NCBI GenBank assembly: GCA_030835125.1
Contig: JAUQWM010000063.1
Coordinates: forward strand, 1 to 64,000
Origin: Gemmatimonadaceae bacterium
Lineage (GTDB): Bacteria > Gemmatimonadota > Gemmatimonadetes > Gemmatimonadales > Gemmatimonadaceae
Length of the DNA: 64,000 nucleotides
Direction: 5' to 3'
A program made the translations under genes and the position numbers. How positions within the stretch are numbered: position 1 is the first letter of the stretch; every line of letters begins with the position of its first letter. Below the pieces are notes generated by a model, which was not told the origin of the DNA, did not search any database, and saw nothing but the letters and a program-made list of their open reading frames with translations. Shown here in pieces: positions 1 through 64,000 of the stretch.

Positions 1-204
1 CCCACCGAGGTGGACCCGATCTTCGGGTTGACGATCCCGAAGTCGGTGGCGGACGTGCCGGGCGAGGTCCTGAACCCGCGGAACACCTGGCAGGACCCGG
101 CCAGGTACGACGAGCAGGCCCGGAAGCTGGCGGACATGTTCCGGAAGAACTTCGAGAAGTTCGGGGACGTCGACGCGGCGATCCGGGCCGCGGGCCCGCG
201 TTAG
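1..204 (+). CDS. pckA: Phosphoenolpyruvate carboxykinase (ATP), C-terminal part (truncated by window start)
   Basis: Frame open from base 1: PTEVDPIFGLTIPKSVADVPGEVLNPRNTWQDPARYDEQARKLADMFRKNFEKF, typical PckA C-terminus. Confidence 0.85.
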   Translation, partial: PTEVDPIFGLTIPKSVADVPGEVLNPRNTWQDPARYDEQARKLADMFRKNFEKFGDVDAAIRAAGPR

Positions 205-249
205 GAGCCGATTTCGAGGCGGCACGACCCCCCGACGGTCACAAGGACC

Positions 250-297
250 ATGGCCTCTGGCCTCTGACCTGTCCGGTTTGGCCTCGGACCTCTGATC
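250..297. repeat. Intergenic GGCCTCTGACCT-type short repeat after pckA
   Basis: ggcctctggcctctgacctg...ggcctcggacctctgatcc; same word family at 5889-5917 and 45285-45330. Confidence 0.6.
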
Positions 298-306
298 CAG
301 CCCGAC

Positions 307-1578
307 GTGGAAATCATCCGGGACCCGCTCTGGAACAACATCACCCTCGATTCACTGGCCATCAGGCTGGTGGATACGAGGGCGTTCCAGCGATTGCGGT
401 ACGTGCGCCAGCTGGGGCTCGCGTACCTCGTCTACCCCGGGGCCACGCACACGCGCTTCGAGCACGCGCTGGGCGCGTGGCACCTCGCCGGCCGCACCCT
501 GACCCTCCTGCAGGCACGCGGGGAGCTGGGGGCGGACCTGGCGGCAGAGGCACCCGTCGTCACGGCCGCCGCGTTGCTGCACGACATCGGCCACTACCCG
601 TTTTCGCATGCGCTCGAGGAGATCGGCGCGCCACACCACGAGGACGTCGCCGCGGCGCTGCTGACCCGCGGTGAGATCGGGGACATCCTGCGATCGGAAC
701 TCGGAACCGACGTGCCGGAACGCATCGTCGCGTTGATCAGGGGTCGCAGCGCCAGCCCGCTCCAGGGGCTGATCTCCGGGTCGCTGGACCTCGACAAGGT
801 CGAGTACCTCAAGCGCGACGCCCTCATGTGCGGCGTCCCGTATGGCGAGATCGACGTGGATCGCCTGCTGCACTCCCTGACGGTCGTGCTCGACCCGGCG
901 ACCGGGCGCCGGACGATGGGCGTCTCGGAAAAGGGGCTCGCGGCCCTGGAATCGCTGCTGTTCGCCAAGTACCAGATGTACCGCAACGTGTACTGGCACC
1001 ACGCCGTCCGCAGCGCGACCGCGATGTACAAGCGGCTGGTGGCCGACGCCATCGACGGGGGCGCGCTGCGCGTGTCGGAGCTGGCATCCTACAGCGATGA
1101 ATCCCTGCTCCACCAGCTGGAAGAGCGGGCGCCGTCGCCGCTCCTGGCGGGGCTCCGCGAACGGCGCTTGTTCAAGCGCGCCTTCGAGTGCCCCAGTGCG
1201 GAGCTCCCGGACGAAGCGGCGGAGTGGATCGCGTCGGACCGGAGGCTCGTGGCGGCGGCAGAGGACCTGCTGGCGCGCGAAGTGGGACTGCAGCCGGGGG
1301 AGTTGCTCCTCGACTACCCGGTCAAGACGCAGATGCTGGACCTGGACCTGCCGGTGATGCGCCGGAACGGCGAAGTGCGCCGCCTGACGGGCGAGGGACT
1401 GGAAGGAGCGATCAACCTGCCCATGCTCTCGACCGAGTTGTATCGCTCGGCGCGCTGGCTCAGGGTCTTCGTCGCGCGCCCGGTGTCGATGGACCGGAAG
1501 GCGGTGGTGCGGCTGGCGACGCTTGCGGAAGCCGAAGTGCGATCGCGGGTCGCGAACGGGGAGGGACTGCTGAGTTGA
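307..1578 (+). CDS. HD-domain phosphohydrolase (dGTPase-like family)
   Basis: 423 aa; RFEHALGAWHLA...LLHDIGHYPFSH HD motif. Confidence 0.85.
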   Translation: MEIIRDPLWNNITLDSLAIRLVDTRAFQRLRYVRQLGLAYLVYPGATHTRFEHALGAWHLAGRTLTLLQARGELGADLAAEAPVVTAAALLHDIGHYPFSHALEEIGAPHHEDVAAALLTRGEIGDILRSELGTDVPERIVALIRGRSASPLQGLISGSLDLDKVEYLKRDALMCGVPYGEIDVDRLLHSLTVVLDPATGRRTMGVSEKGLAALESLLFAKYQMYRNVYWHHAVRSATAMYKRLVADAIDGGALRVSELASYSDESLLHQLEERAPSPLLAGLRERRLFKRAFECPSAELPDEAAEWIASDRRLVAAAEDLLAREVGLQPGELLLDYPVKTQMLDLDLPVMRRNGEVRRLTGEGLEGAINLPMLSTELYRSARWLRVFVARPVSMDRKAVVRLATLAEAEVRSRVANGEGLLS

Positions 1579-1636
1579 GAGTTGGGAGTTGAGAGTTGAG
1601 AGAATGCCACCGCTCTCAACTCTCAACTCTCAACTC
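1572..1636. repeat. Large inverted repeat of (GAGTTGA)n/(TCAACTC)n between convergent genes; probable bidirectional terminator
   Basis: Arms 1579-1602 and 1613-1636 complementary over 24 bp with one mismatch, 10-nt loop. Confidence 0.75.
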
Positions 1637-1824
1637 GCCCCCCGTACCCCCGCGAGCTTGCGCGCGATGCCCCGGTAGAACGCGGCGTCATCCTTCTTCC
1701 CCTCGGCTTCGAGCGACATCGCGCACCGCTCGAGGGCGTACAGGATATTGCCGAGGTACAGTTCCGCGACGCTGCCGACGCTTTCGTCGGGCATGTCAGC
1801 CGCCGATCGTTGCCGGACCACCAA
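1630..1824 (-). CDS. Small hypothetical protein (64 aa)
   Basis: ORF between PP2C and the inverted repeat: MVVRQRSAADMPDESVGSVAELYLGNILYALERCAMSLE. Confidence 0.5.
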   Translation of the reverse strand: MVVRQRSAADMPDESVGSVAELYLGNILYALERCAMSLEAEGKKDDAAFYRGIARKLAGVRGAS

Positions 1825-2626
1825 AGGGTGGCGTGTGACCTTCGGGCAGCGCCGGCGCCTCCTCGGTCCGCTCTTCGTCTCCAGCCGGATCGGTCGAGAT
1901 GACCTGCACGACGACCGCCGTCACGTTGTCCAGCCCGCCGCGATAGTTGGCCTCGGCGATGAGCGCATCGACGATGCGACCCGCGGAGGCGCGCGACAGC
2001 AGCAGTTGCTGGAGCCGGCGGTCATCGACCATGCCCGTCAGGCCGTCGCTGCAGACCAGGAAGACGTCGCCGGGGCGGAAATCGCCCGTGAACGTGTCCG
2101 CCTCGACTTCCTCGCCGGCGCCTACACAACGAGTGATGACGTTGCTGTAGGGGTGGTAGCGGGCCTGCTCGGGGGTCAGCAGCCCGGCATCCACCTGCTC
2201 CTGGACGTAGGAATGGTCCTTGGTCAGCTGGATGAGGGCGCCGTCGCGAAGCAGGTAGACCCTGGAATCCCCGACCTGGCCGATGAGCCAGCGGGACCCG
2301 GCCACGAGCAGGACCGAGACCGTGGTTCCCATGCCCTGCTTGTCCGACTCACTGATGGTGCGGTCGTAGATCGCGCGGTTGGCGTTCCTGATGGACTCGG
2401 CGACCTTGTCCCGCGGCGCCGAACCGGCCAGCTGGTACAAGTCCGTCAGTTCGCGCGAGACGATCTGCACGGCCATCTCGCTGGCGACTTCCCCGGCGGC
2501 GTGCCCCCCCATGCCATCGGCGACGATGAACAACCCTCCCTGCTTGGTGGCATGGGCGAAGAACGAGTCTTCATTCCCCGACCTCACCATGCCCACGTCA
2601 CTGCGGGCCGCAACGTGCATGTCCAC
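1796..2626 (-). CDS. PP2C-family serine/threonine phosphatase (Stp-like)
   Basis: RSGNEDSFFA, VADGMGGHAAGEVAS, DHSYVQEQV, VCSDGLTGMVDD, GGLDNVTAVVV motifs. Confidence 0.92.
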   Translation of the reverse strand: MDMHVAARSDVGMVRSGNEDSFFAHATKQGGLFIVADGMGGHAAGEVASEMAVQIVSRELTDLYQLAGSAPRDKVAESIRNANRAIYDRTISESDKQGMGTTVSVLLVAGSRWLIGQVGDSRVYLLRDGALIQLTKDHSYVQEQVDAGLLTPEQARYHPYSNVITRCVGAGEEVEADTFTGDFRPGDVFLVCSDGLTGMVDDRRLQQLLLSRASAGRIVDALIAEANYRGGLDNVTAVVVQVISTDPAGDEERTEEAPALPEGHTPPFGGPATIGG

Positions 2627-2940
2627 TAGGCGGCGGTCCCCTGGCGCGGGTTCCTCTGGGGGTTCGGTCTCCGGACGCGCTGCGCAGCATGCTCAGCCGA
2701 CGGGGTCACGGTGGCTCGAACCTCGATTTGTCGCATCTGGGGGAGTGGGGATGGGTCGGCGGGGACCGGCTACCGCGGCCGTCACCGGCCGCTGCCATCC
2801 ATCGCCGCCCGCAATGGAGTGGGGGAAGCTATTCCGGCGCCCGCGGGACACGCAAGCAGCGATGACGACGGGACTTGGGCCGCGCGGACCTGAGAGACCG
2901 CTCATCCGGGAGGGGCCGAGTGGCCGCTTAGCTTTGTGTC

Positions 2941-5790
2941 GTGAAGGATGTGATCCTGGTCCGGGGCGCCCGGCAGAACAACCTGAAGGGTTTCGACGTG
3001 GCGATCCCCCGCCGGCGCCTAACGGTGATCACCGGCCCGTCGGGCTCCGGAAAGTCCTCCCTGGCGTTCGACACCGTCTACGCCGAGGGCCAGCGCCGGT
3101 ACGTGGAGTCCCTCTCCGCCTACGCGCGGCAGTTCCTGGAGCGGATGGAGAAGCCGGACGTGGACGGGATCGACGGCGTCTCGCCCGCGGTGGCGATCGA
3201 GCAGAAGAACCCCACCCGCACGTCGCGATCCACCGTCGGGACCTCCACGGAGGTCTACGACTTCCTGAGGCTCCTCTGGGCCAGGATTGGCAGGACCTTC
3301 TGCCCGCGGTGCGGCCGGGAGTTGAAGCCCGACAGCGTCCAGTCGGTCACGGACCGGCTGCTGGAGATGGAGCCGGGCCGCCGGTTCGTGATCTGCTTCC
3401 CGCTCAAGCTGTCGGCGATCGTGACGGAGGCGATGGTCCAGGAGAACCTGCGGGCGCAGGGATTCCTGCGCGTGGTCCTGGACGGCGAGATGATGACGCT
3501 GGACGAGGCGTCCGAACGCGGCATCGCCGTGACGAAGGCCCTGGAGGTCCTGGTCGCGGTCGACCGGCTCGCGGCCGGCCCGGAAGCGGCAGGGCGGATC
3601 GCCGAAGCGGTGGGGACCGCGTTTCGCGAGGGCGATGGGGAATGCGTCGTCCTCGAGCCCCTCGGTCAGGGGCCACCGGCCACCGGGGTGCCGGGTCACG
3701 AGTCCCGAGGCACGAACCGCGTCCTCCGGTTCACCGAACGGTTCGAGTGCCCGGATGACGGCTTCAGAGCCCCGCAGCCGTCACCGCAACTCTTCTCGTT
3801 CAACAACCCACGGGGCGCGTGTCCCACCTGCAACGGGTTTGGCGCCGTCCTGGAGTACGACGAGGCACTCATCGTGCCGTACCCGGAACGGACTCTCCGC
3901 GAAGGGGCGATCGACCCGTGGACAAAGCCGCGCTACGACGGACGGCGCCGCACGCTCTACGAGTACGCGGCGAAGGAACGGATCGCGACCGACCGCCCGT
4001 GGCGTGACCTCGAGCCCGAGCAGCGCCACAAACTCCTCCACGCACGGACCCGGACCTACAAGGGCATCTTCCCCTTCCTGGCCGACCTCGAGGAAAAACG
4101 CTACAAGCAGTACATCCGGATCTTCCTTCGGCACTACCAGACCGCCAATACCTGCGGCGCTTGCGGTGGGTCACGCCTCCAGCCCGATGCCCTGAACGTG
4201 AAGGTCGCCGGGCGGAGCATCGCGGAAGTGTCCGCCATGACCATCGAGGTGCTGCGGACGTGGGTGCGCCAGCTCGACCTTGCGCCGTTCGAGCGAGAGG
4301 TGGCGCGCCACATCCTCCGTGAGGCCATCGACCGCGTCGACTTCCTCTGCGATGTGGGCCTGGGCTACATCACGCTCGACCGCGCCACGCGGACCCTGTC
4401 GGGCGGGGAGGCACAACGCATCTCGCTCGCCAACTCCCTGGGCGCGCGCCTGGTCGACACGCTGTACGTGCTCGACGAGCCGTCGATCGGGCTGCATCCG
4501 CGGGACATGGACCGGCTGCTGGCGTTGCTGCGGCGGCTGCGAGACGGCGGGAACACGGTGATCGTCGTGGAGCACGACCTCGACGCCATCCGCATGGCCG
4601 ACCACCTCATCGAGTTGGGCCCCGGCAGCGGCGAGCAGGGCGGGCGGATCGTCTTCGAGGGCCCGGTCGCCGACGCCGCGCGCAGCCCGCTCACCGGCAA
4701 GTACCTCACCGGCGAGCTGTCGATTGAAGTGCCCCGGAAGCGACGGCCGCTGTCCCGGTCGCGGCTGGTGCTCAAGGGCGCGCGCGAGCACAACCTCAAG
4801 CGCGTGGACATCGAGATTCCGCTTGGCGCGCTGACGGTGGTGACCGGCGTGTCGGGGTCGGGCAAGAGCACGCTCGTGCACGACGTGCTCTACCGGGCGC
4901 TGGAGACGCGCCTGGCGGGAGAGAACAGCGCGCAGCGGCACCTGGGCGAGCGCGTGGGCGCGTACGCGTCGATGACGGGCGTGGAATCGCTCGATGCGGT
5001 GGTCCTGGTCGACCAGGAACCCATCGGACGGACGCCGAGGTCCAATCCCGTGACGTACGTGAAGGCGTACGACGAGATCCGGCGGATCTTCGCCTCGCAG
5101 CCGCTGGCCCGTCAGCGGAAGTTCACGCCGGGCACGTTCAGCTTCAACGTCGCGGGCGGACGTTGCGACGGCTGCGAGGGCGCCGGCGTGGTGCAGGTGG
5201 AGATGGTGTTCATGGCCGACGTCTTCGTGCCCTGCGACGAGTGCGGGGGCCGGCGATTCAAGCCCGACGTGCTCGAGGTGACGGTGAAGGGCAAGTCGAT
5301 CCACGACGTGCTGCAGCTCACCGTCGACCAGGCGATCCGCTTCTTCGCCTGGGAGGAGAAGCTGGGCCAGACGCTGTGGCAACTGCAGCAGGTGGGGCTC
5401 GGCTACCTGCGGCTGGGGCAGTCGGCAACGACGCTGTCCGGCGGCGAGGCGCAGCGGATCAAGATCGCGCGTGAGCTCGCGTCAGGCGAGCGCCGGGGTG
5501 GGCGGAAGATCTACATCATGGATGAGCCCACCACCGGCTTGCACATCGACGACATCCGGCGCCTGTCGGGCGTGCTGGACCGGCTGGTGGAGGCGGGGCA
5601 TACCCTGGTGCTGATCGAGCACAACCTGGACGTGATCAAGCTGGCGGACTGGGTGATCGACCTGGGCCCCGAAGCCGGGGCCGCCGGCGGCGAGGTGGTG
5701 GCAATGGGGAGACCCGAGGAGATCGCGAAGAACCCGAGGTCGATCACGGGGAAATGGCTGGCACCGTTGCTCGGGAAGCGGGACTCGTGA
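2941..5790 (+). CDS. uvrA: Excinuclease ABC subunit A
   Basis: 949 aa; two Walker A (GPSGSGKSSLAFDT, GVSGSGKSTLVHDVLY), two LSGGEAQR signatures, Zn motifs. Confidence 0.97.
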   Translation: MKDVILVRGARQNNLKGFDVAIPRRRLTVITGPSGSGKSSLAFDTVYAEGQRRYVESLSAYARQFLERMEKPDVDGIDGVSPAVAIEQKNPTRTSRSTVGTSTEVYDFLRLLWARIGRTFCPRCGRELKPDSVQSVTDRLLEMEPGRRFVICFPLKLSAIVTEAMVQENLRAQGFLRVVLDGEMMTLDEASERGIAVTKALEVLVAVDRLAAGPEAAGRIAEAVGTAFREGDGECVVLEPLGQGPPATGVPGHESRGTNRVLRFTERFECPDDGFRAPQPSPQLFSFNNPRGACPTCNGFGAVLEYDEALIVPYPERTLREGAIDPWTKPRYDGRRRTLYEYAAKERIATDRPWRDLEPEQRHKLLHARTRTYKGIFPFLADLEEKRYKQYIRIFLRHYQTANTCGACGGSRLQPDALNVKVAGRSIAEVSAMTIEVLRTWVRQLDLAPFEREVARHILREAIDRVDFLCDVGLGYITLDRATRTLSGGEAQRISLANSLGARLVDTLYVLDEPSIGLHPRDMDRLLALLRRLRDGGNTVIVVEHDLDAIRMADHLIELGPGSGEQGGRIVFEGPVADAARSPLTGKYLTGELSIEVPRKRRPLSRSRLVLKGAREHNLKRVDIEIPLGALTVVTGVSGSGKSTLVHDVLYRALETRLAGENSAQRHLGERVGAYASMTGVESLDAVVLVDQEPIGRTPRSNPVTYVKAYDEIRRIFASQPLARQRKFTPGTFSFNVAGGRCDGCEGAGVVQVEMVFMADVFVPCDECGGRRFKPDVLEVTVKGKSIHDVLQLTVDQAIRFFAWEEKLGQTLWQLQQVGLGYLRLGQSATTLSGGEAQRIKIARELASGERRGGRKIYIMDEPTTGLHIDDIRRLSGVLDRLVEAGHTLVLIEHNLDVIKLADWVIDLGPEAGAAGGEVVAMGRPEEIAKNPRSITGKWLAPLLGKRDS

Positions 5791-5863
5791 CTCGTGACAC
5801 GTGACTCGTGACGCGTGACTCGTGACTCGTGACTCGTGACTCGTGACTCGTGACTCGTGACTC
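5781..5863. repeat. 7-bp tandem repeat (TGACTCG)n at the uvrA 3' end
   Basis: About 11 near-perfect TGACTCG units; uvrA stop TGA lies in the first units. Confidence 0.9.
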
Positions 5864-5888
5864 GGGGGAATCTGAATCGGGACGCATG

Positions 5889-5917
5889 CTCCGACCTCCG
5901 ACCTCCGACCTCGGTTC
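5889..5917. repeat. GACCTCC/GACCTCG short repeat at the SDR gene 3' end
   Basis: ctccgacctccgacctcggttctcat. Confidence 0.6.
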
Positions 5918-6736
5918 TCATATCCCCCGCGACTGCCGTCTCCGCTCCTCCTGGATCTTTCGCACGGTCCTGAGCATTCGGCCGCGAGGACTGAATCTCG
6001 ACATCATCGCCGCCAGGCGAGCCTGGTAGCCCGGGATCACGACGCGCTTGCCGTCCATCGCGCCCTCGAGGGCATCGGAAACGACCTGTTCCACCCTGAC
6101 CGGCGCGGTCCCGCTCGTGCGTGCCTTCGATGACAGGCCGGCCATCTGCTGGAATTCGGTGCGCACCGGGCCGGGACAGAGGGCCGTCACCACGACCCCG
6201 GTGTCGCGGCACTCTTCCCAGAGCGCCTCGGAGAACGAAAGCAGGAACGCCTTCGTCGCGAAGTACATCGCCATCACCGGGCCTGGGGTGAAGGCGGAAA
6301 GTGACGCGACATTGATGACGTGACCGCGCCGCCGCTCGAGCATCCATGGCAGCACGCGCTTGGTGAGGTGCACCGGCGCCGCGCAATTGACCTCGATCAT
6401 CTCGAGTTCACGGGAGAGGTCGGTCTCGCGAAAGAAACCGTGCGTCCCGAAGCCTGCGTTGTTGACCAGCACCGTCACGCGATCCTCGTCAGCAGCGAGC
6501 AGGTCGCAGAGGCGATCACGTTCGGCCGCCCTGGCCAGGTCGACCTCGATCGAGACGCATTGGACGCCATGGACGACCTCCAGTCGTTCGCGAAGGGCCT
6601 CGAGGCGGTCACGGCGCCGGGCGACGAGGACCAGGTCGTGGCCGCGCGCGGCGAGCTGCCGGGCGAATTCCTCGCCGATGCCGCTGGAGGCACCGGTAAT
6701 GATGGCGATGGGTCGGGAGGGAGTAGCCGCGGTCAT
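5918..6736 (-). CDS. Short-chain dehydrogenase/reductase (SDR)
   Basis: ITGASSGIGEEFARQLAARG; NNAG; start taken at internal Met (MTAATPSRPIAIITGASSG). Confidence 0.9.
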   Translation of the reverse strand: MTAATPSRPIAIITGASSGIGEEFARQLAARGHDLVLVARRRDRLEALRERLEVVHGVQCVSIEVDLARAAERDRLCDLLAADEDRVTVLVNNAGFGTHGFFRETDLSRELEMIEVNCAAPVHLTKRVLPWMLERRRGHVINVASLSAFTPGPVMAMYFATKAFLLSFSEALWEECRDTGVVVTALCPGPVRTEFQQMAGLSSKARTSGTAPVRVEQVVSDALEGAMDGKRVVIPGYQARLAAMMSRFSPRGRMLRTVRKIQEERRRQSRGI

Positions 6737-6846
6737 GGAGCGAAAGAGGAGAGGGAATGGTCCATAAGCAGTAGCGAAGGCCAGGGTTGGGCAACAACGA
6801 GTCCGGTGTCGTATGAGCCAGCTCGGAGGCCTTTCCCGCATGGGGA

Positions 6847-9800
6847 GTGGCCCCTTCCGCGAGCGACGACGTGCCCAGTCCACGAGCCCTGCCTGCTGTC
6901 CTGATGTTTCTTGCCGCCTGCGGCGGAGGTGACGGGGTCGCGCCGAACGAGGAACCCGACGGCAGGCCAGCGACACTGGCGATCCAGGGAGGGAACAACC
7001 AGTCCGCAGACCCCGGTACGGAACTGGCGATGCCGCCGACGGTCGTCGTGAAGGATGCCAGCGGAAAAGGCGTCGCGGGCGTCACGGTGTCCTTCTCTGT
7101 CCAGTCCGGCGGTGGATCCGTGGCCAGTTCCACATCCACAACCGGAACCGATGGCGCCGCGAACCCGGGCTCGTGGACCCTGGGACCGCAGTCCGGACCC
7201 AACTCGCTGGAAGCACGCGCGGGTACGCTGACATCGATCACTTTCCACGCGCAGGGCGTCGCGACCCCGCGACTGCTCGCCGATACGGTCGTTGGCACGA
7301 ATGGCGCCACGCTGCAACTCGGCGACGGCACGGCATGGGAAGGCCTCGAATTGACGATTCCCGACGGCTCGTTCGGGGGACCGAGTCACTGGACGTTCCG
7401 CGTCGATCCCTCCGTGACGCCGCCAACCCTTCCCGCGGGCGTGCTCGTCACGAGCCCGGCGCTGGTGCTCACCACCGATCAGGCCCGCGCCGCACACCTG
7501 ATGACATTGCGGGTGCCCGTGAAGCGGACGCCCGGATACGTGAATGCGGTCATCCTGCATGACCCGCTGCGTAACCTCATCGAGGCCTTCCCGATGTTCG
7601 GCGGAGACGCGAACTCGATACTGGTCGGGTCAACACACCTCAACGGGAGCCTGCTGGTTGGACCGGGAAGCGGAGCAGTCCCACGCTTGGCGGCGGCCGG
7701 ATTGACGGGCTCCACCATGTTCACGGTGTCGATCCCCACCGGCCTGCTATCCACGATGGGCAACGTGGTCGAGCGCGTCAGCGAGGTCTTCCAGATCGCC
7801 GAGGGAGGATCGTACCTCTTCCCCGACGGCCACGGCCCGGGGACCTCCCTGCTCAACATGCTGGCCAACGTCGCGAACCCGAATGGCTCGCTCGGGACGC
7901 TGTTCAAGCCGGCGGCGGTGCCTGGCATGCACCTCGACAGCGCGTCGCTGGCAGGGCTTGTCGCCATCGCGAGGCGCTATCAGGCGGAAGGCGGGTTGCT
8001 GACTCCGGTCTACAACGGCATTGGCACCCTGATAAGTCCGTTCTCCCCACCGGTGCGTGACTCGCTCACGGACGTCACGCTGCGCGTGGCGCTGCTCCTC
8101 AACAGGCTGCCCCAGATGGTCATGTTCGTGAGGCGCATCGCAAGCGCGCCGTATGCGACGACCGACGTCTCGTTCAGCACGGCGATCGGTGCGGGCCCCT
8201 CGGGCGTCGAATACGTAGACCCCACCGTGCCGCAAGTCGCCAAGTACCTCCGTTCGTTAGGCGGTCTGGGATTCTCGTCGCGGGCCTTCCAGGTCGTGCA
8301 GGACGCGCTCCCGGCCGACGCCGAGGCGGTCGTGGCCCTGGGGACGTCGTTCCTCTTCCCCGTCGAACGGTATCTCGACACTGTGGGAAAGGTGATGGCC
8401 TTCCAGCGGCAGGCGTTGGCCGCCGAGGCACAGTTGCCGGAGGTCATCATGGAACTCCGGAATGCCGCCAACATGGACTGGGTGTCCATCGTCAGCGGCG
8501 TGGTGCGGTCGGACAGCGCCGAGATACGGGTGCGATGCACCCAGTGTACCGATGCGGTGCCGATCGGGACGGATCCGGAACTGCAGGAAGCGATCGCGGT
8601 CGACCCCGGCAGCGGCGCGGTGAGGTCGCGGAGCCGTATCCCGGGCAGCATCGGCTTCCTGGTCGGCCCGTTCCTCGCCAACCTGACGAACGGCGCCCTC
8701 ACGCAGGTTGTTGGTGGCATTTTCTCGAGAGTGCTCTCGTTCCTTGGCCCGGCCCCGACACCACGGGCCGGGGGTCTTCCGGCCGCAATGGCGGCGACCG
8801 GCCCGGTCGTCTCACGGATGCTGACCCCGCTCAACGTCCAGTTGCGGCGGATGGACATGCAGCTCGACCCGGGATCGCAGGTCATCCAGCGGCACACGCG
8901 AGCCGACTTCATCGTGCGCAACGCCCTGCCCGGCGCCAACGGGCAGCTCGAGTGGAAGTTCGGCGATGCGAGCGCACCAGTCACTGAAGCCGGCGGCGAC
9001 ACCACCGGCTCGCACATCTACCACCAGAAAGGGACGTTCACGGTCGAGGCCACGTTGCTGCAGTCCGCCAAGCGGATCGCCCAGGTCACCGGGACCGTCG
9101 TGGTGCGGGATTCATTCACGGTGGACCCGGTCGCGGACACGGCGCAGGTGGACAGCCTGGTGCGATTCACGGCGCGTCCGCACGGTGACGTCCCCGCCTC
9201 GGCGCGATATGTCTGGACCTTCGGCGACAGCACGCCGCCGGACACCATGCTGAACGACTCCTTGGCGACCCACACGTACAAGGCGCCGGGCACGTACACG
9301 GTCACCGTCGAGTTGTGGGATGCGATCGCGAATGTCAGGCACGGAGTCGCGACCGCCACCGTAACGGTGGTGCAGCCTTCATTTATCCAGGTGGCCGTCG
9401 GCAGCGCACACACGTGCGCCATCGCGCCCGGCGGGGACGCGTGGTGCTGGGGAAAGAACACGACGGGGCAGCTCGGCAATGGCACCACGACGAGAAGCAC
9501 GCGCCCCGTGAAGGTCCTCGGCGGCAGGAAGTTCATGCAGGTGGGCGCCGGCACGGAGCACACCTGTGGGCTCACCACCGGCGGTGCCGCCTGGTGCTGG
9601 GGGGACCGCACCTCCGCCCAACTGGGGGATGGTTCGCCATTTGGACCACTGGCCCCTCCCGCCTTGCAGCCCGTCGCCGTCCAGGGTACTCCGGCGCTGG
9701 TCGCCATCAGCGTCGGAGGCCGCACGACGTGCGGTCGGACCGCGGGTGGTCAGCTCTGGTGCTGGGGCTACAACGGATTCACGCAAATCGGTGACGGCAC

Positions 9801-10506
9801 GAGCACACATCGAATCACCGCCGTGCCGGTCGCCGTCGGCGTCAGCGTGGGCAGCGTGAGCGTGGGCGGCACGCAGACGTGCGCGGCGCCGACAGGGGCA
9901 TTCGGCCAGACCTTCTGCTGGGGCAACAACGGCAAGGACAACCTCCAGGAATACCTGGTGGATTACTCGCCACAGGTCTGGGGATCGAACCTTCTCGGGA
10001 CCGGGTCCAGTGAGAAGACGCTCTACGACCCGCGCCCGGTCGTGAACCTCGGGATGCCGTGGCACCGTGTGAGCGTCGGCACCGGCTTCGTGTGCGCGCT
10101 CGACCTGGCGGGCGCCGCCTCCTGCTGGGGACTGAATGGATTCGGTCAGCTCGGGAACAACTCGACGCAGTGGCGATCGAGCCCTGCACTGGTGCACGGC
10201 GGTCGATTCTTCACGGCCATCGGCACGGGAGGCGGACACTCCTGTGGACTGACGGCGGCGGGCGAAGTCTGGTGCTGGGGTCGGAACACGACGGGCCAAC
10301 TGGGAACCGGCACGGCGGTCAACAGCAGTATTCCCGTGAGATCGGCCATCGGGATCGGGCGCGTGCTGCAGATCTCGGCGGCCGGCGCGAGCACCTGCGC
10401 CCTCACGGAACTGGGCGACGTGTGGTGCTGGGGGTTCAACGCTGATGGTGGCCTGGGCGACGGGACGCTCGTGACCCGGCAGAACCCGGTGAAGGTCGTG
10501 CCGTGA
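6847..10506 (+). CDS. Large lipoprotein with Ig-like, PKD and RCC1-like repeats
   Basis: Lipobox-like LMFLAAC; two PKD-like units (KFGDASAPVTEAGGDTTGSHIYHQKGTFTVEA; WTFGDSTPPDTML); repeated HTCAL...WCWGKNTTGQLGNG. Confidence 0.85.
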   Translation: MAPSASDDVPSPRALPAVLMFLAACGGGDGVAPNEEPDGRPATLAIQGGNNQSADPGTELAMPPTVVVKDASGKGVAGVTVSFSVQSGGGSVASSTSTTGTDGAANPGSWTLGPQSGPNSLEARAGTLTSITFHAQGVATPRLLADTVVGTNGATLQLGDGTAWEGLELTIPDGSFGGPSHWTFRVDPSVTPPTLPAGVLVTSPALVLTTDQARAAHLMTLRVPVKRTPGYVNAVILHDPLRNLIEAFPMFGGDANSILVGSTHLNGSLLVGPGSGAVPRLAAAGLTGSTMFTVSIPTGLLSTMGNVVERVSEVFQIAEGGSYLFPDGHGPGTSLLNMLANVANPNGSLGTLFKPAAVPGMHLDSASLAGLVAIARRYQAEGGLLTPVYNGIGTLISPFSPPVRDSLTDVTLRVALLLNRLPQMVMFVRRIASAPYATTDVSFSTAIGAGPSGVEYVDPTVPQVAKYLRSLGGLGFSSRAFQVVQDALPADAEAVVALGTSFLFPVERYLDTVGKVMAFQRQALAAEAQLPEVIMELRNAANMDWVSIVSGVVRSDSAEIRVRCTQCTDAVPIGTDPELQEAIAVDPGSGAVRSRSRIPGSIGFLVGPFLANLTNGALTQVVGGIFSRVLSFLGPAPTPRAGGLPAAMAATGPVVSRMLTPLNVQLRRMDMQLDPGSQVIQRHTRADFIVRNALPGANGQLEWKFGDASAPVTEAGGDTTGSHIYHQKGTFTVEATLLQSAKRIAQVTGTVVVRDSFTVDPVADTAQVDSLVRFTARPHGDVPASARYVWTFGDSTPPDTMLNDSLATHTYKAPGTYTVTVELWDAIANVRHGVATATVTVVQPSFIQVAVGSAHTCAIAPGGDAWCWGKNTTGQLGNGTTTRSTRPVKVLGGRKFMQVGAGTEHTCGLTTGGAAWCWGDRTSAQLGDGSPFGPLAPPALQPVAVQGTPALVAISVGGRTTCGRTAGGQLWCWGYNGFTQIGDGTSTHRITAVPVAVGVSVGSVSVGGTQTCAAPTGAFGQTFCWGNNGKDNLQEYLVDYSPQVWGSNLLGTGSSEKTLYDPRPVVNLGMPWHRVSVGTGFVCALDLAGAASCWGLNGFGQLGNNSTQWRSSPALVHGGRFFTAIGTGGGHSCGLTAAGEVWCWGRNTTGQLGTGTAVNSSIPVRSAIGIGRVLQISAAGASTCALTELGDVWCWGFNADGGLGDGTLVTRQNPVKVVP

Positions 10507-10603
10507 GGAGGAATCGGCGCCCGTTGAGGGGTGAGACCCGGGGGTTCCGGGGCCTCCATCCCGGTTGATCCGCCCTGCCGACGTGCCTAGCTTTCTCGTC
10601 CCT

Positions 10604-10676
10604 TCCCGAGTAGCTCAGTTGGTAGAGCAGGTGACTGTTAATCACCGGGTCGCAGGTTCGAGTCCTGCCTCGGGAG
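10604..10676 (+). tRNA. tRNA-Asn (GTT)
   Basis: 73 nt; acceptor TCCCGAG/CTCGGGA, anticodon loop CTGTTAA, GTTCGAGTC T-arm. Confidence 0.95.
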
Positions 10677-10677
10677 C
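10633..10677 (+). repeat. attL: 3' part of tRNA-Asn
   Basis: gactgttaatcaccgggtcgcaggttcgagtcctgcctcgggagc, identical to 24815-24859. Confidence 0.95.
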
Positions 10678-10687
10678 CTTGTAGGAC

Positions 10688-10726
10688 AACGACTTAGCCC
10701 GCCGTGCTTCGGTGGGCTTAGTCGTT
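10688..10726 (+). terminator. Hairpin inside element just after tRNA-Asn
   Basis: acgacttagcccgccg-tgctt-cggtgggcttagtcgt stem-loop. Confidence 0.6.
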
Positions 10727-10727
10727 C

Positions 10728-10747
10728 AGGAAGCCAGCAGGAAGCCA
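10728..10747 (+). promoter_or_regulatory. Two direct AGGAAGCCA repeats (putative integrase arm sites, left)
   Basis: AGGAAGCCA at 10728-10736 and 10739-10747, 11-bp period; same word three times at right end. Confidence 0.7.
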
Positions 10748-10761
10748 TCGGGGAATCGACA

Positions 10762-11580
10762 ATGACCTCGCAATTGAATCCGGCGCGGCGACTTGAAAGG
10801 ATCATGGCAGCAGTCGCACCGAATACAAAGCAGAAGACGCTTGTCTTCGACGTCTGGTCCACGGTCTTTGAGGTGAGAGCGGAGCGCGGCTCACCGGAGG
10901 CCTACGCGGAAGTCACGCGTCGCTTGCTCGATCTGCTCCGCGACCTCGACTTGGTGGAAGAATGGCTTCGTGGCACGGACTTGTCGCCCGTTCGCTACGC
11001 CTCGAAACTCGAAGAGGTACGAAGAGCGCTGTCTCCCGCGCGTCTGCACGAAGGATGGAACACGATCTCCGGTGCGTTTCGTGACGAGATCCGAAGCTCG
11101 CTCATTGGTCAGTACGGTGACAGCATGGGAGATCTCGAGCAGGACGTCCAAGGCGACCTTGATACACTAATGGAGCAAGTCGCCGCGCTCGAAGAATCCT
11201 TGAGCGAGTCGACGGAGATCTCGCCTGAGGTGCGTCGGTTCGTGGTGGCCCAGCTGGATGCGATTCGAAAGGCCATCCGCGACTATCCGTCGCAGGGGGC
11301 GATGGCCCTCGAGGCCGCATTTCGTCGTTTCTGCTGGGAGTGGGCGTCCGCGCCGGCATCGAAGACCGACAGGGATCGTGAAACACTTGCGAAGGTGAAG
11401 AAGCTGTGGGCGCGCTCTCGGGCGATCGTCGCAACAGCGACGCGATTGCTCATAACCGCCGCAGCGGCATTCGAGGCAGGCGAAGAGCTATTGGATCGCA
11501 TGCCAGGCATCACAGGCGCCATCGATCGGATCATTACATCCCGGCCGGCACCTCCTCAGCTCCCACCATCCTCTCAATAG
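10762..11580 (+). CDS. Hypothetical element cargo protein (272 aa, helical)
   Basis: Long ORF with credible composition; no family recognised. Confidence 0.6.
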   Translation: MTSQLNPARRLERIMAAVAPNTKQKTLVFDVWSTVFEVRAERGSPEAYAEVTRRLLDLLRDLDLVEEWLRGTDLSPVRYASKLEEVRRALSPARLHEGWNTISGAFRDEIRSSLIGQYGDSMGDLEQDVQGDLDTLMEQVAALEESLSESTEISPEVRRFVVAQLDAIRKAIRDYPSQGAMALEAAFRRFCWEWASAPASKTDRDRETLAKVKKLWARSRAIVATATRLLITAAAAFEAGEELLDRMPGITGAIDRIITSRPAPPQLPPSSQ

Positions 11581-11622
11581 CCCAAGCGGCACGGGGGGGC
11601 CGTTCACCTCATACCGTTGGCC

Positions 11623-12465
11623 TTACGAGAGTGACCGGAATGGTATCTCCGACCGATCAACGACAATACCGTCGCCCTCGAGGACTCGTTGGAGCGCATC
11701 GAATGTCATCCCGTCGTGCCTGCCTGGCCCCACACGAATCGCTGAGATCGACCTGACAAGCGGTAGGGGGGCATTGTCGCCGGCCCCTGCCTCCACGAAG
11801 CGGAGTTCTACGTATGGGACCACGCGGCTATCCGTCGACCGGAGCTTCATTGCCCTTGGCCAGAACCGATCAGTAATGAGGCGCCACTCGCGTTCTTCTC
11901 GGAACGATGGATGCTTGATCGTCGCAGCTACTGCGTAAAATCGGGACTGCAACGATGTGGTCATGAGCTGATTCGTCTCGAGCTCGTAGATGAGTTGGTC
12001 GGCAATGGAGTCGAAGGCGGCACTCGCCTCCTCCTGGGTGTACACGCACTTCGCCAAGGTCGCGCGCTCAACGTGTCCAAGCGCGGTACGGTGGAACCCG
12101 ATTGCGAGGGGCGCGAGACCGCCATACGCCCGCCATTGCCCAAGCGAATCGCCGTCGGCCGATAGGCTGAACACGGCAACTTGCCCTTCAATGTCGAGAT
12201 CACCGCTTCGATGACGCGGACGTCCCGCCACCGAGAGCCAGCCGAGGGCCTGCTGAATCCAGCTGTCGTGGAGCTCGGCCGTAGCACGGATCGCGATGCG
12301 AGCACGGATCACGCTGTCAAAGACGCCGCGCGCGTGTTCGATCTCCGCGGCGTCGTTGAGGTGTCCGAACGCGGTCGCAAACACGACGCCACTCTCCAAG
12401 ATTCTCAGAAGGGCACCTGCCGTCGTGTAATGCCATAGGATGTCGGGGGCGCTCGGTTCTGGCAC
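11623..12465 (-). CDS. DUF2971-like protein
   Basis: ILWHYTTAGALLRILESGVVFAT...HLNDAAEIEH...VAVFSLSADGDSLGQWRAYGG...EWRLI; GTG start overlaps XRE stop (TAGTG). Confidence 0.7.
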   Translation of the reverse strand: MPEPSAPDILWHYTTAGALLRILESGVVFATAFGHLNDAAEIEHARGVFDSVIRARIAIRATAELHDSWIQQALGWLSVAGRPRHRSGDLDIEGQVAVFSLSADGDSLGQWRAYGGLAPLAIGFHRTALGHVERATLAKCVYTQEEASAAFDSIADQLIYELETNQLMTTSLQSRFYAVAATIKHPSFREEREWRLITDRFWPRAMKLRSTDSRVVPYVELRFVEAGAGDNAPLPLVRSISAIRVGPGRHDGMTFDALQRVLEGDGIVVDRSEIPFRSLS

Positions 12466-12692
12466 TAATACTTCCCCCGCTTCCTGACGCTCCTGAGCAA
12501 CTCGGACGCGTCGACGTTGAGTGCTCGAGCGAGTCGGTCGAGGACGTCCAGGTCAATGCGCGATGTCGCGCCCCGTTCGATCGCGCTCACGGTGCCTTGG
12601 CGCACGCACGCCAGCTCGGCGAGCGCTTCCTGACTGAGCCCCTTGGCCGCCCGGAGGTCCCGGAGTCGAATCTGGATAGGCGTCATGGCCAC
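12465..12692 (-). CDS. XRE-family HTH regulator (75 aa)
   Basis: IQIRLRDLRAAKGLSQEALAELACVRQGTVSAIERGATSRIDLDVLDRLARALNV. Confidence 0.92.
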   Translation of the reverse strand: MAMTPIQIRLRDLRAAKGLSQEALAELACVRQGTVSAIERGATSRIDLDVLDRLARALNVDASELLRSVRKRGKY

Positions 12693-12712
12693 CAGTATAC
12701 GCCAGACCGCCT

Positions 12713-12743
12713 ATTGACGCCAAGACGCTAGGGCGTCTAGGTT
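12713..12743. promoter_or_regulatory. Putative operator/promoter in divergent region
   Basis: TTGACG, then palindrome AGACGC-TAGG-GCGTCT (12723-12738), TAGGTT; between XRE and divergent 151-aa ORF. Confidence 0.45.
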
Positions 12744-12773
12744 GGAGCCACACACTCCAGCCGGAGGCACTCC

Positions 12774-13229
12774 ATGGCAGCGAAGCACAGCAAGGTTCCG
12801 CGACGCGAACAGGCCGAACCTCACCCGGGAGGATGGGTCGAGTTGGTGGCCACCACTGACATCGGCGGCAACTGCGAACTCGAGATCCGCCGTACGCTGA
12901 ACGCGGACCTCGGGTGGTTCGACCCTGACCCACGGGTGAACATCAACTTCAAACGGCACAAGTCCGGCCTCCACCCGGCCGATGCAGAACCCGAGTGGGC
13001 CAAGGAGTGGATCGAGGACATTCGCGCCAGTGACTTGGACAGCTTGGTGAAGGCTATCCAGCAGGCCATCGCGGTGGCACGGTTCCACGGCATCATCCCT
13101 GGACCGCTGTCGGACGACGCACGACGTGAGATGCTGGGCGCTGCCCTGCAGGCGGGCACAACGCCTGCTCAGCCCGACGACTCGGACGACGACAGCGACG
13201 GCGGCGAGGAGTGGAAGGCAGGCGTCTGA
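12774..13229 (+). CDS. Hypothetical element protein (151 aa)
   Basis: GGAGG RBS 7 nt upstream; hairpin terminator downstream. Confidence 0.7.
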   Translation: MAAKHSKVPRREQAEPHPGGWVELVATTDIGGNCELEIRRTLNADLGWFDPDPRVNINFKRHKSGLHPADAEPEWAKEWIEDIRASDLDSLVKAIQQAIAVARFHGIIPGPLSDDARREMLGAALQAGTTPAQPDDSDDDSDGGEEWKAGV

Positions 13230-13244
13230 GGTCGTTCGCCCGCA

Positions 13245-13286
13245 CGAAGGGGGGCCGACGCTTTCACGTGAGGCGTCGGCCCTTCG
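13245..13286 (+). terminator. Hairpin terminator
   Basis: GGGCCGACGC...GCGTCGGCCC, 10-bp stem plus flanking CGAAGG/CCTTCG. Confidence 0.65.
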
Positions 13287-13509
13287 CGTCCCCCCCTCAC
13301 GCCTCTGCCCTCACCTTGGCCCGCAGGCGAGCCACGTACCAACGCACCGCCGGCACGAAGGGGTGGAAGTCGACCCGGCTGAATCGCACCGTGGGCAGGC
13401 CTTCCCGTCGCAGGACCCGCACCTCCCGGACGTTGATCCCGACCAGAAAGGCGAACTCGTGGCCGTTCACGTGCTCGGGGAACCGGCCGCCGAATTGCGG
13501 GTTCGAGGC

Positions 13510-13968
13510 TCACCGGCTGAGTTCCGCCATGACTGACCGGACCTCGGCATCGATCGCGGCAGTCGCGTCGGCCATCGTCTTTACGCCCACCACGCAGGGC
13601 GCCAATCGCCCCGGCATCGAGAGTAGTTGCGCCCGGAGCTTGCCGTAGTCGGTCGAAACGATCCGCTCGACGTCGGAGATCGTGAGCAGGTCGCCCCGCG
13701 CCTTCGCCAGCTCCAACTCTGCCAGTTCGGCCTGAGCCGACAGTCGCCGCCTACGCGCCTCGTCCAGGCCCGAAGGCTTCCCTACCTTCTTGAGTCGCTC
13801 GTCGCGCCAGCGGGGGAACTCGGGCCAGCGGAGGAACACCTTCCCGCCCCGCACGACCTTCGGCGCGCCCGGCTCACCATGCAGGCGCGAGACCTCCCCC
13901 CCGGTCAGCCCCAGCCGCCGCGCGGCCTCATTGACGCCAACCTCCTCGGAATCGCCGCCTTTTCGCAT
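13510..13968 (-). CDS. Phage DNA-packaging/terminase small subunit-like (Nu1-type HTH)
   Basis: VNEAARRLGLTGGEVSRLHGEPGAPKVVRGGKVFLRWPEFPRWRDERLKK; C-terminal helices DLLTISDVERIVSTDYGKLRAQLLSMPGRLAP. Confidence 0.65.
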   Translation of the reverse strand: MRKGGDSEEVGVNEAARRLGLTGGEVSRLHGEPGAPKVVRGGKVFLRWPEFPRWRDERLKKVGKPSGLDEARRRRLSAQAELAELELAKARGDLLTISDVERIVSTDYGKLRAQLLSMPGRLAPCVVGVKTMADATAAIDAEVRSVMAELSR

Positions 13969-14090
13969 GGCTAGTTCAGTCAGGTTTGTGATATTGGGTG
14001 TCTAGTTCTCACACGGCCCTGTGCGGACCCTGCGTCTCTACCCCCCGGAAGGACCCGTGAAATCCTTGTAGCTCTTCCGGTGGGGCGGAC

Positions 14091-14109
14091 AGCCAGCCTA
14101 ACGCTGGCT
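14091..14109. terminator. Small hairpin AGCCAGC-CTAAC-GCTGGCT
   Basis: Perfect 7-bp stem; loop lies in the CCTAACG word. Confidence 0.45.
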
Positions 14110-14111
14110 CT

Positions 14112-14318
14112 CTACTTGTTCGGGTTCTGGATGGCGACGGCATCGCCGTAGGCAACGGCGCGCCGTGCTTCTTGCGGGTCGAGTTCCATCTCGCAGCCGG
14201 GCGAGACTTCCCAGCGTCCACCGTCGACGTCCACCGCGCGCGTCGCTTTGGTGAACCGCACCCACTGGGAAGGCCGCGGAGTTCCAGCGGCGAGCAGGCG
14301 CTTGAGCGGGTCAGCCAT
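14112..14318 (-). CDS. Hypothetical phage protein (68 aa)
   Basis: MADPLKRLLAAGTPRPSQWVRFTKATRAVDVDGGRWEVSPGCEMELDPQEARRAVAYGDAVAIQNPNK; overlaps upstream ORF by 8 nt. Confidence 0.6.
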   Translation of the reverse strand: MADPLKRLLAAGTPRPSQWVRFTKATRAVDVDGGRWEVSPGCEMELDPQEARRAVAYGDAVAIQNPNK

Positions 14319-15021
14319 TGGTGCCGACTCCCGCGAGCTCGGCCCGCGCCTTTGCAAGCTTCGCCGCGGCATCGTTCGCGAGCTCGGCCTCGAGCCGGGC
14401 GACTTCGCGCCGCAGTGTCTCCAGGCGTTCGCGCTCGGCATCATCGGCGAGGACCTTGGCCGGCAGGCCGGGGATGATGCGGAAGGCGCCACGCTCGACC
14501 CACGCGGCGATCTGCCCGGCCTTGTCGTGGACGCGCCACGCGCGCGCCGTGGAGGGCACTGGCGCGCACACCAGCGCCTCATTCCACCGGTCGGCGAAGT
14601 GCTCTGTCAGTGGCACCCGCCGCGGTTCGCCGCCGAGCCAGTCGGGCTCAGTGGTCTGCATGGCGCGGCGGATGCCGGCCGCGAGGGCGCGGGCATCGGT
14701 GCCCGTAACGATCTGAGCGTCGGGCAGGTAGTGACCGCCGGCCGCGGGCAGGTCAGGTGCGAAGGCGTCGCTCCTACGCACTTTCGGCTTTGCGTCGGTG
14801 CCGAGCGGTTCCCACCCGCCGTCAGCGATCGCCAACGGCCCGAGCAGCACCCATGTCGCCTCGTGCATGACGAGGGCCTCCTCTTCGCGGCACAGGTGGA
14901 TGATGGGGGCGCGGCGTCGCTCGTCGGGATTCTGCAGGTCGAAGGTCGAGTCAATGCGGGTGGGGTTCATGGTCTGGGGGAGGTGGGTGAAGGCGAAGGC
15001 AAGGCGTCGGCGGAAGCTCAT
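14311..15021 (-). CDS. Hypothetical phage structural/accessory protein (236 aa)
   Basis: Start MSFRRRLAFAFTHLPQTMNPTRIDSTF overlaps upstream stop (ATGA); C-terminal coiled coil. Confidence 0.6.
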   Translation of the reverse strand: MSFRRRLAFAFTHLPQTMNPTRIDSTFDLQNPDERRRAPIIHLCREEEALVMHEATWVLLGPLAIADGGWEPLGTDAKPKVRRSDAFAPDLPAAGGHYLPDAQIVTGTDARALAAGIRRAMQTTEPDWLGGEPRRVPLTEHFADRWNEALVCAPVPSTARAWRVHDKAGQIAAWVERGAFRIIPGLPAKVLADDAERERLETLRREVARLEAELANDAAAKLAKARAELAGVGTNG

Positions 15022-15626
15022 GCGACCGCCTCGAGGGGAACATCGCGGAGTGCCAGCACGTCGGCGGGCGTCAGGCGTCCGTGCGCGAGCAGCGCCTCGG
15101 CGACCCGGGAGATCCACGGCCAGGAGTCCCGGGCGAAGTCGTCCGCCAGATCGACGCACAGGGCGAGGAAGCGCTCACGGGCGCGGTCGGAGAATCCCAG
15201 CGACTGTGCCAGGCGCACCGCGTGCGCGTTGTCGAGGTCACTGGCTGGGAAGGCGTTGCCGTGCCGCCGTTCAGCGGCCGGACCCACAAATAGCATGATG
15301 ACATACGCCTCGACGGCGAAGCGGTCGACGGGCTCGGGTCCGCTCAGGACGACGCGGCCTAACGTCGGCTGCGTGCTTGCGTCCTCGGTCCCGATCGAGG
15401 CGAGCTGGAACGGGATGCCCGCGTCGGTGCAGGCAGCCGCGTGGCCGGCTTCATGGTACGCGACTTGGCGGCGATTCTCGGCCTTCTGCTCGGCACGGCG
15501 CCAGATCAAACGCGCGGAGCAGGCCCGGATCTCCTCCTCGAGGTCGTCCACGGAGAGAAACGACTTCGCTGCGACGTCGAGCGCCGCGAGGGCAGCGCGC
15601 GTTACGCGTTCTTGGGGCTCCATCAT
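15018..15626 (-). CDS. Standalone M41/FtsH-type zinc metallopeptidase domain
   Basis: RRQVAYHEAGHAAACTDAG (HEXXH) ... GPAAERRHGNAFPASDLDNAHAVRLAQSLG resembling FtsH GRAAEE...GA.ND...AT..A. Confidence 0.7.
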   Translation of the reverse strand: MMEPQERVTRAALAALDVAAKSFLSVDDLEEEIRACSARLIWRRAEQKAENRRQVAYHEAGHAAACTDAGIPFQLASIGTEDASTQPTLGRVVLSGPEPVDRFAVEAYVIMLFVGPAAERRHGNAFPASDLDNAHAVRLAQSLGFSDRARERFLALCVDLADDFARDSWPWISRVAEALLAHGRLTPADVLALRDVPLEAVA

Positions 15627-18328
15627 AGCGGCACTCCCTGCGCCGCCGACTGGTCAGCAATCCGCCGAAACAACTTCTGGGAGATCTTCTCGGTCAGCTC
15701 CTCACCGACCTCCTCCACCGACCTGCCGTCGGGCGCGACGGTGACCGGGCCGAAGTGCCATCCACCGTTGACGACGATTCCCGCCACTCCTCCGCTCCCA
15801 AGGCTCCCGCCTGAGCCCGGGAACCAGGTCCCGGTCTCACTGTCCATCGAGTCGAGGCCACCGGTCACCAGCTTGTCATCTTTGCCGAGGCCCAGCGTCC
15901 CGAAGTCGGCGGGGAGCATGGCGCCCGTACCGCCAACAGCGTCGGCCAGCGGAATCAGCAGCTTGAGCAGGTCGAGGAACTGACCGCCGTTCAGGTCCCC
16001 GAAGTCCTCGGCCGACAGCCCGCCCGTCTGCAACTTGCCGAACAGTCCGCGCAAGGCGCCGCCGGCGTCGCCGCTCTGCAACGCGGCCGCGATCGCGGGG
16101 GAGAACGACCCGAGTTGCGAGAGCTGGGCAAGCTGCTGGCCCTTGTCCTCGACACCGAAGACACCGAACCCCTCGGTAATCGATCGCAGTTGCGACTCGA
16201 AGTCCTGTCCGAATTGCCCGAACTCCACGTCGCCGAGACCCTTGCCGATCTGGCCGAGCGAGGCGCCAAAGGTCGCGGCACTCGTGAACGCGCCACCGAA
16301 CCCCAGGTCGCCGAGGATCTGCTTCGCCTCGGACAGCGACACGCCATTCTTGAGCAGTTCCCGGATGAAGAAGTCGAACGTCTTGATGTCCGTTTCGACC
16401 CGATCGCGGCCCTTGAGCTGGCCCGACGACTGCGCCTGCTCGGTCGCCGCAATCGCGGACTGGATGCCCTTGAACTGCTTGCCCGTGGCCGACAGATCGA
16501 GGTTCCCGACTTCGCGGGAGAGGCGGTCCAGCGCGTCCTTGTTCTGCGACAGCGCGGCCTTCATGGCCCGGTGGGCTTCGCTATTGCCGATGCCGGTGAT
16601 GACGTTGGCGAGGCCGCCCAGCACGCCCACGATGCCGCCCAGCGGGTCGACGCCGATCCGGGCGAGCGAGGAGCCGATGTTCAGGACCGAGTTCATGACG
16701 CTGGCCATCTCGCTGTTGACCGCGCCCGACGCTTGCGCCACGTCCAGCAGCGCACGCCCGAGCCCGACCGCGCCCTCGACCGTCTGCTGGAACTCGCCCT
16801 TCACGTCCTTCGCGGTCTCGCGGTTCTTCTCCAGCGCCTTGTTGTTCTCGTCGATCGACGCCTTGAGTTCTTCGGCCGGCGGCAGCAGGTCCGAGAGATC
16901 GCCCTTGACCAACCGGACGTTGCGGTCGATCTCCGCCCATTGCTCCTTGTGCTGGGCGAGATCGATCTTGCGGAGCGCCTCCTCGACCTTCTGGAACAGC
17001 GCCGCGGATTCCCGCGCCGCCTTCTCTCGCGCGATCGTGGTCTCGAGATGGCTGGCTTCAATCTCCTTGTTCGACTCCTTGACCAGTCGCGTCCGGGCGG
17101 AAGTTTCCTTCTTGACCGTCTCGGTCTGCGCTTCTTCGGTCTGGCGGACGCCGGTGCGAAGTTGCGTCCAGGCCTTCTCGTGCTGGGCGCGAGATTCCTC
17201 GAGCAACTTGCCGCCTTCGGCGACCGCGATCTCGCCAGCATCCTTCAGCGTTTTTCCCCACGCCACGCCGACGTCGATGCCGAACAGCTTGAGAACGCGA
17301 CCACCCGCCATGACGAACTCGCCGAGCTTCGCCTGCACGAGACCCACGGCGGACAGAGCAGCGCCAGAGAACGCCCGGAACCCGGCCGCGACTTCGCCAA
17401 TGAGGCCGAGGAGCCGGGCGAACAGCGAGCCGTTGCCGCCACCGATCGCGGCGAGGGCAGGCTGCATCGTCTGGACGATCGCCTTGCCGGTGTCGAAGAT
17501 CGCGGACCCCACCTCGCCGATCGCGGCGAAGAAGTCCCGGAACTTCTCCGCGTTGCGGCCGATCCAGCCGGCCAGCGATTCGAGCAGGGTGCCCGCACCG
17601 CCGAGGAAGTTGTTGAGCCCCTCGCCGCCCGTGACCACGCCACCGATCGCCTCCTTCACTTCGCCGAGCTGCTTGAAGACGTTCTCAAGCCGGCCCTGAA
17701 ATCCGGCCGCCTGGTCCTCGGCGGTCCCCTTCAACTTCTCGCCTAACGCCCCGACCGCGTCCGCGCTGCCCTTCAATTCGGGGAACAGCTTGGTCAACGC
17801 GGTCGTGTTGCCGGCCATTGCCTTGGCGACGATGTCCGAGGCCGCGCCGAGGTCCAGATTGCGCGCCGCGGCGAGGTCTGCGACGACCGCCATATTCTTC
17901 AGGCTGCCCTCGGCGTCCCCCGTGATCTGGATCATCCCCGTCAGGGCGTCCCGCAGGTCGTCGTCCGTGAACTTGGTCTGGCGGGCGAGCCCGGAAATCA
18001 CCTTGTCAATCGGCGCCTCGAGGTCCTTGTAGGACAGGCCGAGGTTGCCTAACGCATGTTGTAGCGCGTTGGTCGATCGTTCCGCCGCGCCCGCCTCGTT
18101 GATAGAGTCCTTGAAGAACCCGTAGACGGCCGCGCCCGCGTCCTTCACGAGGGAAAGCGCCATCGTGGCCACGCCGCCGGCAATGCCGCCAATCGCTGCC
18201 GCTGCACCGCCGCTAATCGTCTTCGCGCGGCCGGCGAACCCGGTCAGGTCCCGTTCCGCTTCCGCCGCACCACCCTTGACGTCTGATTGCGCGGTAATTC
18301 GGATTCTGACGTCGCCGTCGTTAGCCAT
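15623..18328 (-). CDS. Phage tail tape measure protein
   Basis: 901 aa; N-terminal AERDLTGFAGRAKTISGGAAAAIGGIAGGVATMALSLVKDAG, Gly/Ala hydrophobic stretches, coiled coil. Confidence 0.88.
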   Translation of the reverse strand: MANDGDVRIRITAQSDVKGGAAEAERDLTGFAGRAKTISGGAAAAIGGIAGGVATMALSLVKDAGAAVYGFFKDSINEAGAAERSTNALQHALGNLGLSYKDLEAPIDKVISGLARQTKFTDDDLRDALTGMIQITGDAEGSLKNMAVVADLAAARNLDLGAASDIVAKAMAGNTTALTKLFPELKGSADAVGALGEKLKGTAEDQAAGFQGRLENVFKQLGEVKEAIGGVVTGGEGLNNFLGGAGTLLESLAGWIGRNAEKFRDFFAAIGEVGSAIFDTGKAIVQTMQPALAAIGGGNGSLFARLLGLIGEVAAGFRAFSGAALSAVGLVQAKLGEFVMAGGRVLKLFGIDVGVAWGKTLKDAGEIAVAEGGKLLEESRAQHEKAWTQLRTGVRQTEEAQTETVKKETSARTRLVKESNKEIEASHLETTIAREKAARESAALFQKVEEALRKIDLAQHKEQWAEIDRNVRLVKGDLSDLLPPAEELKASIDENNKALEKNRETAKDVKGEFQQTVEGAVGLGRALLDVAQASGAVNSEMASVMNSVLNIGSSLARIGVDPLGGIVGVLGGLANVITGIGNSEAHRAMKAALSQNKDALDRLSREVGNLDLSATGKQFKGIQSAIAATEQAQSSGQLKGRDRVETDIKTFDFFIRELLKNGVSLSEAKQILGDLGFGGAFTSAATFGASLGQIGKGLGDVEFGQFGQDFESQLRSITEGFGVFGVEDKGQQLAQLSQLGSFSPAIAAALQSGDAGGALRGLFGKLQTGGLSAEDFGDLNGGQFLDLLKLLIPLADAVGGTGAMLPADFGTLGLGKDDKLVTGGLDSMDSETGTWFPGSGGSLGSGGVAGIVVNGGWHFGPVTVAPDGRSVEEVGEELTEKISQKLFRRIADQSAAQGVPL

Positions 18329-18671
18329 TCGTTAGGTTCTCCAGCGTCGTGCTGCTTGTGGGAGTGAACTGTCCGACCTGCACCAGCAGCGCTGCCACGG
18401 CCTCGCCGCGCTTCTCGGGTGTGCAGCGCATCAGGTGGCCAACGGGGTCGCCGCCGGGGCGGAAGTACGCCCAGCGCCACGGGAAGGCGGCACGGAGGAA
18501 ACGCCGCAGGCGGTACGTGCGGACGAGCCGCGAAGGATGCGCCCTACCGCGGATGAAGGCGTTCAGGGCACTGACCCCAACCGGGCGGGCGTGGTGCTCC
18601 TGCCCGCGAATGGTGACGGTGACGTTCGGTGTGTCGCGGCGCTCGCGGATCGCGTCCAGGTCGATAATCAC
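18321..18671 (-). CDS. Tail assembly-associated small protein (116 aa)
   Basis: Position directly upstream of tape measure with overlapping start. Confidence 0.5.
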   Translation of the reverse strand: MIIDLDAIRERRDTPNVTVTIRGQEHHARPVGVSALNAFIRGRAHPSRLVRTYRLRRFLRAAFPWRWAYFRPGGDPVGHLMRCTPEKRGEAVAALLVQVGQFTPTSSTTLENLTNG

Positions 18672-19273
18672 TTTGCGGTCCTCATGGCGTCCGCGAACCG
18701 CTTCGGGAAGGATTCCCGCGCGGCGGTGAGTGCCTGCTCGCTGGCATGATCGAGGGCAGGGCGAAGCACCGGCTTGATGCGGACGGTCCTGACGAGCAGG
18801 TAGAACGTGCGGACGGTCTTCGCTTTCCCGCGCCCCACTGCCTTGGCGAGCTGGGAGAGCCCATCCCTCGGCCCCTTGAAGAACGCCCCGGCGGCGACGA
18901 GTGCGCGCGGGCGCTGGCTGGTGGGGATTAAGTCCTTCTTGGTGCGTCGCACGGCCGACAGCGGAATGGCCAACTTGCCCTGCCCATCGGCCGGCCCGTG
19001 CTGGCCGCCGGTCAGGTGCTTGCTGAGGAACTTCGCGGCATCGGTCGTCCCGACTTCCGCGACGAGGTTGGCCTTTGTGCTCCGCGTCAGGCGCGCGCCG
19101 TGCATCCGGAAGAACTCCGGGCGTCGCAGGGTGAAGCGATCCGCGTACTCGCCGAGCAGCGCCTTCTGGCCCGCGATCGCGCCGTCGTTCAGGGATTGCG
19201 ACGCGGCGAAGTTTGACTGCTTCGCGATGTTCGCGAGCTTGGATTGTGCGCCAGTCATATCGACGGTCGTCAT
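18668..19273 (-). CDS. HK97 gp10-like tail component (201 aa)
   Basis: Start MTTVDMTGAQSKLANIAKQSNFAASQ; LVRTVRIKPVLRPALDHASEQALTAARESFPKRFADAM. Confidence 0.5.
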   Translation of the reverse strand: MTTVDMTGAQSKLANIAKQSNFAASQSLNDGAIAGQKALLGEYADRFTLRRPEFFRMHGARLTRSTKANLVAEVGTTDAAKFLSKHLTGGQHGPADGQGKLAIPLSAVRRTKKDLIPTSQRPRALVAAGAFFKGPRDGLSQLAKAVGRGKAKTVRTFYLLVRTVRIKPVLRPALDHASEQALTAARESFPKRFADAMRTAK

Positions 19274-19593
19274 CGAACGATCTCCTGTACGAGGGGGGAG
19301 GTACGTTCGCGGAGTGCCTGCTGGAGACGCTCGAGGAGCTGCTGAGCGATGTCGTCCTGCTCGCTCTCCGGGAGTCGGTCCCACCGGGTTGCCGGCGAGC
19401 CTAACCAGAGCCAGCTCATGCGCGCCTCGCCCGCATGGGCAGCGATGTAGCCTTTGACCAGGACCCGCCGCTGTCGCGGGGTGGCACTCGTCAGGCTCGA
19501 CACGATTCCGGGGAGCGCACTGGTGGGGATCCTGACGTCGGTGTCGCGCGCGCCAGGTCCGAGGCGGATGGAGAGAACGAGAACGATGCTCAC
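19270..19593 (-). CDS. Hypothetical phage protein (107 aa)
   Basis: ATGA overlap with downstream gene. Confidence 0.5.
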   Translation of the reverse strand: MSIVLVLSIRLGPGARDTDVRIPTSALPGIVSSLTSATPRQRRVLVKGYIAAHAGEARMSWLWLGSPATRWDRLPESEQDDIAQQLLERLQQALRERTSPLVQEIVR

Positions 19594-19820
19594 GGGAACC
19601 TCCGCGATGCGGGCGAGTGTCGGCGTTGTTGTGCGGGCGCGCGGGAGCCGGCGAGCTCGTCGCCGAGCACGAGGACCGCTGGCGGGAGTTTGTTGGCCCG
19701 GGCGAGTCTGTTGGCATCGTCCTGGCTCTCCGCGTCGAACTCGATCGGGATGCCAGCCTCGCCGAGGTAGGGCACAAGCCGGCCGGTCACGGGGTCGGGA
19801 ACCATGGCGGCGAACCTCAT
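19590..19820 (-). CDS. Hypothetical phage protein (76 aa)
   Basis: MRFAAMVPDPVTGRLVPYLGEAGIPIEFDAESQDDANRLARANK; ATGA overlaps both sides. Confidence 0.5.
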   Translation of the reverse strand: MRFAAMVPDPVTGRLVPYLGEAGIPIEFDAESQDDANRLARANKLPPAVLVLGDELAGSRAPAQQRRHSPASRRFP

Positions 19821-20734
19821 GGCCGCGGTCCTTCGCCTAACGGTGACGTCGCGTAGCGGTCGCGCTCGGGAACTTCCTGAACGCGGAGGGTCCGATAGTC
19901 CCAGGCGACGGGGATCTTCGGTTGCGGGCCGTGACGGTTCTTGGCGACTAGCAGGTTGGTCGTCGCACCCGTCGGCGTGCGGTTGAAGTTGGAAAAGTCG
20001 AGTAGCAGCACCTGGTCGGCGTCTTCGTCCAGTGAGCCGCCTTTCAACGCCTCGATGCCTGGTTCCTCGGTCTTTTGCGTGAGCGCGCCCCGGTTCATCT
20101 GCGACAGGGCGAGCACGGTGAGACCGGTCTCGAAGGCCAGCTCCTGCAGCCGGCCGGACACGGCCTGCGTGCGCTCGAACATGCCCGGGTATTCGGCGCG
20201 ACCGATGAGCTGCACGTAGTCGACCACGGCGAGGGAGCACCCTTCGTCGGCGGCCTGACGGAGCGCGACGGTCAAACCGGCCATACTGCGAGGCGGACGG
20301 TCGCAGAGGGTGAGCCGGCCGAGAAGGCCCGCATCACGTATCGCGTACATTGCGCTCTCGAACGTGCCCGCGTCGAATTGCGCCCCGCGTTCGATTCGCC
20401 GGAGGTCGCAGCCCGTGGCGATCCCGATAAAGCGCGTGACGAGCTGCGCGCGGCTCATCTCGAGGCTGTAGAACATCACGGACCGCTTGTCGCGCATGGC
20501 GGCGAGCGTGACGTTGAGTGCGAGCGCCGACTTTCCCGCGCCCGGCTTGCCGGCGACGACGACCTGCCAACCCTTCGCGAGCCCGAGACCGCCGCCCTCG
20601 CCGCGACAAGCGGCGTTCCACGTCGGAAGCGACGTCGGGACCGTGTCGGTGACGGGCTTCGCGTGCTCGCGACGCATGACCTCGAGGTCGATCCAGTTCA
20701 CGAGCTCGAGTGCCACCATCGGGGCGTCAGCCAT
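19817..20734 (-). CDS. DnaB-like replicative helicase
   Basis: VVAGKPGAGKSALALN Walker A; FYSLEMSRAQLVTRFIG; LAVVDYVQLIGR; LSQMNRGALTQ. Confidence 0.9.
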   Translation of the reverse strand: MADAPMVALELVNWIDLEVMRREHAKPVTDTVPTSLPTWNAACRGEGGGLGLAKGWQVVVAGKPGAGKSALALNVTLAAMRDKRSVMFYSLEMSRAQLVTRFIGIATGCDLRRIERGAQFDAGTFESAMYAIRDAGLLGRLTLCDRPPRSMAGLTVALRQAADEGCSLAVVDYVQLIGRAEYPGMFERTQAVSGRLQELAFETGLTVLALSQMNRGALTQKTEEPGIEALKGGSLDEDADQVLLLDFSNFNRTPTGATTNLLVAKNRHGPQPKIPVAWDYRTLRVQEVPERDRYATSPLGEGPRP

Positions 20735-21671
20735 AGGCCTCAGCCACCTCCGCCGGCGAGCAGTAGCTCGTGCCCGTCGAGCGGTTCGAGGTGCCCACGC
20801 TGCCCCAGTCCTCCGCGAATCGCCGGTCAGGGCCGAAGAACGTCGCGGCCTGCATCACGAACTCAGTGTCAGTCTTCCCGCTCTGGTCGCAGTACGTGGC
20901 GTACCGCCGCACCCCTTCAAGCATCTCCGTGGCGGTCGTGCCTTCGCGGAGGCGAGCGCGCCAGCTCTTGCGCGCGCGGTCCTTCGGGTTTCCACCCTGC
21001 CGCTTCGGGTAGGCCACCCACGCCTGGTCAAAGAGCGGCTCGGGCTCGTCCGGCTTCCGCTGCTTCGGGGAGGGGCGCGCCCCCAGCGCGCCCCCATGCC
21101 CTTCGGATGCCATCAACACTCTGTCTTCTGTCTTCTGTAATCGCGATGGCATGGGGGATGCCATGCCCGAGGTATCCTCATGGCTATCCGATGGCATGGG
21201 GTATGCCATGAGGATGGCATCGGCATCGGGGAAGAACGCGGCGTACTCGCGAATGAACGCACCGACCAGGGCCAGGCGCGGAAGGCCGGCGACGTGTTGC
21301 TGAACCGACGCGCGGTGATTCGGGTTGCTGGCCTTCAGGCTGGGCTCGTATTCGAGCTGGCCGACGATCCAGAGGACGTTCCCTTCGCGCCGGATCCATC
21401 CACCCGCTTCCAACTCATTGAGTGCGGCGCCGATGTCCTTCACGGAAAGCCCGGTCTGTGCAGCGAGCTCCTCGAGCAGGGCGCGCGGATAGCGCGGCTC
21501 GATCCCAGCTGGCCCCATGCCGATTTTCAGGGTCAGGAGCACGAGGCGTGACTCAGCGGTGAGCCGCTGATAGTCAGGCCCGTCGATCAGGACTCGAGCG
21601 ATCCCGCGATATGCTCCTCGTGATGCGGCCACCGTCAGCGACCCCCGAGAAACGCGATCGCAGCATCGCAC
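20727..21671 (-). CDS. Phage replication initiator (lambda O-like architecture)
   Basis: N-terminal winged-helix-like region; C-terminal FDQAWVAYPKRQGGNPKDRARKSWRARL...TFFGPDRRFAEDW; upstream of DnaB; carries iteron-like repeats. Confidence 0.7.
   Translation of the reverse strand: MRCCDRVSRGSLTVAASRGAYRGIARVLIDGPDYQRLTAESRLVLLTLKIGMGPAGIEPRYPRALLEELAAQTGLSVKDIGAALNELEAGGWIRREGNVLWIVGQLEYEPSLKASNPNHRASVQQHVAGLPRLALVGAFIREYAAFFPDADAILMAYPMPSDSHEDTSGMASPMPSRLQKTEDRVLMASEGHGGALGARPSPKQRKPDEPEPLFDQAWVAYPKRQGGNPKDRARKSWRARLREGTTATEMLEGVRRYATYCDQSGKTDTEFVMQAATFFGPDRRFAEDWGSVGTSNRSTGTSYCSPAEVAEAYG
21105..21220. promoter_or_regulatory. Putative replication origin: iteron-like palindromes
   Basis: ATGGCAT/ATGCCAT heptamer six times, including ATGGCATGGGGGATGCCAT (21146-21164) and ATGGCATGGGGTATGCCAT (21191-21209). 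Confidence 0.65.
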
Positions 21672-21967
21672 CGCTCATCGACCTGTTCCCGCGCCGGCCG
21701 CCAGGTCTTCGCCGCCTTTGCCCGGATGGCGCTCTCCCGGAGAGCGTCGCCCTCGGCAAGGAACAGGTCGACGTCGGGCACGAGCTCGAGGCGCGCGGCA
21801 CCATGTACAGAGGCCACAAGGAATCTCCCGCCGACCGCCGTCATGGAGGCGCTGAGGATCACCCGGTCGCCGATCGATCCTTCGACGTCGACAGTCCAGG
21901 CGCGAACAGGCGCCATAGTCGTGCCGACTGGCGCGCGGTCGTGGTCTTCGCGATCTTTTCTGTACAT
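21635..21967 (-). CDS. Hypothetical protein
   Basis: Start taken at MYRKDREDHDRAPVG; same direction as replication genes. Confidence 0.45.
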   Translation of the reverse strand: MYRKDREDHDRAPVGTTMAPVRAWTVDVEGSIGDRVILSASMTAVGGRFLVASVHGAARLELVPDVDLFLAEGDALRESAIRAKAAKTWRPAREQVDERCDAAIAFLGGR

Positions 21968-22272
21968 CTCTGTTGCCCTCCCGCGGGCGATTGGATGGAG
22001 GCCGGCGCCCAAACGCTGGCCTCGTTGTCTTTCAGCAGTGTGGGTGTTTCCCGATGCCGCTTACCAGTCCTTGCAAGCCTCTGCGGACAAACAGCACTCT
22101 TCAAACACGCTGCCTTCCAGCACGGGCAGGATTCGCCGCGACGCGTTTTACCGGCTGTCCGGCCGGGCTGACCTGAGTGTCGGCCGCGCCGGGCGATCCT
22201 GTATGAAGACAGCCCGCGCCAGCCGAAGGGGCCAAGGAGCCGAGGCGTCGCGGAGCTGGTGAAGCTTCATCG

Positions 22273-22476
22273 TTAGGCTTCGCCCGAGTCTGACGTCGAG
22301 CGCCGAGTGTTGGCGTCGAGGAACGCCTCGATGGCGGACGGTCTGTACAGCACACGCGCGCCGACTTTCACGAACTCGGGGGAACGGCCGGCGACGCGCC
22401 ACGCCGCCAGCGTTTGCGGCTTCACGCCCAACGCCTCTGCGGCAGACCGGCTGTCGAGCAGGGTCTCTATTGACAC
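22273..22476 (-). CDS. HTH_17/AlpA-type excisionase-like DNA-binding protein
   Basis: LDSRSAAEALGVKPQTLAAWRVAGRSPEFVKVGARVLYRPSAIEAFLDANTR. Confidence 0.88.
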   Translation of the reverse strand: MSIETLLDSRSAAEALGVKPQTLAAWRVAGRSPEFVKVGARVLYRPSAIEAFLDANTRRSTSDSGEA

Positions 22477-22520
22477 GTTTGGAACCTCGTGGCTGACGGT
22501 GAACGCGCCTAGATTGGCTT

Positions 22521-23159
22521 ATGGCCAGCGTTCGACCTAATTCAAAGGCAGCGCAGCGGGGGAAGCCTGCGGGCAGCATGCGGGTCGACTACTGCCGCGT
22601 GTTGGACCGTGGTGCGCTCGGCCGGTTCGTCCGGTGGCTGGTGGACCGCGCCGGCGGCATCAGGCCGTTGCATACCAGAACAGGCCTGCCAGTAGCCTCG
22701 GTTCACGACTGGCTAAATTGTCGCCGAAACGAAATGGCGCCGCGGACCCGCCTCGCTCTACGTCAGGCAGTGTGGCGAGCTGGCAGGCACCCATCGACGC
22801 AACCGGGCCCGCAGGGAGACTCCGAGTACGATCGCCTTCAGCGACTCCTCGACCGTGGTGTCGGTGCCGCGCCACCGGCTCACCATCCGGTGGCAAGCTC
22901 CCGCGGCCGCTGGCGGTTCATCGCGTCGGGGGTGGAGTGGGTCGACCTATCGTACGATCTGCCGCAGCGTACCAGTCGGTCGCTCGACGTAGGGCGTATA
23001 CCACCTGGCTTGTGGAAAAAATGGCCGTTTGGAGAGTGGAGGCGAGCAACGCCTCGACAAGCCAGTCTCCTGAAAGCGAGTAACCCCGCAAACTGGATTC
23101 AGGACGCTCGAGCGCTCCCGGATGGACGCATCGTTCTATGCTTCCTTGCGCCTCCCTGA
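22521..23159 (+). CDS. Putative element regulator / hypothetical (212 aa)
   Basis: Divergent from the excisionase-like gene; HTH-like PLHTRTGLPVASVHDWLN. Confidence 0.5.
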   Translation: MASVRPNSKAAQRGKPAGSMRVDYCRVLDRGALGRFVRWLVDRAGGIRPLHTRTGLPVASVHDWLNCRRNEMAPRTRLALRQAVWRAGRHPSTQPGPQGDSEYDRLQRLLDRGVGAAPPAHHPVASSRGRWRFIASGVEWVDLSYDLPQRTSRSLDVGRIPPGLWKKWPFGEWRRATPRQASLLKASNPANWIQDARALPDGRIVLCFLAPP

Positions 23160-23375
23160 CCTCGGGGGCGGCGGTGCGGCGGATGCGGCGGGCTTGGGCG
23201 GCCATGTTGCGATGTACGCCGAGTCGACGTGCTGCGTCACCGAGGGAGACCGGAGGACGTGATGCACTTATTTGTGCATCATCTTTCTGGCTTTGCACCC
23301 GCCCCCGCTTCATCGTCGCCAGCCGCTCCGCATACGCCGCCCGCTGCGAGGCCGTGTAGTGCGTCCGTAGCAGGT

Positions 23376-24662
23376 TCAGCGCATGCGTTTTCGCTTCAGT
23401 GGGGTGACGGGTGTGGATGGCGCCGCAGCCATGGCCCGCGCGATCGCACCGGCCGTTTCGTCAGCCGCCCGCCTCATCGGGTCGTCGGCGAGGTGCGCGT
23501 ACTTCGCCGAAGTGCTGACCTGGCGATGGCCCAGCAGCTTTCCAATCACTAGCAGGGGTTGACCCGCGGCGGCCGCGCCTGACGCGAAGCTATGCCGCAG
23601 ATCATGAAGCCGGACGTCGGGAAGTCCGGCAGCGACGCGCACCGATGACCAGAGCCGCTTCACATTGTCCAGGTGCGCTCCTTTGACTCGGCCCGGAAAG
23701 ACATGTGGGTTGCCCTGCACGTGCGGCAGGTTCGCCAGCAGTTCCTTCGCCGCGCCACCGAGGGGACGCACCGAGGGGCCAGTCTTCGTCATGCCGAGTC
23801 GCAGGAACCCGCGCTCGAGGTCGACCGCATCCCAGCGGAGGGACAGCACTTCCCCGCTCCGCGCGCCCGTCAAGGCCATGAGTCGAAGCGCCGCGATCGC
23901 GAACGGATCGGCAGGCGTTGGAACGTCGGCTGACTTCGGCCGGTTCTTGCCACCCTTCTGCCGTCGCAAGTGCTCGGGGGCCACGAGCCCGACCTTCTCG
24001 GCCTTCGCCAAGGCGTCGCCCAGGGCCGAGAACTCCGCTGGGGTGAGGAATCGTTCCTTGCCCTTCTCCGCGTATCGCTCGAGGCCGCGCGTCGGGTTCA
24101 CGTGCGTCGGAATCGCCCCTTGGCGCCCCGCGTACGAGAAGAACGCACCGAGCAACGCCGCCACACGGTTCGCGGTCACCGGCTTGTCGCTGAGCTTCCG
24201 GTGCAGCTTCGCCACGTCAGCGAGCGTGATGCTGGCGACCTTCCGGGTCCCGAACATCGGCACAACGTATGCCTCCCACTGCTCCCGATACTTTCGCGTC
24301 GTGGCAGGACTCCGGAGCGCCTCGACGTGCGCTAGATAGTCGACGCCAAGCTCGGCGACGGTTGGAGCGTTGCGCGCGGTCACACGCTGGCTGGCGGGAT
24401 CCTCGCCCTTGGCGACGTCGCCCAGGTGCTGCTTCGCGAGTTGCCGCGCCTGCTCGATCGTGATAGCGCCATGCCGGCCAAGCGTCACTCGACGGAATCG
24501 GCGCGAGCCCTGCGCGCGAAACCCGACGACGTAGACCTTGCGTCCGCTCGGCTGCACACGCACACCGAACCCGGGGAGCGTCGCGTCCCACGTGAAGTAG
24601 TCGCCGTCGGTTCGAGGGCGCAGCGCCTCGACGGCGCGTTTCGTCAGCTTGGTAGTCGTCAT
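23376..24662 (-). CDS. Tyrosine-type site-specific integrase
   Basis: 428 aa; ALTGARSGEVLSLRW; LHDLRHSFASGAAAAGQPLLVIGKLLGHRQVSTSAKYAHL. Confidence 0.96.
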   Translation of the reverse strand: MTTTKLTKRAVEALRPRTDGDYFTWDATLPGFGVRVQPSGRKVYVVGFRAQGSRRFRRVTLGRHGAITIEQARQLAKQHLGDVAKGEDPASQRVTARNAPTVAELGVDYLAHVEALRSPATTRKYREQWEAYVVPMFGTRKVASITLADVAKLHRKLSDKPVTANRVAALLGAFFSYAGRQGAIPTHVNPTRGLERYAEKGKERFLTPAEFSALGDALAKAEKVGLVAPEHLRRQKGGKNRPKSADVPTPADPFAIAALRLMALTGARSGEVLSLRWDAVDLERGFLRLGMTKTGPSVRPLGGAAKELLANLPHVQGNPHVFPGRVKGAHLDNVKRLWSSVRVAAGLPDVRLHDLRHSFASGAAAAGQPLLVIGKLLGHRQVSTSAKYAHLADDPMRRAADETAGAIARAMAAAPSTPVTPLKRKRMR

Positions 24663-24688
24663 GTTGCAACCCCGGTGTCTGGAGGCTC

Positions 24689-24718
24689 AGGAAGCCAATA
24701 GGAAGCCACAGGAAGCCA
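24689..24718 (+). promoter_or_regulatory. Three direct AGGAAGCCA repeats (putative integrase arm sites, right)
   Basis: 24689-24697, 24700-24708, 24710-24718; upstream of the integrase start codon. Confidence 0.75.
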
Positions 24719-24814
24719 TTCGCGTCTATCGGCAGGAATTGTCCCTGAGCCGTAACGCCCTGTGTTGTCTACGGTTGGGAATCTACGTCCATTCCGGGGA
24801 ATGCGCCATTCCGG

Positions 24815-24859
24815 GACTGTTAATCACCGGGTCGCAGGTTCGAGTCCTGCCTCGGGAGC
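24815..24859 (+). repeat. attR: 45-bp copy of tRNA-Asn 3' end
   Basis: Identical to 10633-10677. Confidence 0.95.
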
Positions 24860-24876
24860 TCGCTGATCAAGGACTC

Positions 24877-24906
24877 ACAAGGCCCGCCCCTCGAGGCGGG
24901 CCTTGT
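24877..24906 (+). terminator. Rho-independent terminator, probably the original tRNA-Asn terminator
   Basis: ACAAGGCCCGCC-CCTCGA-GGCGGGCCTTGT then cgtttc. Confidence 0.8.
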
Positions 24907-25137
24907 CGTTTCCGGCGGTGCCAGCGCTAAGCGAGACCGACTACCCCGTTCTCGTCAGGCATGCCCTGATCCTTTCCATCGTAGGGGAAGGCGATGCTCC
25001 GCGTGTCTCTTCGGCGATCACCATCGCGCGAGCGCGACCGGACCGCCAACGTCTCGTCGGTCCAGCCTCCCTGGTGAACGCCTGATCCCCGCGCGACCCA
25101 CGTTGCACGCTCACCTCTGGAGAAGGAGCTGGTCCCG

Positions 25138-25638
25138 ATGCTGCGTACTGCCCGGTTCGGCCTGTCCCTCGCCCTGCTCGCCGGCCTAACGATCGCCTGT
25201 TCCGACGACCCCACGGGGCCGGAGCAGAATCCGCTGTCCGGCCTGTCCCTGCGGACCGCCAATGACAGCCTCGGCAATCCCCTGCCCCCCGCTCCGGCGA
25301 CCCCGACCCCGGGAGTCTTCCGCGGCTTTGTGCTGGCGCCGTGTGCCGGTTCATGCACCGGAGACACGTTGGCCACCTCGCCGCGCATCTCCGGCGTCGT
25401 GGTCAAGGCGTACCAGATCACGGGCGGTTCCGCCGCGAACCCGACGCTCGGCCCGGTCGCCGCGACGGTCACCACTGGCAACGATGGCACGTTCACGCTG
25501 CCGCAACTGGCCGGTGGCGAGTACGTCGTGACCTTCACGCCGCCGTCGAGCAGCAACTATGCCGGCGTCTGGGTCACCGCGCACACGTCCACGCAGAGCG
25601 ATGACTATCCGTGGTGGGTGATACTGCCGATCAAGTAG
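25138..25638 (+). CDS. Lipoprotein with carboxypeptidase-regulatory-like domain
   Basis: ALLAGLTIACSDDPTGPE lipobox; ISGVVVKAY...TGNDGTFTLPQLAGGEYVVTFTPP. Confidence 0.75.
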   Translation: MLRTARFGLSLALLAGLTIACSDDPTGPEQNPLSGLSLRTANDSLGNPLPPAPATPTPGVFRGFVLAPCAGSCTGDTLATSPRISGVVVKAYQITGGSAANPTLGPVAATVTTGNDGTFTLPQLAGGEYVVTFTPPSSSNYAGVWVTAHTSTQSDDYPWWVILPIK

Positions 25639-25649
25639 GGCATGGCTGC

Positions 25650-25943
25650 GTACTGATTGCTGCGGGCTGGGGCTGCCGCTGCTTGCTTGTGTTGGTGCTG
25701 GAGCCCCAGCCCAAGCCCAAGCCCCAGCCCCAGCCCCCAGCCTCAGCCCGCAGTTCCAGCAGCAGTAAGCAGCAATCAGCACGAAGCATGACCGCTGGAT
25801 TGCAGGCAGGTTTGCCCCGTCGCACCGGGGCTCCGTACTGATTGCTGCCGGCTGGGGCTGCCGCTGCTTGCTTGCGTTGGTGCTTGAGCCCCAGCCCCAG
25901 CCCGCAGTTCAGCAGCAGTAAGCAGCAATCAGCACGAAGCATG
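25650..25943. repeat. Two direct copies of a hairpin-prone element bounded by TACTGATTGCTGC ... GCAGCAATCAGCACGAAGCATGA
   Basis: Copy A 25650-25791, copy B 25835-25943; variable (GCCCCA)n interior. Confidence 0.85.
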
Positions 25944-25959
25944 AGGTTTAGTTTGCAGC

Positions 25960-26847
25960 ATGTCGATGAAACCGCTGCTTGTGCTCATCGCCGCGGGCGC
26001 AGTCCTCTGGACGATCGGTGACCCGCGGTCCCCGGCTCCGCGCACCGGCGCCTGCGGCGACTCCGTCGCCGTGTCGTGGGAACCGGCCAGTCCACGCCGG
26101 GGCGCGTTGTTCCGTGTCCGGGTCACCGGGGTCGACAGTGCCGTGCGCCTGTCGGGCAGCGTCGTCGGCGAAGCCCTCCATCTCCTCGCCGACGGCACGG
26201 GCGCGGCGCTCGTGTCCCTCGCCCCCGTGCCGATCGACGGACCCGACTCCCTGGACATCGTCATCCAGTGTGTGACCGACGCCGCTGTCGACACCCTGCG
26301 GGAACGCGTGGCCACCGCGAGCGGTGACTATGCGATCGAGCGCCTCCGCGTGGCCCCGGCGTTCGGCCGCCCGCCGGACCCGGCCACCGCGGCCCGCATC
26401 GAGCGGGAGTCGCGGCGCGCCGCCGAGGTCGCCCGCAACGCCCATGCGACGCCGCGGCTCTGGCGGGAACCGTTCCGGCTCCCGCGGGACTCCCGCATAA
26501 CGAGTGGCTTCGGCAACGGCCGGGAGTTCAACGGCACCATCACGTCCCGCCACATGGGGACGGACTTTGCCGGCGTCACGGGCGCCCCGGTGCGCGCCGC
26601 CAATCGCGGCGTCGTCCGCATCGTGGACGCGTTCTTCTACGGCGGCAACGTTGTCTACCTGGACCACGGCGCCGGGTTGTCGAGCGCATACCTCCACCTG
26701 TCGAAGCAGGACGTCGCCGCCGGGGACACGGTCGAACGCGGCCAGCAGATCGGGCTGGTCGGCGCCACCGGGCGCGTCACCGGCCCTCACCTGCACCTGA
26801 TCGTTCGCTACGGGAGCGTGACGGTGGACCCGGTGTCGCTCTTCTGA
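25960..26847 (+). CDS. M23-family (LytM) peptidase
   Basis: ITSGFGNGREFNGTITSRHMGTDFAG...GNVVYLDHGAGLSSAYLHLSKQDV...GATGRVTGPHLHLIV. Confidence 0.92.
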   Translation: MSMKPLLVLIAAGAVLWTIGDPRSPAPRTGACGDSVAVSWEPASPRRGALFRVRVTGVDSAVRLSGSVVGEALHLLADGTGAALVSLAPVPIDGPDSLDIVIQCVTDAAVDTLRERVATASGDYAIERLRVAPAFGRPPDPATAARIERESRRAAEVARNAHATPRLWREPFRLPRDSRITSGFGNGREFNGTITSRHMGTDFAGVTGAPVRAANRGVVRIVDAFFYGGNVVYLDHGAGLSSAYLHLSKQDVAAGDTVERGQQIGLVGATGRVTGPHLHLIVRYGSVTVDPVSLF

Positions 26848-26848
26848 G

Positions 26849-26880
26849 GGTCGAGCGTCGAGGGTCGAGGGTCGAGAGTA
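26849..26880. repeat. GGTCGAG tandem repeat after M23 stop
   Basis: gggtcgagcgtcgagggtcgagggtcgagag. Confidence 0.7.
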
Positions 26881-26882
26881 GG

Positions 26883-27818
26883 TTACCTGCCTCGCTGTTC
26901 CACCTGCCGGAGGAAGTCCCGCACCGTCGCCAGCAGCACGTCCGGATTGTCGTTCTCGGTCGAATGCCCGGCGTTCAGGATGACCGTGAACACAGCGCCG
27001 GGCACGAGCCGTGAGAACCGTTCCGTCGACGCCGGGGTTGCCTCATCGAACTCACCGGCCAGGAACAATGCCGGTACCCTGATGTTCGCGAGCCAGGCGG
27101 TGGCATCGAACGTCTTGAGCGTGCCGGTGGACGTGAACTCGCTCGGCCCCCACATGTACTCGTAGACGAGCGCGCCACTCGTGGCCCGGGCACTGTCGGC
27201 GTCGGACGGCGACCGGCGCGGCTGGCGCGTCACGTACCGACGGTAGTACTCGGCCATCGCGGCGGCATACTCGGGAGACCCGGTGGTGCCCGCCGCCTCG
27301 TGCCTGGCGATCGCGGACTGGAATGAATCGGGCAACGTCAGGATCAGCGAGTCGGCATCCCGCTCCCACTGTGCGGTGGTCACGAGCGGGCTCGAAAGCA
27401 CCACGCTCCGCACGCCCGGTGGGTTGGTCGCGAGGTACGCCTCGACGAGCATCGCCCCCCACGAGCGCCCATAGAGATGGACCTCGGTGAGGCCGAGCGA
27501 ATCGCGCAGCGCCTGCAACTCCTGCACGGCCCTTTCGACGGTGAAGAGCGATGAGTCGGTCGGATGGTCGGCCTTCCCTGCCCCGAGCTGGTCATAGCGA
27601 ACGACCGGCCGCTCGTCGCCGAGTGCCGACCAGACTTTGAGGCCCCAGCTGCCGCTGCCAGGGCCGCCGTGGATGACGATGAGCGGGGTTCCGGGCCCGT
27701 CGCCCATGCGCGCGTACCAGATCCGTCCGCCGGGGACCCGCACGAATCCCTCGTCAGGCACCCGTTCCCTGGTGCAGGCCACAAGCAGGACGCAGATGAT
27801 CAGGTTCGCAAGGCGCAT
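26883..27818 (-). CDS. Alpha/beta hydrolase (proline iminopeptidase-like)
   Basis: VIHGGPGSGSWGL; LYGRSWGAMLVEAYL; GHSTENDNP. Confidence 0.88.
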   Translation of the reverse strand: MRLANLIICVLLVACTRERVPDEGFVRVPGGRIWYARMGDGPGTPLIVIHGGPGSGSWGLKVWSALGDERPVVRYDQLGAGKADHPTDSSLFTVERAVQELQALRDSLGLTEVHLYGRSWGAMLVEAYLATNPPGVRSVVLSSPLVTTAQWERDADSLILTLPDSFQSAIARHEAAGTTGSPEYAAAMAEYYRRYVTRQPRRSPSDADSARATSGALVYEYMWGPSEFTSTGTLKTFDATAWLANIRVPALFLAGEFDEATPASTERFSRLVPGAVFTVILNAGHSTENDNPDVLLATVRDFLRQVEQRGR

Positions 27819-27826
27819 GGATGCCC

Positions 27827-28630
27827 TCAGGCCGGCGTGGCGTCTTCGTATCGCTCGGGCGCGTACCGTCCGGCGAGGAAACAGGTCGCCAGGGCGGGAT
27901 CGATCGACTGCACGAGTACCCCTTCCTCACCGTACGGCAGGAACGCCTGGCAGGCGCCTGACGGGTCGATCAGGCTCGTCGCCGCTTCCTGGAACCGGAG
28001 TGCGTAGTTGACGCTGGCGAAGTAGATGGTGTTCTCGATGCTGCGCATCAGCATCGCCTTCTCGTAGTACGGGTTGCCCGCCGCGCCCCACTCCGTCAGC
28101 ACCCGGCCGGACTGCTCGGCGCCCGTGTGCTGTGGGTGGAAGACGATCGCCGCGCCGCGTCGCGCGGCCCAGCGCACCGTCTCGGGATAGCGCCAGCCTT
28201 CGTGACAGATGACGATCCCGAACTTCACGCCGTTGACCTCGAAGATCCGGCGCGAATTGCCCGGCACGTAGAATCGATCCTCCGACGGGTCGACCTGGGT
28301 CTTGTCCTGCCAGCCCTGGATGGATCCATCGGCGTCGATCACGCACGACGACACGAGGCGGCCAGCATCGGTGCTCCGCTCGAAGCCCATGATGGTGGCG
28401 ATCCGGTGCGCCTTCGCGAGCGCTCGGATGCTGGACATCGCCAGCTCGCGCGCGTCCTCGTCCCAGTTGACCATGTCGAAGTCCTGTCCGCGGAGACCCG
28501 GGAGGTACGCCTCGGGAAAGCAGACGATCTCCGCCTCCTGTGTGACCGCGACCGCCATCAGGCGCTCGATGCGCGCGAGGCCATCGTCCAGCGACTTCGC
28601 GACACGGGGTGAGGCCAGCGCAATGATCAT
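27827..28630 (-). CDS. Carbon-nitrogen hydrolase (nitrilase superfamily)
   Basis: IVCFPEAYLPG (Glu), DKTQVDPSEDRFYVPG (Lys), KFGIVICHEGWRYPE (Cys). Confidence 0.9.
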   Translation of the reverse strand: MIIALASPRVAKSLDDGLARIERLMAVAVTQEAEIVCFPEAYLPGLRGQDFDMVNWDEDARELAMSSIRALAKAHRIATIMGFERSTDAGRLVSSCVIDADGSIQGWQDKTQVDPSEDRFYVPGNSRRIFEVNGVKFGIVICHEGWRYPETVRWAARRGAAIVFHPQHTGAEQSGRVLTEWGAAGNPYYEKAMLMRSIENTIYFASVNYALRFQEAATSLIDPSGACQAFLPYGEEGVLVQSIDPALATCFLAGRYAPERYEDATPA

Positions 28631-28648
28631 GACGGGGACGGTGGCCGG

Positions 28649-29140
28649 TCAGCGAATGGTGACACGGCCGGTTCGACGGAACTCGCGCACGTACTCGATG
28701 AGGTCGACATAGGTCCGCACGCCATGGATGACCACCGGCTGGAGCAGCGTGTCCGCAAGGACGTATCCGACATCCGCGCTGTCCGGTGAGCGGGCGAATC
28801 GCCAGCGACGGAGCGGCGTGCGAAACCAGACGGTGTCGCCGCCACGATAGTGCACCGTGACGCCGGCCGCGACGAGCGAGTCCATGGCGCTGCCAAGGTG
28901 AAACGCGAAGTCGTCGAGGGTCGTCGCCAGGTCGGCATCGAGTTGCAGTTGCTCGTTCGTCTTGACCGGATAGAACCCGACGAGTGTCAGGCCGGAGACG
29001 TCGACCCATGCGGAGTCCGCAACCGCGGCGAACCCGGAGTCGACGACGGCGCGCGAGTCCGATGCGCCTGGCGCGGTATCCGGCTCGCACGCCAGTGGCA
29101 GCGCCAGCAAGGCCAGGCAGGTCGAGAACCGTCGTCGCAT
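28649..29140 (-). CDS. Hypothetical lipoprotein
   Basis: CLALLALPLACEPDTAPG lipobox. Confidence 0.6.
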   Translation of the reverse strand: MRRRFSTCLALLALPLACEPDTAPGASDSRAVVDSGFAAVADSAWVDVSGLTLVGFYPVKTNEQLQLDADLATTLDDFAFHLGSAMDSLVAAGVTVHYRGGDTVWFRTPLRRWRFARSPDSADVGYVLADTLLQPVVIHGVRTYVDLIEYVREFRRTGRVTIR

Positions 29141-29169
29141 GGCTCCGGGATGATCGTGATCCCTCCAAG

Positions 29170-30432
29170 CTAGCGCACGAAGCGTCGCTCGGCCGCACGC
29201 GCGTGCGCCTCGAGCCCCTCCACGCGGCCCAGCCAGGCCGCGTCCTCGAACAGCTCCCTGCCGGCGTCGCGATCATGGATGGACAGCCACGTCCGGACGC
29301 GCAGGAATGACAGGACCGACAAGCCGCCGGTGTAGCGCGCGGATCGCCCCGTCGGCAGCACGTGATTCGGCCCCGCCCCATAGTCACCCAGGACTTCGGC
29401 GGCATCCGGACCAATGAACAGCGCCCCGTAGTGCCGTACGGCGGCGGCCGCCGCGCGGGGATCGCGAACATGCAGCTCGAGGTGCTCCGGCGCGAGTTGA
29501 TCGCACGCCGCGATACCCTGCGCGATATCACTGACGATTACCACGCCGCCATTCGCCAGCGCGGCCAGCGCCGTCTCGGCCGTCGGCAGCGACGCAACCT
29601 GCACTGCAAGCTCGCACACCACCCGCTCGGCAACAGGCTCTCCGATGCTGACCAGTATTGGCACCGCCATCGGGTCGTGCTCCGCCTGCGCCAGCAGGTC
29701 GGCGGCGACAACGGCGGGATCGGCAGTGTCGTCGGCAAGGACGACGAGTTCCGAGGGACCAGCCAACGCATCGATACCCACCCGCCCGGACACCAGCTGC
29801 TTGGCGGCGGTGACCCAGGCATTGCCCGGTCCGACGAGGACGTCGCACGCGGGACAGCCGCCGACGCCGAAGGTCAGGGCCGCGATTGCCTGCGCTCCAC
29901 CGATCGCGAGAAATCCGTCGACACCCGCCAGCGCCGCGGCGGCGAGCATCATGGGCCCTGGTCGCGGACTCGCCACCCAGCATTCGCCTACGCCGGCGGC
30001 ACGCGCCGTGAGTGCCGTCATGAGCAGTGACGACGGAAGTGGATACCTGCCTCCCGGGGCATAGCACCCGGCCCGCTCCACAGGGGACACGGTATGGCCG
30101 GCGGTCCCGCCGGGAACCGCCACCGTGCAGGACCGCAATGCCGCGCGCTGCGCGTCCGCGAAGGACGAGATGCGCGCCGCCACCCGCTCGAGCCGGCGCC
30201 GGTCGTCAGGCGACAGCGCATCGAGCGCCGCCCGCATGGCCGCGCGCGAAACGCCGAGGGGAGCGCCGGGCACGAGCCCGTCGAGGCGCTCGGCATGGCA
30301 GCGGAGCGCGGACTCCCCGCGCTCGCGCACGTCGTCGACGATCGTGGTCGCCGTGGCCAGGATATCCGGCGACAGCCCGCCCACCTGCGACGCCAGTTCG
30401 TCCACCGAGCGCCGACGGAACGGCACGGTCAT
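29170..30432 (-). CDS. hisD: Histidinol dehydrogenase
   Basis: Start MTVPFRRRSVDELASQVGG; ERAGCYAPGGRYPLPSSLLMTALTA; GPSELVVLADDTADP; QAEHDP. Confidence 0.95.
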   Translation of the reverse strand: MTVPFRRRSVDELASQVGGLSPDILATATTIVDDVRERGESALRCHAERLDGLVPGAPLGVSRAAMRAALDALSPDDRRRLERVAARISSFADAQRAALRSCTVAVPGGTAGHTVSPVERAGCYAPGGRYPLPSSLLMTALTARAAGVGECWVASPRPGPMMLAAAALAGVDGFLAIGGAQAIAALTFGVGGCPACDVLVGPGNAWVTAAKQLVSGRVGIDALAGPSELVVLADDTADPAVVAADLLAQAEHDPMAVPILVSIGEPVAERVVCELAVQVASLPTAETALAALANGGVVIVSDIAQGIAACDQLAPEHLELHVRDPRAAAAAVRHYGALFIGPDAAEVLGDYGAGPNHVLPTGRSARYTGGLSVLSFLRVRTWLSIHDRDAGRELFEDAAWLGRVEGLEAHARAAERRFVR

Positions 30433-31685
30433 GTCTTCGCCTCCATCGGCCGCCGCGAGACGCGGCGTCGCCGGTGACCGAGTTCGGCCTCGACATCCGC
30501 GAGGGTAGCGCCGGCGCCGGCCAGCGCGGTCATCACGAAATACAGCACGTCGGCGGACTCGTGGATGATCTCGGCCCGTGTCCTCGCCAGGGCGAGTTCC
30601 GCTGCCTCTTCCCGCAACTTGGCCCCCAGCAGGTCGGGATCCGTCAGCAGCGATCGCGTCACCGAGGCGCCGAGCGCCTGGTCGCGGCGCTCCCCAATCA
30701 CACGCTCCAGCACCGACAGGTCGAAGCGGTCGCCGAAGCACGTCCTGGTGCCCCGATGGCAGAATCCGGATCCCTCCTGCCTGACGACGAAGCGCAAGGC
30801 GTCGCGGTCGCAGTCCGTCTCGACGGCCAGCAGCCGCTGCGTGGCGCCGGACGACTCGCCCTTGACCCAGATGGCGCCGCGCGAGCGCGACCAGTAGATG
30901 CCCCGTCGCTCGCTCACCGCGCGCCGCAGGGACGCGGCGCTGCTCCAGGCCAGGCCCAGGGCACGACCGGAGTCGTCGGCGACGATCGTTGGCCACAATC
31001 CATCGATGCCCCCCCGCAACGGCGCGCCCACCGCGTCCCCAAGCGCAAGGGCGCCGGTGTAGAGCGCCATGCCGACCTGTGCGTCGACGTCCGCCGCGTC
31101 GAGCGCCGCGATCTCGGCGGCACTCGTTATGCCGCCGGCGGCGGTGATGCGCACTCCCTCCGCGGCCCCGACCGCCGCACGAATGAGTTTGAGGTCAAAC
31201 CCCCGCATCGCTCCCTCATGCTCCACCTGGGTGAGCAGGAACCCGCCAACCCACGGCGCGAGTTCACGAACCAGCTCGAGCACGCCCTGCCCGGTTGCGG
31301 TTCGCCATCCCTCGACCACCACCTGCCCGCGCATCGAGTCGACGGCCGCGATCACGCGATCGCGCGGAAGTGCGCGGCAGAACGCCGGTGTCGCCGCGGT
31401 CCCTACGACGATCCGGGTGGCGCCGGCGTCGAGCCAGGAGCGCGCCGAATCGATATCGCGGATCCCGCCTCCAACCCGGCAGGCAGCCCGCCGAACCATG
31501 TCCCTGATCAGCCCGTCGTTCGATCCCAGGCCAAGAGCCGCGTCGAGGTCAACGACCGCGACCTCTCCCGCGACCGAGAACTCCTCGAGCCGTTCGAGGG
31601 GATCGCCGCCATCCAGCATGAACTCCCGTCCCTGGCGAAGCTGGACCGCCCGGCCGCCCATGATGTCGATGCTGGGCACGATCAT
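30429..31685 (-). CDS. HisA fused to HisI-HisE (418 aa)
   Basis: MIVPSIDIMGGRAVQLRQG...VEGWRTATG (HisA); GLWPTIVADDSG...WVKGESSGATQ...DCDRDALRFVVRQEGSGFCHRGTRTCF (HisI); KLREEAAELALARTRAEIIHESADVLYFVMTAL (HisE). Confidence 0.9.
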   Translation of the reverse strand: MIVPSIDIMGGRAVQLRQGREFMLDGGDPLERLEEFSVAGEVAVVDLDAALGLGSNDGLIRDMVRRAACRVGGGIRDIDSARSWLDAGATRIVVGTAATPAFCRALPRDRVIAAVDSMRGQVVVEGWRTATGQGVLELVRELAPWVGGFLLTQVEHEGAMRGFDLKLIRAAVGAAEGVRITAAGGITSAAEIAALDAADVDAQVGMALYTGALALGDAVGAPLRGGIDGLWPTIVADDSGRALGLAWSSAASLRRAVSERRGIYWSRSRGAIWVKGESSGATQRLLAVETDCDRDALRFVVRQEGSGFCHRGTRTCFGDRFDLSVLERVIGERRDQALGASVTRSLLTDPDLLGAKLREEAAELALARTRAEIIHESADVLYFVMTALAGAGATLADVEAELGHRRRRVSRRPMEAKT

Positions 31686-33070
31686 CGGCGCACCCTCGCG
31701 CCCGTGGTGGCGAGGGCCGCCTTGATCCCGTCCACCGTCTCGTCGCCATCGTGGAACACGGAAGCGGCCAGGACCGCATCGGCGCCTGACGAGACGGCAT
31801 CGGTGACGTGCGCCCGCGTCCCGATCCCCCCGGACGCGATGACCGGCACCGCGACCGCCTCGCTGACCGCGCGCAGCAACGCGAGGTCGCAGCCGCCTCG
31901 TGTCCCGTCGCGATCCCAACTGGTCAGCAGGATCTCCCCGGCGCCAACGGCCGCACCTTCACGCGCCCACGCGATGGCGTCGCGTCCGGCCGACTGCCGT
32001 CCCCCCATGACCAGCACGTCCCATGACGCACCGTGCCGACGCGCGTCGAGGGCCAGAACCACGCATTGGCGCCCGAACTCAGCCGCGAGTTCCCCGAGGA
32101 GATCCGCACGCTCGACGGCCGCCGTGTTCACGCTCACCTTGTCGGCGCCGGCGGCCAGCACCAGTCTGGCGTCGTCGACGGAGCGAATGCCGCCCCCGAC
32201 CGTCAGCGGAATGCCGAGCGCGGAGCGCACGCGCCGCACCGTCTCGAGCCGGATGGGCCGGGATGCCGGCGACGCGGCGATGTCGAGCAGCACGATCTCG
32301 TCCGCGCCCTGTGCCTCGTACCGGGCAGCCTGTTCGGCGGGATCACCCGCGTCGCGTAGCCCGGTGAACCGGACTCCCTTCACCACGCGATCGTTGGCCA
32401 CGTCCAGGCACGGGACGATCCTGATGGCCAACCCCGCCGGGCGTGAGGCAGTGCCGCCCGCGCTTACCGATCGCGGCTCCCGCCGGAGCCAGCGTCCCAG
32501 CAGCGCGCTCCCTGCCGCCCCGGACAGCTCCGGGTGAAACTGGCAGGCCAGGACGTTCCCGCGCTCGAGTGCCGCGACGAACGGCGTGCCGTGCGTCGTC
32601 CACGCCGCCGCCCACTCGTCAGGCGGGGCGGGCAGCGCGAACGAGTTGGCATACGCCGCGTCCATCCGCTCCACGTAGCGACAGAAATCGCCGGGTTCGA
32701 CGACGTTCCACCCCAGGTGGGGAACGCGGACGCGGGACGGAAGCCGCCGGCAGGTGCCGCGGACGACTCCAAGCCCCGCCACACCGGGCGCCTCCTCACT
32801 CCCATCGCAGAGGAGCTGCATGCCGAGGCAGATGGCAAGCGTCGGCGTGCCGCGCACGATCTCGCCGGTCATCGCTTCGTCGAGCCGCTGCGCGCGCAAG
32901 GCACCGATCCCCGCGCCAAACGCGCCAACCCCCGGCAGGACCAGTCGCGTGGCCTTTCGCAACGCGCCGGGATCGGCAGTGACCACCGTACTCGCGCCCA
33001 GGCGCGCGAACGCCGCCCTGACGGAAGCCAGGTTCGCCACCCCCGAGTCGACAATCGTCACCTCGCTCAC
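31682..33070 (-). CDS. HisH-HisF fusion, bifunctional imidazole glycerol phosphate synthase (462 aa)
   Basis: AICLGMQLLCDGS and ACQFHPELSG (HisH) joined to RIVPCLDVANDRVVKGVRF...VGGGIRSVDDA...TSWDRDGTRGG (HisF). Confidence 0.93.
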   Translation of the reverse strand: MSEVTIVDSGVANLASVRAAFARLGASTVVTADPGALRKATRLVLPGVGAFGAGIGALRAQRLDEAMTGEIVRGTPTLAICLGMQLLCDGSEEAPGVAGLGVVRGTCRRLPSRVRVPHLGWNVVEPGDFCRYVERMDAAYANSFALPAPPDEWAAAWTTHGTPFVAALERGNVLACQFHPELSGAAGSALLGRWLRREPRSVSAGGTASRPAGLAIRIVPCLDVANDRVVKGVRFTGLRDAGDPAEQAARYEAQGADEIVLLDIAASPASRPIRLETVRRVRSALGIPLTVGGGIRSVDDARLVLAAGADKVSVNTAAVERADLLGELAAEFGRQCVVLALDARRHGASWDVLVMGGRQSAGRDAIAWAREGAAVGAGEILLTSWDRDGTRGGCDLALLRAVSEAVAVPVIASGGIGTRAHVTDAVSSGADAVLAASVFHDGDETVDGIKAALATTGARVRR

Positions 33071-33657
33071 AACACCCCCTTGGTCGACGGGATGTCGTCA
33101 AAGCCCGAGCGCGCCATCGCTTTCCGCAACGCGACCGCCAGCGCCTTGAATGCCGCCTCGGCGCGGTGATGGTCGTTGGTGCCCTTCAGCACATCCGCGT
33201 GCAGCGTCAGTCGCGCTCCGAGGGCCAGCGACCGGAAGACGTGGGAGACGTTCTCGCACGAGAGCGTGCCGAGTCGGTCGCGGGTGAGCCCGAGGCTGAT
33301 GTCGGCGAACGGTCGTCCGCTGAGGTCCACGGCGACGCGGGCCAGCGCGTCGTCGAGTGGGACCAGCGCGTCCCCGAAGCGGACGAGGCCGCGGCGATCT
33401 CCCAGCGCAACGTCCAGCGCCTGGCCCAGGGCCAGTGCGGTGTCTTCGGCCGTGTGATGGTCATCGACGTGCAGGTCGCCTTCGCAGCGCACGGTGAGGT
33501 CGAGGCGCGCGTGCCGGGCAAACGACGCCAGCATGTGATCGAGGAAGCCGATCCCCGTGTTGGCGTCGGCCGCTCCGGAGCCGTCGACGAGGAGGTCGAC
33601 CGTCACGGAGGACTCCGCGGTCGTCCGCTGCACCTGCCCGCGGCGTGGCGTCGTCAT
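33067..33657 (-). CDS. hisB: Imidazoleglycerol-phosphate dehydratase
   Basis: GIGFLDHMLASFARHARLDL; DDHHTAEDTALALGQAL; GTNDHHRAEAAFKALA. Confidence 0.95.
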   Translation of the reverse strand: MTTPRRGQVQRTTAESSVTVDLLVDGSGAADANTGIGFLDHMLASFARHARLDLTVRCEGDLHVDDHHTAEDTALALGQALDVALGDRRGLVRFGDALVPLDDALARVAVDLSGRPFADISLGLTRDRLGTLSCENVSHVFRSLALGARLTLHADVLKGTNDHHRAEAAFKALAVALRKAMARSGFDDIPSTKGVL

Positions 33658-34739
33658 CGGGCGCGGTCCGTCGTGGCCAGGGCCACGTCGAGCGCCGACG
33701 TGAGGAGCGCAAACTGGCCCTCGTCCCCGGGCAGCGTGATGCGAAGCCCGTGCGGCGCGCCCGATCGGTCGCGCAAGAGCCGCACGAGGATGCCCTGCTC
33801 CCGGAGCGCTGCGTGAACGTCGGCGGCGCGCGGGCCGAGTTCCGCATACACGAAGTTGGCCTGGGACGTGCGCGGCGATGCGCCGCGCCGCGCGAGCTGG
33901 CCCTGGAGGCGGAGCCGCTCCTCACGAATGCGCGCGACATGGCCGTCGCGGCCCGCGGTGCCGCGCTCGAGGTGCGCGGTGACGATCGCCAGGGACGTCG
34001 CCGCGACCGGGAAGGGCCCGCCGGCCGCCCGCAGCGCGGCGAGAATGGCGGCCCGTCCCAGGGTGTAGCCGACCCGGCAGCCCGCCAGTCCCCAGGCCTT
34101 CGAGAAGGTCCGGATGACGACGACGTTAGGCAGGGCCAGGGCCTCGGCGGTGAGGTCGCGGTCGGCATACTCGGCGTACGCGTGGTCGAGGATGACGAGG
34201 GCGCGCGGGGCCGCCGACGCGATGCGGCGGAGGTCCTCGATCGTCGCGACCTCGCCGGTGGGATTGTTGGGCGTGACGACCGCGACGATCGACACCCGAT
34301 CGTCGATGGCGGCCAGCATCGCGTCGGCCGGGAACGGGCCCGGCGCCCAGCGCACGCGTTCCACGGCTCCGCCCGTCAAGGTCGCGTACCGCTCGAACAT
34401 CTCGAACGTGGGGTCGGTGAGGAGCATCGAGCGGCCCGCACCCAGGAAGGCGCGGCAGCACCGATCGATGCCCTCGTCGGCGCCGGCCGTGACGAAGGCC
34501 TGGTCCGGGTCGAGCCCGTACCGCGCGGCGAGCATCGCCTCGAAGGCGCGTGTGTCGGGATAGCGCCGCACGAGTTCAGGGCCGCCGAGGCGCAGGGCAT
34601 CCAGCACTGCCTCGATCGAGGGTGTGGCGCCCTCGTTAGCATCGAGTCGCAGACGCACGGTGCCGGGGACGCCCGGCTTCCGGTACGCGAGGCGGGGGTC
34701 AACGAGCGGCACCGGGCCAGTGGGGATTCCGGGATTCAT
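33654..34739 (-). CDS. hisC: Histidinol-phosphate aminotransferase
   Basis: RLRLDANEG; TNPTGE-like PNNPTGEVATIEDL; TFSKAWGLAGCRVGY; start overlaps hisG stop (ATGA). Confidence 0.93.
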   Translation of the reverse strand: MNPGIPTGPVPLVDPRLAYRKPGVPGTVRLRLDANEGATPSIEAVLDALRLGGPELVRRYPDTRAFEAMLAARYGLDPDQAFVTAGADEGIDRCCRAFLGAGRSMLLTDPTFEMFERYATLTGGAVERVRWAPGPFPADAMLAAIDDRVSIVAVVTPNNPTGEVATIEDLRRIASAAPRALVILDHAYAEYADRDLTAEALALPNVVVIRTFSKAWGLAGCRVGYTLGRAAILAALRAAGGPFPVAATSLAIVTAHLERGTAGRDGHVARIREERLRLQGQLARRGASPRTSQANFVYAELGPRAADVHAALREQGILVRLLRDRSGAPHGLRITLPGDEGQFALLTSALDVALATTDRAR

Positions 34740-35596
34740 GGGACGATCTGGGAAAGGGTCGAGACCACGACATCGGTGCCACCGGCGGCCTTCAGTGCCG
34801 GAATGACGCGAGGCAGCGTCTCGCGCGGGACGGCGGCCTTCACGGCATAACTGCCGTTGCCGTAGAGCGGGGAGACGGTGGGGCGGCGCATGCTTGGGAG
34901 GACGGCCACCACCCGCTCGAGGCATTCGCCTGACGCGTTCACCTCGACCATCACCCGGCGGCGGGCTTCCAGCACGCTCGCCAGTAGCAGGGCGATGTCC
35001 TCGACGCGACGACGGCGAACAGGGTCGGCCCAGGCCGCGGGGCTGGCGTAGAGTCGCGTGGACGAGCGCAGCAGCGAGTCCACGATGACGAGGCCATTGG
35101 CCTGCAGCGTCGCCCCGGTCGCGGTCGAGTCGACGATCACGTCGGCGTCCTCGGGCGGGAAGACCTCGGTCGCGCCGAAGGAGCGCACGCAGGAGGCCTC
35201 GAGTCCGCGGCGCGCAATCCAGGCGCTCGTCAGGCATGCGTACTCGGAGGCCACGACCAGGTGCCGGCGCGGCAGCCGGCCGCCGTCGAGCAGCGCGCCG
35301 GGGGCGGCCGCGACCAGTTCGACGGGATCGAGCCCGGTATCGAGCACCTCGACCACGTCGGCCGAGAGTTCAGCGACCCAATCGGCCCCGGCGAAGCCCA
35401 CGTCACGGCTCCCGGCCACGAGCATCTCGATGATGTTCTGCGGCTTGAGGATCTTCACCTCGCTGGCCTCGAGACCCACATGTGGGCGGTACCCCCGCGC
35501 CGTCGGGGTCACCCGGACCCCGGCGTCGGACAGCAGCTCGAGCACGGCGCGTTCCATCCTCCCCTTGGGAAGGCCGATACGCAGGATCTCGCTCAT
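34736..35596 (-). CDS. hisG: ATP phosphoribosyltransferase (long form)
   Basis: MSEILRIGLPKGRMERAVLELLSDAG; VGFAGADWVAE; VDSTATGATLQANGL; C-terminal regulatory-like domain. Confidence 0.94.
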   Translation of the reverse strand: MSEILRIGLPKGRMERAVLELLSDAGVRVTPTARGYRPHVGLEASEVKILKPQNIIEMLVAGSRDVGFAGADWVAELSADVVEVLDTGLDPVELVAAAPGALLDGGRLPRRHLVVASEYACLTSAWIARRGLEASCVRSFGATEVFPPEDADVIVDSTATGATLQANGLVIVDSLLRSSTRLYASPAAWADPVRRRRVEDIALLLASVLEARRRVMVEVNASGECLERVVAVLPSMRRPTVSPLYGNGSYAVKAAVPRETLPRVIPALKAAGGTDVVVSTLSQIVP

Positions 35597-35640
35597 CACG
35601 GACCTCGAAGTCCCCGGCATCAGAGCGGCCGGGAGATGGT

Positions 35641-35676
35641 GACAAAAAGAAAGACGCCGGCTGGGAAGCCGGCGTC
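35641..35676 (-). terminator. his operon attenuator (Rho-independent)
   Basis: Minus strand GACGCCGGCT-TCCC-AGCCGGCGTC followed by TTTCTTTTTGTC. Confidence 0.9.
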
Positions 35677-35708
35677 GTGGTTGCTTTCGGACTCGATCGT
35701 GAATCCGC

Positions 35709-35783
35709 CTACACCGCGCGCATGCCTCCCCTGGCCTGAAAGCCATGGTGGACGTGATGGTGGCGCGCGGTGGTGCGAAGCAT
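35709..35783 (-). CDS. His-rich leader peptide MLRTTARHHHVHHGFQARGGMRAV
   Basis: 24-codon ORF (too short for track), 5 His in 6 codons, upstream of intrinsic terminator and hisG. Confidence 0.85.
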   Translation of the reverse strand: MLRTTARHHHVHHGFQARGGMRAV

Positions 35784-35790
35784 GGCAGGG

Positions 35791-35818
35791 ATCTTATCCG
35801 TCAAACGGTCGCTGTCAA
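35791..35818 (-). promoter_or_regulatory. Putative his promoter TTGACA-N16-TAAGAT
   Basis: -35 at 35818-35813, -10 at 35796-35791; predicted start essentially at leader ATG. Confidence 0.6.
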
Positions 35819-36360
35819 GCACGACGTGCCTGGTGATCGAGGATCGGCAGGTACTGCCGCCACGGCCCGACCGCCTCACGATACTGTTTCGCCATCACCC
35901 GGGCCGTTTGCGCGATATGCCCCAGGTCGTGCGCGATCCACGTGGCCAGGAGCTGCCGCAGGGTAACGTTGCCGAAGGCGGGATGTTCTCCCTCGAGCGC
36001 GAGTTCCCGGTCCGTGAGGTTCCAGCCCCGAAGCACGTCGAGGTTCGCGGCGCGCAACGACGCGAACTCGTCGACCAGTTCATCCATCGTCTTACCCTGG
36101 CTCTCGCGCGCCTGCGCAAACCGGTCGTACGGCTCGAAACGGCGGTTCTCGCCCTGCGCCAGGATGATGCGAGCCCGCGGGATCCAGTCGGTCCGCTCGC
36201 CGTGGATGAGGTGGCCAAGGTTGTCGAACGCACTGAACGTGTCGGCTCCCTCGTTGGGAGCCGTCCATGCCTCCGGCAACCCCCTGGTCAGCGCGCGGAA
36301 CACCGCCGGCGTCCGTTCGAGGATCTCCGTGGCGTGTACCAGGTCGAACTGCATCGTCAT
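35815..36360 (-). CDS. DinB-family protein
   Basis: FDNLGHLIHGERTDWIPRAR...LRQLLATWIAHDLGHIAQTARVMAKQY. Confidence 0.8.
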   Translation of the reverse strand: MTMQFDLVHATEILERTPAVFRALTRGLPEAWTAPNEGADTFSAFDNLGHLIHGERTDWIPRARIILAQGENRRFEPYDRFAQARESQGKTMDELVDEFASLRAANLDVLRGWNLTDRELALEGEHPAFGNVTLRQLLATWIAHDLGHIAQTARVMAKQYREAVGPWRQYLPILDHQARRA

Positions 36361-36536
36361 GCGCCTCGGTGTGATGGGTGAGCGGTCTTCAGGTCAGGAA
36401 TCCTCGGGGAGCCGCGCGCCAAACACAACCGCTGCCCTTGCCGACGCTCCCGCTGAACCGGACTTTCCCCGCAGGTTCAGCAGCGGGACCGCTCGCCGCG
36501 TTTCCTGACTGGACCGCTCACCCCTGCCCACCCGCC

Positions 36537-38084
36537 ATGCGAACGTTCGTCGCAACCCTGCTCGTCGCCACCGCGCTGCTCGCGCCGGGCAGGCTGCCCG
36601 GCCAGTCCGCTGTGGCCCGATGGACCACTGAGCACCAGCGGGACGTCGTCGACGAATTCCTCACGCTGCTGTCGGTCCCGAACGTGGCGCGCAACGACGC
36701 CGACATGCGGCGGAACGCGTCGCTGCTGGGCGACATGTTCCGCAAGCGCGGTTTCACGGTGGAGACGCAGCAGGTGACCAGCGGCGCGCCCGTCGTGCTG
36801 GCATCGCTCGATGCGTCGCCCAGCCAGGGCGTGCTGACGCTGTACATCCACTATGACGGGCAGGCGGTCGACTCGACCGAGTGGACGAAGTGCGGGCCGT
36901 TCGCGCCCTGCGTGCACTCCACGTCAGGCAAGGTGTCGCTCGATGCCGCGACGAGGACCTTCGACGCCGAGGCCCGCGTCTATGGTCGATCGGCATCGGA
37001 CGACAAGGGACCGATCATGGCGCTGCTGGCGGCGGTAGACGCCCTGAAGGCCACCGGCAGCAAGCCGGCGTGGAGCCTCCGCGTCGTCCTCGATGGCCAG
37101 GAAGAAGGCGGTTCGGCCAACTTCCGCCGCTTCGTCGCCGCCAGCGGCGACAAGCTCAAGGCCGACCTCGCGATCACGCTCGATGGGCCGCGGCATCCCA
37201 GCGGCCGTCCGACCATGTACTACGGCGTGCGCGGCAGCGCCGGCGTGACGCTCACCGTGTTCGCGTCGCGGAACGACCTGCACAGCGGCAACTACGGCAA
37301 CTGGGCACCCGATCCCTCCATGCTGCTGGGCCGCCTGCTCGGCTCGATGAAGGACGAGGCCGGCCGGGTGGTCGTCGCCGGCTTCTACGACGATGTCACC
37401 CCGCTCACGCCGACGGAGAAGCGGGCCCTTGCCGAGGCACCGAATGTCGAGGCCGTGCTCGCCCGGGAGTTCGGCGTCGCGCGACCCGAGCGTCCCGACG
37501 TGCGGCTGGAGCAGAAGCTGAACGAGCCGACGCTGAACGTGCTCCAGATGGAATCCGGGGGTGGCTTCAGCGCCCCCGGCCGCACGGCCATTCCCGCGTC
37601 GGCCACCGCCCGGCTGGCGATGCGGCTCGTCCACGGACTCGATCCGCAGAAGATGAACGACCGCGTGATCCAGCATGTCCGCACGCAGGGCTACTTCGTG
37701 GTCGTGAACCGGGACCCGACTGACGCCGAGCGGCTCGCGCACCCGCTGCTGGCCCGCGCCGACGCCCGGGGCGGCCGCGCGGCCACCCGCGTGTCGATGG
37801 ACGAACCGCTCGCCCAGGCGGTGGCACGGGCGCTCACCCGCGGCGCGACCACCCCGGTGCAGCTCCCCACGTTAGGCGGCAGCATGCCCTTCGGCGAGTT
37901 CAGCGAGCAGTTGAAGCTGCCGACCGTGGGCGTCTCGCTGGTCAATCACGACAACAACCAGCACGGGCCGGACGAGAACCTGAAGCTGCGGAACCTCTGG
38001 GAGGGCATCGACCTGCTCGCGTCCATCCTGGTGATGCCTCGCCCGGCGGGGACGCCGGTCAGGTCTTCTGGCGCGCTCCCATAG
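36537..38084 (+). CDS. Secreted M20-family peptidase
   Basis: TLYIHYDGQAVD; GRSASDDKGPIMALLAAVDA; LDGQEEGGS; signal peptide from internal Met. Confidence 0.9.
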   Translation: MRTFVATLLVATALLAPGRLPGQSAVARWTTEHQRDVVDEFLTLLSVPNVARNDADMRRNASLLGDMFRKRGFTVETQQVTSGAPVVLASLDASPSQGVLTLYIHYDGQAVDSTEWTKCGPFAPCVHSTSGKVSLDAATRTFDAEARVYGRSASDDKGPIMALLAAVDALKATGSKPAWSLRVVLDGQEEGGSANFRRFVAASGDKLKADLAITLDGPRHPSGRPTMYYGVRGSAGVTLTVFASRNDLHSGNYGNWAPDPSMLLGRLLGSMKDEAGRVVVAGFYDDVTPLTPTEKRALAEAPNVEAVLAREFGVARPERPDVRLEQKLNEPTLNVLQMESGGGFSAPGRTAIPASATARLAMRLVHGLDPQKMNDRVIQHVRTQGYFVVVNRDPTDAERLAHPLLARADARGGRAATRVSMDEPLAQAVARALTRGATTPVQLPTLGGSMPFGEFSEQLKLPTVGVSLVNHDNNQHGPDENLKLRNLWEGIDLLASILVMPRPAGTPVRSSGALP

Positions 38085-38271
38085 CCACGAGGCCGATCCC
38101 CGCGACCACCACCAGGCCGGCGGCCCAGGGCGGCACCGGGTGCTTTTCCTCGGCGGACACCTTCAGGGGCCCGATGTCCGCGACCGTCTCCTTCGACGTG
38201 AAGCCGCCGCTCAGGAACAGTGCGACGCCGACGATGATGAGTGCGATTCCGACCCAGGACGCTGCGCGCAT
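38059..38271 (-). CDS. Small membrane protein (DUF3185-like)
   Basis: VGIALIIVGVALFLSGGFTSKETVADIGPLKV...PPWAAGLVVVAGIGLVAMG. Confidence 0.65.
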   Translation of the reverse strand: MRAASWVGIALIIVGVALFLSGGFTSKETVADIGPLKVSAEEKHPVPPWAAGLVVVAGIGLVAMGARQKT

Positions 38272-38282
38272 TGGGGTTCCCC

Positions 38283-39539
38283 TCAGGTGGCCAGTTGGGT
38301 GAGCGCGTTCACGAGGACATCGAGCTCGGCCGTCGTCGTAAACAGGTGAGGCGTCACGCGGACTCCGCGAACGCCAGCCTCGGGTCGGTTGATCGCCACG
38401 GTCCAGACCCGGTGCCTGTCGAACAGGGCGCGCGCGAGGTCGCCCGGCAGCATGCCCTCGATGCCGACGTTGGCGATGGCGCAGGCCCGCCCCGGATCCG
38501 CCGGCGTGTTCACCAGGATACGCGGCGTGCCGCGGACCCGCGACGTCCAGTACTGCTGGAGCCAGCGCAACCGCGCCTCCTTGCGGGCCACGCCGATGGC
38601 TTCATGGAACGCGATCGCGTGCTCGATGCCGAGGTCGGTGTGGCAGGGGTGCGTCCCGGTGTGGTTCAGCTTGTCGATCGACCCGGCGGCGAGGCCTTCC
38701 TCGCCATAGAGCGGCCAGAGCGGCTCGACCTTGTCCCGCCGCACGTAGAGGAGGCCGGCGCCTAACGGGGCGCCCAGCCACTTGTGGAGGCTGGCGCCGT
38801 AGTAGTCGGCACCAAGGTCGGGGATCCGGAAGTCGAGGTGCGCGAAAGCATGGGCGCCGTCCACCAGGACGTCCACCCCGCGGGCATGCGCCATGTCGGC
38901 GATCCGGCGCACCGGCAGGACCTGCCCCGTGATGTTCACCAGGTGGCAGACCATCAGCAGTCGCGTCTTCGGCGTAATGGCGTTCGCGTAGACCTGCACG
39001 ACCTCGTCGTCGGAACGCGGGTGCATCGGGACCTGCACGACCGTGTTCACCAGGCCGTGCCGGCGCGCCATGAGCTTGAACTGGTCCAGCATGGCCCCGT
39101 AGTCCTGCGCAGCCATCACCGCCTCGTCGCCCGGTTTCCAGTCGTACCCGGAGATGACGGTGTCCAACGACTCCGTGGTGTTGCGGGTGAGGATCAGTTC
39201 CTCGGGCGAGCACCCCGCCAGGGCCGCGACTTTCGCCCGGACGCGGTTCCTGTCCTCGACGCGCACCGTGCGCAGGTAGCGCGACGATTCGTAGTTCACC
39301 CGCCGCACGCTCTCGATGAAGGCCTCGAGCACCGGCTCCGACTGCATCGAGTAGTACCCGTTCTCGAGGTTGATGTAGTCGGGGGTGAGCCGGTACTTGC
39401 CCCGGAGCGACGCCCAGAACGCCTCGTCCTGGGCGAGGGTCGTGGGAGGTGTCGATGACAGCCGCGACAGGATGTCCGGACCGAAGAACAGGCCGAGGGA
39501 AGCGCCACCCATGGAGCGGACGAATTCGCGTTTGTTCAT
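38283..39539 (-). CDS. Class V aminotransferase-fold PLP enzyme (isopenicillin-N-epimerase-like), Tat-like leader
   Basis: RNTTESLDTVISG; VDGAHAFAHLDFRIPDLGADYYGASLHKWLGAPLGAGLLYV. Confidence 0.9.
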   Translation of the reverse strand: MNKREFVRSMGGASLGLFFGPDILSRLSSTPPTTLAQDEAFWASLRGKYRLTPDYINLENGYYSMQSEPVLEAFIESVRRVNYESSRYLRTVRVEDRNRVRAKVAALAGCSPEELILTRNTTESLDTVISGYDWKPGDEAVMAAQDYGAMLDQFKLMARRHGLVNTVVQVPMHPRSDDEVVQVYANAITPKTRLLMVCHLVNITGQVLPVRRIADMAHARGVDVLVDGAHAFAHLDFRIPDLGADYYGASLHKWLGAPLGAGLLYVRRDKVEPLWPLYGEEGLAAGSIDKLNHTGTHPCHTDLGIEHAIAFHEAIGVARKEARLRWLQQYWTSRVRGTPRILVNTPADPGRACAIANVGIEGMLPGDLARALFDRHRVWTVAINRPEAGVRGVRVTPHLFTTTAELDVLVNALTQLAT

Positions 39540-39742
39540 GGCCGGGAGTGCGGTAGGCGGCGAGCGGGATTCACCCGGTGGAGCATTACCGAATTCCCAC
39601 GATCTGGCAACTCTCCTCCGCTGGCCGTGCTGGCCGGCGGAGCGTACATTCGCCGCGCTTCGAGTGCACCCTGGCGCGCCGGTGGTCCCTGCGCGCGGCG
39701 GGGGTCCCATCTCGTTCGCGACCCACCGTCAAGGGAGTCCCT

Positions 39743-41614
39743 GTGAGAATGCTGGCGCTGCTGGTCCCGGCCGCGATGTCCGCTCAGGCCCCCGCGGCTC
39801 CCCCGGTGACACCACCGGGCGGCACCACCTTCCCGGCCGGGGAGATCAACGACAACCGGCGGGCGGCGGGTACCCTTCGCGACGGCGTGCTCACCCTGCG
39901 CCTCGTCGTGCAGTGGTCGGCGTGGACCCTCAACTCCCGCACCGCGCGCGACCTGCCGATGCTGGCCTTCGCGGAAGAGGGCAAGGCACCGACCATCCCG
40001 GGTCCCGTGTTGCGTGCGCCGGTCGGCACGCGGGTCCGCGTGTCCATTCGCAACCCACTGGCCGACCTCACGGTCACCGTACGCGGCCTCTCCCCCCATG
40101 ACTCCGATGCCAGGGACTCGCTCGTCGTCGGCCCCAGAACCACGGTCGACCACGAGTTCGTCGCCGGCGCCGAGGGCACGTACTACTACTGGGGCAGCAT
40201 CTCGCAGGCGAGCACGCCGCAACTCCGCTTCGGCTACGACAGCCAGTTGAACGGCGCGTTCATCATCGACGGCCCTTCGGCACGCCGCGACGACCGGATC
40301 TTCCTCATCTCCCTGTTCAGCGATTCGGCCAACCCGAACGGCTCGTTCCGCATCGACCGCGAGTTCTGGGCGATCAATGGGCGATCCTGGCCGGAGACCG
40401 AACGCCTGGAGTACGCGCTGGGCGATTCCATCTCCTGGCGGGTGCTCAACCCCTCGGCCGATACCCACCCGATGCACCTGCACGGCTTCTACTTCCGGGT
40501 GGATGCGAAGGGGGGCAGTGGGCGCGACTCGATTTACCGGGCCGGCGACGAACGCATGGTGGTGACCGAGATGCTCCGTCCCGGCACCACGATGCAGATG
40601 ACCTGGTCACCGGACCGGCCGGGCGGGTGGATCTTCCACTGCCACATGACCGTCCACCTGCTTCCGCACGGCGAGCTCGCCGGCCAGCCGGTGGCGTCGC
40701 ACGACCACGATGATCCCCAGCGGCACACGGAACTCGGGATGGCGGGCCTGATCATCGCCGTGGATGTCCACGATGCCGCCGGTCGGCGCGCCGCGCCCGT
40801 GACGCCGCGCCGGCAACTGCGCCTCGTGATCAATTCCGATTCACTCCCGACCGACAGCTCGCGGCGCTTCGCCTTCGTGCTGCAGGAAGGCGACCGCGAA
40901 CCGGCTCGTGACTCGCTCCCGGTGCCCGGATCGAGGCTCGTGCTCCATCGCGGCGAGCCGACCGCCATCACCGTCGTCAACCGGAGCGGGGAGCCCGCGA
41001 GCATCCACTGGCACGGCATCGAACTCGACAGCTACTACGACGGGGTGGTTGGCATCGGGGGGATGCCGGGGTCACGAACGCCGGCCATCATGCCGTCCGA
41101 CTCGTTCCAGGTGCACATGACGGTCCCCCGTTCGGGGTCCTTCATGTATCACACCCACTTCGACGACGTCAGGCAGCAGATCAACGGGTTGTACGCGCCA
41201 ATCACCGTGATCGAACCGGGAACCGGGCTGGACGCGACACATGACCTGTCGCTCATGATCGCCAACACGCGCGGGTTCGGGGTGGCCCTGAACGGAAGCC
41301 GGACTCCCGCCCCCGTGATCCTGCGTGCGGGCGACACATACCGCCTCCGGATCGCGAACATCACCACCGCGAACCCCGGCCTCGTGACGCTCCTGGTGCG
41401 GGACGGCGCGCCCGTCGAGTGGAAAGCGCTGGCGAAGGACGGCTTCGACCTTCCCGCCGCGCACGCCACCACGCGTCTCGCGCGGCAGCCCGTCAGCAAC
41501 GGGGAGATCTACGACTTCGAGGTGACCGTACCGGAACCGGGCGCCATGACCTTCGAGGTGCGCAGCGGGGCCGGGGCCATCTTCGTCAGCTTGCCGATCC
41601 GGGTCATTCCGTAA
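39743..41614 (+). CDS. Four-domain multicopper oxidase-like protein with permuted Cu motifs
   Basis: HPMHLHGF...HCHMTVHLLPHG precede IHWHGIEL...MYHTHFDD; GTG start after aagggag. Confidence 0.88.
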   Translation: MRMLALLVPAAMSAQAPAAPPVTPPGGTTFPAGEINDNRRAAGTLRDGVLTLRLVVQWSAWTLNSRTARDLPMLAFAEEGKAPTIPGPVLRAPVGTRVRVSIRNPLADLTVTVRGLSPHDSDARDSLVVGPRTTVDHEFVAGAEGTYYYWGSISQASTPQLRFGYDSQLNGAFIIDGPSARRDDRIFLISLFSDSANPNGSFRIDREFWAINGRSWPETERLEYALGDSISWRVLNPSADTHPMHLHGFYFRVDAKGGSGRDSIYRAGDERMVVTEMLRPGTTMQMTWSPDRPGGWIFHCHMTVHLLPHGELAGQPVASHDHDDPQRHTELGMAGLIIAVDVHDAAGRRAAPVTPRRQLRLVINSDSLPTDSSRRFAFVLQEGDREPARDSLPVPGSRLVLHRGEPTAITVVNRSGEPASIHWHGIELDSYYDGVVGIGGMPGSRTPAIMPSDSFQVHMTVPRSGSFMYHTHFDDVRQQINGLYAPITVIEPGTGLDATHDLSLMIANTRGFGVALNGSRTPAPVILRAGDTYRLRIANITTANPGLVTLLVRDGAPVEWKALAKDGFDLPAAHATTRLARQPVSNGEIYDFEVTVPEPGAMTFEVRSGAGAIFVSLPIRVIP

Positions 41615-41693
41615 GGAGGCCGGCGGCCGGTGCCGCAGCGGAGCGCGCGTCCGATCCGTACCTTTGTACGACTCCCTTCCCAGTGACATCGTC

Positions 41694-43916
41694 ATGAAGA
41701 TGCGCTTCCGTCACCTGCTGATTGCCGCGGCGTGTACCGCGTGCATTCCGGACCTCTCCGCGCGTACCGAGCTTGCCGAGTGGCAACAGCAGGCGCAGAA
41801 CGTCACGATCATCCGCGACGACTGGGGCATTGCCCACGTCTACGGAAAGACCGACGCCGACGCCGTGTTCGGGGCGATCTACGCGCAGGCCGAGGATGAC
41901 TTCAACCGCATCGAGACGAACTACCTGAACTCGATGGGTCGCCTGGCCGAAGCCGAGGGGGAGAGCCAGGTCTGGCGCGACCTGCGGATGAAGCTCTTCA
42001 TCGATCCTGCCGAGATGAAGAAGCTGTATGCCGCGGCGCCGGAAAGCCTGCGCAAGCTCATGGACGCCTGGGCGGACGGGCTCAACTTCTACCTCGCGAC
42101 CCATCCCGAGGTGAAGCCACGGGTGATCACGCGCTTCGAGCCCTGGATGCCCCTGACCTTCAGCGAGGGGAGCATCGGGGGAGACATCGAACGGGTGAAC
42201 CTGGGACAATTGGAGGCGTTCTATGGGCGGACGCCGACGCCGAGGGGCGACATCGAGAGGCCACAGGCCACAGGCCACAGGCCAGAGGACGTGCCGAGTC
42301 ACGAGTCACCAGTCACGAGTCACAATGACGAAGAACCCCGCGGCTCGAACGGCATCGTCATCGCACCGTCGAACACGGTGAACAAGGCCCCCCTGCTCCT
42401 GATCAACCCGCACACATCGTTCTTCTTCCGCTCCGAGCTGCAGATGGTGAGCGAGGAAGGCCTGAACGCGTACGGCGCCTCGACCTGGGGGCAGTTCTTC
42501 ATCTACCAGGGCTTCAGCGACAAGGCCGGCTGGATGCACACCTCGAGCAGCGTCGACAACATCGACGAGTATCTCGAGACGATCGTGCGCAAGGACGGCG
42601 GCCTGTTCTACCGGTACGGCAGCGAGGAACGGCCCGTGCAGGTGAAGACGGTGAGCGTTCCCTACCGGACCGCGACCGGGATGTCCGAGCGCACGTTCAC
42701 GGTGTATCGCACGCACCACGGACCGATCGTGCGCGAGGCGGACGGCAAGTGGGTCGCCATGCGCATAATGGAAGAACCGCTCAAGGCGCTGCAGCAATCG
42801 TGGGGACGCACCAAGGCGAGGAACCTGCGCGAGTACCTGCAGGTGATGGAGTTGCACACGAACTCCTCGAACAACACGCTGTTCGCGGACGCCGAGGGGA
42901 ACGTGGCATACCTGCATTCCAACTTCGTCCCGCGCCGCGACCCGAAGTTCAACTGGTCGCGTCCCGTGGACGGCAGCGACCCCGCCACCGACTGGAAGGG
43001 CGTCCACAGCGTCGACGAGAGCCCCAACGTGATCAACCCGAAGTCGGGGTGGGCGTACAACACGAACAACTTCCCGTACACGGCCGCCGGTCCGGACAGC
43101 CCGAAGCAGTCGGACTACCCGGCGTACATGGACGCCGGGTCGGAGAACGCGCGCGGCATCCACGCGATCCGCGTGCTCAAGGACAGGAAGGACTTCACGC
43201 TCAATTCGCTCCTCGCGGCGGCATTCGACAGCTACATGCCTGCGTTCGAGGGCTCCATCCCTCCCCTGCTGAAGGCGTGGGATGCCGCTCCGGCCGACCA
43301 TCCGCTGAAGGCGAAGCTGCGGGAGCCCATCGAGCAGTTGCGGGGTTGGGACTACCGGTGGGGCGTTTCGTCGGTCCCGACCTCGCTTGGCGTGTTCTAC
43401 GCGACGGCCGGCGGCGGGCGAGGCGGCCGCGGGGGACGCGCCGGCGGCGCGGCACCGGCACTCCCCGAGTCGGAGCGCATGCTCCAGGCCCTGTCCTCGG
43501 CCGTCGACCGCCTGACGAATGACTTCGGAAGCTGGAAGACGCCGTGGGGCGAGATCAACCGCTTCCAGCGCATCAGCCCGGAGATCGTGCACCCCTTCGA
43601 CGACACGAAGCCCAGCATCCCCGTGATGTTCACGTCGGCCGCCTACGGGTCGCTGGCGTCCTTTGGTGCGTCGCCGAAGCCGGGCACGAAGAAGTGGTAC
43701 GGCACCAGCGGCAACAGCTTCGTCGCCGTGGTGGAGTTCGGAAAGGACAGCGTGCGGGCGCGGGCGGTGAGCGCCGGCGGCGAGAGCGGCGACCCGACGT
43801 CGAAGCACTTCAACGACCAGGCGACTCGTTATGCGACGGGGAACCTGCGGACCGTCTACTTCTACCGCGCGCAGCTCCGAGGGCACACGGAGCGGGAGTA
43901 CCAGCCGGGGAAATAA
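41694..43916 (+). CDS. Penicillin acylase / AHL-acylase family Ntn hydrolase
   Basis: IIRDDWGIAHVYGKTDADAVFGAIYAQAEDDFNRIE; nucleophile region RGSNGIVIAPSNT; INPHTSFFF. Confidence 0.92.
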   Translation: MKMRFRHLLIAAACTACIPDLSARTELAEWQQQAQNVTIIRDDWGIAHVYGKTDADAVFGAIYAQAEDDFNRIETNYLNSMGRLAEAEGESQVWRDLRMKLFIDPAEMKKLYAAAPESLRKLMDAWADGLNFYLATHPEVKPRVITRFEPWMPLTFSEGSIGGDIERVNLGQLEAFYGRTPTPRGDIERPQATGHRPEDVPSHESPVTSHNDEEPRGSNGIVIAPSNTVNKAPLLLINPHTSFFFRSELQMVSEEGLNAYGASTWGQFFIYQGFSDKAGWMHTSSSVDNIDEYLETIVRKDGGLFYRYGSEERPVQVKTVSVPYRTATGMSERTFTVYRTHHGPIVREADGKWVAMRIMEEPLKALQQSWGRTKARNLREYLQVMELHTNSSNNTLFADAEGNVAYLHSNFVPRRDPKFNWSRPVDGSDPATDWKGVHSVDESPNVINPKSGWAYNTNNFPYTAAGPDSPKQSDYPAYMDAGSENARGIHAIRVLKDRKDFTLNSLLAAAFDSYMPAFEGSIPPLLKAWDAAPADHPLKAKLREPIEQLRGWDYRWGVSSVPTSLGVFYATAGGGRGGRGGRAGGAAPALPESERMLQALSSAVDRLTNDFGSWKTPWGEINRFQRISPEIVHPFDDTKPSIPVMFTSAAYGSLASFGASPKPGTKKWYGTSGNSFVAVVEFGKDSVRARAVSAGGESGDPTSKHFNDQATRYATGNLRTVYFYRAQLRGHTEREYQPGK
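42258..42328. repeat. In-frame repeat insertion (GGCCACA)n + GTCACGAGTCAC in the acylase gene
   Basis: aggccacaggccacaggccacaggccagaggacgtgccgagtcacgagtcaccagtcacgagtcacaatgac. Confidence 0.8.
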
Positions 43917-44070
43917 TGCAGAGTGCAGAGTGCAGATCGCAGATTGCGGAGTGCACCGCACCCAACGACACCTGGCGTCGGCATGGTCGCGATCCAGCCA
44001 GCCCCGGCGCGCCGAATGGCCGGGGCAATCCGCCTCTTTGTGCCTTGCACTCTGCGCTCTGCGCTTCGCC
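43917..44070. repeat. GCAGAGT repeat arms in inverted orientation after acylase stop
   Basis: tgcagagtgcagagtgcagatcgcagattgcgg ... ttgcactctgcgctctgcgc. Confidence 0.7.
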
Positions 44071-44085
44071 GTGAGGGGTCACTGA

Positions 44086-45219
44086 ATGCCGTACGCCAGC
44101 ATCACCGGTTGGGGCGAGGGTATGCCTCCCGCCGTCCTGTCCAACGAGGACCTCTCCACCTTCCTGGACACGTCCGACGAGTGGATCATCACCCGGACGG
44201 GAATGAAGGAGCGCCGGGTCTCGCACGTGTCGGCGATCGAGATGGCGACCGTCGCGGCATCCCGGGCGCTGGCCTGTGCCGGCCTCGATCCGGCTGACCT
44301 GGACCTCATCATCTATGGCGGCTGCAGCAACGAGGAGGCCGTCCCGAACAGCGCCTCGGGCGTGCAGGTGGCGCTCGGTGCGACACGCGCGGCATCGATC
44401 GACCTCAACACCGCCTGCACCAGCTTCCTCTATGGGTTGACGACGGCCACGGCGATGATCCGCACGGGAGTCGTGCGCAACGCGGTCGTGATCGGGGTGG
44501 AGCTGATCAGCCGCTACATGGACTGGAGCAACCGGAACGTGGCGGTGCTGTTCGGGGACGGGGCCGCCGCGGTCGTGCTGCAGGCCACCGATCGCGAGGA
44601 AGGCGTCATCGGCAGCGTGCTGGGGTGCGACGCCGAGTCGCGAGCCAGCCTTCGGGTCCGCGGTGTGGGCTGCGGCTATGCCGGCAAGGGCATCACGTTC
44701 GGCGATACGCTCTGGGACTTCGACGGCCAGGTGATCTTCAAGCACGCCGTGAAGGGCATGAGCGACGCCTCCGGCAAGGTACTGGCGAATTGCGGAGTCA
44801 CCGCCGACCAGGTGGACCTGGTGGTGCCGCACCAGGCAAACCTGAGGATCATCGAGGCGGTGGCGAAGTACGCCGGGGTCCCGATGGAAAAGGTCATCGT
44901 CACGGTGCACAAGTACGGCAACATGAGCGCGGCCACGGTGCCGGTCAGCCTGGTCGAAGCGCTCAGCCTCGGGCGCATCAGGCCCGGAAGCCTGATCCTG
45001 ATGCCGGCGTTCGGCGGGGGACTGACCTTTGCGGCCCTCCTGGTGCGATGGGGAGAGCGAGTCACGCCGTTGGGCACGTCACCACGTTCGCTGAGCCCGA
45101 ACACGAAGACGGCGCTGGAACTGGTGAGCGAGATCAGGGCGACGCAGGATCCGCATGGGCGGTCCAGGGCGGGGCTGATGGGAGTACGCTTTGTCGAGGA
45201 GGGACGGGGGGCTGGTGGC

Positions 45220-45222
<3 letters not shown>
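44086..45222 (+). CDS. 3-oxoacyl-ACP synthase III family protein
   Basis: TSDEWIITRTGMKERR; IDLNTACTSFLYGL; VVPHQANLRIIEAV; HKYGNMSAATVPVSL. Confidence 0.92.
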
Positions 45223-45330
<108 letters not shown>

Positions 45331-45335
45331 CTCCC

Positions 45336-45791
45336 ATGCCCCTCGCCCGCCTACTGCTGCCGGTCCTGATGCTCCTGGGAAGCACGACCGCCGCGGCCCA
45401 GGCCACTCGCTTCGGCCAGTGGAAGCTCAAGTCGGACGCGCCGGCGCCCCAGAGCAACATCATGACCTACGAGCCGTTCGGCGCCGGCGGCATGAAAGTC
45501 ACGGTCCAATCCGTGAACGCGCGCGGCGAGAAGACCGAATGGTGGTACACGACCGACTTCGACGGAAAGGACATGCCGGTCACGGGAAGCACCGGCACTA
45601 CCCACACCTCGGTCCGGGTGATCAATGACCGCATCAACGAAATCGTGAACAAGCGGGATGGCCGGGTGACGCAGATCCTGACCAATGTCCTCTCACCGGA
45701 CGGCAATACGATCGCGGTCATCTACATGCGCGACGACGGCACTGGGCACACCACGGCCGTCTCGTTCGCCACGTACGAGCGAATCCGGTAG
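45336..45791 (+). CDS. Hypothetical secreted protein
   Basis: Signal peptide MPLARLLLPVLMLLGSTTAAAQA. Confidence 0.65.
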   Translation: MPLARLLLPVLMLLGSTTAAAQATRFGQWKLKSDAPAPQSNIMTYEPFGAGGMKVTVQSVNARGEKTEWWYTTDFDGKDMPVTGSTGTTHTSVRVINDRINEIVNKRDGRVTQILTNVLSPDGNTIAVIYMRDDGTGHTTAVSFATYERIR

Positions 45792-45862
45792 GTCGGCGTC
45801 AGGCGCGGCATCTCTCCTCGCGCGGCTCCCGGTCTGATGGATCCCCGAGACGCGCGCGGTGG

Positions 45863-46564
45863 TCAGCGTCCGCTTCCCGAAATCGTGAACGGCGCAGTGA
45901 GGGTGAGCAGCACCGGGGAACCGAGGCTCACCACCACATCACGGCTCGCCGTCTGCGCGGCCACCGCGGCACCACCGACGGCCCCAACCGCGCCGCCAAT
46001 GACCGTGCTCCGGGTGTCCCGGCCGATCACCTGACCGGCCGCGGCCCCAACCGCGGTCCCGACCCCGACCTTCACCACCTCGGCCTTGCCGATACCGCGA
46101 CCCTCGAGGCTGTGGGGCACTGAGGTCACGCGACCCGGCAGGGAGTAGGTCCTGCCCCGGATCGTCGCAGAGGTCACGCTCAGCGCGAGCTTCCCATCCT
46201 GATCGCTCCGGCTCGTCGCCGGCGCGAGCTCCGTGATGAGCAGGTCAACCGTGGCTCCGCTGGGGATGACCACGCGCCCGCCCCCGTCCTTCACGTCGGC
46301 CGTGACGGTGATCGTGACCGTCTCACCGGCCTTGCTGGTGCGCGAGGAGATGGTCCGGCCCCAGGTGGCGTCGATGCGCGTGCCGGTACCGAGCGTTCGC
46401 ATGCCGGTAGCCTCCACGTCCGGCCCGTCATTCCGGCGACTGGCGCGGTCGCTGGGCAGGAGTTCGAGGTTGCGACCGGAGTCGCGCGAGGCGGCATCGA
46501 GGTCTCCACGCGTGCAGCCGACCAGTCCGGACAACGCCACCACCGCCAACATCGTGTTTCGCAT
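45863..46564 (-). CDS. Lipoprotein with C-terminal glycine-zipper-like segment
   Basis: MLAVVALSGLVGCTRGDL; GVGTAVGAAAGQVIGRDTRSTVIGGAVGAVGGAAVAA. Confidence 0.7.
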   Translation of the reverse strand: MRNTMLAVVALSGLVGCTRGDLDAASRDSGRNLELLPSDRASRRNDGPDVEATGMRTLGTGTRIDATWGRTISSRTSKAGETVTITVTADVKDGGGRVVIPSGATVDLLITELAPATSRSDQDGKLALSVTSATIRGRTYSLPGRVTSVPHSLEGRGIGKAEVVKVGVGTAVGAAAGQVIGRDTRSTVIGGAVGAVGGAAVAAQTASRDVVVSLGSPVLLTLTAPFTISGSGR

Positions 46565-46659
46565 TTGCTCTCTCCAGAAGGGGAACGCAGCCGGACGCGG
46601 TTGCCCACGTCCGCTGCTCTGCTGCCCCGGGGGCCGGTCCTACGCCCCCGGCGCACACC

Positions 46660-47727
46660 CTACATCTTCGGCGGCAACAGATAATCCGAAGCCACCAGCA
46701 GTCGGAACTCGGCGCGTCGGTTCTGCGCCTGCGCATCCGTGGTCGTTCCGGCCGCGATAGGCTTCGACTCGCCACGACTCGCAATCTCGATCCGGACGGG
46801 ATCGACACCCTTGCTCACGAGGTACGCCTTCGCGGCATCGGCGCGACGTCCCCCGAGCGCCAGGTTGTACGCATCCGTCGCGCGCTCGTCGGTATTCCCG
46901 ACAATGACGATGCGCATCGCCGGGTTGCTCCTGAAGATCTCGAGCTTGCTGTCGAGCGTGACCTTGGCGGAGTCGCTGAGGAGTGAACTATCGGTCGCGA
47001 AGTGGATCATCTCGCGCATGGTCGCCAGGGCGATCATTGACGACGCGGCTACCGGCGTGTCCAGGGTCGGACGCGACAGCGAGTCACGCAGCGCCCCGTA
47101 TTGCGATGCGATCAGTCGCAGGCGGCGCTGTTCCGTCGCGCTGACGGAATCCTCGCGCATCACCGCGGGAGCCGGCGGACCGACCACCGTGACCGTCTGC
47201 ACGCGCGTTACCGGCTGGCGGAAGAGGCTGATGCCGGCCCGGAACCCGGTGTTGGTGTCCTTGCGCTTCGTCATGTAGTCGGTGATGGCATCCACCCGAA
47301 GGGCAGCCCGATCGCCGAGGGCAAGCTTGGCGCCGAGCAGGCCGCTGACGCCGTAACTCGATCGCGTGCCGTAGTCCGTGTTGACCGCACCGGCGGCAAT
47401 CACCCACGACAGTCGTCCGATGACGAGCGGGGTCAGCGCCAACCGGGCCGACAACGACGTCACGTGAGCGTCACTGGACAGGCCGACCGGCCGGCCCGCG
47501 CCCATGCCGCTGCCATCGAGCTCGATGGCCCAGCGCGGATCGAGGAAGGCGCCGATCCGCAGGCCGCCGCCGGAGCCGTTGTTCAGGCTCAGGCTGTTGT
47601 CGTATGAGGTCGCGCCGCCGAAGGCACCCATCTCGATCGTGCCGCGACGCTGGGCCTGCACCGGGGACGCGGCCATGAGCGCGGCGACTCCGAGGGCGAT
47701 GATTCTGTAGGACATGTTGTTCTCCAT
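46660..47727 (-). CDS. OmpA-family protein (beta-barrel + OmpA C domain)
   Basis: MRIVIVGNTDERATDAYNLALGGRRADAAKAYLVSKGVDPVRIEIASRGES. Confidence 0.9.
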   Translation of the reverse strand: MENNMSYRIIALGVAALMAASPVQAQRRGTIEMGAFGGATSYDNSLSLNNGSGGGLRIGAFLDPRWAIELDGSGMGAGRPVGLSSDAHVTSLSARLALTPLVIGRLSWVIAAGAVNTDYGTRSSYGVSGLLGAKLALGDRAALRVDAITDYMTKRKDTNTGFRAGISLFRQPVTRVQTVTVVGPPAPAVMREDSVSATEQRRLRLIASQYGALRDSLSRPTLDTPVAASSMIALATMREMIHFATDSSLLSDSAKVTLDSKLEIFRSNPAMRIVIVGNTDERATDAYNLALGGRRADAAKAYLVSKGVDPVRIEIASRGESKPIAAGTTTDAQAQNRRAEFRLLVASDYLLPPKM

Positions 47728-48186
47728 GAAGAGCTCCTGGTGGTGCTGAGGACCTGCCGGAGGGACGCTCGACGGAGGCTCGGGTCGAGGGCCCTGCGTG
47801 TTGACGCGTGCCGCTATGGAAGCCGTGGGTGCAGCACAGCCCGACCTGGTCGGGTCGTTAGGTACGGCGCGTTCCTGCGCGCCCGCTGCTCCCTGGTGTT
47901 GGTCCGATAACCTTCTGCGCGACGCGGCCCGGTCGAACGATCGGTGGGCTCGCTGCGTCGGGCGTTGGCGGCGGTGCTGCTTCCTGGTCGGCCGCGCCAG
48001 TGGCGTGCTATTGCGGTACTGGAGGGCTCATGCTCCTCTCACCGCGAAGTCGCCGTTGCCATTCCCCGTGGGGAGGCGGTATCCCCAATGGTAATCCGTG
48101 CTCCGCCACTTCCCTATCGCTCGTTGGGATGACGAAGGAGCGACGCGTGGTCATTCCCGGGGACGGACCCCCGGTCGACCGGACCG

Positions 48187-49389
48187 CTACGCCACTGTTA
48201 TTGCCAGCGGAAGCAGGACCCGGAACTCACTGCCGGTGCCGGGCCCGGCGCTGTGCGCCTCGACGCTGCCGCCATGCAGCTCGACAATCCGCCTCACGAT
48301 ATTGAGTCCCAGCCCCAGGCCACGGCTCGCGTGGCTCCTCGCGCTCTCCCCCCGCGTGAAGAGATCGAACACGAGAGGCACCAGCTCGGCCGCGATCCCG
48401 ATTCCGGTGTCGGTAACCCGCAACTCCACCCGCGCCTGCGCCTGGCTGACGCTGACCGTGATGTCTCCACCGTCCGGCGTGTAGTTGGCGGAGTTGCTCA
48501 CCAGGTTCACCACCACCTGCTCGAGCCGGATCACGTCGGCATCCAGCCACACGGGTTCGGCCGGAAGCTGCACGGCAACCCGGTGCATGCGGTGGGCATG
48601 AGCCATCATCACGGCCTCCACGGCGCGCCGCACCACCCCCCGCAGGTCCACCCGGCTTGGCCGAAGGCGCATGCGCCCGGTGCCGATCCCGGAAATCTCC
48701 TGCAGGTCATCCACGAGCCGGGACAGGTGACCTACCTGGCGTTCGATGAGCGTGCGCGCCTTGTCCGTGGCCTCAATGTCCCGTGCCGGCGACAGCCGAA
48801 GGACCATCAACGCATTCGCAACGGGAGCCAGCGCGTTGCGCAGCTCGTGCGACAGCATCGCCATCGATTCATTCTTGTGGCGGTCCGCCACCGCCAGTTC
48901 CTCCGCCTGAGCTACGGCGTGCAGGTTCGCGCGCTTCCGTTCCGTGATGTCGCGCACGTGGCACTGGATCACCTGGCCGTCGCCTTCCTCATAGCGGTTG
49001 GTGACCACCTCGACGTCAATGCCATCGGGATACGCCGTGCTCTGGAGGAACAGGTCCTCATGTCGAACGAAGCGTGGTTCGCGAAGCTCGCGTACGATCT
49101 CGCGGCTCCGCCCGGCGTCCCGGAGGAGGCCGACTTCCCACAGCTCCTTTCCAAGGAGGGCATCATGGGAGAGGCCCAGCAGGGTCGTCATGAAGGGGTT
49201 GGCGTCGAGGATCTGCCCGGTCGTCGCGTCAAGGATGAGTATGCCGTCATGCGCGGTTGCGAAGAGTCGCTGATACCTGAGCTCGGTGCCGGGGCGGACG
49301 CTCAACCCGCCGCGCGGCGCGGCCCCGGGCCTGGCTCCGGACTGGCTCCGCTGACCGCGCTGGATCTTTCCGTCGGGATCGAGACTCAT
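48187..49389 (-). CDS. PAS-domain sensor histidine kinase (soluble)
   Basis: LSHELRNALAPVANALMVL; NLVSNSANYTPDGG; DTGIGIAAELVPLVFDLFTRG; GLGLGLNIVRRIVELHGGSVEA. Confidence 0.92.
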   Translation of the reverse strand: MSLDPDGKIQRGQRSQSGARPGAAPRGGLSVRPGTELRYQRLFATAHDGILILDATTGQILDANPFMTTLLGLSHDALLGKELWEVGLLRDAGRSREIVRELREPRFVRHEDLFLQSTAYPDGIDVEVVTNRYEEGDGQVIQCHVRDITERKRANLHAVAQAEELAVADRHKNESMAMLSHELRNALAPVANALMVLRLSPARDIEATDKARTLIERQVGHLSRLVDDLQEISGIGTGRMRLRPSRVDLRGVVRRAVEAVMMAHAHRMHRVAVQLPAEPVWLDADVIRLEQVVVNLVSNSANYTPDGGDITVSVSQAQARVELRVTDTGIGIAAELVPLVFDLFTRGESARSHASRGLGLGLNIVRRIVELHGGSVEAHSAGPGTGSEFRVLLPLAITVA

Positions 49390-49616
49390 CAGGCGTTCCT
49401 TTCGAAGACGTTGACGGTTGATCCGTTGACCTTCGCCAGGGCGCGTGCCCATGGGCCCACACGCCGCCCCGTGCTGAGGCTGCAAGATGTGGTGCCTGCG
49501 TCGGCGCACCAAGAATGAAAAGGATGGACTTACCCGTGGGCGGGATGGAAGAACCTGCTCCATCGCCCGAGCGATGCTCGGGCCGCGCGGCCCGGCCCGG
49601 CGTTCCGACCTGACGC

Positions 49617-50384
49617 CTACTTCGCGAACGCCTTCGACCCGCCGGAGGCGTGACTGAACGCAGCCACCTCGAGGCGGCTGTGCAGGGCGAGCTTCTCCAG
49701 CACGTTATGCACGTGACTCTTCACCGTGTGCACCGCGATGTGAAGCCGGCTGGCAATCTCCTTGTTGCTGAGTCCCTCGCCGAGCAGGTCGATGACCTGT
49801 CGCTCCCGGGTCGTCAGGCGGACGGCATCGACGACCAGCGCCGGGTCCTTCCGGGCAACGTTCTGGACGATCTGGGAGAACAGCGAGTTCGTCAGCTGGG
49901 ACGGAAGGACTTGTGCCCCGCCGGCGACGGCCCGGATGGTCGCAAAGAACTCCTCGAACGACGCGTCCTTCATGACGAACCCGGAGGCGCCGGCCCGGAC
50001 ATAGTGGGCCACGTCCTCCTGACTGGGCAGGAGTCCCATCACGATCACCTTCGCCTGCGGCACTTCACCATGCACCGTCGCGGTCAGGCTCAGGCTATCG
50101 TGCCCCTCCAGTCCGAAATCGACGAGGACGATGTCGGGCTTGGCCTCCCTGACCTTCTCCAGGGCCTCGTTCGCGTCAGCCGACGCCGCCAGGACCTTGA
50201 AGCCCGGCTGCCGGCGGACCATCGCGACAATCCCCTCGCGCAGGAGCCGATTGTCGTCGATGAGGACGAGCGCAATCGGGTCGACCTCGCCACCGGAAGG
50301 GGCGGGGCGTCCGGAATTCGGTTTCACGGACTTCGACTTCGTGGCCCCCGTCGCGGTGCGTTTCGCGGGACGGCGTGGAGTCAT
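49617..50384 (-). CDS. NarL/LuxR-family response regulator
   Basis: VLIDDNRLLREGIVAMV; LTTRERQVIDLLGEGLSNKEIASRLHIAVHTVKSHVHNVLEKL. Confidence 0.93.
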   Translation of the reverse strand: MTPRRPAKRTATGATKSKSVKPNSGRPAPSGGEVDPIALVLIDDNRLLREGIVAMVRRQPGFKVLAASADANEALEKVREAKPDIVLVDFGLEGHDSLSLTATVHGEVPQAKVIVMGLLPSQEDVAHYVRAGASGFVMKDASFEEFFATIRAVAGGAQVLPSQLTNSLFSQIVQNVARKDPALVVDAVRLTTRERQVIDLLGEGLSNKEIASRLHIAVHTVKSHVHNVLEKLALHSRLEVAAFSHASGGSKAFAK

Positions 50385-50600
50385 GATGCCTCGTCGATTG
50401 CGGGTCCCGAACGCGCAGAATGCTCCAAGGCGAGGCCCCGAAGCATCCCATTTTTTGTGCCTCTATACCTACGTGCCGCAGCAGCGCGCCGCAATCGGGT
50501 CCCCACCCGGAGGGAATCGTTTCGGCATGCGCTCCTTCAGCAGGGCGGAATATCCAGCGCATAACGGCGGACCTCACCGTAAGGCCAACCGGGGTCCTCG

Positions 50601-50810
50601 TCAGTCGGCCTTCAGGCGCCGGCCTCGCGGGTCCACGCCCTCACCGTCCACCCTTATTACGGCCCGCCCCTCGATCGCGTTCATCGGGCCGCTGTGCTTT
50701 TCGCGCTTCTTCGCACTGGCATCAGCGTCACTGCCGGACCGCTTCGCCCATTGTGCCCGCAACTTCCCCTTGAACTGCATCCAGTTCCCCTCAGTCGTCC
50801 GGTCGTTCAT
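50601..50810 (-). CDS. CsbD-family-like stress protein (69 aa)
   Basis: MNDRTTEGNWMQFKGKLRAQWAKRSGSDAD. Confidence 0.75.
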   Translation of the reverse strand: MNDRTTEGNWMQFKGKLRAQWAKRSGSDADASAKKREKHSGPMNAIEGRAVIRVDGEGVDPRGRRLKAD

Positions 50811-51026
50811 GACCTGCTTCCTCCATGCCTCATGGTGTTGACGGATACGCGACCTGCATGGCGTTCGACAGGGCCATGGCCCCGTGCGGCCCGTACCCGC
50901 GAGAGAATTCCAGCGTTGCCACGTCCAGCACGCGGAGGCATTCGGCGAAGACGCCCCGCGAGGCCCCATCGCCGGGACGAGCGCCGTTGAGCCTGGCGAC
51001 GTCCGGCGTCCGGCAGGTATCCGACG

Positions 51027-51689
51027 CTATTTCGCCGCGGAGGAGAAGATGGCCACCTCGACACGGCGGTTCATCTGGCGGCCGGCCTCGGTTTCGTTGG
51101 ACGCCAGCGCCTCCAGTTCCCCCTTGCCTGACGAGTGCAGCCGGCCGGCATTGACGCCCTGGCCCGCCAGGTAGCCGGAAGCCGAGTTCGCGCGGCGCGA
51201 GGACAGGTCCTGGTTGTAGGCCGTGCTGCCCAGGGCATCGGTGTGGCCGACGATGAGCAGGTCGGTGTTCGCGTACTTCTTCAGGCTGATCGCGAGATTC
51301 CGGAGGTTCTGTCCCGCCTCGGGACGGATCGCGTCGGAGTCGAAATCGTACAGGAGGCCCGAGGCGAAGGTGACCTGGATCCCCTCCCCCACGCGCTCGA
51401 CCACCGCACCGGGGATCTCGAGCTGCAGTTCCTTCGCCTGTTGGTCCATCTGGTGACCGATGATGGCCCCGGCGGCGCCACCCACGACGGCACCGATGAT
51501 GGCGCCTCGCGCGGTCGACCCGGTGTTCTTCCCGACCACGCCGCCGACCGCTCCGCCCGCGGCCGCACCGATGACGGCGCCCTTCTCCTTGCGACTCATG
51601 GACGCGCACGCGGACGAGGCGAAGGTGGCGACGAGCAACGCGTGGAGCAGCACGCGATGCGACGCCCTGGAGGTCCTGATGGTACGCAT
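51027..51689 (-). CDS. OmpA-family lipoprotein with glycine zipper (YiaD-like)
   Basis: ATFASSACASMSRKEKGAVIGAAAGGAVGGVVGKNTG; FDSDAIRPEAGQNL; VGHTDALGSTAYNQDLSSRRANS. Confidence 0.92.
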   Translation of the reverse strand: MRTIRTSRASHRVLLHALLVATFASSACASMSRKEKGAVIGAAAGGAVGGVVGKNTGSTARGAIIGAVVGGAAGAIIGHQMDQQAKELQLEIPGAVVERVGEGIQVTFASGLLYDFDSDAIRPEAGQNLRNLAISLKKYANTDLLIVGHTDALGSTAYNQDLSSRRANSASGYLAGQGVNAGRLHSSGKGELEALASNETEAGRQMNRRVEVAIFSSAAK

Positions 51690-52061
51690 TGGGAGCACTC
51701 GGGAGTGGGAGAGTCGGGATGACGCATGGCATGAGGTGACCGCGCGCCGGTCCAGCCAGAAGACGTTAGGTGTCCTGAAGTCCCGCCACCATCGCTCGTG
51801 ATGCGGACGGGAACCTCCATCGGATGGTGGAGGCATGACCCGCCGGCAGGCCGGTGTCGTTGCGCCGGACGCGGAACGGCCTCGACCGAAGATCGCTCCC
51901 ACGAGCGATGGTTCCCCGACCGCCGTGCCGCCAGACTCCATCACACGAATTGCCGGGATACCGTGCCTTCGAGCCGGACCTCGAGGCCATTCGTTGCTGT
52001 CTTGCGGAACGACGGGCCGCGCGGCGACCGCCGGCGGCTTGTCCTCACTCGTGGAGTCATC

Positions 52062-52322
52062 GTGGACCTCATCACCTGGCTTATCGTCGGACTCGTCGCC
52101 GGATTGCTGGCCAGTGCCGTCGTCGGTGGCATCGGCCACGGCCTCCTTGGGGACATCGCCGTCGGCGTGATCGGGGCGGTGCTCGGCGGCTGGATCTTCA
52201 GCACGCTTCAGATTGCGCTGCCCGTGGGCGGATTGCCGGGCACAATCCTGGTGGCGTTCATCGGCGCCGTGGTGCTCCTCGCGATCATCCGGATGGCGCG
52301 CCGGCGCCGGCCCCTGACGTAG
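52062..52322 (+). CDS. GlsB/YeaQ/YmgE family membrane protein
   Basis: GTG start; VDLITWLIVGLVAGLLASAVVGGIGHGLLGDIAVGVIGAVLGGWIFS. Confidence 0.85.
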   Translation: MDLITWLIVGLVAGLLASAVVGGIGHGLLGDIAVGVIGAVLGGWIFSTLQIALPVGGLPGTILVAFIGAVVLLAIIRMARRRRPLT

Positions 52323-52358
52323 GTCCCGCGTGCCTCCCACCCTTTCGAAGGCTCCACC

Positions 52359-52604
52359 ATGCCCGGCCGCAACCTCCATGGCAGTTGGCTACGAATGAAG
52401 TCGGCGGTCCTCGCGCGCTGGCCGCGCGTCACCGCAGCGGATCTCGGCACCCTCCAGGGCAATCGCGAAGAGCTGATGCGGGTGCTCAAGGCACGCTACC
52501 ACACGTCGTATGGCGAGATCGAGCGCGAGGTGGGCGAGTTCGAGGTGCGAGAGCACCGGGCGCGGAACCTGGCACGGCCCGCGCTCGGCATCGGACCGGG
52601 CTGA
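52359..52604 (+). CDS. CsbD-like small protein (81 aa)
   Basis: MPGRNLHGSWLRMKSAVLARWPRVTAADLGTLQGNREELMRVLKARYHTSYGEIEREV. Confidence 0.65.
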   Translation: MPGRNLHGSWLRMKSAVLARWPRVTAADLGTLQGNREELMRVLKARYHTSYGEIEREVGEFEVREHRARNLARPALGIGPG

Positions 52605-52715
52605 CGACGCGGACAGCGACAGGTGGGTGCGGTTGGGAGCCGGGCCGGACCCCGGTTTCCAGCCGGACCGCCCGTCCCGTTTGGAAGCAGTTGGTGAGCG
52701 GAGCGAACACCGGCA

Positions 52716-52747
52716 GGGGGCGCCATGTCAGAGGACATGGCGCCCCC
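52716..52747 (+). terminator. Perfect 14-bp stem hairpin
   Basis: GGGGGCGCCATGTC-AGAG-GACATGGCGCCCCC; no clear U-tract. Confidence 0.6.
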
Positions 52748-52892
52748 GCCACGTATGGAGCAGCAGGGCGCAGGGAGCCGTTCGCGATGGCGCCGGCCAT
52801 GGTCCGTCGCGTAACGAACCGACCGCAGATTGCTTATTATGGAGCCGCTCCCGGCCTCCTGCGTCCCGCGTCCAGTTCACGTGCCCGCCCCC

Positions 52893-55800
52893 ATGCGCCT
52901 CGCCCTTTCCCTCGTTTCAGCAGCGTTCCTCGCGACCGGAGCCACGGCTCCGCTGGCAGCCCAGCAGGCAGTCACGGAGACCCGGGACCCACGCCAGACC
53001 CAGGACCCTGACTTCGCCAAGGCGTACGCGCAGTGGACCACTGAGCCGCGTTACGGAAGTCCGCTCGTCGACCACCTCCCCAGGGTCGCCGGGATCCCGT
53101 CGCCCAAGGACGTCCTCGGCCATCACATCGGCCAGCCGAAGACGCTCACCTACTACGCTGACGCGCTGAAGTACTATCGCGCCCTGGCCAAGGCGGCACC
53201 CGGGCGCGTGCACATCGAGTCGATCGGGAAGTCCGACGAGGATCGTGAGCTGGTGGTCGTCTGGATCTCGTCCGAAGCGAACCTCCGCAACCTGTCGCGC
53301 AACCGGGCCAACCTCGCCCGCATCGCCGACCCCCGCGGAATGAGCGAGTCCCAGGTCAACCAGTTGATCAACAACACCAAGCCGCACTACCACCTCATGG
53401 GCGGCCTGCACAGCGGCGAGGTTGGGCCCTCCGAGATGCTCATGGAGCTGGCGTACCGGCTCGTGGCCGAGACGTCACCGCTCATCAACCAGATCCGCGA
53501 GAACGTGTACGTCTCGATCACGCCGCAGGCCGACCCTGACGGCCGCGATCGCAACGTGGACTGGTTCTACCGCGGCCTCGACATGGCGGCGCAAGCGGGC
53601 GGCACGACCCCCACCGGGCGCGGCGGGGGCGCCGGGGTGCCGTACTGGGGGAAGTACGTGTATCACGACAACAACCGCGACATCAACCTCTCGCAGGTCT
53701 CGATGCGCGCGATCACCGACTGGTACTTCACGGCGCACCCGCCGATCATGCACGACCTGCACGAGGCGGCACAGCTGATGTACACGTACAGCGGCGGCCC
53801 GCCGCAGAACCCGAACCTCGATCCCCTCCTGTTCGCCGAACTCCCGTTCTTCTCGAACTGGGAGATGTCGCAGATGACGAAGTGGGGAATGCCGGGCGTC
53901 TACACGCATGCGTTCATGGACGGCTGGTCGCCGGGATACCTGGGCTCCGTCGCGTACAACCACAACGGCATGATGCGGATGTACGAGACGCAGTCGGGCG
54001 TGGACGCGTCGGACAGCACCGCGGCGGGTGGGCGCGGGGGCCGGGGTGGTGGCGCCGACAGCACCGTGGCCGGTGGGCGTGGGGGCCGGGGCGCTGGCGC
54101 CGACACGACCGCGGCCGGTGGCCGCGCCGGTGGTGGAGCGGCGGGCGCGGGCCGTGGGGGACGCGGCGGGCGTGGGGGTGGAGCGGCTCCTCCTGACACC
54201 GTCGGCGGCCGGGGCGGCGCGGCCGGGGGCGGCATCGCCGGCACGGTCCCGTCCGGACGCGGCGCCGGCGGCGTGCCCACCGGGCGCGGGGGCGGCCAGC
54301 CACGCGAGTGGTACCGCGGCATCCCCATCCCGCCTAACGCGGTCCAGACGTTCTCGCGCCGCAACAACGCCAACTACATGCAGACCGGCGTGCTGTCGGC
54401 CCTGCAGCTCACGTCGATGTTCCCGAACCTGGTCCTCCAGAACTTCTACGTGAAGACGAAGAACAGCATGGAGGACGGCCGGACGAAGGCGCCGCACGGG
54501 TACGTCTTCCCGATGCAGCGCGACATGACGAAGGTCGCCACGCTCATCAACGTGCTGCGCGCGCAGGGCATCGAGGTCGGCACGCTCGGCGCGCCCCTGA
54601 CGATCGACAGCGTGACCTACGCCGCCGGATCCTACGTCCTGAAGCTCGACCAGCCCTATGGCCGGCTCGCCAAGAACCTGCTGGAGCGGCAGGACTACCC
54701 CGACCCGGCCCTCCGCACCTACGACGACTCCGGCTGGTCGATGGGTTTCGCCTTCAACGTCGAGGTGAAGGAGATCCGCGACAAGGCGATCCTCGACGCG
54801 CGCACCACCCCCGTCACCACCGCCACGGTCCGTGGGACGGTGGCCGGGACGGGGACCGCCGGACTCGCCGTCGCCCACCTTGGATCGAACAACATGATCG
54901 CGTTCCGCTACAAGCTGCGGAACGTGCCGATGCGCGTAGCAGAGAAGGCGTTCACCGCCGACGGCATCACCTTCCCCGCCGGTTCGTTCGTGATCACGGG
55001 TTCCGCGGCCGACCTGCAGGCGGCAAGGGCCGCGGTCGAGTCGTTCGGCCTGACGGCGGCCGCGCTCTCCTCGGCGCCCACCGTCGTCACGCACGATGCC
55101 GACGTGCCCCGCGTCGCGATCTATTCGCAATGGTCGGGAACGCAGGAACTGGGCTGGTACCGGCACGCCTTCGACCAGTTCGGGATCCCGTTCGAGTTGA
55201 TCTACAAGGAGCGGGTCGCGAAGGGGAACCTGAAGGCGGACTACGACGTCATCGTGATGGCCGCCCAGAACGTCACCCGCACCGCGGTGATGGCCGCCCC
55301 GGCCGCCCGGCCGCAACCGTACAAGAAGAACGACAAGTTCAAGTTCCTGGGCATGTACGGCGAGACCGATGACATGACCGGCGGCTTCGGCCAGGCCGGC
55401 GTCGACGCGTTCGAGGCGTTCCTCGAGGCAGGCGGCACGCTGATCACCACGCTGCAGTCGACGCGGTTCCCGATCGAGTTCGGGTTCGCGCGCTCGGTGG
55501 ACACGGAGTCCCTGACCGGTGTCAATGCGCAGAAGCCGCTCGTCAACGCCGAGATCAGGAAGCCGGACCATCCCGCGTTCTACGGCTACGACAAGACGAT
55601 CTTCCCGATGAAGTTCGGGCAGGGACAGCAGGTCTTCCGGGTCGGTGTGGCCGACCAGGACAACGTGCTGGCGCAGTTCGTCGGCGGCGAGTCCAACGTG
55701 CTCTCGGGGCTGATGGTCGGGTCGGAGAACATCCGCGGGCGCGCGTTCGCGATGGATATCCCGAACGCCTACAACGGCAAGGGTCGCGTGCTGATGTTCG

Positions 55801-55913
55801 CCAACAACCCGATCTACCGGTGGCAGAACCACGGCGAGTTCAACATGGTGTTCAACTCGATCGTGAACTGGAATGACATCCCCAGGCCTCAATCGACCGC
55901 GATTGTTCCGTGA
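52893..55913 (+). CDS. Secreted M14-family zinc carboxypeptidase-like protein with RGG-rich insert
   Basis: GGLHSGEVGPSEMLMELAYRLV (HxxE), HDNNRDINLSQ; signal peptide; RGG repeats. Confidence 0.88.
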   Translation: MRLALSLVSAAFLATGATAPLAAQQAVTETRDPRQTQDPDFAKAYAQWTTEPRYGSPLVDHLPRVAGIPSPKDVLGHHIGQPKTLTYYADALKYYRALAKAAPGRVHIESIGKSDEDRELVVVWISSEANLRNLSRNRANLARIADPRGMSESQVNQLINNTKPHYHLMGGLHSGEVGPSEMLMELAYRLVAETSPLINQIRENVYVSITPQADPDGRDRNVDWFYRGLDMAAQAGGTTPTGRGGGAGVPYWGKYVYHDNNRDINLSQVSMRAITDWYFTAHPPIMHDLHEAAQLMYTYSGGPPQNPNLDPLLFAELPFFSNWEMSQMTKWGMPGVYTHAFMDGWSPGYLGSVAYNHNGMMRMYETQSGVDASDSTAAGGRGGRGGGADSTVAGGRGGRGAGADTTAAGGRAGGGAAGAGRGGRGGRGGGAAPPDTVGGRGGAAGGGIAGTVPSGRGAGGVPTGRGGGQPREWYRGIPIPPNAVQTFSRRNNANYMQTGVLSALQLTSMFPNLVLQNFYVKTKNSMEDGRTKAPHGYVFPMQRDMTKVATLINVLRAQGIEVGTLGAPLTIDSVTYAAGSYVLKLDQPYGRLAKNLLERQDYPDPALRTYDDSGWSMGFAFNVEVKEIRDKAILDARTTPVTTATVRGTVAGTGTAGLAVAHLGSNNMIAFRYKLRNVPMRVAEKAFTADGITFPAGSFVITGSAADLQAARAAVESFGLTAAALSSAPTVVTHDADVPRVAIYSQWSGTQELGWYRHAFDQFGIPFELIYKERVAKGNLKADYDVIVMAAQNVTRTAVMAAPAARPQPYKKNDKFKFLGMYGETDDMTGGFGQAGVDAFEAFLEAGGTLITTLQSTRFPIEFGFARSVDTESLTGVNAQKPLVNAEIRKPDHPAFYGYDKTIFPMKFGQGQQVFRVGVADQDNVLAQFVGGESNVLSGLMVGSENIRGRAFAMDIPNAYNGKGRVLMFANNPIYRWQNHGEFNMVFNSIVNWNDIPRPQSTAIVP

Positions 55914-55989
55914 GATGGTTGATGGGGGATGGGAGCCAGGGATGGACCGGTCGGGCCCGCGCGGTGCATCCGTTGCGATCAGGTCCGGC

Positions 55990-56810
55990 GTGTGATCTCC
56001 CGCCTCCCCTCTCCCGTCTCCCCTCAGCCCTTCCGGTACGCCGAGCGCACGCCGTCGGCGGAGGCAGGACGACTCATCCTGTCGTACTGGTCGTTCCAGG
56101 CAGACACCGCGCCGCCGCCTGACGAGCCATACACGGTGTTCCCGGACGGGTGCGCGTCGCTGGCGTGCGTCCGCACCGGCGGCGGCAGCTTTGTCGCCCT
56201 CGTCGGCCCGCGGGTGTCGCCGCTGCGGCCGCCCGTGTCGGCCGGCGTGAGGATCTGGGGTCTCCGGCTCTGGCCAGACGCCATCGCCCCAGTGCTCGGG
56301 CTCTCGCCTCGCGGCGTCCGCGACCACTTCGGGTTTGTCCCGCCCCGAGCACGACCGGTATGCATCGATCTCGCCCGGTCACTGCCACCCTCCGACGATC
56401 CCGAGGTCGTCTTCCCGGCACTCGCGCAGTTCGCGCTCAGGCTCATCAGCAACGCCGCGGACCCCGATCCGCGCGTCCGCGCCGCGATCAGGGCGATCGT
56501 CTCCCGGCGGGGGGAGGGCGCGCTGCAGGACGTCGCGCGCGAGGCAGCCGTCGGGCTTCGGCACCTCCAGCGTCTTTTTCCCGAGGCCACCGGCCTCACG
56601 CTGCGCGAGTACGCACGGGTCAGGCGGCTCCGCGAGGCCCTGCACATGCGCCTGACGCGGGAGTCGGCTGGGTGGTCGCATATCGCCGCGGGGGCGGGAT
56701 ACGTCGACCACGCGCACCTGTCGCGCGAGTTCGTGGCGTTGACCGGGCTCGCCCCCACCGCCGCCGCCGGCCAGCTCGAGTCGACCACCCATCATGACGT
56801 ACGCCCGTAG
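55990..56810 (+). CDS. AraC-family transcriptional regulator
   Basis: C-terminal AraC HTH: LQRLFPEATGLTLREYARVRRLREAL...WSHIAAGAGYVDHAHLSREFVALTGLAPT; start uncertain. Confidence 0.88.
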
Positions 56811-56884
56811 GAAAGTCGCGAAGATACAAGCGACCGCCCGCGGCAACCGCACAGGTTTCGGGACTGACCTCAGGAGGTCCTTCA

Positions 56885-57430
56885 ATGCGGTTGCGAATTT
56901 CCCTGTGCGTGCTGGGCGCCTGGTCGACCGTCGCGGCGGGACAGGGCAGGTCCGGCATGCCTGATGGGGCACGGGAACGCGCGGGGATGGCTCCGCTGGC
57001 CCGGTTGGCCGGCCAATGGGAGGGGGACGCGACGGCCGTCATCCCGACCGGGGAAAGGATGGAAGTGCGGCAGACGGAAGACGTCGTCTTCGGCGCCGGG
57101 TCGACGGTACTCATGGTGCGCGGGACGGGCCGATCGAAGGACCCGAAGATGGCCGGGCAGATCCTGTTCGAGGCGGCGGCGACCATCTGGTTCGACGCCG
57201 GGACCGGGAAGTACAAGATGCGCGCGCATCGCGCCGAGGGGGTGGCCGTCGAGCCGGAGGTCGAGCTCCGGGGCGATACGCTCATCTGGGGCTTCGATGT
57301 CGAGGGGGGCCGGATCCGTTACACGACCACCTTCAGTGACACGGACTGGCATGAGGTCGGCCACTTCATTCGCCAGGGCGCGCCGCCATTCCTCATGATG
57401 GAAATGCGACTCAGGAAGGTGTCGAAGTAA
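56885..57430 (+). CDS. Secreted hypothetical (DUF1579-like)
   Basis: Signal peptide; LARLAGQWEGDATAVIPTGERMEVRQTEDVVFGAGSTVLMVRGTG. Confidence 0.6.
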   Translation: MRLRISLCVLGAWSTVAAGQGRSGMPDGARERAGMAPLARLAGQWEGDATAVIPTGERMEVRQTEDVVFGAGSTVLMVRGTGRSKDPKMAGQILFEAAATIWFDAGTGKYKMRAHRAEGVAVEPEVELRGDTLIWGFDVEGGRIRYTTTFSDTDWHEVGHFIRQGAPPFLMMEMRLRKVSK

Positions 57431-57560
57431 CAACGCAGGGGTTGGTCTGGCGGCGGGAGCGTCCCACACCTGCCGTGCGTTCCCCTGAGTCGGGGGTTCC
57501 GAACCGCGCGGGTCGTGCCAGATTAGGCGCGACCCGCGTTGCCGTACTGGTTCGAAGGGA

Positions 57561-58760
57561 GTGTGCATGAACAGGCGTGAGTCCATCCGAGTCCTGATTG
57601 GCGCCGGCGCCGCGATCGTCGGCGCGCCAGCCGTTCTTCGCGGCCGCTACCGGTTGTTCGGCCAGCAGGGCCCCGCCTATTCGGCGCGGGCGGTGCGGCT
57701 CGTCCAGGACAGCATGGTCATCGACATGCTGAACCAGTTCCGGTTTCCCGACTTCGCCGACCGGCCACCGCGCAGCCAGGTGTGGATGGCGAGCCCCGGC
57801 AGCTTCACCGAGGCCGACTGGGAGGTCTATCGCACGTCCGGGATCGACGTGCTGGCGCTCGGCAGCGGTCCCGGGGATTACGAGGGAGCCGTCCGGTTCT
57901 TCGCGGACTGGAACGGCTTCCTGGCGCAGTACGACCAGTGGTTCATGCGCGTCGACGACGTGCGCGACCTCGACCGGCTTGCCGGTTCTGGCCGGGTGGG
58001 CGTCCTGCTCACGTTCCAGAATTCGGACCATTTCCGGACCCCGCAGGACGTGGCGACCTTCTTCGCCCTTGGCCAGCGGCTGTCCCAGCTGACGTACAAC
58101 TACCAGAACCGGATCGGGTCCGGATTCCTGGAGACGAAGGACGGCGGGCTGAGCATCTTCGGCGCCGACATCGTGAGCCGGATGAACGCGGTCGGGATGG
58201 CCGTGGACGTCTCGCATTGCGGCGACCGCACCACGCTGGACGGCATCGCGGCCTCGCGGAAGCCGGTGGTCTTCTCGCACGCCAGTTGTCGGGCCCTCGC
58301 GCCGGACCACCCCCGCTGCAAGACCGATGAAATGATCCAGGCCATGGCGCGGAGCGGCGGGGTGATGGGGATTCCGTTCCTGCGGATGATGATCCGGCCC
58401 GATGAGCCGGTGACCGTCGATCACGTCATCGACCATTTCGACCATGTGATGAAGCTGGTCGGGGTCGAGCACCTTGGCGTCGGCAGCGACATGGACATCG
58501 TCGGCAACCCGAACCCGGTGAACGGTGAGCCCATGCGCGAGACGCCCAACTGGGACCGGTACCGGCTGCACAAGGATGCGCAGGGCCAGTGGATGCTCAC
58601 CATCCGCGGCCTCGACCATCCGCGCCGGATGTTCGACCTGACCGAGGGGTTCATCCGCCGCGGGTACACCGATGACCAGGTCCGCTCGATCCTGGGCGGC
58701 AACTGGAAGCGGGTCATGGCGGCGATTCAGGACTCCACGGGGGCGCGGTCGGGCGATTAG
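57561..58760 (+). CDS. Membrane dipeptidase, M19 family
   Basis: VIDMLNQFRFPDF; QNRIGSGFLETKDGGLSIFG; VDVSHCGDRTTLDGIAASRKPVVFSHASCRAL; GVGSDMDI. Confidence 0.9.
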   Translation: MCMNRRESIRVLIGAGAAIVGAPAVLRGRYRLFGQQGPAYSARAVRLVQDSMVIDMLNQFRFPDFADRPPRSQVWMASPGSFTEADWEVYRTSGIDVLALGSGPGDYEGAVRFFADWNGFLAQYDQWFMRVDDVRDLDRLAGSGRVGVLLTFQNSDHFRTPQDVATFFALGQRLSQLTYNYQNRIGSGFLETKDGGLSIFGADIVSRMNAVGMAVDVSHCGDRTTLDGIAASRKPVVFSHASCRALAPDHPRCKTDEMIQAMARSGGVMGIPFLRMMIRPDEPVTVDHVIDHFDHVMKLVGVEHLGVGSDMDIVGNPNPVNGEPMRETPNWDRYRLHKDAQGQWMLTIRGLDHPRRMFDLTEGFIRRGYTDDQVRSILGGNWKRVMAAIQDSTGARSGD

Positions 58761-58814
58761 GTTCCCTGCCCCGGGCACCTAACGCCCGGCACCGCCGGCA
58801 ACCGTCGAGGAACC

Positions 58815-59462
58815 ATGTCGTCCACCGAAGAGCCGTTGTTCGAGGTCCGCAACTCGCCCATCGCGGGATCGGGCGCCTTCGCCCTGCGCCCCATTCCCAG
58901 GGGAACCCGGTTGATCGAGTACACCGGCGAGCGTGTCAGCCACAAAGTCGCCGACTCGCGCTATGACGAAGCCGAAGAGAACGGGTTGTCGCACGTGGTC
59001 CTGTTCACCGTGGATGACAAGATCGTCATCGACGCCGGGGTCGGCGGCAACGACGCGCGGTTCATCAACCATTCGTGCGCGCCGAACTGCGAGGCTGTGA
59101 TCGTCCGGAAGCGGGTGTTCATCGACGCGATCCGCGACATCGAGCCTGGCGAGGAACTGGCGTACGACTACGAAATGCAGAACGATGGCGAGGATGCGGA
59201 GACCGCGCGGAAGTTCTGGCCATGCCGCTGCGGCGCGCCCAATTGCCGGGGTACGTTGATCCTGCTGCCGGAGGAGAAGCCGAAGAAGCCGGCACGGAAG
59301 GCGTCGCGGAAGTCGTCGCGGAAGCCGGCGGCACGCCGGAAGGAGCGAAAGCCCCGCACCAAGCGTCGCCCGACAGCGAAGCGAACCTCCCCCGGGAAGC
59401 GGAAGACGCCCGCGCGACCAGCGAAATCAAAGCGCAGGGCGTCTCCACGCTCCCGACGCTGA
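58815..59462 (+). CDS. SET-domain protein with Lys/Arg-rich H1-like C-terminal tail
   Basis: GSGAFALRPIPRGTRLIEYTGERV; NDARFINHSCAPNCEAVI; GEELAYDYEMQ; tail KPARKASRKSSRKPAARRKERKPRTKRRPTAKR. Confidence 0.92.
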   Translation: MSSTEEPLFEVRNSPIAGSGAFALRPIPRGTRLIEYTGERVSHKVADSRYDEAEENGLSHVVLFTVDDKIVIDAGVGGNDARFINHSCAPNCEAVIVRKRVFIDAIRDIEPGEELAYDYEMQNDGEDAETARKFWPCRCGAPNCRGTLILLPEEKPKKPARKASRKSSRKPAARRKERKPRTKRRPTAKRTSPGKRKTPARPAKSKRRASPRSRR

Positions 59463-59500
59463 TCAGCACTCTGCACTCTGCACTCTGCAATCTGCAATCA
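59460..59500. repeat. CACTCTG/CAATCTG repeat filling the gap between two convergent stop codons
   Basis: tgatcagcactctgcactctgcactctgcaatctgcaatca; TGA of SET gene at one end, TGA of GH29 gene at the other. Confidence 0.85.
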
Positions 59501-60865
59501 GCCCCGCCACGCCCTCAGCGACACCCCCACTGGCGCCGCCAGTGCGTCCTCGATGGTCAGCCGCAGCGCGCGGACCTCGACCGGAGGGACCCGGTGCAAT
59601 CGCCGGTACCCGATCGTCGTTCCCCGACCCAGCGCAATCCAGCCGGCGCTGCCCAGTCCCTCGAATCCGTGGCGTGACACCACCTGGCCGCGTGTGATGT
59701 CCTCGCGTGCCTCCAGCACCGAGACGGTGGCTGGCTGCGGCAGCGTGACTTCGAGCGTTCCTCCACCCGTGCCGGCCTGCCAGCTGGCCATGGCCCCCGC
59801 GGTGGCTTCGCTCGAGAACATCGCGTCGAGCCTGCCGCGCATTCCCGTCAGCCGCGCGACGTCCACCGCGTGGAGCAATCCCTCGCGCGTCGGCGGCACG
59901 TTGAGCAGCAGCTTCGAGTTGCGGCCGACCGACGTGAAGTAGAGCTCCACCAGCTCGTCGACGGACTTCACCCGCGCGTCCTCGGCGGGATGATGGAACC
60001 ACCCCGGCCGTATCGAGACGTCGGTCTCTCCCGGACGCCACACACTGCCCCTGGGATCGCCGTCCTGCAGCATCTTCATGACGGCGTCGCCGCTCATGCC
60101 AGGGATCGGCACCACCGACGGGTCAACCGTCGACCAGTTGGTGTCGCCAGCCACGCCGCGCTCATTGCCGATCCAGCGGATATCGGGGCCGGCATCCGAG
60201 AACATGACCGCGTCCGGCTGCAGGCCGCGCACGTGCGCCCAGAACCTCGGCCAGTCGTACTCCTGGCGGCGCCCGTTAGGCCCCTCGCCATTGGCGCCAT
60301 CGAACCAGACCTCGTGGATCGGGCCGTACTGCGTCAGCAACTCGCTCAACTGGTCGCAGAACAGGTCATTGTAGCGCGGCGAGTCGCCGTAGGCCGGGGC
60401 ATTGCGATCCCACGGCGAGCAATAGAGGCCGACTTTCAGGTTCTCGGCGCGACAGGCGTCCACGAACTCGCGCACGACGTCCCCTCGCCCACCACGGAAC
60501 GGGGAGTTCGCGACCGAGTGTCGGGTCGTCTTCGTCGGCCAGAGGCAGAATCCGTCGTGATGCTTGGCGGTGAGCACCATGGCCCTGAACCCCGCCGCGC
60601 GAGCGGTTCGCGCCCATTGCCCCGCATCGAGGCGGGTCGGGTTGAAGATCGCCGGGCTCTCGGTGCCGTCACCCCACTCGCGGTTGGTGAAAGTGTTGAC
60701 GCCGAAGTGGATGAAGATCGCGAGCTCGTCCTGCTGCCAGGCCAGTTGTGACGCACGCGGAACCGGCCGCCCCTGTGTGAAGAAGCGATCCAGCCGGCCA
60801 AACCTGGCCGTGACGCCGGCGGATACTGCAAGGCGAAGGGCCTCGCGACGCGAGAGTGGGGTCAC
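59498..60865 (-). CDS. Alpha-L-fucosidase family (GH29)-like glycoside hydrolase
   Basis: FIHFGVNTFTNREWGDG; LTAKHHDGFCLWPTKTT; EVWFDGANG; GTG start. Confidence 0.88.
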   Translation of the reverse strand: MTPLSRREALRLAVSAGVTARFGRLDRFFTQGRPVPRASQLAWQQDELAIFIHFGVNTFTNREWGDGTESPAIFNPTRLDAGQWARTARAAGFRAMVLTAKHHDGFCLWPTKTTRHSVANSPFRGGRGDVVREFVDACRAENLKVGLYCSPWDRNAPAYGDSPRYNDLFCDQLSELLTQYGPIHEVWFDGANGEGPNGRRQEYDWPRFWAHVRGLQPDAVMFSDAGPDIRWIGNERGVAGDTNWSTVDPSVVPIPGMSGDAVMKMLQDGDPRGSVWRPGETDVSIRPGWFHHPAEDARVKSVDELVELYFTSVGRNSKLLLNVPPTREGLLHAVDVARLTGMRGRLDAMFSSEATAGAMASWQAGTGGGTLEVTLPQPATVSVLEAREDITRGQVVSRHGFEGLGSAGWIALGRGTTIGYRRLHRVPPVEVRALRLTIEDALAAPVGVSLRAWRG

Positions 60866-60889
60866 AGGTCTCGGAAGGGAGTCGTGGTG

Positions 60890-60962
60890 GCCAACTCCAG
60901 CTCCAGCACCAGCACCAGCACGCTGCTGGAGCAGCAGCCACCAGCAATCAGCACGCAGCGTA
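60890..60962. repeat. CAGCACCAGCA-type repeat ending CAGCAATCAGCACGCAGC
   Basis: ccagctccagcaccagcaccagcacgctgctggagcagcagccaccagcaatcagcacgcagcg. Confidence 0.7.
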
Positions 60963-60971
60963 TCTTGGATC

Positions 60972-61670
60972 ATGCCTCGCGAACTCGCCATCCCCGGCAC
61001 CCACGACCGCGTCCTGAAGGCGTTCGCGGGCGCCATCGACCTCCAGTCCCGGCCGCGCGTGCTCGACATCGGCGCCGGGCAGGGCGCCCTGTCACTGCGC
61101 CTGCAGGAAGCCGGCGCGCGCGTCAGCGCCTGCGACGTCGTCCCCGAGCAGTTCGACGTCCCCGGCGTCGACTTTCGTGCCGTCGGGCCCGATGGACGCC
61201 TGCCCTTTGACGATTCCAGCTTCGACGCCGCGATTGCCGTCGAGGTACTCGAGCACATCGATGGCCACGACCGCTTCTTCGCCGAGGTGGCGCGCGTGCT
61301 CGCCCCGGGCGGGATCGTCCTCTTCACCACGCCCAACGTGCTCTCCCTCAAGTCGCGCCTGCGGTTCCTGCTGACCGGCTTCTTCTACTCGTTCGGGCCG
61401 CTCGAGCCGTTCACGCGGGACCCCGTGAGCCAGCACGTGGCGCCCTTCTCGGTCAACCGGTACGAGTGGATGATGTCGCAGCACGGCCTGCGGCTCGCCG
61501 GTCTCGCGACCGATCGGATCCAGACCTCGTCGGTCCTGCTCTCGTTCCTGGTGCCGTTCATCAGGTTCAGCACCTGGCGTCAGTTCGGCGGGAGCGCGCT
61601 CGCGCGCCGCCAGAACAGCACGGTGGCCCTCTACGGTCGCAAGCTCATGGTCATCGGACGAAAGGGCTGA
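60972..61670 (+). CDS. SAM-dependent class I methyltransferase
   Basis: RVLDIGAGQGALSLRLQEAGARVSACDVV; FDAAIAVEVLEHIDGHDRFFAEVARVLAPGGIVLFTTPN. Confidence 0.9.
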   Translation: MPRELAIPGTHDRVLKAFAGAIDLQSRPRVLDIGAGQGALSLRLQEAGARVSACDVVPEQFDVPGVDFRAVGPDGRLPFDDSSFDAAIAVEVLEHIDGHDRFFAEVARVLAPGGIVLFTTPNVLSLKSRLRFLLTGFFYSFGPLEPFTRDPVSQHVAPFSVNRYEWMMSQHGLRLAGLATDRIQTSSVLLSFLVPFIRFSTWRQFGGSALARRQNSTVALYGRKLMVIGRKG

Positions 61671-62817
61671 CCTGGCGCGACAGGTCGACCACGTCCCCGT
61701 AGCTCTGCAGCCGTCCCCTGCTGAACTGGTCCAGCAGCTCGGCGATCGACGACGTGACCGACGATGAACGCCCAGAGGGATGTTGCCGACGCATCCCGCG
61801 GTTCGAGACCGACCGTACGAACAAGGCGCGCCGGTCCAGCGGCATGTCGGAAACGTTGCCGTAGAACCGCCGCCAGGCATCCGACTGCTGGAAGAGGTAC
61901 TGTTCCACGTTCGAGACGTAGAACACGCCCACGGTGGCGCCCTGGCGCCGGATCCAGTTGCCGACCTCGCGCAGCGCCTTGTTCCCGCCGAAGTCTCCGA
62001 CGACCGGTACGATGAGGTTCCGTTGCTGGAGGTCCTTCAGGATCGCGAACGCCTCGTCGCTCCCCATGTACGACCGGTTCCGGCCGTCCTGGTCCGTCGC
62101 CGTCATGAGCATCCGGTAGCTCGGCATCCCGCGCCCGCCAAATCCGCGCATCGCGTTCGTCGAGTACGTCAGCGCCGTGCCTGCCTGGAAGAACGCCGAG
62201 TACACGTACCGGAGGCTGGACAGGTCGGCGCCATCGAGGTGGAACCCGTGGACCTTCGTCAGGTGGTTGACGATGGCCGCATGGTTCGCCTCGAACAGCG
62301 CCGTGTCACGTGGCACCGACGCCAGCCACGAGAACAGCGTGTCGGCCTCCAGGCCCGCCGGAGGCGGCTCGGGCCAGTTCCTCGAGAAGAGCCGCGCCAG
62401 AAAGTCGGCGCGATCACTCGACATCTCGATGAGCGCCTTGTACATCAGGTGCTGCAGCAGGTTCTGCCGGCGGATATCGACGATGAACGCGATCCGCGGT
62501 CGCAGGGCCGTGAGGTAGGTGAAGTTCTGGTCGGGCCCAACCCCGACGTACACGCCACCCGTCCCGGTCGTGGACACCAGTTCGTCGATGACGTACTGAA
62601 ACCCCAGCTCGTTCGAGACGAAATTGTCTGAATGGAAATAGCCGCCAGGTTCCGACAGGTCGTTGACCATCGCCCAGAACGTGCTGTCATCCAGGCGCTC
62701 GGGGATCGTGACTGTGCTGCGCGCGCAACCGACGGTGGCCTGGGTGAGCCCGGCGACGAACGCCGTCGCCAGCAGGACGTGCGTCAGGGATCGCGAACGC
62801 GGATGCAGGGCGGGCAT
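61651..62817 (-). CDS. Hypothetical lipoprotein, possibly methyltransferase-like
   Basis: Start MPALHPRSRSLTHVLLATAFVAGLTQATVGCARS; VGVGPDQNFTYLTALRPRIAFIVDIRRQN. Confidence 0.7.
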   Translation of the reverse strand: MPALHPRSRSLTHVLLATAFVAGLTQATVGCARSTVTIPERLDDSTFWAMVNDLSEPGGYFHSDNFVSNELGFQYVIDELVSTTGTGGVYVGVGPDQNFTYLTALRPRIAFIVDIRRQNLLQHLMYKALIEMSSDRADFLARLFSRNWPEPPPAGLEADTLFSWLASVPRDTALFEANHAAIVNHLTKVHGFHLDGADLSSLRYVYSAFFQAGTALTYSTNAMRGFGGRGMPSYRMLMTATDQDGRNRSYMGSDEAFAILKDLQQRNLIVPVVGDFGGNKALREVGNWIRRQGATVGVFYVSNVEQYLFQQSDAWRRFYGNVSDMPLDRRALFVRSVSNRGMRRQHPSGRSSSVTSSIAELLDQFSRGRLQSYGDVVDLSRQVSPFVR

Positions 62818-62841
62818 GCGAGGCGGGGCTTCGGGTCCGGT

Positions 62842-64000
62842 CTGGCACAATCTACGCCGAGTGCGCTTCGGTCGTGGAGCGCCCTGGCGGCCACGGCATT
62901 GGCGCTGAGCACCGGCCTGGCGGGTGCACAACGCCCCGCCAGCGCGCGGGCGCAGCTGGTGGAACTCCGGCCCGGCAGGATCGTGACCCGATCCGTGCGG
63001 TTCCGGCCGGGCGTGTACCGTTTGCCGGCGCCGGCGAGCCCGGATTCGGCGCTGATCACCGTGCGCGGAGACAGCCTGACGGTTGACCTCACCGGCGTCA
63101 CCCTGGAAGGCATGGATCCTGCCCTGGATCCCGACCACGCCGCCGGGATTGCGGTCCGCGTGGAGGGTGGGACCGGCATCCGGATCGTTGGCGCGCGCAT
63201 CCGCGGCTACAAGACGGCGATCCTGGTGCGCGGGACGCGAGGGATCGAGGTCCGCTCCTCAGACCTCAGCCATAACTGGAAGCCGCGCCTCTTCAGCCTC
63301 GTGGAACACGAGAGCCTGGTCGACTGGCTCTCGTTCCACAACAACGAGGGGAACGAATGGCTGCGATTCGGCGCCGCGATCTACCTCGACAACGTGAGCC
63401 ACGGCCTGCTGCAGGGCAACACCGTCACGCAGGGCATGAACGCGCTGCTGATGAACCGCACGGACCACGTCACCGTGCGCGACAACAACTTCTCGTACAA
63501 TTCCGGGCTCGGCATCGGGATGTACCGGTCGAGCGACAACACCATCGTTCGCAATGCGGTGGACTTCAACATCCGCGGGTACAGCCATGGCTTCTATCGC
63601 CGCGGCCAGGATTCGGCAGGGATCCTGATGTACGAACAGAGCAGCAACAACGTCGTCGCGCTGAACTCCGCCACCCACGGGGGCGACGGGATCTTCCTCT
63701 GGGCCGGCAACTACACCATGAACACGGGCCAGGGCGGCGCCAACGACAACGTGTTCTACGCGAACGACTTCAGCTTCGCGCCCGCCAACGGCATCGAGGC
63801 CACGTTCAGCCGGAACACGTTCGTCGCGAACATCCTCGAGGGGAACGATTACGGCGTGTGGGGCGGGTACAGCTTCGATTCGCGGATCGTCGCCAATTGC
63901 TTCGCGAACAACCGCTTCGGGGTCGCCATCGAGCACGGCCAGGCGAACACCATCGTGGGCAACCGGTTCCTCGGCGACTCGACCGCCATCCGCCTGTGGG
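62842..64000 (+). CDS. Secreted right-handed parallel beta-helix protein (runs off window; start uncertain)
   Basis: Frame open to the end: LVELRPGRIVTRSVRFRPGVYRLPAP...SSDNTIVRNAVDFNI...QANTIVGNRFLGDSTAIRLW; missing from ORF track. Confidence 0.75.
   Translation, partial: MAQSTPSALRSWSALAATALALSTGLAGAQRPASARAQLVELRPGRIVTRSVRFRPGVYRLPAPASPDSALITVRGDSLTVDLTGVTLEGMDPALDPDHAAGIAVRVEGGTGIRIVGARIRGYKTAILVRGTRGIEVRSSDLSHNWKPRLFSLVEHESLVDWLSFHNNEGNEWLRFGAAIYLDNVSHGLLQGNTVTQGMNALLMNRTDHVTVRDNNFSYNSGLGIGMYRSSDNTIVRNAVDFNIRGYSHGFYRRGQDSAGILMYEQSSNNVVALNSATHGGDGIFLWAGNYTMNTGQGGANDNVFYANDFSFAPANGIEATFSRNTFVANILEGNDYGVWGGYSFDSRIVANCFANNRFGVAIEHGQANTIVGNRFLGDSTAIRLW

What the first reader, a model, noticed from the sequence alone, without database searches (positions are those of the whole stretch)
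10633..24859. Tail-bearing but capsid-less integrative element in tRNA-Asn (satellite-like)
The 14.2-kb element has integrase, excisionase-like gene, O-like initiator, DnaB helicase, tape measure, gp10-like tail protein and a Nu1/TerS-like packaging protein. I find no major capsid, portal, prohead protease of HK97 type, large terminase or lysis genes. Known capsid-forming PICIs keep capsid genes and borrow tails; this would be the reverse logic. A decayed prophage is the main alternative, but the ORFs are intact and closely overlapping (ATGA).
Basis: partly seen in the sequence, partly recalled or inferred. Interest (0 to 1): 0.7.

Follow-up and report, generated by a model that had tools for sequence, protein, structure and literature searches.

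The report
Capsid-less island carrying partial tail module
A 14-kb piece of DNA inserted in a bacterial tRNA gene looks like a virus parasite that lacks any virus shell genes but carries a few genes controlling how virus tails are built, the same rare strategy recently proven for satellites of cholera bacteria, here in an unrelated organism and with different genes.

Summary
A 14.2-kb element lies between perfect 45-bp repeats of the tRNA-Asn 3' end. It encodes integrase, xis-like HTH, O-like initiator, DnaB-type helicase, a lambda-Nu1-like TerS and a tail cassette. No capsid, portal, protease, TerL, tail-tube or lysis gene is detectable. 'Tail-bearing' is too strong: the cassette is gpZ-like tail-completion protein, tail assembly chaperone (TAC) and tape measure protein (TMP), without tube or tip. 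The same gpZ-TAC-TMP order occurs in a full phage (L031), and TAC and TMP have homologues in a genuine tail operon (L041). Nine of nine junctions from O to u68 overlap by 4 or 8 nt, so the cassette sits inside a replication operon, which a random deletion would hardly produce. Best reading: a phage satellite that replicates itself, directs a helper's packaging with its own TerS, and swaps its TMP/TAC/gpZ into helper-built tails. This has a precedent: Vibrio cholerae PLEs do it with TAC/TMP (Nature 2026, PMC12987554). This case differs in host, tail genes, replication module and a TerS. No relative with this architecture was found, the host has no detectable helper prophage, and transfer is untested. 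A remodelled prophage remnant remains possible.

The parts
10604..10678 (+). tRNA-Asn (GTT), integration target; restored by the left att copy
   Evidence: ARAGORN; Rfam RF00005
10633..10677 (+). att repeat, left copy (45 bp, in the 3' half of the tRNA)
   Evidence: perfect direct repeat
10762..11580 (+). 272-aa ORF of unknown function, lower GC (60.6%), probable cargo
   Evidence: no family match
11623..12465 (-). DUF2971 protein, probable cargo
   Evidence: PF11185 1.7e-7; weak PADLOC PDC-S31 0.006
12465..12692 (-). XRE-type regulator, overlaps DUF2971 by 1 nt
   Evidence: PF01381 7.6e-17
12774..13229 (+). 151-aa ORF, unknown
13297..13470 (-). 57-aa protein resembling a stand-alone TerS (Nu1) DNA-binding domain
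   Evidence: phrog_57 8e-4; similar to the L031 TerS N-terminus, z about 7
13510..13968 (-). TerS (lambda Nu1-like terminase small subunit)
   Evidence: phrog_57 2e-22; 42% identity over 126 aa to the TerS of a full prophage, L021
14112..14318 (-). u68: 68-aa ORF, last gene of the coupled operon
   Evidence: overlap of 8 nt with the 236-aa ORF
14311..15021 (-). 236-aa ORF of unknown function, C-terminal coiled coil predicted
   Evidence: no family match, no relative in 399 genomes or phage records; AF2 uninformative, pLDDT 44
15018..15626 (-). small FtsH/M41-like HEAGH metallopeptidase
   Evidence: PF01434 0.005 over the HExxH motif; homologues in small mobile-element-like contigs
15623..18328 (-). 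tape measure protein (901 aa)
   Evidence: phrog_4704 8e-6; homologues are TMPs in tail operons, phmmer 2e-30 and 7e-25
18321..18671 (-). tail assembly chaperone (TAC), 116 aa
   Evidence: homologous to the gene between tail tube and TMP in L041: z=10 against 2000 shuffles, phmmer 6e-6; 8-nt overlap with TMP
18668..19273 (-). gpZ/gp10-like tail completion protein
   Evidence: phrog_1924 1e-13; homologues in 9 of 399 genomes of the phylum, window genome included
19270..19593 (-). u107: 107-aa ORF, unknown
   Evidence: phrog_2591 0.001, unknown function
19590..19820 (-). u76: 76-aa ORF, unknown
19817..20734 (-). DnaB-type helicase, C-terminal domain only (305 aa)
   Evidence: PF03796 7.8e-37
20727..21671 (-). 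O-like replication initiator
   Evidence: phrog_270 6.5e-31
21144..21210 (.). iteron-like palindromic repeats inside the O gene, putative origin
   Evidence: CGATGGCATGGGG(G/T)ATGCCATG twice; core motif is the only exact pair in 64 kb
21635..22012 (-). 125-aa ORF, unknown
22273..22476 (-). HTH_17 / excisionase-like protein
   Evidence: PF12728 1.3e-7; phrog_66 9.5e-8
22521..23159 (+). 212-aa divergently transcribed ORF, possible regulator
   Evidence: weakly similar over 60 aa to a divergent ORF of the capsid-bearing element L018
23376..24662 (-). tyrosine integrase
   Evidence: phrog_1 3.4e-61; PF00589 7.8e-19
24815..24859 (+). att repeat, right copy

Best explanation
The element is a chromosomally integrated phage satellite. 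Shown by sequence: it has its own recombination module at tRNA-Asn, its own O/DnaB replication module with iteron-like repeats in O, its own TerS, and one coupled operon in which a gpZ-TAC-TMP cassette is embedded; it lacks capsid, portal, TerL, tail tube, tail tip and lysis genes. Inferred: when a siphovirus-type helper infects or is induced, the element excises and replicates; its TerS brings the helper's large terminase and procapsid to satellite DNA; its TMP with TAC, and gpZ, replace the helper's counterparts, giving chimeric tails of satellite-determined length and injection properties. The 57-aa TerS-like DNA-binding domain could bias packaging against the helper (speculative).
For: Perfect att repeats and tRNA target. 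Complete int/xis/O/DnaB/TerS set. No capsid, portal, TerL, tube or lysis match in 20 ORFs. All nine junctions from O to u68 overlap by 4 or 8 nt, on both sides of the tail cassette, and most genes, TMP included, keep coding-type GC3, which is not the picture of decay. TAC and TMP have homologues in a real tail operon with a Phage_tube_2 gene; gpZ-TAC-TMP order matches a full phage. Precedent: PLE satellites with TAC+TMP and no capsid build chimeric tails, and tmp deletion cuts transduction by 96-99.9%. A tRNA-adjacent int+primase+gpZ+HK97-capsid element without visible TerL or portal (L018) occurs in the same host family.
Against: One copy in one genome; no relative with this architecture in the phylum sample, IMG/VR, phage records or the genome scans that could be run, although the pattern-based scans reach close relatives only. 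No helper detected in the host: no GpA-type TerL, no PF05065 capsid, and the single phrog_2 hit is a PhoH-like gene. TAC identity rests on one homologue and position; its AF2 model is poor and matched no known TAC. No selection test was possible.
Confidence: 0.55

Rival explanations
1. Remodelled or decaying prophage: a siphovirus prophage lost its head and most of its tail genes by deletion and rearrangement; the remaining gpZ-TAC-TMP and TerS are leftovers without function in transfer.
For: gpZ-TAC-TMP is a contiguous, syntenic piece of a normal phage tail module; TerS and gpZ have clear homologues in full prophages of the same phylum; no other copy of the element was found; no helper in the genome.
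Against: No broken gene or phage gene fragment was seen in 14 kb; the cassette is fused on both sides by ATGA overlaps to non-structural genes; TerS lies after TMP instead of before TerL, so more than one simple deletion is needed; int, xis, O and DnaB remain intact with coding-type GC3.
Confidence: 0.28
2. The tail genes act as anti-phage weapons rather than virion parts: a foreign TMP/TAC/gpZ poisons tail assembly of invading phages and protects the island's host, as Tai systems and Rta block tail assembly by other means.
For: Interference with tail assembly is an established satellite and prophage strategy (PMC11364771; PMC12987554); possible defence-like cargo (XRE, DUF2971) lies next door.
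Against: Tai and Rta are not TMP/TAC pairs; a full-length 901-aa TMP with its chaperone and a TerS points to assembly and packaging; no PADLOC match to the operon genes tested.
Confidence: 0.1
3. The element is half of a split satellite or phage that needs a partner element supplying the capsid, such as the capsid-bearing L018 type in the same family.
For: L018 (G111) has int, primase, TerS-like HTH, gpZ-like and an HK97 capsid but no visible TerL, portal or tail gene; its divergent ORF is weakly similar to that of this element.
Against: They occur in different genera and were not seen together; the 212-aa similarity is short and did not reach threshold in a genome search; the L018 contig is incomplete.
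Confidence: 0.04

Closest known systems
PLE (PICI-like elements of Vibrio cholerae, e.g. PLE11, PLE1, PLE4)
   Same: Integrated satellite without capsid genes that encodes a TAC-TMP pair; works by chimeric tails in the published case (PMC12987554).
   Different: Different host; TAC has no sequence match to the PLE1 TAC structure 5IR0 in the PDB search; siphovirus-type genes with gpZ; O/DnaB replication; carries a TerS; no BhuB-like hub recognised.
PICI (phage-inducible chromosomal islands, Gram-negative type)
   Same: 10-15 kb, att in a fixed chromosomal site, int at one end, xis and replication genes, often TerS, no capsid (PMC6092414).
   Different: O/DnaB module rather than pri/rep; carries TMP, TAC and gpZ; no AlpA or Stl/Rpr identified.
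cf-PICI (capsid-forming PICI)
   Same: Satellite with morphogenesis genes; some carry putative tmp genes (PMC12987554, Extended Data Fig. 10).
   Different: cf-PICIs encode capsid, portal, protease, connectors and TerL (PMC10690885); all absent here.
Siphovirus tail module (order as in IMG/VR contig L031)
   Same: gpZ-TAC-TMP order and homology.
   Different: Tube, tail tip, head, TerL and portal missing; TerS relocated; cassette embedded in a replication operon.

Membership tests
PLE | tmp and tac genes present, capsid genes absent | tested here: met
PLE | sequence relatedness to PLE proteins | tested here: not met
   TAC gave no match to PLE1 TAC 5IR0 in the PDB search at E up to 10; other PLE proteins were not compared
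PLE | TMP incorporated in chimeric tails | not testable with these tools
   needs virion proteomics
PICI | specific att site with int next to one end | tested here: met
   45-bp repeats, int lies about 150 bp from the right att
[quoted passage not shown]
   xis-like HTH (-) and 212-aa ORF (+) are divergent, but the repressor is not recognised
PICI | pri/rep replication module with ori downstream | tested here: not met
   O + DnaB instead, iterons inside O
PICI | phage-dependent induction and packaging | not testable with these tools
   experiment needed
cf-PICI | capsid, portal, protease and TerL encoded | tested here: not met
Complete prophage | TerL, portal, capsid and lysis genes | tested here: not met
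Decayed prophage | broken genes or phage gene fragments | tested here: not met
   all main ORFs open and overlapping; a remodelled remnant without fragments is not excluded

The most novel reading that the evidence does not exclude
An independent lineage of satellites, outside Vibrio, that owns TerS plus a tail-determining cassette (gpZ, TAC, TMP) inside its replication operon and borrows head and tail tube from a siphovirus helper; tail reprogramming by satellites would then have arisen convergently and with non-homologous genes.
Probability: 0.42. Interest if true: 0.72.

Novelty: new variant of a known kind. Interest (0 to 1): 0.52.

Why it matters
[quoted passage not shown] PLEs showed that some bring their own tape measure and chaperone (PMC12987554). 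A second, unrelated case with siphovirus-type genes and its own TerS would suggest that control of tail assembly is a general satellite strategy. It would also give an operon in which the benefit (tail length, DNA injection, escape from tail-targeting defences, selective head-tail joining) can be tested gene by gene.

Tried and rejected
Pattern-based scans of viral and genome collections with TMP, peptidase, gpZ, 236-aa ORF, DnaB and O found no close relative of the element. A full 10-sequence gpZ alignment was too variable for a scan. AF2 of the TAC (pLDDT 61) and the 236-aa ORF (pLDDT 44) gave no usable fold, and the PDB fold search of the TAC found nothing. The apparent TerL in the host genome (phrog_2, 3e-6, C60) is a PhoH-like gene in a YbeY context, judged by its sequence and neighbours. 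The 42-bp second match in the genome (C23) is a low-complexity match inside a host gene. The similarity of the 236-aa ORF to prohead proteases (z about 4.5) is a compositional, gapped match, so it was rejected as evidence of a capsid module. The empty-site search was swamped by tRNA-Asn itself; in the same-genus genome only the tRNA region matched, not the flanks.

Full report
Observation. The window holds an integrated element bounded by a perfect 45-bp repeat, 10633-10677 and 24815-24859. The left copy is the 3' part of an intact tRNA-Asn gene at 10604-10678. The integrase gene lies about 150 bp from the right repeat. The element occurs once in its 4.48-Mb, 99% complete genome.

Gene content. 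Twenty ORFs were scanned against Pfam and PHROGs. Recognised: tyrosine integrase, HTH_17/excisionase-like protein, O-like initiator, DnaB C-terminal helicase domain, gpZ-like minor tail protein (phrog_1924), tape measure protein, an FtsH/M41-like HEAGH peptidase, Nu1-like TerS, XRE regulator and DUF2971 protein. No ORF matched capsid, portal, prohead protease, TerL, tail tube, baseplate or lysis families. The O gene contains two near-identical palindromic repeats (21144-21165, 21189-21210), a possible origin within O as in lambdoid phages (the lambda arrangement is from general knowledge).

The tail cassette. TMP homologues in genomes of the same phylum lie in tail operons. In L041 the order is tail tube (PF18906, 4e-5), a 133-aa gene, TMP; that 133-aa gene is homologous to the element's 116-aa ORF (score 72 against a shuffle maximum of 59 in 2000, z=10; phmmer 6e-6). 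The 116-aa ORF is therefore a probable tail assembly chaperone; AF2 and fold search neither confirm nor contradict this. In the IMG/VR phage contig L031 the order is TerS, TerL, portal, protease-like gene, capsid, a 175-aa gene, probable tube, gpZ-like, 107-aa gene, 88-aa gene, TMP (portal, protease and tube in L031 are named by position and sequence, not by a strong profile match), so the element's gpZ-TAC-TMP is a contiguous piece of a normal siphovirus-type tail module. In many prophages of this phylum the gpZ-like gene instead lies just upstream of TerS-TerL.

Operon structure. O/DnaB (8 nt), DnaB/u76 (4), u76/u107 (4), u107/gpZ (4), gpZ/TAC (4), TAC/TMP (8), TMP/peptidase (4), peptidase/236-aa (4) and 236-aa/68-aa (8) all overlap (coordinates). 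The tail cassette is therefore embedded at both ends in a translationally coupled operon with replication and unknown genes, and TerS follows TMP after a 143-nt gap. Most genes, TMP among them, show high GC3 and low GC2 as expected of maintained genes in this genome; the 212-aa ORF is weaker. This argues against a freshly decayed prophage, but not against an old remodelled one.

Relatives and host. No element with this architecture was found. The collection scans reach only close relatives; the genome searches sampled 399 genomes of the phylum. The host genome has no GpA-type TerL and no PF05065 capsid; a weak phrog_2 match is a PhoH-like gene by its sequence and neighbourhood. A helper, if any, is therefore not resident or is of another type. 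In another genus of the same family a 13-kb contig (L018) carries integrase next to a tRNA 3' end, primase and helicase genes, a TerS-like HTH protein, gpZ and an HK97-type capsid (PF05065, 7e-16) without visible TerL or portal; it may be a capsid-bearing satellite. The tools did not name the host phylum and it was not identified here.

Mechanism. The closest proven precedent is PLE of V. [quoted passage not shown] By that analogy the element most likely packages its DNA into helper heads through its own TerS and swaps its own TMP/TAC/gpZ into the tail. The gene content is shown; excision, replication, packaging and chimeric tails are inferred.

Verdict. As a case in another organism with different genes it is a new variant of a known kind, moderately interesting, with a remodelled prophage as the main rival.

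Noticed in passing
L018 (G111:C469) 266-8325: tRNA-adjacent integrative element with HK97-type capsid, gpZ-like and TerS-like proteins and primase but no visible TerL, portal or tail gene: a possible capsid-bearing satellite in the same bacterial family.
   Followed up: partly
L016, L017, L019, L020, L021, L023, L024: In prophages of this phylum the gpZ-like 'minor tail' gene sits just upstream of TerS-TerL, far from the tail genes, in contrast to L031 where it precedes TAC-TMP.
   Followed up: partly
13297-13470: 57-aa protein that looks like a stand-alone Nu1/TerS DNA-binding domain directly after the complete TerS; it could bind packaging sites without recruiting TerL.
   Followed up: no
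15018-15626: Small FtsH-like HEAGH peptidase without AAA domain; similar genes lie on other small mobile-element-like contigs (L027, L029).
   Followed up: partly
11623-12692: DUF2971 gene overlapping an XRE regulator by 1 nt beside the att site, with a weak PADLOC candidate-defence match (PDC-S31, 0.006).
   Followed up: no
L041 3824-6433 (G258:C299): TMP gene of a phage tail operon is interrupted by an in-frame TAG.
   Followed up: no
6847-10506: 1219-aa protein with Ig-like, PKD and RCC1 repeats directly upstream of tRNA-Asn.
   Followed up: no
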